This document shows, one piece after another, positions 1-28,762 of a stretch of DNA of 28,762 bases; the stretch's first letter is position 1; every line of letters begins with the position of its first letter. The stretch spans positions 1-28,762 of the forward strand of contig JAUMUB010000002.1 of NCBI GenBank assembly GCA_030530905.1. The letters are read 5' to 3'. Made by a program: the position numbers and the translations under genes. This stretch comes from Bifidobacteriaceae bacterium. Lineage in GTDB: Bacteria > Actinomycetota > Actinomycetes > Actinomycetales > Bifidobacteriaceae. The notes under the pieces were generated by a model. It had not been told where the DNA came from, ran no database searches, and saw nothing but the letters and a program-made list of their open reading frames with translations.

Positions 1-10
1 TTGTATACAA
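1..10. promoter_or_regulatory. Perfect 10-bp palindrome at window edge
   Basis: TTGTATACAA is its own reverse complement. It sits at the extreme left edge and partly overlaps the A-tract of the neighbouring hairpin. It could be half of a larger operator cut by the window, or chance in AT-rich DNA. No regulator can be assigned. Confidence 0.2.
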
Positions 11-42
11 AAAATCTGGCATTGGTTTTCACCAATACCAGA
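9..42 (-). terminator. Rho-independent terminator-like hairpin reading on the minus strand
   Basis: Bases 15-26 pair with 31-42 around a four-base loop (27-30). Read on the plus strand there is one C/A mismatch (20/37) and no T-tract follows. Read on the minus strand that position becomes a U-G wobble, the loop becomes GAAA (a GNRA tetraloop), and the stem runs into six T (complement of 9-14). These asymmetries favour a minus-strand terminator. No minus-strand gene is visible just upstream of it (43-279), so what it terminates is unknown. Confidence 0.5.
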
Positions 43-268
43 AAGTGTAGTGCCGTATTAGATAAATATGAGGTTTTATTAGATTTAATCTATAATTGTT
101 GAAAATAAATATAAATAGGTTAAATGTTTTACTTCAGTTGTATTCACATTAATTTCAGTAATAATTCTAAATGTTTATAAAGTGATAAGTGAAAGCGTGT
201 TTTTTCTAGAAAAGTATGAAGAAATTGTTGTAAAATGTGTCATAACTAGGGATATACATATATAAATT
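43..268 (+). promoter_or_regulatory. AT-rich leader and presumed promoter region of the giant gene
   Basis: This stretch is noncoding in all frames as far as I can see and very AT-rich. The best -10-like hexamer is TATAAT at 91-96, but there is no convincing -35 at 16-18 bp spacing. Other AT boxes are TTGAAA at 99-104, TATAAA at 176-181 and TATACA at 253-258. A 12-bp palindrome, TTTTCTAGAAAA, lies at 202-213. If 91-96 is used, the transcript would carry a leader of about 180 nt. The promoter assignment is a guess from motifs only. Confidence 0.3.
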
Positions 269-273
269 GGAGG
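269..273 (+). promoter_or_regulatory. Ribosome binding site (GGAGG)
   Basis: GGAGG lies six bases (274-279) before the ATG at 280. This is near-ideal spacing for a Firmicutes Shine-Dalgarno sequence and fixes the start of the giant frame. Confidence 0.9.
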
Positions 274-279
274 CATAAT

Positions 280-432
280 ATGAGATATTCAACAAAAAAC
301 AAACAGATGCGAGAGAGGAAAGAGTGCGATCAAAAACAGCACTTTGGACTCCGGAAGTTTTCTGTTGGGGTAGCGTCAGTGCTGCTCTCAACAACTTTCT
401 TCATGGCATCTGGACACTATCAAGCTAAAGCC
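280..432 (+). other. YSIRK-type signal peptide (residues 1-51)
   Basis: A charged N-terminus with many Lys and Arg (residues 6-19) precedes HFGLRKFSVGVASVLLS (21-37). This matches the YSIRK-G/S pattern as a variant: FGLRKFSVG. A hydrophobic core follows, and the likely signal peptidase site is after QAKA at residue 51. In Gram-positive cocci and lactobacilli this class of signal is typical of sortase-anchored proteins, often secreted at the septum. The segment uses codons that are rare in the rest of the gene (GAG, AGG, CGA, CAG, AAA, TGC). Cys16 is removed with the peptide. Confidence 0.9.
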
Positions 433-3400
433 GACACAACAGTCAGCTCTGACACAAGTTCATCTTCTTCCTCCGATGATAGTTCTAATAAAAACTCAGT
501 AGTTCTATCATCGAAATCTAATAATTCTGACACTGAAAGTTCTAGCGCCTCTGCGACTCAAACTAGTTCTGCAGACGCTACTACTGACACTCAAACAAGC
601 GCTGCAACTAAGACTGCTAGCGATACTCAATCCGCTAGCTCAAGCTCTAGTTCCAGCTCAGATACGCAAAAGAGCGATGCTTCCAGTTCAAGCACCGCTT
701 CTTCAGCATCTTCTGAAAGTTCTAGCTCATCTGCTTCAACTTCCTCAGATAGCTCCACAAAGCAAACTGCTACGGTAGCTAACGGGGATGCGGATGTGGA
801 CGTTAAGGATGGTGCAAACACAAAAACAGCTAATACTGTTGATGCCACTACTAACTCTCTAGATGTTCAAAAATCTGGAGAAAACGTTTTGGCTACAAAC
901 GTATTAACTAATTTAGCCACTGTTACTAATGCTCCAGCAACTGTCAACGGGTGGTCATATACAGTTAATGGTAATACAGCTGCATTGACTGGATATTCTG
1001 GAGACAAGACCAATGTTAAAATTCCAACAGCTACTGATTTTGTAAATGCAGGTGCTTCCAATATTACTGCAGTTACTATTACAGCGGCTGTTATGAAAGC
1101 TGCCGCAAACGGTGCTACAAACCTTTCTATCTCCGACACGACTAGCACCGAAACAGTAAAAGCTAGTGATGAAGATTGGAGTCGCGCCTTTGACTCAAAC
1201 AAGACGATTACTACAATTAATCTTAACCGTTTAGATGTCTCATCGGTTACAAATATGTACTCGATGTTTTCTTATGCGGACAAGCTTACTTATCTAGATA
1301 TTTCTAACTGGGATACCAGACAAGTTACAGCTACGGGTAATTTGTTCTTCTTGAGTTTTATGACAAACTTGAAGACATTGAATATTTCAGGTTCGAACTT
1401 CATCTTGAATAATGTTTCTTCTTCACCATTCATTGATGGAGGCCCTGATTTAGTTGTTGTTACTAATGATACAATCAAGAATATGATTGATCGTGATGAC
1501 AACAATAATGAGTCAAAGTACACTTATACTGCTACAATTAACGGTAGTATGGGTGCTACTGGTACAACTATCACTAACGATCGAGTATTGACGAAATCGG
1601 AATATACTACTCAGGTTGCTGCAGATAAGCAAACTATTCAGTCTTACCTTGCAGGTGCTGGTGGTGCATATAATCTGATCAATACGTACTATACTAAATT
1701 TAACTTGAATTCAGTGCCTGATACGCCAAACAACTCTGATTTTGCGAGTCAAGTTGAAGCACTTCACGTATTGGCTGAAATTGCAAGATTCGCTACTTCA
1801 AATCCAACGTACTCCATTAAGGCCTCATCAACTATTTCATCTGTATCTGATTTAGTTAAAGGTACTTTTTCTGCTGTTCCTGCGATGATGGATTGGACTT
1901 ACACAGTTGATACTTCTACTGGTAATGTCGTTCTTACAAAATACAATTCTAGTATCAGGGATGTAGTTATCCCAACTGCTACTGATTTTGCTAATGCTGG
2001 TATTGGCAATGTAAAATCAGTATCTATTTCTGCTTCCGTAATGAAGAGCTTAGTAACTGGTGGTGCAACATCAATTGCTATCTCTAGTACGAATGCAAAC
2101 GATAAGGTAACTGCATCTGATTCTGATTGGTCATATGCTTTATCTTCAGGTCAATTTAATGATAATTCAACTTTAACTAGTGTTGACTTGAATAGGTTAG
2201 ATACTACAAATATCACAAATATTAAAGGATTATTCTACAGAGATACCAAATTAAATTCTGTATCAGTTGGTAAATGGAATACTGCAAACATTACAAACAT
2301 GAATTCTGCATTCGCTAATGCTTCATCTTTGACGTCTCTTGATGTTGCAAATTGGAATACAGGTAATGTTACTGATATGAGTTCTGTTTTCAATAATGAC
2401 AGTTCTCTTAGCAGCTTAAATGTATCTAGCTGGGATACGTCAAAAGCTACGACAATGTCCTTCTTGTTTTCTGGGATTGCTCTTTCTAATTTAGATCTCT
2501 CAAACTGGAATACTGGCTCATTAAATAATATGGCAGGTATTTTTAGTGGATTAAAATCTTTAACATCCTTAAACATCGCAAACTGGGATGTATCAAAAGT
2601 TACTGATTTTAGTTTTGCATTCAACAATATAGGATTATCTAATTTAGATATTTCTGGATGGGATACATCATCCGCAACTTCAATGAGATATATGTTTTCA
2701 AGTGATGCTATTCAAAGCGTTAAGGTAGGGAATAAATTCTCTACAAAGAATGTTACAGATATGTCTTATATGTTTAGAAGTAGCGGCATTTCCGATTTTA
2801 ATACTTTTAACATTTCTAACTGGGATGTATCAAAAGTTACTGACATGTCATACATGTTTAATAATGCATCGAACGTCACAAGCTTAGACTTGTCAAAATG
2901 GAATACCAGCAGTCTCAAGAATATCGCTAACATCTTCTACAGCAACAGTTCTCTTGAATCGTTGAATGTATCAAACTGGAATACTTCGCAAGTTACTGAT
3001 ATGTCGAATGCTTTTGCGTTTGATACATCCTTGAAATATTTAGATTTATCCACATGGAATACTAGTAATGTAAAGAATATGAATTTCATGTTCGCAGTGT
3101 CTGGAATCGAAACCTTAAACCTTTCGGGAAGTAATTTTGTAATGCCATCATCTTCCCTCAGTGCTGCCTTTTCTCTAGTTCCAAGGCCTGTATTAATAGT
3201 GGTTAAGGATGACACTGAAAAATCTAAAGTTGTTTCAAATACTACGATTGACATGTATAATCCTGCAACTGCATATGTTAGTGGTGGAAATCCAAGTATG
3301 ATTTCCACACCACAAGTAATGACGCTTTCAGAATATACGACTCAAGTTAGTGCTGATAAGAAGGCTGTTTCGGATTATCTTGCAAATAATCAAAATGGTG

Positions 3401-6400
3401 CTGCTTATAACTTGGTAAACAGTTATTACAACACTCTGGGATTATCATCAGTTCCAATTACTGCGGATAATAGCAACTTTGGCCCAGGAGCCCAAGCATT
3501 GCACGTGTTGGCTGGCCTTACTAAGTTAACGGGTGCAAATGGTATGCGGCTCAACAACATTACAGCTGGTGGATCCTATACAACACCAGCACAGGTTGTG
3601 AGAGGTACATACAATGCCCAAGCTGTTGATATGGACTGGACTTTCTCAGTAGGTAGTGACGGTAATATTACGTTAAACTCTTACATCGGCTCAAGTCTTG
3701 ATATCAAGATTCCAACTCTTGACGATTTCAAGAATGCAGGTGTAACAGGGCTTAATGATAATTCGACCGTTTCAATCTCTGCTGCAGTTATGAAGAGCCT
3801 TGTAGATAAAGGCGCAACATCAATTGGATTCACTGATACTAATACTAGTCAAAAGGTAGTCGCAAGTGATGGAAACTGGAAGGCTGCTTTAAGTGCTTAC
3901 GGATCAACACAAACTTCAAGCAATACTACTTTAACTAGTGTTGATTTATCACGTTTGGACAGTTCAAATATTACTAATATTGATTACTTGTTCTACAGCG
4001 ATACAGCATTGAAGTCCGTTAAGCTTCCAAACTTTGTTACAAGTGCTGTTACTTCAATGCGTTCAACGTTTGGTTCAACTTCTGCTCTTACAGATTTGGA
4101 TATTAGTGGATGGGATACTTCTAAAGTTCAAACCATGCAAGATATGTTCAACGGAGCAAGTTCCATTACTAATCTGGACGCAATTTCAAACTGGAATACT
4201 TCAAGTTTGACTGGCCCATATGCTCTGTTGACCACTTTCAAGAATGCTTCATCTCTTACAAGTTTGAATCTTTCTAACTGGAATGTTTCCAATGTTCAAA
4301 AATTAGTCGGAACATTTATGGGATGTACAGCTTTGACTAGTTTGAACTTATCAAACTGGAACACAGGCAACGTGGATTCTTTGGCGACTGCTTTTGCTGG
4401 TGACACCGCTCTTACTAGCTTAGATCTTTCAACTTGGGATACTTCTAAGGTTCAATCCTTGGCAGCTACTTTTAATAACTTAAGCGCACTTACATCTTTG
4501 AATGTATCAAACTGGAATACCAGTGCTGTTACAAGCATGCTTAGCGCTTTTTATGGTACGTCATCCTTAACTAGTCTTGATTTGACTGGTTGGAACACTT
4601 CAAACGTCACTGACATGTCATACATGTTCGTAAATTCCGGAATCACTAGCTTCAACGCATCTAAGTGGAATACTCGGAATGTTACTGACATGAGCTCGAT
4701 GTTCTACAATTCAAAGGTAAAGACTGTCGACTTCTCAGGTGCAAACTCTGTAATCGCATCAAACAACGGTGGAATGTTTGATCAAACTTCACCAGTTCTT
4801 GTAGTGGTTAACAACACAACTGAAAAGGGTAAGCTTACAAGCCAACTTCCTGCCTTGAGTGCAACTGTCAATGGTAGTGGTATTACTAAGTCAACAATAA
4901 GTACTCCTCAATTGATGACTGCTAGTGAATACGCAAACCAAGTATCTGCTGATAAAGCAACTGTAAATGCTGTGCTTAAGAACACTAACAATACGCTTTA
5001 CAACTTTGTAAGCAATTACTACAACAAGTTCCAATTAAGCGCTGTTCCTACAACTGCTAACGGAACTAACTATGGTCTACAAGCACAAGCACTTCATACC
5101 TTAGCTGAATTGATCAGAGATCGGTACACTAACAGTGCAAATGATGGTAAGTACGTTCAAAACTACACACCAGCTGCTGATTACAACGATCCTGCCTCAT
5201 TCACCCAAGGTACATTTACTGCTCAAATTGGACAGTTCAACTGGACTTGGACCGCTGATAACAACGGTAACGTCACGCTGAACTCTTACATCGGTAGTGA
5301 CACCAATGTTGTTATCCCAACAGCTGATGACTTTGCTAACGCTGGTCTTACGTATGGATTAAACAATGCTTACATTCCAAGTACTGCTACTGTTTCAATT
5401 TCATCTACAGTAATGAAGTCATTAGTGGCTAACAAAGCTACGTCCATCAAGATTTCTGATACAAATGCTTCACAAAAGGTAGTTGCATCAGATTCTAACT
5501 GGTCTGCTGTATTTGGTGCTGATACGACAAATTATCCAGGTGACAAAGCAAGTTCATACCAAAGCACTCTGACTTCACTTGACCTTAGAAAGCTTGATAC
5601 TACTAACATCAACAACATGGGTCAAATGTTCAGAGGGGCTAGAATTGATAACTTGGATCTCTCAACTTGGAACACTGCAAACGTTACTAACTTCAGTAAC
5701 ATGTTTGAATACTCACACATCAAGTCAATGAACCTGGATGGATTAGTTACAGCCAAGGCCTCTAGTTTAACTTCCATGCTTCGTAACATGGATCTCTTGA
5801 CTACGTTGTCAGTTAAGAACTGGGATCTTTCAGGTACTACCACATTGGCTTACATGTTCCAAAACGATGTCAACTTGACTTCTGTTGACCTTTCAACTTG
5901 GAAGACAAATAACGTTACTGCGATGAACCACATGTTCGCTAATGATGTCGCATTGACTTCTATTAATGTAGGTGGCTCATTCAGCACTGCAAACGTTAAT
6001 AATATGACCGCTATGTTCCAAAACCTGACTAGATTAAAGTCACTGGATCTTGCAAACTTTGATACTAGAAAGGTTACCAGCATGAACAACATGTTCCTTA
6101 ACAACGTGCTGACTACATTGAACATTTCTGGTGATAATTTTGTTGTTAATAGCGGAACTAACGTAAGTCAAATGATTGCTCGGAAGGATGGAACAGGTGT
6201 TGTCTACCAAGGTGCTCCACTTCTGGTAGTAGTGAAGGATCAAGACACGCTTAATGCAATTATGGCTGATTCTGCCAATGCACAAAGCCTGGCTGCTGTG
6301 AAAGCAACAGTTAACGGTCCAGTTAAGCAAACTACAATCACCACTCCAGAAATCATGACTAAGGCTGATTACACGACTCAAGTAACTGCTGACAAGAACA

Positions 6401-9400
6401 CAGTTGCAAATTACCTCAGTGGTAACGGCAAGTACGCAGCTGCATACGACTTGTTGAACACTTACTACGGTCCAAACAACTTGGCTAATGTCACAACTAC
6501 GCCAGACACGTCTGACTTCGGACCTGGCGCACAAGCATTGCATACATTGGCTGCTTTGGCTACCTTGACTCCAAACGACGCTAATGGTTACGTTAACAAG
6601 GTAACTGCAAACGAAGCATTAACCTTGAACACTGTTGCTGTTGGTACATACAACGCTAATGTGGTCGACATGGACTGGACATTCACTGTTGGCAACGACG
6701 GCAATGTAACTCTTAACAAGTACATTGGTACGTCAACTGATGTCGTAATTCCAACTACTGCTGACTTCGTAAATAAGGGTATCAACGGAGTAACTGCTAA
6801 CTCCACTGTATCTATGACTGTTGATGCAATGAAGAGTTTGGCAGGCTATAATTCAAAGACTACTTCCGTCAAGATTTCTGATACTGATCCTAGTCAAAAG
6901 GTTATCGCAGTTGGAAATGATTGGACTAGAGCACTCGCGTATACATATACCCTGACTAGCGTTGATTTAAACCGATTAGAAGTGTCAAACATTACCAATT
7001 TCAGACAATTCTTCTACGATGATAATGCAATTACTGACTTGAAGGTTGATCAATGGAATACCTCAAATGCCACTGATATGACCAGCATGTTCGCTTATAC
7101 TAGAGCTCTTCGTAGTCTGGATATATCAAATTGGAATACTTCACAAGTAACTAGATTGGCTTCAATGTTCTCTAATGCAGGTATAATCAACCTTGATTTA
7201 TCAAATTGGGATACATCAAATGTCACTAGAATGACTAGCATGTTCGAGAGTGCAAGCATTCAAACTATTAATCTGAGTGGCAAGTTTAGTTTCACTAATG
7301 CTGACAGTCACCTCGCTGCTATGTTCTCATTGGATCATAATGTAATGATCGTGGTCAGTGATGAAGCTCAAAAGAATCTGGCTCTTCAAGGATTAGATGT
7401 CGACAATGCTTTGAAATTCAATGTTAACAGTACTGCCCAAGACAACTTACAAATTCTCACTGCGGACGAATACGCTGCTCAAGTGGCTGCTGACTTGGCT
7501 ACATTTAACTCAGTATCGGATACCAACCAACTTGCAGCTCAAGCGTTGGCTAAGTACAACACCGATAATGTATTGACTGGTGTTGCAAAGACTGCTGATA
7601 ACACCAACTTTGGTCCAGCAGCTCAAGCATTGCACGCATTAGCAACAGCATTGAGAACAACTGCAGGAGAAGGGCAAACTAACAGCCAAGTAGTAATTCC
7701 AGAAGCGGATTATGATACTGTTGGTTTAGCTACTGGTAACTTCTTCGTACCATTTACTGCCGACCAAGATTACAAGATGAACGGTACTGTTGATAATCCA
7801 ACTGATTCAATGGTTGTCGCAGGTACATTGCCAACGGGTTACAGCGTCACTGGATGGAGTACTGCTCCTACGACAAGCACTGTTACTAATTTCACTCCTC
7901 GTATTGCTTACTTGACTGGTACTAATGGCATTCCTCGTACTGCTTACTTGACTGTTTCTAACGGCACAAACTCATACGAATTGCCAGTTACATACACGGT
8001 TAAGTCAGGTGCTACTGATGGTCAAAACAACGTATCATTCACTCCAAACGTAATCTACACTGTTGGTGATACTCCATTACGAAGGGACTTTATTACTGAC
8101 ATTCCTGATGACGCATTTTTTTCTACATTCAAATTCAACCCAACCACTGACTCAGTTACTACTGGTTCAGGTATCCTCATCGTTACATTCGGTGATGGAA
8201 CTCAAAAGACTTACACACCTGCATATATGGTAGTTGCTGCTAAGTCTGGCGTTCCAGCTGCACGGCCAGGGGATACAATCAATGCTTCTAGCTACGTCAA
8301 CGTTCCAACTCCTACTGACGGCTCAACTGTCGCTGTCAGCTGGGTAACCGAACCTGACAACCAAACTTCAAGCACTACCCCTCAAACTGTCACAGCTAAG
8401 GTAACTTGGAGTAAGGATGGTCAAGAACTCGCTACTAAGACTCTTGACGTTCAAGTCACAGTCGTAAGCATGAAGGACCAATACGCAAACGACATCACCG
8501 TAAAGGACCAAGCATACGACTACAAGGCAGAACCTACTATTGATAAGGATGCTTTGACTATCACTGGCGACAACACCACTGATATTTCAAACGATATCCA
8601 ATCAGTAACTTGGGCTACCGACGCTGACAAGCCTGACACCAGCAAGCCAACCACTGCATCTAAGACGGTTAACGTAAAGATCACGTTCAAGGACGGTACT
8701 TCAATCGTTAAGAGCATGAACTACACCGTTAACCCATCAAGCTCAGAAAAGGCTGACACTTACGGAATCACTACCACTCCAGGTTCATACAAGCTTGGCG
8801 AAGTAATTTCCGATGCAGAAGCTGCTGCACGTGTGGTAAACGCACCATCAGACGCAACTGTAACTTGGAACGAAAAGCCAAACACTTCAAAGCTTGGACC
8901 AGGTACTGCAACCGTTGATGTTCTGTTCGGTGACGGCAAGACCAAGACCTACAACGTCGACTACAATGTCACTAAGACTTCCACCGACGATCCTTCTGAC
9001 CAAAGCAACAAGAGTCAAATCACGACAAATGTAATGCACTACACGAAGGACGCCGACACTTCTTCACTTAACGGCGTTGTGAACAACTTGCCTAAGGATG
9101 CTGTGGCTTCATGGTCTGTACAACCTGATTCTTCAACTGTAACCAACAACGGTATCGCTGAAGTTAAGGTCGTATTCGCTGACCAAGGTGTTCGTTACTA
9201 CACTGTCAACTACACAGTTACTGACGACGGCTCAGCAGCCACCGGTTCAGACGCACTCAACCTGCAAACCAAGACCTTGACATACACCCAAGGCGACGCG
9301 GTACAAACAGGGGATGCTATCTCAAGTGCTGTATTTGAATCAGTTCCATCAACCGTAACTAAGGTAGATTGGGCAACTCAACCAGATACTAACAAGATTG

Positions 9401-12400
9401 GTTCCGGTATCGCTCAAGTCACTGTTACATACACTGACGGCGGTGCAACCAAGACCAAGACTTACGATGTTGCTTACGTGGTTAACGCAAAGCCAACTCA
9501 CGATGATAGTTCTGAACCAGCTGACCAATCAGACGTTAAGATTAAGAACCAAAGCTACAAGCTGAACGAAACTCCAGTCGCTGACAATGCAGTCGAAAAC
9601 CTTCCTGCAAACGCAACTGTCGCATGGGGCATCAAGCCTGACACTTCAGTTGTGACCGATCACGGTGCAGCTACGGTCATCGTTACATTTGCTGACGGTT
9701 CAACTCGGACATACGCTGTGGCATACACGGTTTCTGATCCAGATGCTGGCCAACCAACTGGTACAACTCAAGCAGATCAAGCTAACTACACGGCTACTGC
9801 CCAAACTTACAAGCTCAACGACACTGTTTCAGAAGCATCAGATGACATCAAGAATGCGGTCTTCCCAGATCAAAATGTTCCATCAGACACAACTGCAACC
9901 TGGGTCGTAAAGCCTGACACATCTAAGCTTGGTAGCAGCATCGCCAAGGTAATGCTGACATTCTCAGACGAATCCACTAAGATTTACAGCGTTTCATACG
10001 TTGTTAACGACGGTGGGGCAGCTAAGGATGAACGTGGCCCAGAAGCCGACAGCAGCAACCTTTCAACCAAGGTAATGACTTACAAGGTCGGGGATGACAC
10101 TAGCTCAACAGCGGTCTTCACAACCGACTTACCTAAGGGCGCAACCGCAAGCTGGTTAACTCAACCAGATAGCACTGCTCCGGTTGACAATGCCGTTGCT
10201 TCAATCCGCGTACAATTCTCAGACGGTTCCGCTCGCGTCTACCGTGTCAACTACTCAGTCACTGCCACTGGCGCAGGCACTACTACACCATCCAGTGACC
10301 TCAACTTGACTGTAAAGCCTGTAACTTACACTCAAGGCGATGAAGTTGAAAAGGACTCAGACGCAATCGTTGCCAAGGTATTTAACGAAAACCTCGATTC
10401 TAACTACACTGCTAGCTGGAAGGAAGGGGCAGAACCTACAACTGCTACTACTGGTTCACGTGTTGCCACTGTTCAAATCAAGGACAACTCTGGCGCAGTA
10501 GTTAAGGAATACAAGGTTGCCTACACCGTTAACGCCAAGGCTCCTGAAACTTCAACTGACACTCGTGGACCTGAAGCTGATTCAAGTCAAATCACTGTTA
10601 ACAAGCAAAGCTACACGGTCGGTCAAAAGCCAACTACCGATAACGTCTTGAATGGTGTTCCAACCGATGCACAAGTCGCATGGGTAAACGCACCAGACAC
10701 TTCAAGCGAAACCAAGAATGGTATGGCTACGATCAAGGTAACCTTTGCGGACGGCAGTGTACGTAATTACGCAGTTCCATACACTGTATCCAAGACTGAC
10801 GGCACATTCACTCCAGGCGGTGACGGTACTAAGGACGCCGACACGGCAAACCTTACTACCAAGTCACTTACCTACACTAAGGGTGAAGACGCAGGTGCAG
10901 CTAAGGACGCATTTACCAACTTGCCAGACGATGCCCAAGCTGACTGGGTAACTGGTCAAGCACCAGATACTTCAAAGGTCGGCTCAGGTGTCGCACAAGC
11001 TAAGGTAACGTTCCATGACGGTTCTACTAAACAATACGCAATCAGCTACACGGTTAACGCCAAGGCTCCTGAAACAACTCCAGACTCTGGTTCTGACCAA
11101 GCCGCACACGCTAACCTGACTACTAAGCCACTTAGCTACACGGTCGGCGCTGCTGTAGAATCTGGCTCAGACGCAATTGCCAGCGCAGTATTTAACGAAA
11201 CTCTTCCTCAAGGCGCAACTGTCGCATGGGTAAGTGAACCAGATACTGCCAAGGCAACCAAGAACGGTCTCGCTAAGGTCCGCGTCACATTCGCAGACGG
11301 TGGTTCAAGAACTTACGATGTCAACTACACCGTAACCGACAGTTCTTCAACTACGCCAACTGGCACGACTGAAGCACAAACGACCACTCTGACTCCAGTT
11401 CCACAAAGCTACAAGCTGAACCAAGATGTGCCAAGTGACCAAACTGCAATGAGCGGTCTGTTCAAGGAAGGTCTCCAAGACGGCGCAACCGCAACCTGGA
11501 TCACCACGCCATCAACTAAGGCGGTTGGTTCTGGTACTGCGATCGTCGAAGTAACGTTCAAGGATAGCTCAAAGGCTCGCTACACAATTGCCTACACCGT
11601 CAACGACACCGAAAAGGATAACGTTGAAAAGGGCAGTGAAGCATCACAAAGCCGCTTGACTCCTAAGAACTTGACCTTCGAAGTCGGCGCAGACACTAGT
11701 GATACTACTAATGTCTTCACTACTGATCTGCCAGCCAAGGCTACCGCTCAATGGTTGATCCAACCTGATTCTTCAGTCGCAACCAACAACGGTGTGGCTT
11801 CAATCAAGGTAACGTTTGGCGACCAATCTACGCGGACTTACCAAGTAAACTATGTCGTAACGCCTAAGGATGGCACTACTCCATCAACCGGTGACGGCGA
11901 CATGAACCTGACTGCAAAGCCATTGACTTACACAATCGGCGATAAGGTCGGGGCTGCTAAGGACGCAATCAACGGTATGCCAGAAACTGCGACCGCTGAA
12001 TGGACTGTAGAACCAACTACTGATACTACTGGTTCACGGATTGCCATTGTAACTGTTACTAACGGTGACAAGACTCAACAAGTTAAGGTTGCCTACACGG
12101 TTGTTCCATCAAGTGTCAACGATGAAGGTGACAAGTTCACGATCGGTGACGGTACACCAACTTACAAGTACGGCCAATCTCTCAACCCAACAGACGCAGC
12201 CGCAACTCTGACTGGTGTTCCATCCGACGCAACTGTTGCTTGGAAGGAAAATGCTCTTCCTGACACTACCCACGTTGGCCAACACCAAAACGGTACTGTC
12301 GTTGTGACATTCGGTGACGGCACAAGCAAGGAATACGGATTCACTTACACAGTTAGTCCATCTAGCTCAACAGAGGACTACAAGATCGGTGACGGTACTC

Positions 12401-15400
12401 CTACTTACACTTACGGCCAACAACTGAACGCAGACGACATCAAGAAGGCATTAACCAACGTGCCAACTGATGCCAAGGTTAAGTGGAGCGATTCATTCAA
12501 CCAAGGTGCCGGTCCTGATACTACTAAGGTTGGTCCTAGCCAAGAAGGTTATGTAACTGTGACATTCGGTGACGGCGTATCACGTGATTACAAGTTCACT
12601 TACACAGTTCAACCATCAACTGGTTCTGACGACGAAATCGCTAAGATCACTACCACGCCAGGTTCATACACGCTCGGCCAAGATGTCTCAGATGACAAGT
12701 TCGCCGCAGAACGTGTACAAGGTGCTCCAACAGATGCTAAGATCACTTGGCAAACTGCTCCAGACACCAAGAAGCTTGGTACTGGTACTGCCGTAGTTCA
12801 AATCCAATTCGGTAACGGCAAGACGATCACCAAGGATGTCGCATACAACGTCACTAAGACTTCAACCGACGAACCTTCAGATCAAAGCAACAAGAGTCAA
12901 ATCACCACGAACCCAATGCACTACACTAAGGGCGCTCAAGTTTCTGACTCACTCGCTGATGTCTTAAACAACGTCCCAGCCGGTGCACAAACTTCATGGT
13001 CACAAAAGCCTGATACTTCAGTTGTCACTAACAACGGTATCGCAGAAGCTAAGGTAGTATTCGCTGACGGTGGTGTTCGTTACTACACTGTAAATTACAC
13101 TGTATCTGACAGCGACACCCCAGCTGCTGGCTCAGACGCACTCAACCTGCAAACCAAGAGCTTGACGTACACTCAAGGTGACGATGTTCAAAGCGGTATG
13201 AAGGACATCGCTGGTGCGGTATTTACCACAGCACTTCCAGCAGGTGTCACTAATGTCGATTGGGCTGTTGCACCAAACACCAAGAAGCCTGGCTCTGACG
13301 TGGCTCAAGTCACTGTGACATACACAGACGGCGACACCACTAAGACCAAGACTTACGATGTTGCATACACGGTCAACGCAAAGCCAACTCACAATGATAG
13401 TTCTGAAGAGGCTGACCAATCAGACGTTAAGATCATCACGCCTAAGTACAACGTGGGTGACACGCCTGACGCCAAGGCTGTTGTAGATAACTTACCAACT
13501 GGCGCAACTGTTGATTGGGGCACTAAGCCTGATACTTCTCAACCAACCGAAAATGGTGTTGCTAGCGTAGTCGTAACCTTCAAGGACGGCTCGACTCGTA
13601 CTTACCCAGTCAGCTACACTGTTGTAGATCCAAATGCTCAACCATCTGGTGAAACCGCAGCTGACAAGGCAAACTACACCACAACTGCGCAAACTTACAC
13701 GTTGAATGAAAAGGTTCCTACCGATTCTGCAACCATCAAGTCCGCAGTATTCGCTGGTCAAGAAGTTCCTGACGATGCAACCGCAACTTGGACTGTCACT
13801 CCAGACACTTCTAAGCTCGGCGGTGGTATCGCTAAGGTAACGTTGAAGTTCTCAGACGAATCAACTAAGACTTACAATGTCACATACGTTGTTAACGACG
13901 GTGGGGCAGCTAAGCCTGAACGTGGACCTGAAGCCGACAGAAGCAACCTTTCAACTAAGGTAATGACTTATACGGTCGGCCAAGACACTAGTGATACTAA
14001 TGTCTTCAACACCGCATTACCAGACGGCGCAAAGGCTACTTGGTTGACTCAACCTGATAGTTCTGCACCACTCGAAAACGGTGTCGCTTCAATCCGCGTC
14101 GACTTCTCAGACGGTTCATCACGTGTCTACCGTGTAAACTACACTGTCAACAACTCTGACGGTACCAAGCCAACTGACTCAACTGGTTTGAACCTCACTG
14201 TTAAGCCAGTAACTTACACTCAAGGTGACAACGTAGAACAAACTTCTGACGAGATCGCCAAGAAGGTCTTCAACGAAACTCTTGAATCTGGTTACACCGC
14301 TAACTGGAAGGACGGGGATGCACCTACTACCGCAACTACTGGTTCTCGTGTCGCAACTGTTCAAGTTAAGGACGCAAACAACAATGTAGTTAAGGAATAC
14401 AAGGTTGCCTACACCGTTAACGCCAAGGAAACTACCACAACTCCTGATACGCGTGGTCCAGAAGGCGATGCTAGTCAAATCACCGTTAACAAGCAAACTT
14501 ACAAGGTTGGTGCTGATACTCCAACTGCTAACGTGCTTAACAACGTTCCAACTGGCGCAACCGTTGAATGGGTAAACAAGCCTGATACTTCAAGTGAAAC
14601 CAAGAACGGTATGGCCACTATCAAGGTCACATTCGCAAACGGTGGATCAAGAACTTACAACGTTCCTTACGTAGTTACTAAGGACGACGGCTCATTCACT
14701 CCAAGCGGTGATGGCAAGACCGACGCTGACAAGGCTAACCTGCAAACTCAACCATTGACTTACACCAAGGGCGACGCAGCAGGGGATGCTAAGAAGGCAT
14801 TTACTACTGACTTGCCAACTAACGCTCACGCAGATTGGGTAGAAGGTCAAGAACCTAACACATCTAAGGTTGGTTCTGGCGTGGCTCAAGTTAAGGTAAC
14901 TTTCGAAGACGGTTCTACTAAGCAATACGCCGTAAGTTACACTGTTAACGCTAAGGCTCCTGAAACAACTCCAGATTCTGGTTCTGACCAAGCTGCTCAC
15001 GCTAACTTGACTACTAAGGCACTTACTTATGGTGTTGGCGACGCAGTACAAGAAGATTCTGACGCAATCGCTAGCGCTGTATTTAACGAAAACTTGCCAA
15101 CTGGTGCCAAGGTACGCTGGACGATCGAACCAGATACCACTAGCGCAACTAAGAATGGTATGGCTCAAGTTGTTGTTGAATTCGCAGACGGTGGTACTCG
15201 CAAGTACGATGTAAACTACACCGTAACCGACAGTACTTCTACCACGCCAACTACTGGCAAGAAGGCTGACACCACCACGCTGACTCCACAACCACAAAGC
15301 TACAAGTTAGGCGAAACTGTCACTGACGACGCTCACGAAATCGCTACTGCCGTATTCAAGGAAGGCTACCCAGCAGATGCTACAAACGTAACCTGGATCA

Positions 15401-18400
15401 CTAAGCCAAACACCACTAAGGTCGGCAGCGGTTCAGCAGTCGTAGAAGTAACATTCAATGACGGTTCATCAGCTCGTTACACTGTTGCTTACACAGTTAA
15501 CTCAACTGAAACCGACAACGACACCAAGGGTACAGAAGCTTCTAAGAGTACGCTGGCTCCTAAGAACTTGACATTTGAAGTAGGTGACAACACTAGTTCA
15601 ACTGATGTCTTCACTACTCCATTGCCAAGTCAAGCTACTGCACAATGGCTCATCCAACCAGATTCTTCAGCTGCGACCGACAACGGTGTAGCTTCAATCA
15701 AGGTAACGTTTAGCGACCAATCCACTAAGACTTACCAAGTAAACTACAAGGTAACTGCTAAGGACGGCTCACAAACGCCTACCGAATCTGGCATGAACCT
15801 GACTGCAAAGCCATTGACTTACACAGTCGGCGACCAAATCGGCGAAGCATCAGCTGCTGTTGACGGTATGCCTCAAGGTGCTACTGCAGAATGGAAGGTA
15901 CAACCAACCACTGCTACTACCGGTTCACGGATTGCCATCGTAACTGTTAAGAACGGTGACAAGACCCAAGACGTCAAGGTAGCCTACACGGTTGTTCCAT
16001 CAACTCCTGACGATGACAAGAAGAAGTTCACAATCACGGATAACAAGCCAACTTACAAGTACGGCCAAACTATCCAAGATACTGACGCTGCTGGCGCATT
16101 AGCAGGTGTTCCAACTGACGCAACTGTGGCATGGCCAACAGACGGCAAGCCTGACACTACCAAGGTTGGTCCTCACACTGGTAATGTAGTTGTGACATTC
16201 GGTAACGGCGAACAAAAGACTTACCAATTCACTTACACAGTTTCACCATCTACTAAGACTGACGCTCAAAGCTACAACATCACTACCACCGACCAAGAAT
16301 ACAAGTACGGTCAATCTACGAACGTAAACGACGTAATCTCTGGTCTTCCTAGTGATGCTAAGGCTAAGTGGAGTGACAGCTTCAACAATGGTGCTGGTCC
16401 TGACACTACTAAGGTTGTAACTGGTCAAACTGGTACAATCACTGTTACATTCGGTGACCAATCCACTGAAGAATACACATTCACTTACACCGTTAAGCCA
16501 TCAAGTTCAGAAGACGCTGATAGCTACCACATCGGTGACGGTAAGCCAACTTACGATTACGGTCACACGTTGACTGAACAAGACCTTAAGGAAGCTCTTA
16601 CTAATGTGCCTAGTGATGCAAAACTCGCATGGTCTGTTGCACCAAACACTACTAGCGTTGGTAAGAACCAATCCGGTAAGGTAACTGTAACGTTCGGTGA
16701 CAACAAGTCTGTTGACTACGACTTCACTTACACTGTTAACCCATCAACAATCAATGATGCTGAAAAGTACAACATTGAAGATGCTGAGCCTACATACGAT
16801 TACGGCCAAGCAATCACTGCTGATGACGCTAAGAGTGCTCTGAAGAACGTTCCTACAGATGCTAAGGTAACTTGGGTAACTCAACCTAATACCAAGACTG
16901 CTGGTAAGGCTCAAGCAACTGTATCCGTTGAGTTCGGTGACGGTAACAGCAAGCAATACACTGTCAACTACACAGTTAAGCCATCAAGCGCAACTAACCC
17001 TGACAGTACTAGCGACGTTACTGTAAACAAGCAAACTTACGAATACGGTGAAACTCCTGACGCAAGCAAGGTATTGAGTGGTCTTCCTACTGATAACAAG
17101 GGCGTTAAGTTCTTGAATGACGTTGCACCTGACACTACTCAAGTCGGTGATCACACTGGTACTGTAGTTGCAACATTCGGTGACGGCTCAACTAAGGAAT
17201 ACGAATTCCAATACACAGTTAAGCCATCAAGCTCAACTAGTGAAAGCAGCACTAAGAACATCAAGGCTCAACACCAAACTTACGCATACGGCGCTACTCC
17301 AAGTGCTGATGACGTATTGACTGGTGTTCCAGCTGATAAGAAGAGTGTTGTATTCACAAACGGCGCTCCTAACACCAAGGTCGTGGGTGATGGTACAAGC
17401 AGCGTAACTGTTACATTCGGTGACGGCTCACAAGCTACATACAGCTTCGATTACACTGTTCAACCATCAAGCTCAGAAGATGCATCCAAGTACAACATCC
17501 AAGACGCTCAACCAACTTACAAGTATGGTCAAGCACTCACGGATGCCGATGCTAAGTCTGCTCTGACCAACGTACCTAGTGATGCTGAAGTAACTTGGAA
17601 GGACGGCAACAAGCCTGATACCAAGACTGCAGGTAAGGGTAGTGCAGTTGTTACTGTTAAGTTCGGTGACGGCAAGAGTGTAGATTACCCAGTAACTTAC
17701 ACTGTTCAACCATCATCACTTGCAGACGAAGCTAGCTACAAGATCGGCGACGGTACGCCAACTTACGACTACGGCCACAAGTTGACTGCTGAAGATCTTA
17801 AGCAAGCACTTACCAACGTACCAAGCGACGCACAACTCGCATGGGATGTACAACCTGACACTACTCAGGCAGGTACTGGCAAGACTGGTTCCGTAACCGT
17901 TACATTCGGTGACAAGCAATCCAAGACTTACAACTTCACTTACACCGTTAAGCCATCAACTTCAGGTAATGCTTCTAGTTACAACATCTCAACCACTCCA
18001 GGTACATATGTTGTCGGCCAAGAAATCACGAATGAAGATGCAAAGGCTCGTGTAACTAACGCACCAACTGATGCAACTGTTACATGGGTAGACGGTCAAG
18101 CACCTGATACTTCAACTCTTGGTGCACGGACTGCCAAGGTACAAGTTAAGTTCGGTGACAACTCTGTATTGACTTACGATGTTCCATATACCGTTACTAA
18201 GACGTCAACTGATCAACCATCAGATCAATCAAACAAGAGTCAAATCACCGCTAACGTAATGCACTACACCCAAGACGATGACACTTCATCAACTGCTGGT
18301 GTTCTGAACAACGTACCAACTGGCGCAATCGTAACCTGGTCTGTAAAGCCTGATTCTTCTAAGGTAACCAACAATGGTGTCGCAGAAGCTAAGGTAGAAT

Positions 18401-21400
18401 TCGCTGACCACGGTGTTCGTTACTACACTGTCAGCTACACTGTCGTAGCTAAGGACACTGGTACTACAACTCCTGCTGGTACTGACGCCGCTGAAGCACT
18501 TACTACTAAGACCGTAACCTACACTCAAGGTGACACGGTACAAAGTGGTATGACTGATATCGCTAAGGCAGTATTTAACGAAACTCTTCCTGGCAACGTA
18601 ACTGATGTTGCATGGTCACAACAACCAAACACTGACAACCTCGGTTCTGGTGTTGCAGAAGTTACCGTAACTTACACTAAGGACGGTCAACAACTCACTA
18701 AGACCTACAACGTTCCATACATTGTCAACGCAAAGACTAGTCACAATGATTCTTCTGATGAAGCTGACAAGTCACAAGTTGTCGTTAAGACTCCTAGCTA
18801 CCAACTCAACGACCCAACTCCAGTAGACCAAGTAGTAACTAACTTGCCAGACGGCGCTAAGGCTGATTGGGTAGTTAAGCCAGACACCACCAAGGCTACT
18901 GACAAGGGTGTTGCTACCGCTGTCGTAACCTTCAAGGATGGCTCAACTCGGACATACGCTGTGGCTTACACAGTTACTGATCCATCTGCTCAACCAACTG
19001 GCGACAAGCAAGCGGACACTGCAAACTACACTACAACTGCTCAAAGCTACAAGTTAGGTGACCAAGTGCCAACTGACTCTGCAGCAATCAAGAGCGCTGT
19101 ATTTGCTGGTCAAAGTGTTCCAGAAGACGCAACCGCAACTTGGACTGTCAAGCCTGACACTACTAAGCTCGGTTCTGGAATCGCTAAGGTAAGCTTGAAG
19201 TTCTCTGACAACTCAACCAGAGAATACAATGTTTCATACGTTGTTAACGACAATGGTTCAAGCACTGATACTCGTGGACCTGAAGCCGACCGCAGCAACC
19301 TTTCTACTAAGGCAATGACTTACAAGGTCGGGGATGACACTAGTTCTACTAATGTCTTCACCAGTGAATTGCCAACTGGCGCAACCGCAACTTGGTTAGT
19401 TCAACCAGACGCAACTGCTCCAGTCGACAACGCTGTCGCATCAATCCGCGTGGTATTCTCAGACGGTTCTGCTCGTGTCTACCGTGTCAACTACTCAGTA
19501 ACTAACTCAGATGGTTCTAAGGCAACTGATCCAGCAGGCCTCAACCTGACTGTACAACCTGTAACGTACACTCAAAACGACCCAGTTGAATCAACTTCTG
19601 ACCAAATCGCAGCTAAGGTATTCAAGGAAGGCGCACTTCCAGCTGGCTACACTGCTCAATGGAAGACGGCTCCTACGACTGCTACTACTGGTTCACGTGT
19701 CGCAACTGTTGAAGTTCTCGACAACACCGGTGCAGTAGTCAAGACATACCAAGTTGCTTACACGGTCAACGCCAAGACCACTGAAACTGGTGAAGACACG
19801 CGGACTCCAAACGCCGACGGAAGTGAAATCACTGTCAACGCTCAAACTTACAAGGTTGGTGCCGCAACTCCAACTGACGGCGTATTGAGCAACGTTCCTA
19901 GTGACGCACAAGTTGCCTGGGTAAACGCACCAGACACTTCAAGCGAAACTACTAACGGTATGGCAACCATCCAAGTAACCTTCGCTGATGGTGGGGTACG
20001 TACTTACAACGTCCCATACACTGTCACTAAGGAAGATGGTACAAACACTCCAACCGGTGACGGATCTAAGCAAGCCGACACGACGACTCTGAAGACTAAG
20101 AGCCTTACTTACACCCAAGGCGATGAAGTAGGGGATGCCAAGGACGCATTTACTGATCAATTACCAAACGACGCTTCAGCAGAATGGGTAACTGGTCAAG
20201 AACCTAATACTTCTAAGGTCGGCTCAGGTGTTGCTCAAGTGAAGGTAAACTTCAGCGATGGCTCATCCAAGCAATTCGCTGTAAGCTACACCGTTAACGC
20301 CAAGGTTCCTGAAACTAAGCCTGACACTGGTTCTGACGAAGCTTCACGCGCTAACTTGACGACTAAGGCTCAAAGCTACACTGTCGGTGAAAACGTACCA
20401 ACTCAATCTGCAGATATCGCATCTGCTGTATTCAATGAATCACTCCCAGCTGGCGCAACAGTAGACTGGACAACCAAGCCAGATACTGCTAGTGCTACTA
20501 AGAATGGTGTGGCTCAAGTAGAAGTTAAGTTCTCTGACGGCGGAACGCGGAAGTACGATGTAAACTACACCGTAACTGACACGACTAAGCCATCAACTCC
20601 AACTTCTGGTACTAAGGCTCAAACGACCACGCTGACTCCAGAACCACAAAGTTACAACTTAGGTGACACTGTTGGTGATGACGCCGCTACTATGGGTAAG
20701 CTCTTCAAGGAAGGTCTCCCAGCAGGCGCAACTGCAGCTTGGATCAACAAGCCAGTTACTACCAAGGTCGGCAGCGGCACGGCCCTCGTTGAAGTAACAT
20801 TCGACGACCACTCAACCGCTAAGTACACCATCGCTTACACTGTCAACTCAACTGACACTGATAAGAACGACAAGGGTACTGAAGCTTCTAAGAGTACGCT
20901 TGTTCCTAAGAACTTGAGCTTCCAAGTAGGCGACGACACTAGTTCTACTGATGTCTTCACCACTAAGCTCCCAGAAGGCGCAAGTGCTCAATGGCTCATC
21001 CAACCTGATTCTTCCGCAGCAACTAACAATGGTGTGGCATCAATCAAGGTAACTTACTCCGACCAATCCACTAACACTTACAAGGTAAATTACGTTGTTA
21101 CTGCTAAGGAAGGTCAACCATCAACTGGTGACTCTGACTTGAACGTAACCGCTAAGAACCTTACTTACACTGTTGGTGACCCAGTCGGTGAAGCTCAGGA
21201 TGCCGTAGATGGTATGCCTGAAGGTGCAAGTGCACAATGGAAGGTAAAGCCAACTACTGACAAGTCCGGCTCACGGATGGCAATTGTGACCGTAACTTAC
21301 GGTGATAAGACGCAAGACGTCAACGTTGCCTACACGGTTAAGCCATCAACCAAGGATGACGCTGGTACCAAGTTCACCATCGAAGACAACAAGCCAACTT

Positions 21401-24400
21401 ACACTTACGGCCAACAACTCTCCGATGATGACGCAGCTGCTACCTTGAAGGGACTTCCATCTGACGCAACTGTCGCATGGAAGAACGGACAAAAGCCTGA
21501 TACCAAGACCGCTGGTAAGGATCAACCAGGTACTGTGGTTGTGACATTTGGTGACGGCTCACAAGCTGAATACCCATTCACTTACACAGTTTCACCATCA
21601 ACTAAGACAGACGCTGATAGCTACGGAATCACCACGACTGACCAAACTTACAAGTACGGTGACACCACCGACGTAACCAAGGTCATCTCTGGTCTTCCAT
21701 CTGATGCTCACGCTAAATGGAGTGACTCCTTCAACGACGGTAACGGTCCAGATACAACTAAGCCGGTAACTGACCAAACTGGTACGATCACTGTAACGTT
21801 CGGGGATGAATCCACGAAGGACTACACATTCAAGTACACAGTTCAACCATCTACTAAGGACAACGCTTCTAGCTACAACATCACAGCTAAGCCACAAACT
21901 TACGCATACGGATCAACTCCAGATGCTAAGGATGTCTTGACTGGTGTTCCAGCTGATAACCAAGGTGTAACGTTCACGAACGGCGCACCTGACACTACCA
22001 AGGTTGGTCCTGGTACAAGCAAGGTAACTGTGAAGTTCGGTGACGGTTCTACTCAGGACTACGACTTCACTTACACTGTTCAACCTTCAAGCAAGGACGA
22101 TGCTTCTAACTACGACATCAAGGCTACTGACCAAACTTACAAGTACGGTCAAACCCCAGATCCTAAGACTGTTCTGACTGGTGTTCCATCAGACGCAACA
22201 GTTACCTGGAAGGACGGGGTAGCTCCTGATACTACTAAGGTTGGGGCAAATCAAAAGGGTACTGTGACCGTCAAGTTCGGTGACCAACAAACCCAAGATT
22301 ACGACTTCAACTACGAAGTTAAGGCATCTACTCAATCAGACGCTGACTCCTACAACATCCAAGACGGCAAGCCTAACTACAAGTACGGCCAAGAAATCAC
22401 GGATGCAGACGCAGGTAAGGCTCTGAAGAATGTTCCTAGCGACGCAACCGTAACTTGGAAGGACGGCGCAAAGCCAGATACTTCTACTGTCGGTACGCGG
22501 ACCGCAACTGCTGTGGTTAAGTTCGGTGACGGTTCTACTAAGGAATACACGGTAACTTACACAGTCGGTCAATCAAGCGCAACGCCTGATACAATCGCTA
22601 AGATCACGACTACTCCAGGTACTTACACTTACGGCCAAGTAGTTGGTGACACTGAAGCCGCTGCACGTGTTTACGGTGCTCCAACTGATGCAACAATCAC
22701 TTGGAAGACTAAGCCAAACACTGCTAAGCTCGGTGCTGGTACTGCCGTTGTTCAAATCGAATTCGGTGACCACACGACTACTACTAAGGAAGTTCCTTAC
22801 ACTGTGACTAAGACTTCTACTGACGATCCATCCGATCAAACAATCAAGAGTCAAATCACTGCAAACGTAATGAACTACGAAAAGGGCCAAGACACTAGTT
22901 CTACTGACGGCGTATTAAACAACGTCCCAGCAGGCGCTACGGTAACCTGGTCAGTACAACCTGATTCTTCAGAAGTAACCAACAACGGTATCGCTGAAAT
23001 CAAGGTTGAATTCGCCGACCACGGTATCCGTTACTACACTGTCAGCTACACTGTTACTGATAAGAGTTCTACTACTCCAACCACCGCTGACCCAGCAACT
23101 ACTCTGGTACCTAAGAGCGTAACTTACACGCAAGGCGAAACTGTTCCTACTACTAAGGACGACATCGCAGGATCTGTATTTACGACTCCATTGCCAGAAA
23201 ACGTTACTGACGTTAAGTGGGCGGAAGAACCAAACACCACTCAACCAGGTTCAGGAATTGCCAAGGTCACTGTTTCATACACTGACTCTGAAGGTAACCC
23301 TCAAACCGTAACTTACGAAGTGCCATACACGGTTAACGCAAAGCCAACTCACAATGACAGTTCACCTGAAGCTGATTCAGCAAACATCACTGTGAAGACG
23401 CCTCAATACACTAAGGGCGACGATCCAAAGGCTGCTGACGTGGTAGAAGGCTTACCAGACGGCGCAACTGTCGACTGGAACGTAAAGCCTGACACTTCAA
23501 AGGCAACTGAAAAGGGTGTCGCAAGCGTAACCGTAACGTTCAAGGATGGCTCAACTCGTACTTACCCAGTAAGCTACACGGTTGTTGACCCAGACGCACA
23601 AAAGCCAACTAACCCAAGTCAAGCTGAACAAGCCGACTTGACCACGAAGACGCAAACTTACAAGCTCAACGATCCAGTTCCTACTGAATCCGACGCAATC
23701 AAGTCCTCAGTCTTCAACGGCGATGTGCCAGCAGACGCAACTGCAACTTGGACGACCGCTCCTGACACTTCTAAGATCGGTGGTGGAATTGCGAAGGTAA
23801 CTCTCAGCTACCCAGACGGTTCTACTAAGACTTACAATGTCACATACGTAGTTAACGACGGTGGCAAGAGTCAAGATACTCGTGGAAAAGAAGCAGATCA
23901 AAGCACGCTTACTACTAAGGCAATGACTTACAAGGTCGGGGATGACACTAGTTCTACTGATGTCTTCACTACTGCATTGCCAGACGGCGCCAAGGCAACT
24001 TGGTTAGTACAACCGGACGCAATTGCTCCAGTTGACAATGCGATTGCTTCAATCCGCGTCGACTTCTCTGACGGCTCATCTCGTGTATACCGTGTCAACT
24101 ACTCAGTAACTAACTCTGACGGCACTAAGCCAGCTGATCAATCCGGCCTCGACTTAACTGTTAAGTCAGTAAGCTACACTCAAGGTGACGACGTTGAAAC
24201 TACCTCTGATGCAATCGCTAAGAAGGTATTTAACGAAGATCTCCCAAGTGGCTACACTGCTCAATGGAAGCCAGGCACTGAACCAACTACTGCTACTACC
24301 GGTTCACGGACTGCTGTAGTTCAAGTTCTTGATCAAAACGGCAATGTCGCCAAGGAATACAAGGTTGCTTACACGGTTAACGCTAAGGCTGTAACTCCAG

Positions 24401-27400
24401 GCGGCGATTCTGGTTCCGACCAAGCTGCCAAGGCCAACTTGACCACGAAGGCACAATCTTACAAGGTTGGCGATTCAGTTCCTACTGATTCCGCTGACAT
24501 CGCAAGTGCGGTCTTCAACGAACAATTGCCAGAAGGTGCTAAGGCAAGCTGGAAGGTGGCACCAGATACTACTCGTGCTACGAAGAATAGTGTTGCCCAA
24601 GTTCAAGTCGACTTCGCTGATGGCGGTACAAGAGTATACAACGTCAACTACACTGTCGTAGATGACTCAGCTACTCCTTCAACTGGCGACAAGACTAAGG
24701 CAGAAACCACTACTCTTACTCCAGTTTCACAAACCTACACTCAAGGTGATACTGTTGCTACTGATAAGGATGCAATGGGCAAGCTCTTCGCTGAAGGTTA
24801 CCCAACCGACGCTACTAGTGTTGTATGGAGCACCACTCCAGATACTAGTCGGGTAGGTAGCGGTACAGCGGTTGTCGAAGTAACATTCGATGATGGTTCT
24901 AAGGCTAAGTACACGATCGCTTACACGGTCAACGCTACTACGCCAGCACAACCAGAAACTGCTACAGAAGCATCAACCAGCAAGCTTGCTCCTAAGGCAA
25001 TGACTTACAAGGTTGGCGACGACACTAGTTCTACTGATGTCTTCACCACCGCATTGCCAGCAGGCGCTAAGGCACAATGGTTGATCCAACCAGACGCTTC
25101 AGTTGCTAAGACTAACGGTGTGGCTACAATCAAGGTTACGTTCTCAGACGGCTCCGAAAACACTTACCAAGTCAACTACTCAGTAACCGCAAACGACGGT
25201 ACTAAGCCAAGCGACGAAGGTACAGGATTGACCGTCACTGCTAAGGACCTCCAATACACTGTCGGCGACCCAATTGGTGATGCCAAGGACGCTGTAGATG
25301 GAGTTCCAGCAGACGCAACTGTTGAATGGAAGACCAAGCCAACCACTGACACGACCGGCTCACGGATTGCAGTTGTCACTGTCACATACAACGGCAAGAG
25401 CCAAGACGTCAAGGTAGCTTACACGGTTGTTGCTAAGGCCAACGAAGATACTCACTCATCTGATGCAGACAAGAGTCAAATCACTGTCAACCCTCAAACT
25501 TACACTAAGGGCCAAGCAGTAACTGATGATGATGCTAAGAAGGCCTTGAACAACGTACCTGCAGGCGCAAGCGTTGAATGGTCACTCAAGCCAAACACCA
25601 ACGTCGCTACTACTGATGGCAAGGCAGAAATTAAGGTAACATTCGCTGACGGCGGTGAACGTTTCTACCCAGTAACTTACACTGTTACGGATGAAAGTGG
25701 TTCAACCACACCAACGACGACCGTTCCAGCTGAAACCTTGACTCCTAAGACATTGACGTTTGCACAAGGCGATCAAGCAGGGGACCCAAGTGATGTCTTC
25801 ACCACTAAGCTCCCTGAAGGTGTAACTGCTGAATGGACGACTAAGCCAGATACCACAGCTATCGGCCATGGTACTGCTCAAGTCACTGTTCACTACACTG
25901 ACGCAAATGGCCAACCAGCATCTAAGACTTACGACGTTCCATACGTTGTCAATGCCAAGGATGCTAAGCCAGAAAACAGTGGTAAGGAAGCTGACACCGC
26001 AACGCTTACTACTAAGAGTCCAAGCTACAACGTCAACGACAATGTTCCTGACGACTCTGCTTCAATTGCCGGTTCTGTCTTCAACGAACCTCTTCCAGAT
26101 GGCGCAAGTGCTGCTTGGAAGACTAAGCCAGACACTACCAAAGCGGTTGAAAATGGTACCGCGGTTGTGACTGTCACATTCTCTGACGGTTCTACCAGAG
26201 ACTACACGGTTACATACTCAGTAACTGACCCAAGTTCTCAAACTCCTACTGGTGAAACCGAAGCTGATAAGCACGACCTGAAGACGCAAACTCTGAACTA
26301 CAACCTCGGAGATGACGCAGGTGACGCTGCTAAGGCATTTACTAACTTGCCAGATGGCGCTACCGCAACCTGGGTAACTCGCCCAGACACTTCAACGGTT
26401 GGCTCAGGTACTGCTCAAGTCAAGGTAACTTACAGCCAAGACGGTTCAAGCAAGACTTACACTGTTGCTTACAACGTCAACGCCGGTGATAAGGGTCAAA
26501 CTTCTGGCGATGAAAACTCCAACGCAAACAAGAGTCCATTGCAAACTAAGGAACTTCAATACAAGGTCGGCGATACTGTCGGGGATGCTTCAACTGCATT
26601 TAACCCAGCATTCGCAGATCCAAACGCCACTGGCTACACTTGGATCAAGAAGCCAAGCACTGATGTTCCAGTCGAAAATGCAACTGCTTCTGTTCGTGTT
26701 GACTTCGCCGATGGTAGTTCACGGATCTACTTCGTCAACTACAAGGTAACTTCAACCGATACTGGCACTGGTACTACTCCATCTGGTACGGACGAAGATA
26801 CTAAGCTCGACTTAACTGTTAAGTCTATGTCCTACAAGAAGGGCGATGCTGTCGGGGATGCTGCTAGTGTATTCACCACTGCACTTCCAGAAGGCGCAAC
26901 CGCTGTTTGGACTAAGACGCCAGATACTACTGAGGTTGGTAACGGAATTGCTGAAGTTCAAGTAACTTACAACGGCAAGACCTACACTTACAAGGTCGCT
27001 TACACAGTTAAGGACAATGGTGAACAAGGCGGAAGCGAAACTCCAACTACACCAACTGACGAACTCAGCCGGATCACTGTAAACAACCAAACTTACAAGA
27101 TCGGTGATACTCCTTCAACTGATGGCGTATTGAACAACGTACCAGAAGGCGCAACAGTAGAATGGGTAACTAAGCCTGATACTACTGCTGAAACCAAGAA
27201 CGGTATGGCAACGATCAAGGTCACTAAGGGCGATGCTTCAATCACTCTTAACGTACCTTACGTAGTTACTAAGGAAGACGGCAGCCAAACTCCAACCGGC
27301 GACGGCAAGACGGACGCTGACAAGTCAACCTTGGCAACTAAGAGCATTGCGTACACGCAAAACGATCCAGTCGGGGATGCTAAGGATGCATTCACCACTG

Positions 27401-28762: not shown

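Follow-up and report, generated by a model that had tools for sequence, protein, structure and literature searches.

A ranked, multi-layered super-repeat of Rib-type domains in a giant bacterial surface protein

The stalk of the protein described here follows a fixed order of 13 different Rib-type domains (ranks 1-13) that recurs in successive blocks along a single open reading frame. The frame lies in the window, the entire contig of 28,762 bases (Table 1), and contains 81 Rib-type domains, N01-N04 and 77 in the array; an iterated profile had marked 82 stretches, of which the one at residues 163-182 (-5.1 bits) was dropped. Blocks A, B, C, D and E hold 15, 21, 18, 11 and 12 domains, and the stalk reads one gamma domain, 12 alternating alpha and beta domains, three gamma, 12 alpha-beta, nine gamma, 12 alpha-beta, six gamma, 10 alpha-beta, eight decayed alpha-beta and four C-terminal domains. 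The protein is likely a giant cell-surface adhesin of a Lactobacillaceae species, its leucine-rich head borne by a stalk that numbers some 80 Rib-type domains and grew stepwise by duplication. The stalk would project the head, a function suggested by the architecture of the protein.

Both the head and the domains belong to known families, the domains being ordinary Rib; what is novel is the architecture. The head repeats score 545 bits with PF03382 (cut-off 25) and, over region 280-5000, 446 bits with TIGR02167 (cut-off 30), which places them in PARCEL/BspA. With the Rib profile PF08428 (cut-off 27), blocks A, B, C and D+E reach 258, 371, 351 and 524 bits, single domains not all attaining the cut-off alone. 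An alpha-beta-alpha profile matched the solved Rib structures 6s5y, 8yke, 6s5x, 6s5z and 8yk7, and the C-terminal part matches seven solved Rib structure entries.

Table 1. Position of the features of the giant surface protein in the window.
Feature	Coordinates	Strand	Remarks
Open reading frame, 9,494 codons	280..28761	+	open at contig end
YSIRK-type signal peptide	328..405	+	Pfam PF04650, 38.5 bits; TIGR01168
PARCEL/BspA-like leucine-rich repeats, presumed head	880..7270 (limits approximate)	+	11 DUF285 stretches; PF03382, TIGR02167
N01-N04	7768..8733	+	four divergent Rib-like domains
Block A	8752..12630	+	ranks 1-13 and 2 gamma domains
Block B	12631..17970	+	ranks 1-13 and 8 gamma domains
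Block C	17971..22587	+	ranks 1-13 and 5 gamma domains
Block D	22588..25461	+	ranks 1-7 and 10-13, without gamma run
Block E	25462..27540	+	eight decayed domains collinear with ranks 2-9
E09-E12	27541..28515	+	237-bp repeats in C-terminal tandem; E09-E11 95-100% identical as protein
12-domain alpha-beta segment (example)	9001..12102	+	block A, ranks 2-13
Gamma run A14-A15-B01	12124..12855	+	3 domains
Gamma run B14-B21-C01	16015..18198	+	9 domains
Gamma run C14-C18-D01	21361..22809	+	6 domains
P/T/G-rich stretch and start of C-terminal region	28516..28761	+	contig stops before any anchor

An earlier note had read from this DNA an order of about 13 domains recurring four to five times. This holds for ranks 1-13 in blocks A to D, except that D lacks ranks 8-9 and that the 'fifth' copy consists of decayed ranks 2-9. 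Block starts were set at TTPG sequences, and those at 8767, 12646, 17986 and 22603 (spacings 3,879, 5,340 and 4,617) are as first described; the ITTTPG attributed to all four is present at three, the third copy reading ISTTPG. Three further motifs recur as proposed: DPSDQ.. (8989, 12871, 18214 and 22825), G[VI]RYYTV (9187, 13072, 18412 and 23023) and the linker motif NAK.. (9484, 13375, 18727 and 23335). A block length of 1,300-1,800 residues suits A, B and C (1,293, 1,780 and 1,539), but the absence of ranks 8-9 and of the trailing gamma run brings D down to 958. The other differences in length reflect the number of 'YxYGQ' domains (gamma) in a run that varies from block to block, with 2, 8, 5 and 0 in A to D.

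Domains of the same rank are indeed more alike than neighbours within a block. Over 72 same-rank pairs the core identity is 67.9% (minimum 47.7); the 46 pairs of adjacent domains in ranks 1-13 have 35.8% (maximum 47.1) and the 243 other within-block pairs 40.3%. When ranks were shuffled inside blocks 2,000 times, the mean came to 41.8 and the highest value to 47.4. Searched among all 81 domains, 49 of 50 find their best match at their own rank, the exception being C01, which prefers C18. Across the 77-domain array identity peaks at lags 15 (46.8), 18 (43.9), 21 (49.8), 36 (48.1) and 39 (45.2), which are the block lengths and sums of them. Linkers follow rank as well: those after ranks 1-12, D07 left out, agree at 61% in the 63 pairs of equal rank and at 27% in the remaining 927 pairs. 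At the DNA level, self-alignments span whole blocks, such as 8767-12634 with 12646-16516 (71.8%) and 12310-16809 with 17662-22152 (71.0%), and the offsets are multiples of three in all 21 rows listed.

Domain trees of 77 and 50 domains, resting on 63 and 68 columns, group mostly by rank across blocks. Clustering of neighbours, the pattern that the earlier note had set against its own reading, was looked for and did not appear: the three neighbour pairs forced as clades were all rejected (A06+A07, p-AU 2e-6; B08+B09, 5e-5; C10+C11, 6e-7). Rank 10 does not resolve in the 77-domain tree and forms a weak clade in the 50-domain tree (79/79). Rank 12 makes a clade in neither because D10 falls outside, such a clade not being rejected (AU 0.48). 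Contiguous DNA alignments, rank-specific linkers, mostly rank-wise trees and the rejection of the three neighbour clades, all from one assembly, thus strongly support the duplication of whole blocks as units.

The first description, sound on block order, had missed a two-domain alternation and a likely six-domain layer. Ranks 2-13 alternate two domain kinds, alpha at even and beta at odd ranks. Even ranks fall on one side of a branch in the 50-domain tree (95/94), as they do together with E01, E03, E05 and E07 in the 77-domain tree (94/86); odd ranks 3-13 were not recovered as a single clade, nor was this clade rejected (AU 0.51). Ahead of the last strands, 21 of 23 even-rank domains have one kind of loop and 22 of 23 odd-rank domains another, according to patterns defined once the alignment had been seen; two of 23 odd domains match the even-rank pattern and no even domain matches the odd-rank one. 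Identities within ranks 2-13 at lags 1-6 are 35.7, 42.4, 36.7, 44.9, 36.1 and 49.2, those at lags 2, 4 and 6 exceeding those at 1, 3 and 5. The two kinds also differ in length, with ranks 9, 10 and 13 deviating.

Three pairs of ranks, each six apart, are sisters: 2+8, 6+12 and 7+13, with supports of 96/84, 97/98 and 96/98 in the 50-domain tree and 98/91, 99/98 and 90/85 in the 77-domain tree. These sister ranks make it probable that a six-domain unit was doubled before the blocks arose, the layer being supported by three of the six lag-6 pairs. The trees do not show 3+9, 5+11 and 4+10 as sisters, nor do the tests reject these pairs (AU 0.44, 0.52 and 0.39); since the control pairings 3+7, 2+4 and 9+11 are not rejected either (AU 0.26-0.32), these tests have little power.

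A third kind, gamma, separates the 12-domain segments in variable runs. Rank 1 groups with the gamma domains following rank 13 in the 77-domain tree (99/94), and weakly with rank 11 in the 50-domain tree (80/74), from which gamma domains were left out. Linkers of gamma domains are shorter (mean 18.6 residues, against 22.3 and 23.0), hence a hint that these runs may be stiffer. The gamma run of block B also contains a local duplication, 16441-16878 and 17653-18090, at an offset of 1,212.

A model of A06-A07-A08, built from 19 triples of the window, reached a mean pLDDT of 88.1 and a pTM of 0.66, with pLDDT below 50 at 80-82 in the first linker. Ranks 6 and 8 are modelled as four-strand domains, and rank 7 bears an added eight-residue helix (106-113) absent from them; a further five-residue helix (177-181) is predicted just ahead of rank 8. 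Forms in which a helix replaces sheet are included in the Rib family according to section 10 of PMC6936399. The inserted segment is not strict to kind, one being found in rank 10 (alpha) and none in ranks 9 and 13 (beta).

The gap in block D corresponds to exactly one alpha-beta pair, ranks 8-9, missing in frame with its junction in linkers at about 24370-24390, so the alternation is kept. For block E, profile A1 aligns 25447-27549 to its positions 79-776 with 625 bits. The order of E01-E08 scores 1474 against ranks 2-9, other starts giving 881-1113, and parity-keeping orders average 1192, a fraction of 0.003 being as good as 1474. Single best ranks agree in only five of eight (E01, E02, E05, E07 and E08), and the 77-domain tree places E05 and E07 inside ranks 6 and 8. 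D10 (rank 12, 24979-25245) is a mosaic, its first half being 90% like D06 (rank 6, 23889-24132) and its second half 55% like D06 and 68-72% like its rank-12 counterparts in A, B and C; conversion between ranks therefore happens.

The block copies are old, constrained and without recent homogenisation. All six block pairs show dS of 0.89-1.12 and dN/dS of 0.24-0.30, by a simple Nei-Gojobori method with Jukes-Cantor correction for which dS near 1 is close to saturation. These dN/dS values are no proof of rank-specific selection, as constraint on the fold would suffice. Recent gene conversion between blocks was not seen, apart from the between-rank D10 mosaic.

It had been suggested that the fixed order could avoid misfolding between identical neighbours. 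Neighbours in ranks 2-13 are indeed less alike than in shuffled orders (fractions 0.015, 0.0008, 0.015 and 0.020 in A to D), but the effect disappears once shuffles keep the alternation (0.39, 0.10, 0.44 and 0.56). The dissimilarity thus arises because two domain kinds alternate, and optimisation of the order beyond alternation was not seen in these shuffles. Whole blocks show no avoidance of alike neighbours in A (0.16), B (0.71) or C (0.78), nor do the gamma runs (48 and 55% identity; 0.39 and 0.74); in block E shuffling makes neighbours less alike (0.97), and adjacent domains of E09-E11 are 95-100% identical. Avoidance of misfolding by neighbour dissimilarity is possible. In the parts of Bjorklund et al. 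(PMC1553488) available to us, lower neighbour likeness is reported for other families, with multi-domain duplication favoured as the main cause and the lowered likeness seen mainly as a by-product. Our view is that here too multi-domain duplication would be the main cause, selection being also conceivable.

With the rank order, the block-scale homology, the alternation, the age of the copies and the variable gamma runs at hand, the likeliest build-up leads from an alpha-beta pair to six and then twelve domains. The pair would have multiplied to six and the six doubled to make ranks 2-13; this segment of twelve, with neighbouring gamma domains, would then have been copied whole, presumably via unequal recombination, giving blocks A-D and the shortened E. 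We infer this order of steps, and recombination as their means. The copies would then have drifted under purifying selection, so that each rank kept its own sequence. The fixed order is thus most likely chiefly a fossil of duplication. Alternation, which keeps neighbours below 50% identity in ranks 1-13, probably also lowers the folding risk of so long a chain and hinders its shortening by recombination, changes of length being presumably left to the gamma runs and the C-terminal tandem.

Alternatively, the heterotypic order itself could be selected, as in titin, the 12-domain segment being a mechanical or binding module in which every rank has its given place and similar neighbours are selected against. 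This is rather unlikely in our eyes, even if several observations fit it: ranks stayed distinct over a dS of about 1 at dN/dS 0.24-0.30, D lost a whole alpha-beta pair and its alternation survived, E retains the alternation and on the whole the rank order, and neighbours in ranks 1-13 are at most 47.1% identical. Yet with alternation fixed the actual order separates alike domains no better than a random one does, neither the gamma runs nor E09-E11 keep neighbours unlike, equal dN/dS would follow from purifying selection on the fold, and our searches turned up this order in no second species. A fuller version, a bacterial counterpart of titin with selected 12-domain modules, an order that prevents misfolding between neighbours and fixes module length, gamma runs as adjustable spacers and the C-terminal tandem as a fast-changing length tuner, is unlikely.

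Three further explanations are still less probable. Ongoing gene conversion between equal ranks would account for a similarity that is even across all block pairs, and conversion does occur, but between ranks (D10/D06); as no block pair exceeds about 0.79 nucleotide identity in 82-column windows and synonymous sites are near saturation overall in six of six pairs, we regard it as very unlikely. That the copies were made or joined by repeat assembly is highly improbable: the draft bin is fragmented (193 contigs, 74% complete) and the contig ends soon past the near-identical 237-bp tandem, so the copy number of E09-E11 may be wrong, but the blocks differ at 28-34% of nucleotides, a single frame stays open over its 9,494 codons, and the sole gap, D ranks 8-9, falls in linkers. 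Independent single-domain duplications converging on the same order retain practically no probability. The gamma runs are locally alike as they would predict (B16/B21 67%, C16/C17 69%), but for ranks 1-13 this explanation is refuted by linkers and DNA that align across whole blocks and by the rejected neighbour clades. Duplication of whole segments remains our preferred reading.

In titin, domains at the same position are the most alike, and it is from titin that such an arrangement is best known; a multi-layer ranked order in a bacterial stalk is new. Both chains repeat a fixed domain order as a unit, and the pairing of fixed order with most alike same-position copies is found here through 49 of 50 best matches and the trees. 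The A-band super-repeats comprise a seven-domain unit repeated six times and an 11-domain unit repeated eleven times, both in fixed order, as the accessible sections of PMC10862085 describe them. Titin differs in joining Ig and Fn3 folds in muscle, whereas a single Rib-type superfamily at a bacterial surface displays 13 ranks in four to five copies with variable spacer runs; a mix of two unrelated folds is absent here, all blocks scoring as Rib. Likewise, nebulin seven-domain units and domain-repeat expansions involve the copying of several domains at once, mostly in eukaryotes, and the portion of PMC1553488 consulted does not describe the layers of alternation, six-domain unit and block.

Among bacterial proteins, Periscope Proteins and alpha-like Rib proteins share with our protein Rib domains and an N-terminal head on a stalk (PMC8201768, PMC9704523 and PMC6936399, each in the parts at our disposal). 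Their tracts have near-identical neighbours, in contrast to the 36% of blocks A-D, and go against the rule of unlike neighbours in long chains (PMC8201768, PMC9704523, same parts). Adjacent repeats at least 80% identical occur nowhere in ranks 1-13 and only in E09-E11, which look like a Periscope tract. At 27486-28302, 3.4 copies of the 237-bp repeat (93% match) give a stalk that is divergent elsewhere a Periscope-like tract at its C-terminal end. The giant Ig-like adhesin of Mobiluncus mulieris, a surface protein of 7,651 residues and 51 domains of mixed kinds, differs by cross-linked Ig-like domains and LPxTG, and the extract of PMC10619420 consulted mentions no ranked super-repeat. Giant1-5 of Apilactobacillus kunkeei are likewise giant repeat-bearing surface proteins of lactic acid bacteria, of 3,000-8,000 residues with imperfect repeats (in one, 13 x 366 aa); beta-solenoid heads (Giant1-4), helical or other repeats and DUF5776 ends set them apart, Rib not being mentioned in the extract of PMC12863079 consulted. 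In listings of 3-15 out of 3-511 papers, mostly from outside subscription journals, the titles and abstract openings pointed to no bacterial protein whose super-repeat is ranked.

Among bacterial stalks of such kind, those described best consist of alike domains in a row. Here, within one chain and one domain family, the rule that neighbours differ is obeyed in most of the stalk and broken at one end, which offers a natural comparison for asking whether heterotypic order affects folding, stiffness or stable length. This question has so far been tied to titin-like proteins, which are hard to manipulate, and relatives with another period (4/8) add to the comparison.

Two such relatives were found. 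Contig C10 of the same assembly carries a frame of 5,058 codons that is open on either side; its head is of the kind seen in the 13-rank protein, and its array (6115-15175) has periods of 4 (43% identity) and 8 (51%) domains, the four-domain super-repeat alternating into an eight-domain one. P0003, from Limosilactobacillus sp. MAG S11A_St_6 (contig JAUMUE010000011, locus L072, whose flanking genes look by eye like ordinary bacterial housekeeping genes), has periods 4 (47%) and 8 (51%); at lags other than multiples of four, both show 25-31%. They share with the 13-rank protein the head type, the N02-N04 and rank-1 domain types, which resemble the four-domain unit of C10, and a super-repeat of their own, but with a period of 4/8 domains instead of 13 ranks. 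Ordered super-repeats thus exist in at least two giants of this family, the 13-rank block being seen only in the present protein among the candidates scored. The head with the N01-rank 1 region found 12 loci in genome contigs, L072 alone matching end to end and the other 11 being distant head-like repeats; relatives gave only weak scores when classified for ranks 2-13.

Searches for the 13-rank block covered proteins, each time scoring a capped list, as well as genomes and plasmids. No protein matched among 501 candidates scored; a second search gave two matches in 7,997 scored (27-28% identity, C10 itself and P0003) and a third one 26% match in 7,999. Four of 112 genomes of the bin's assigned genus had any match, full blocks occurring only in its own genome, and the same four matched among 189 genomes of the assigned family (best three candidates at most per genome). 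In the genus of the Limosilactobacillus MAG (G112), 15 of 50 genomes matched over at most 406 of 1,127 positions, and in its family 29 of 397 (best two candidates at most per genome), the longest over 451 positions. As these sets overlap and scoring in each genome was limited to its best few candidates, the result does not amount to proof of absence. Two short patterns run on genome contigs confirmed none of 60 candidates; plasmids gave one record (26%), and none with the C-terminus as query. No second strain with this gene was found in these searches.

The contig is probably mis-binned, which is the simplest reading, gene transfer being possible instead; the source is likely a Lactobacillaceae species, probably of Limosilactobacillus. 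The best named relatives of the window are Limosilactobacillus, and 28207-28761 matches, at 88% identity, residues 1-181 of a relative on a Limosilactobacillus MAG contig that continues. RecA of the bin and RecA of the Limosilactobacillus MAG are only 64% identical, against this 88% for the last ~181 residues. Tandem-fused entries set aside, the bin's RecA scores best (559-563 bits) with 4po1, 4oqf, 1ubc and 1g18, while E. coli entries reach about 475; we take the four to be mycobacterial RecA, so that the bin's RecA would be of actinobacterial type. GC content (window 45.6%, RecA locus of the bin 40.6%) is not decisive. The C-terminal continuation of the relative (L099, G112:C13, 3-1055) has a FIVAR-like stretch of 26.0 bits, below the 29.2 cut-off, then a likely membrane helix, RRR and a Rib-like stretch, and no LPXTG was seen, the helix and the lack of the motif both being judged by eye.

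Other Rib arrays (25 + 5 frames, lag means judged by eye) show a two-domain period in L151 and L068 and an alike tandem in L170 (62%); the rest apart from L147 and L139, among arrays of 5-28 domains mostly too short for a 13-rank period, have no clear period. A 3,717-residue frame, L147 (G196:C1), has a possible weak five-domain period, 41% against 24-30% at other lags. L139 (G218:C1, G112 genus), a 17-domain Rib array about 95% alike, represents the opposite extreme of stalk design.
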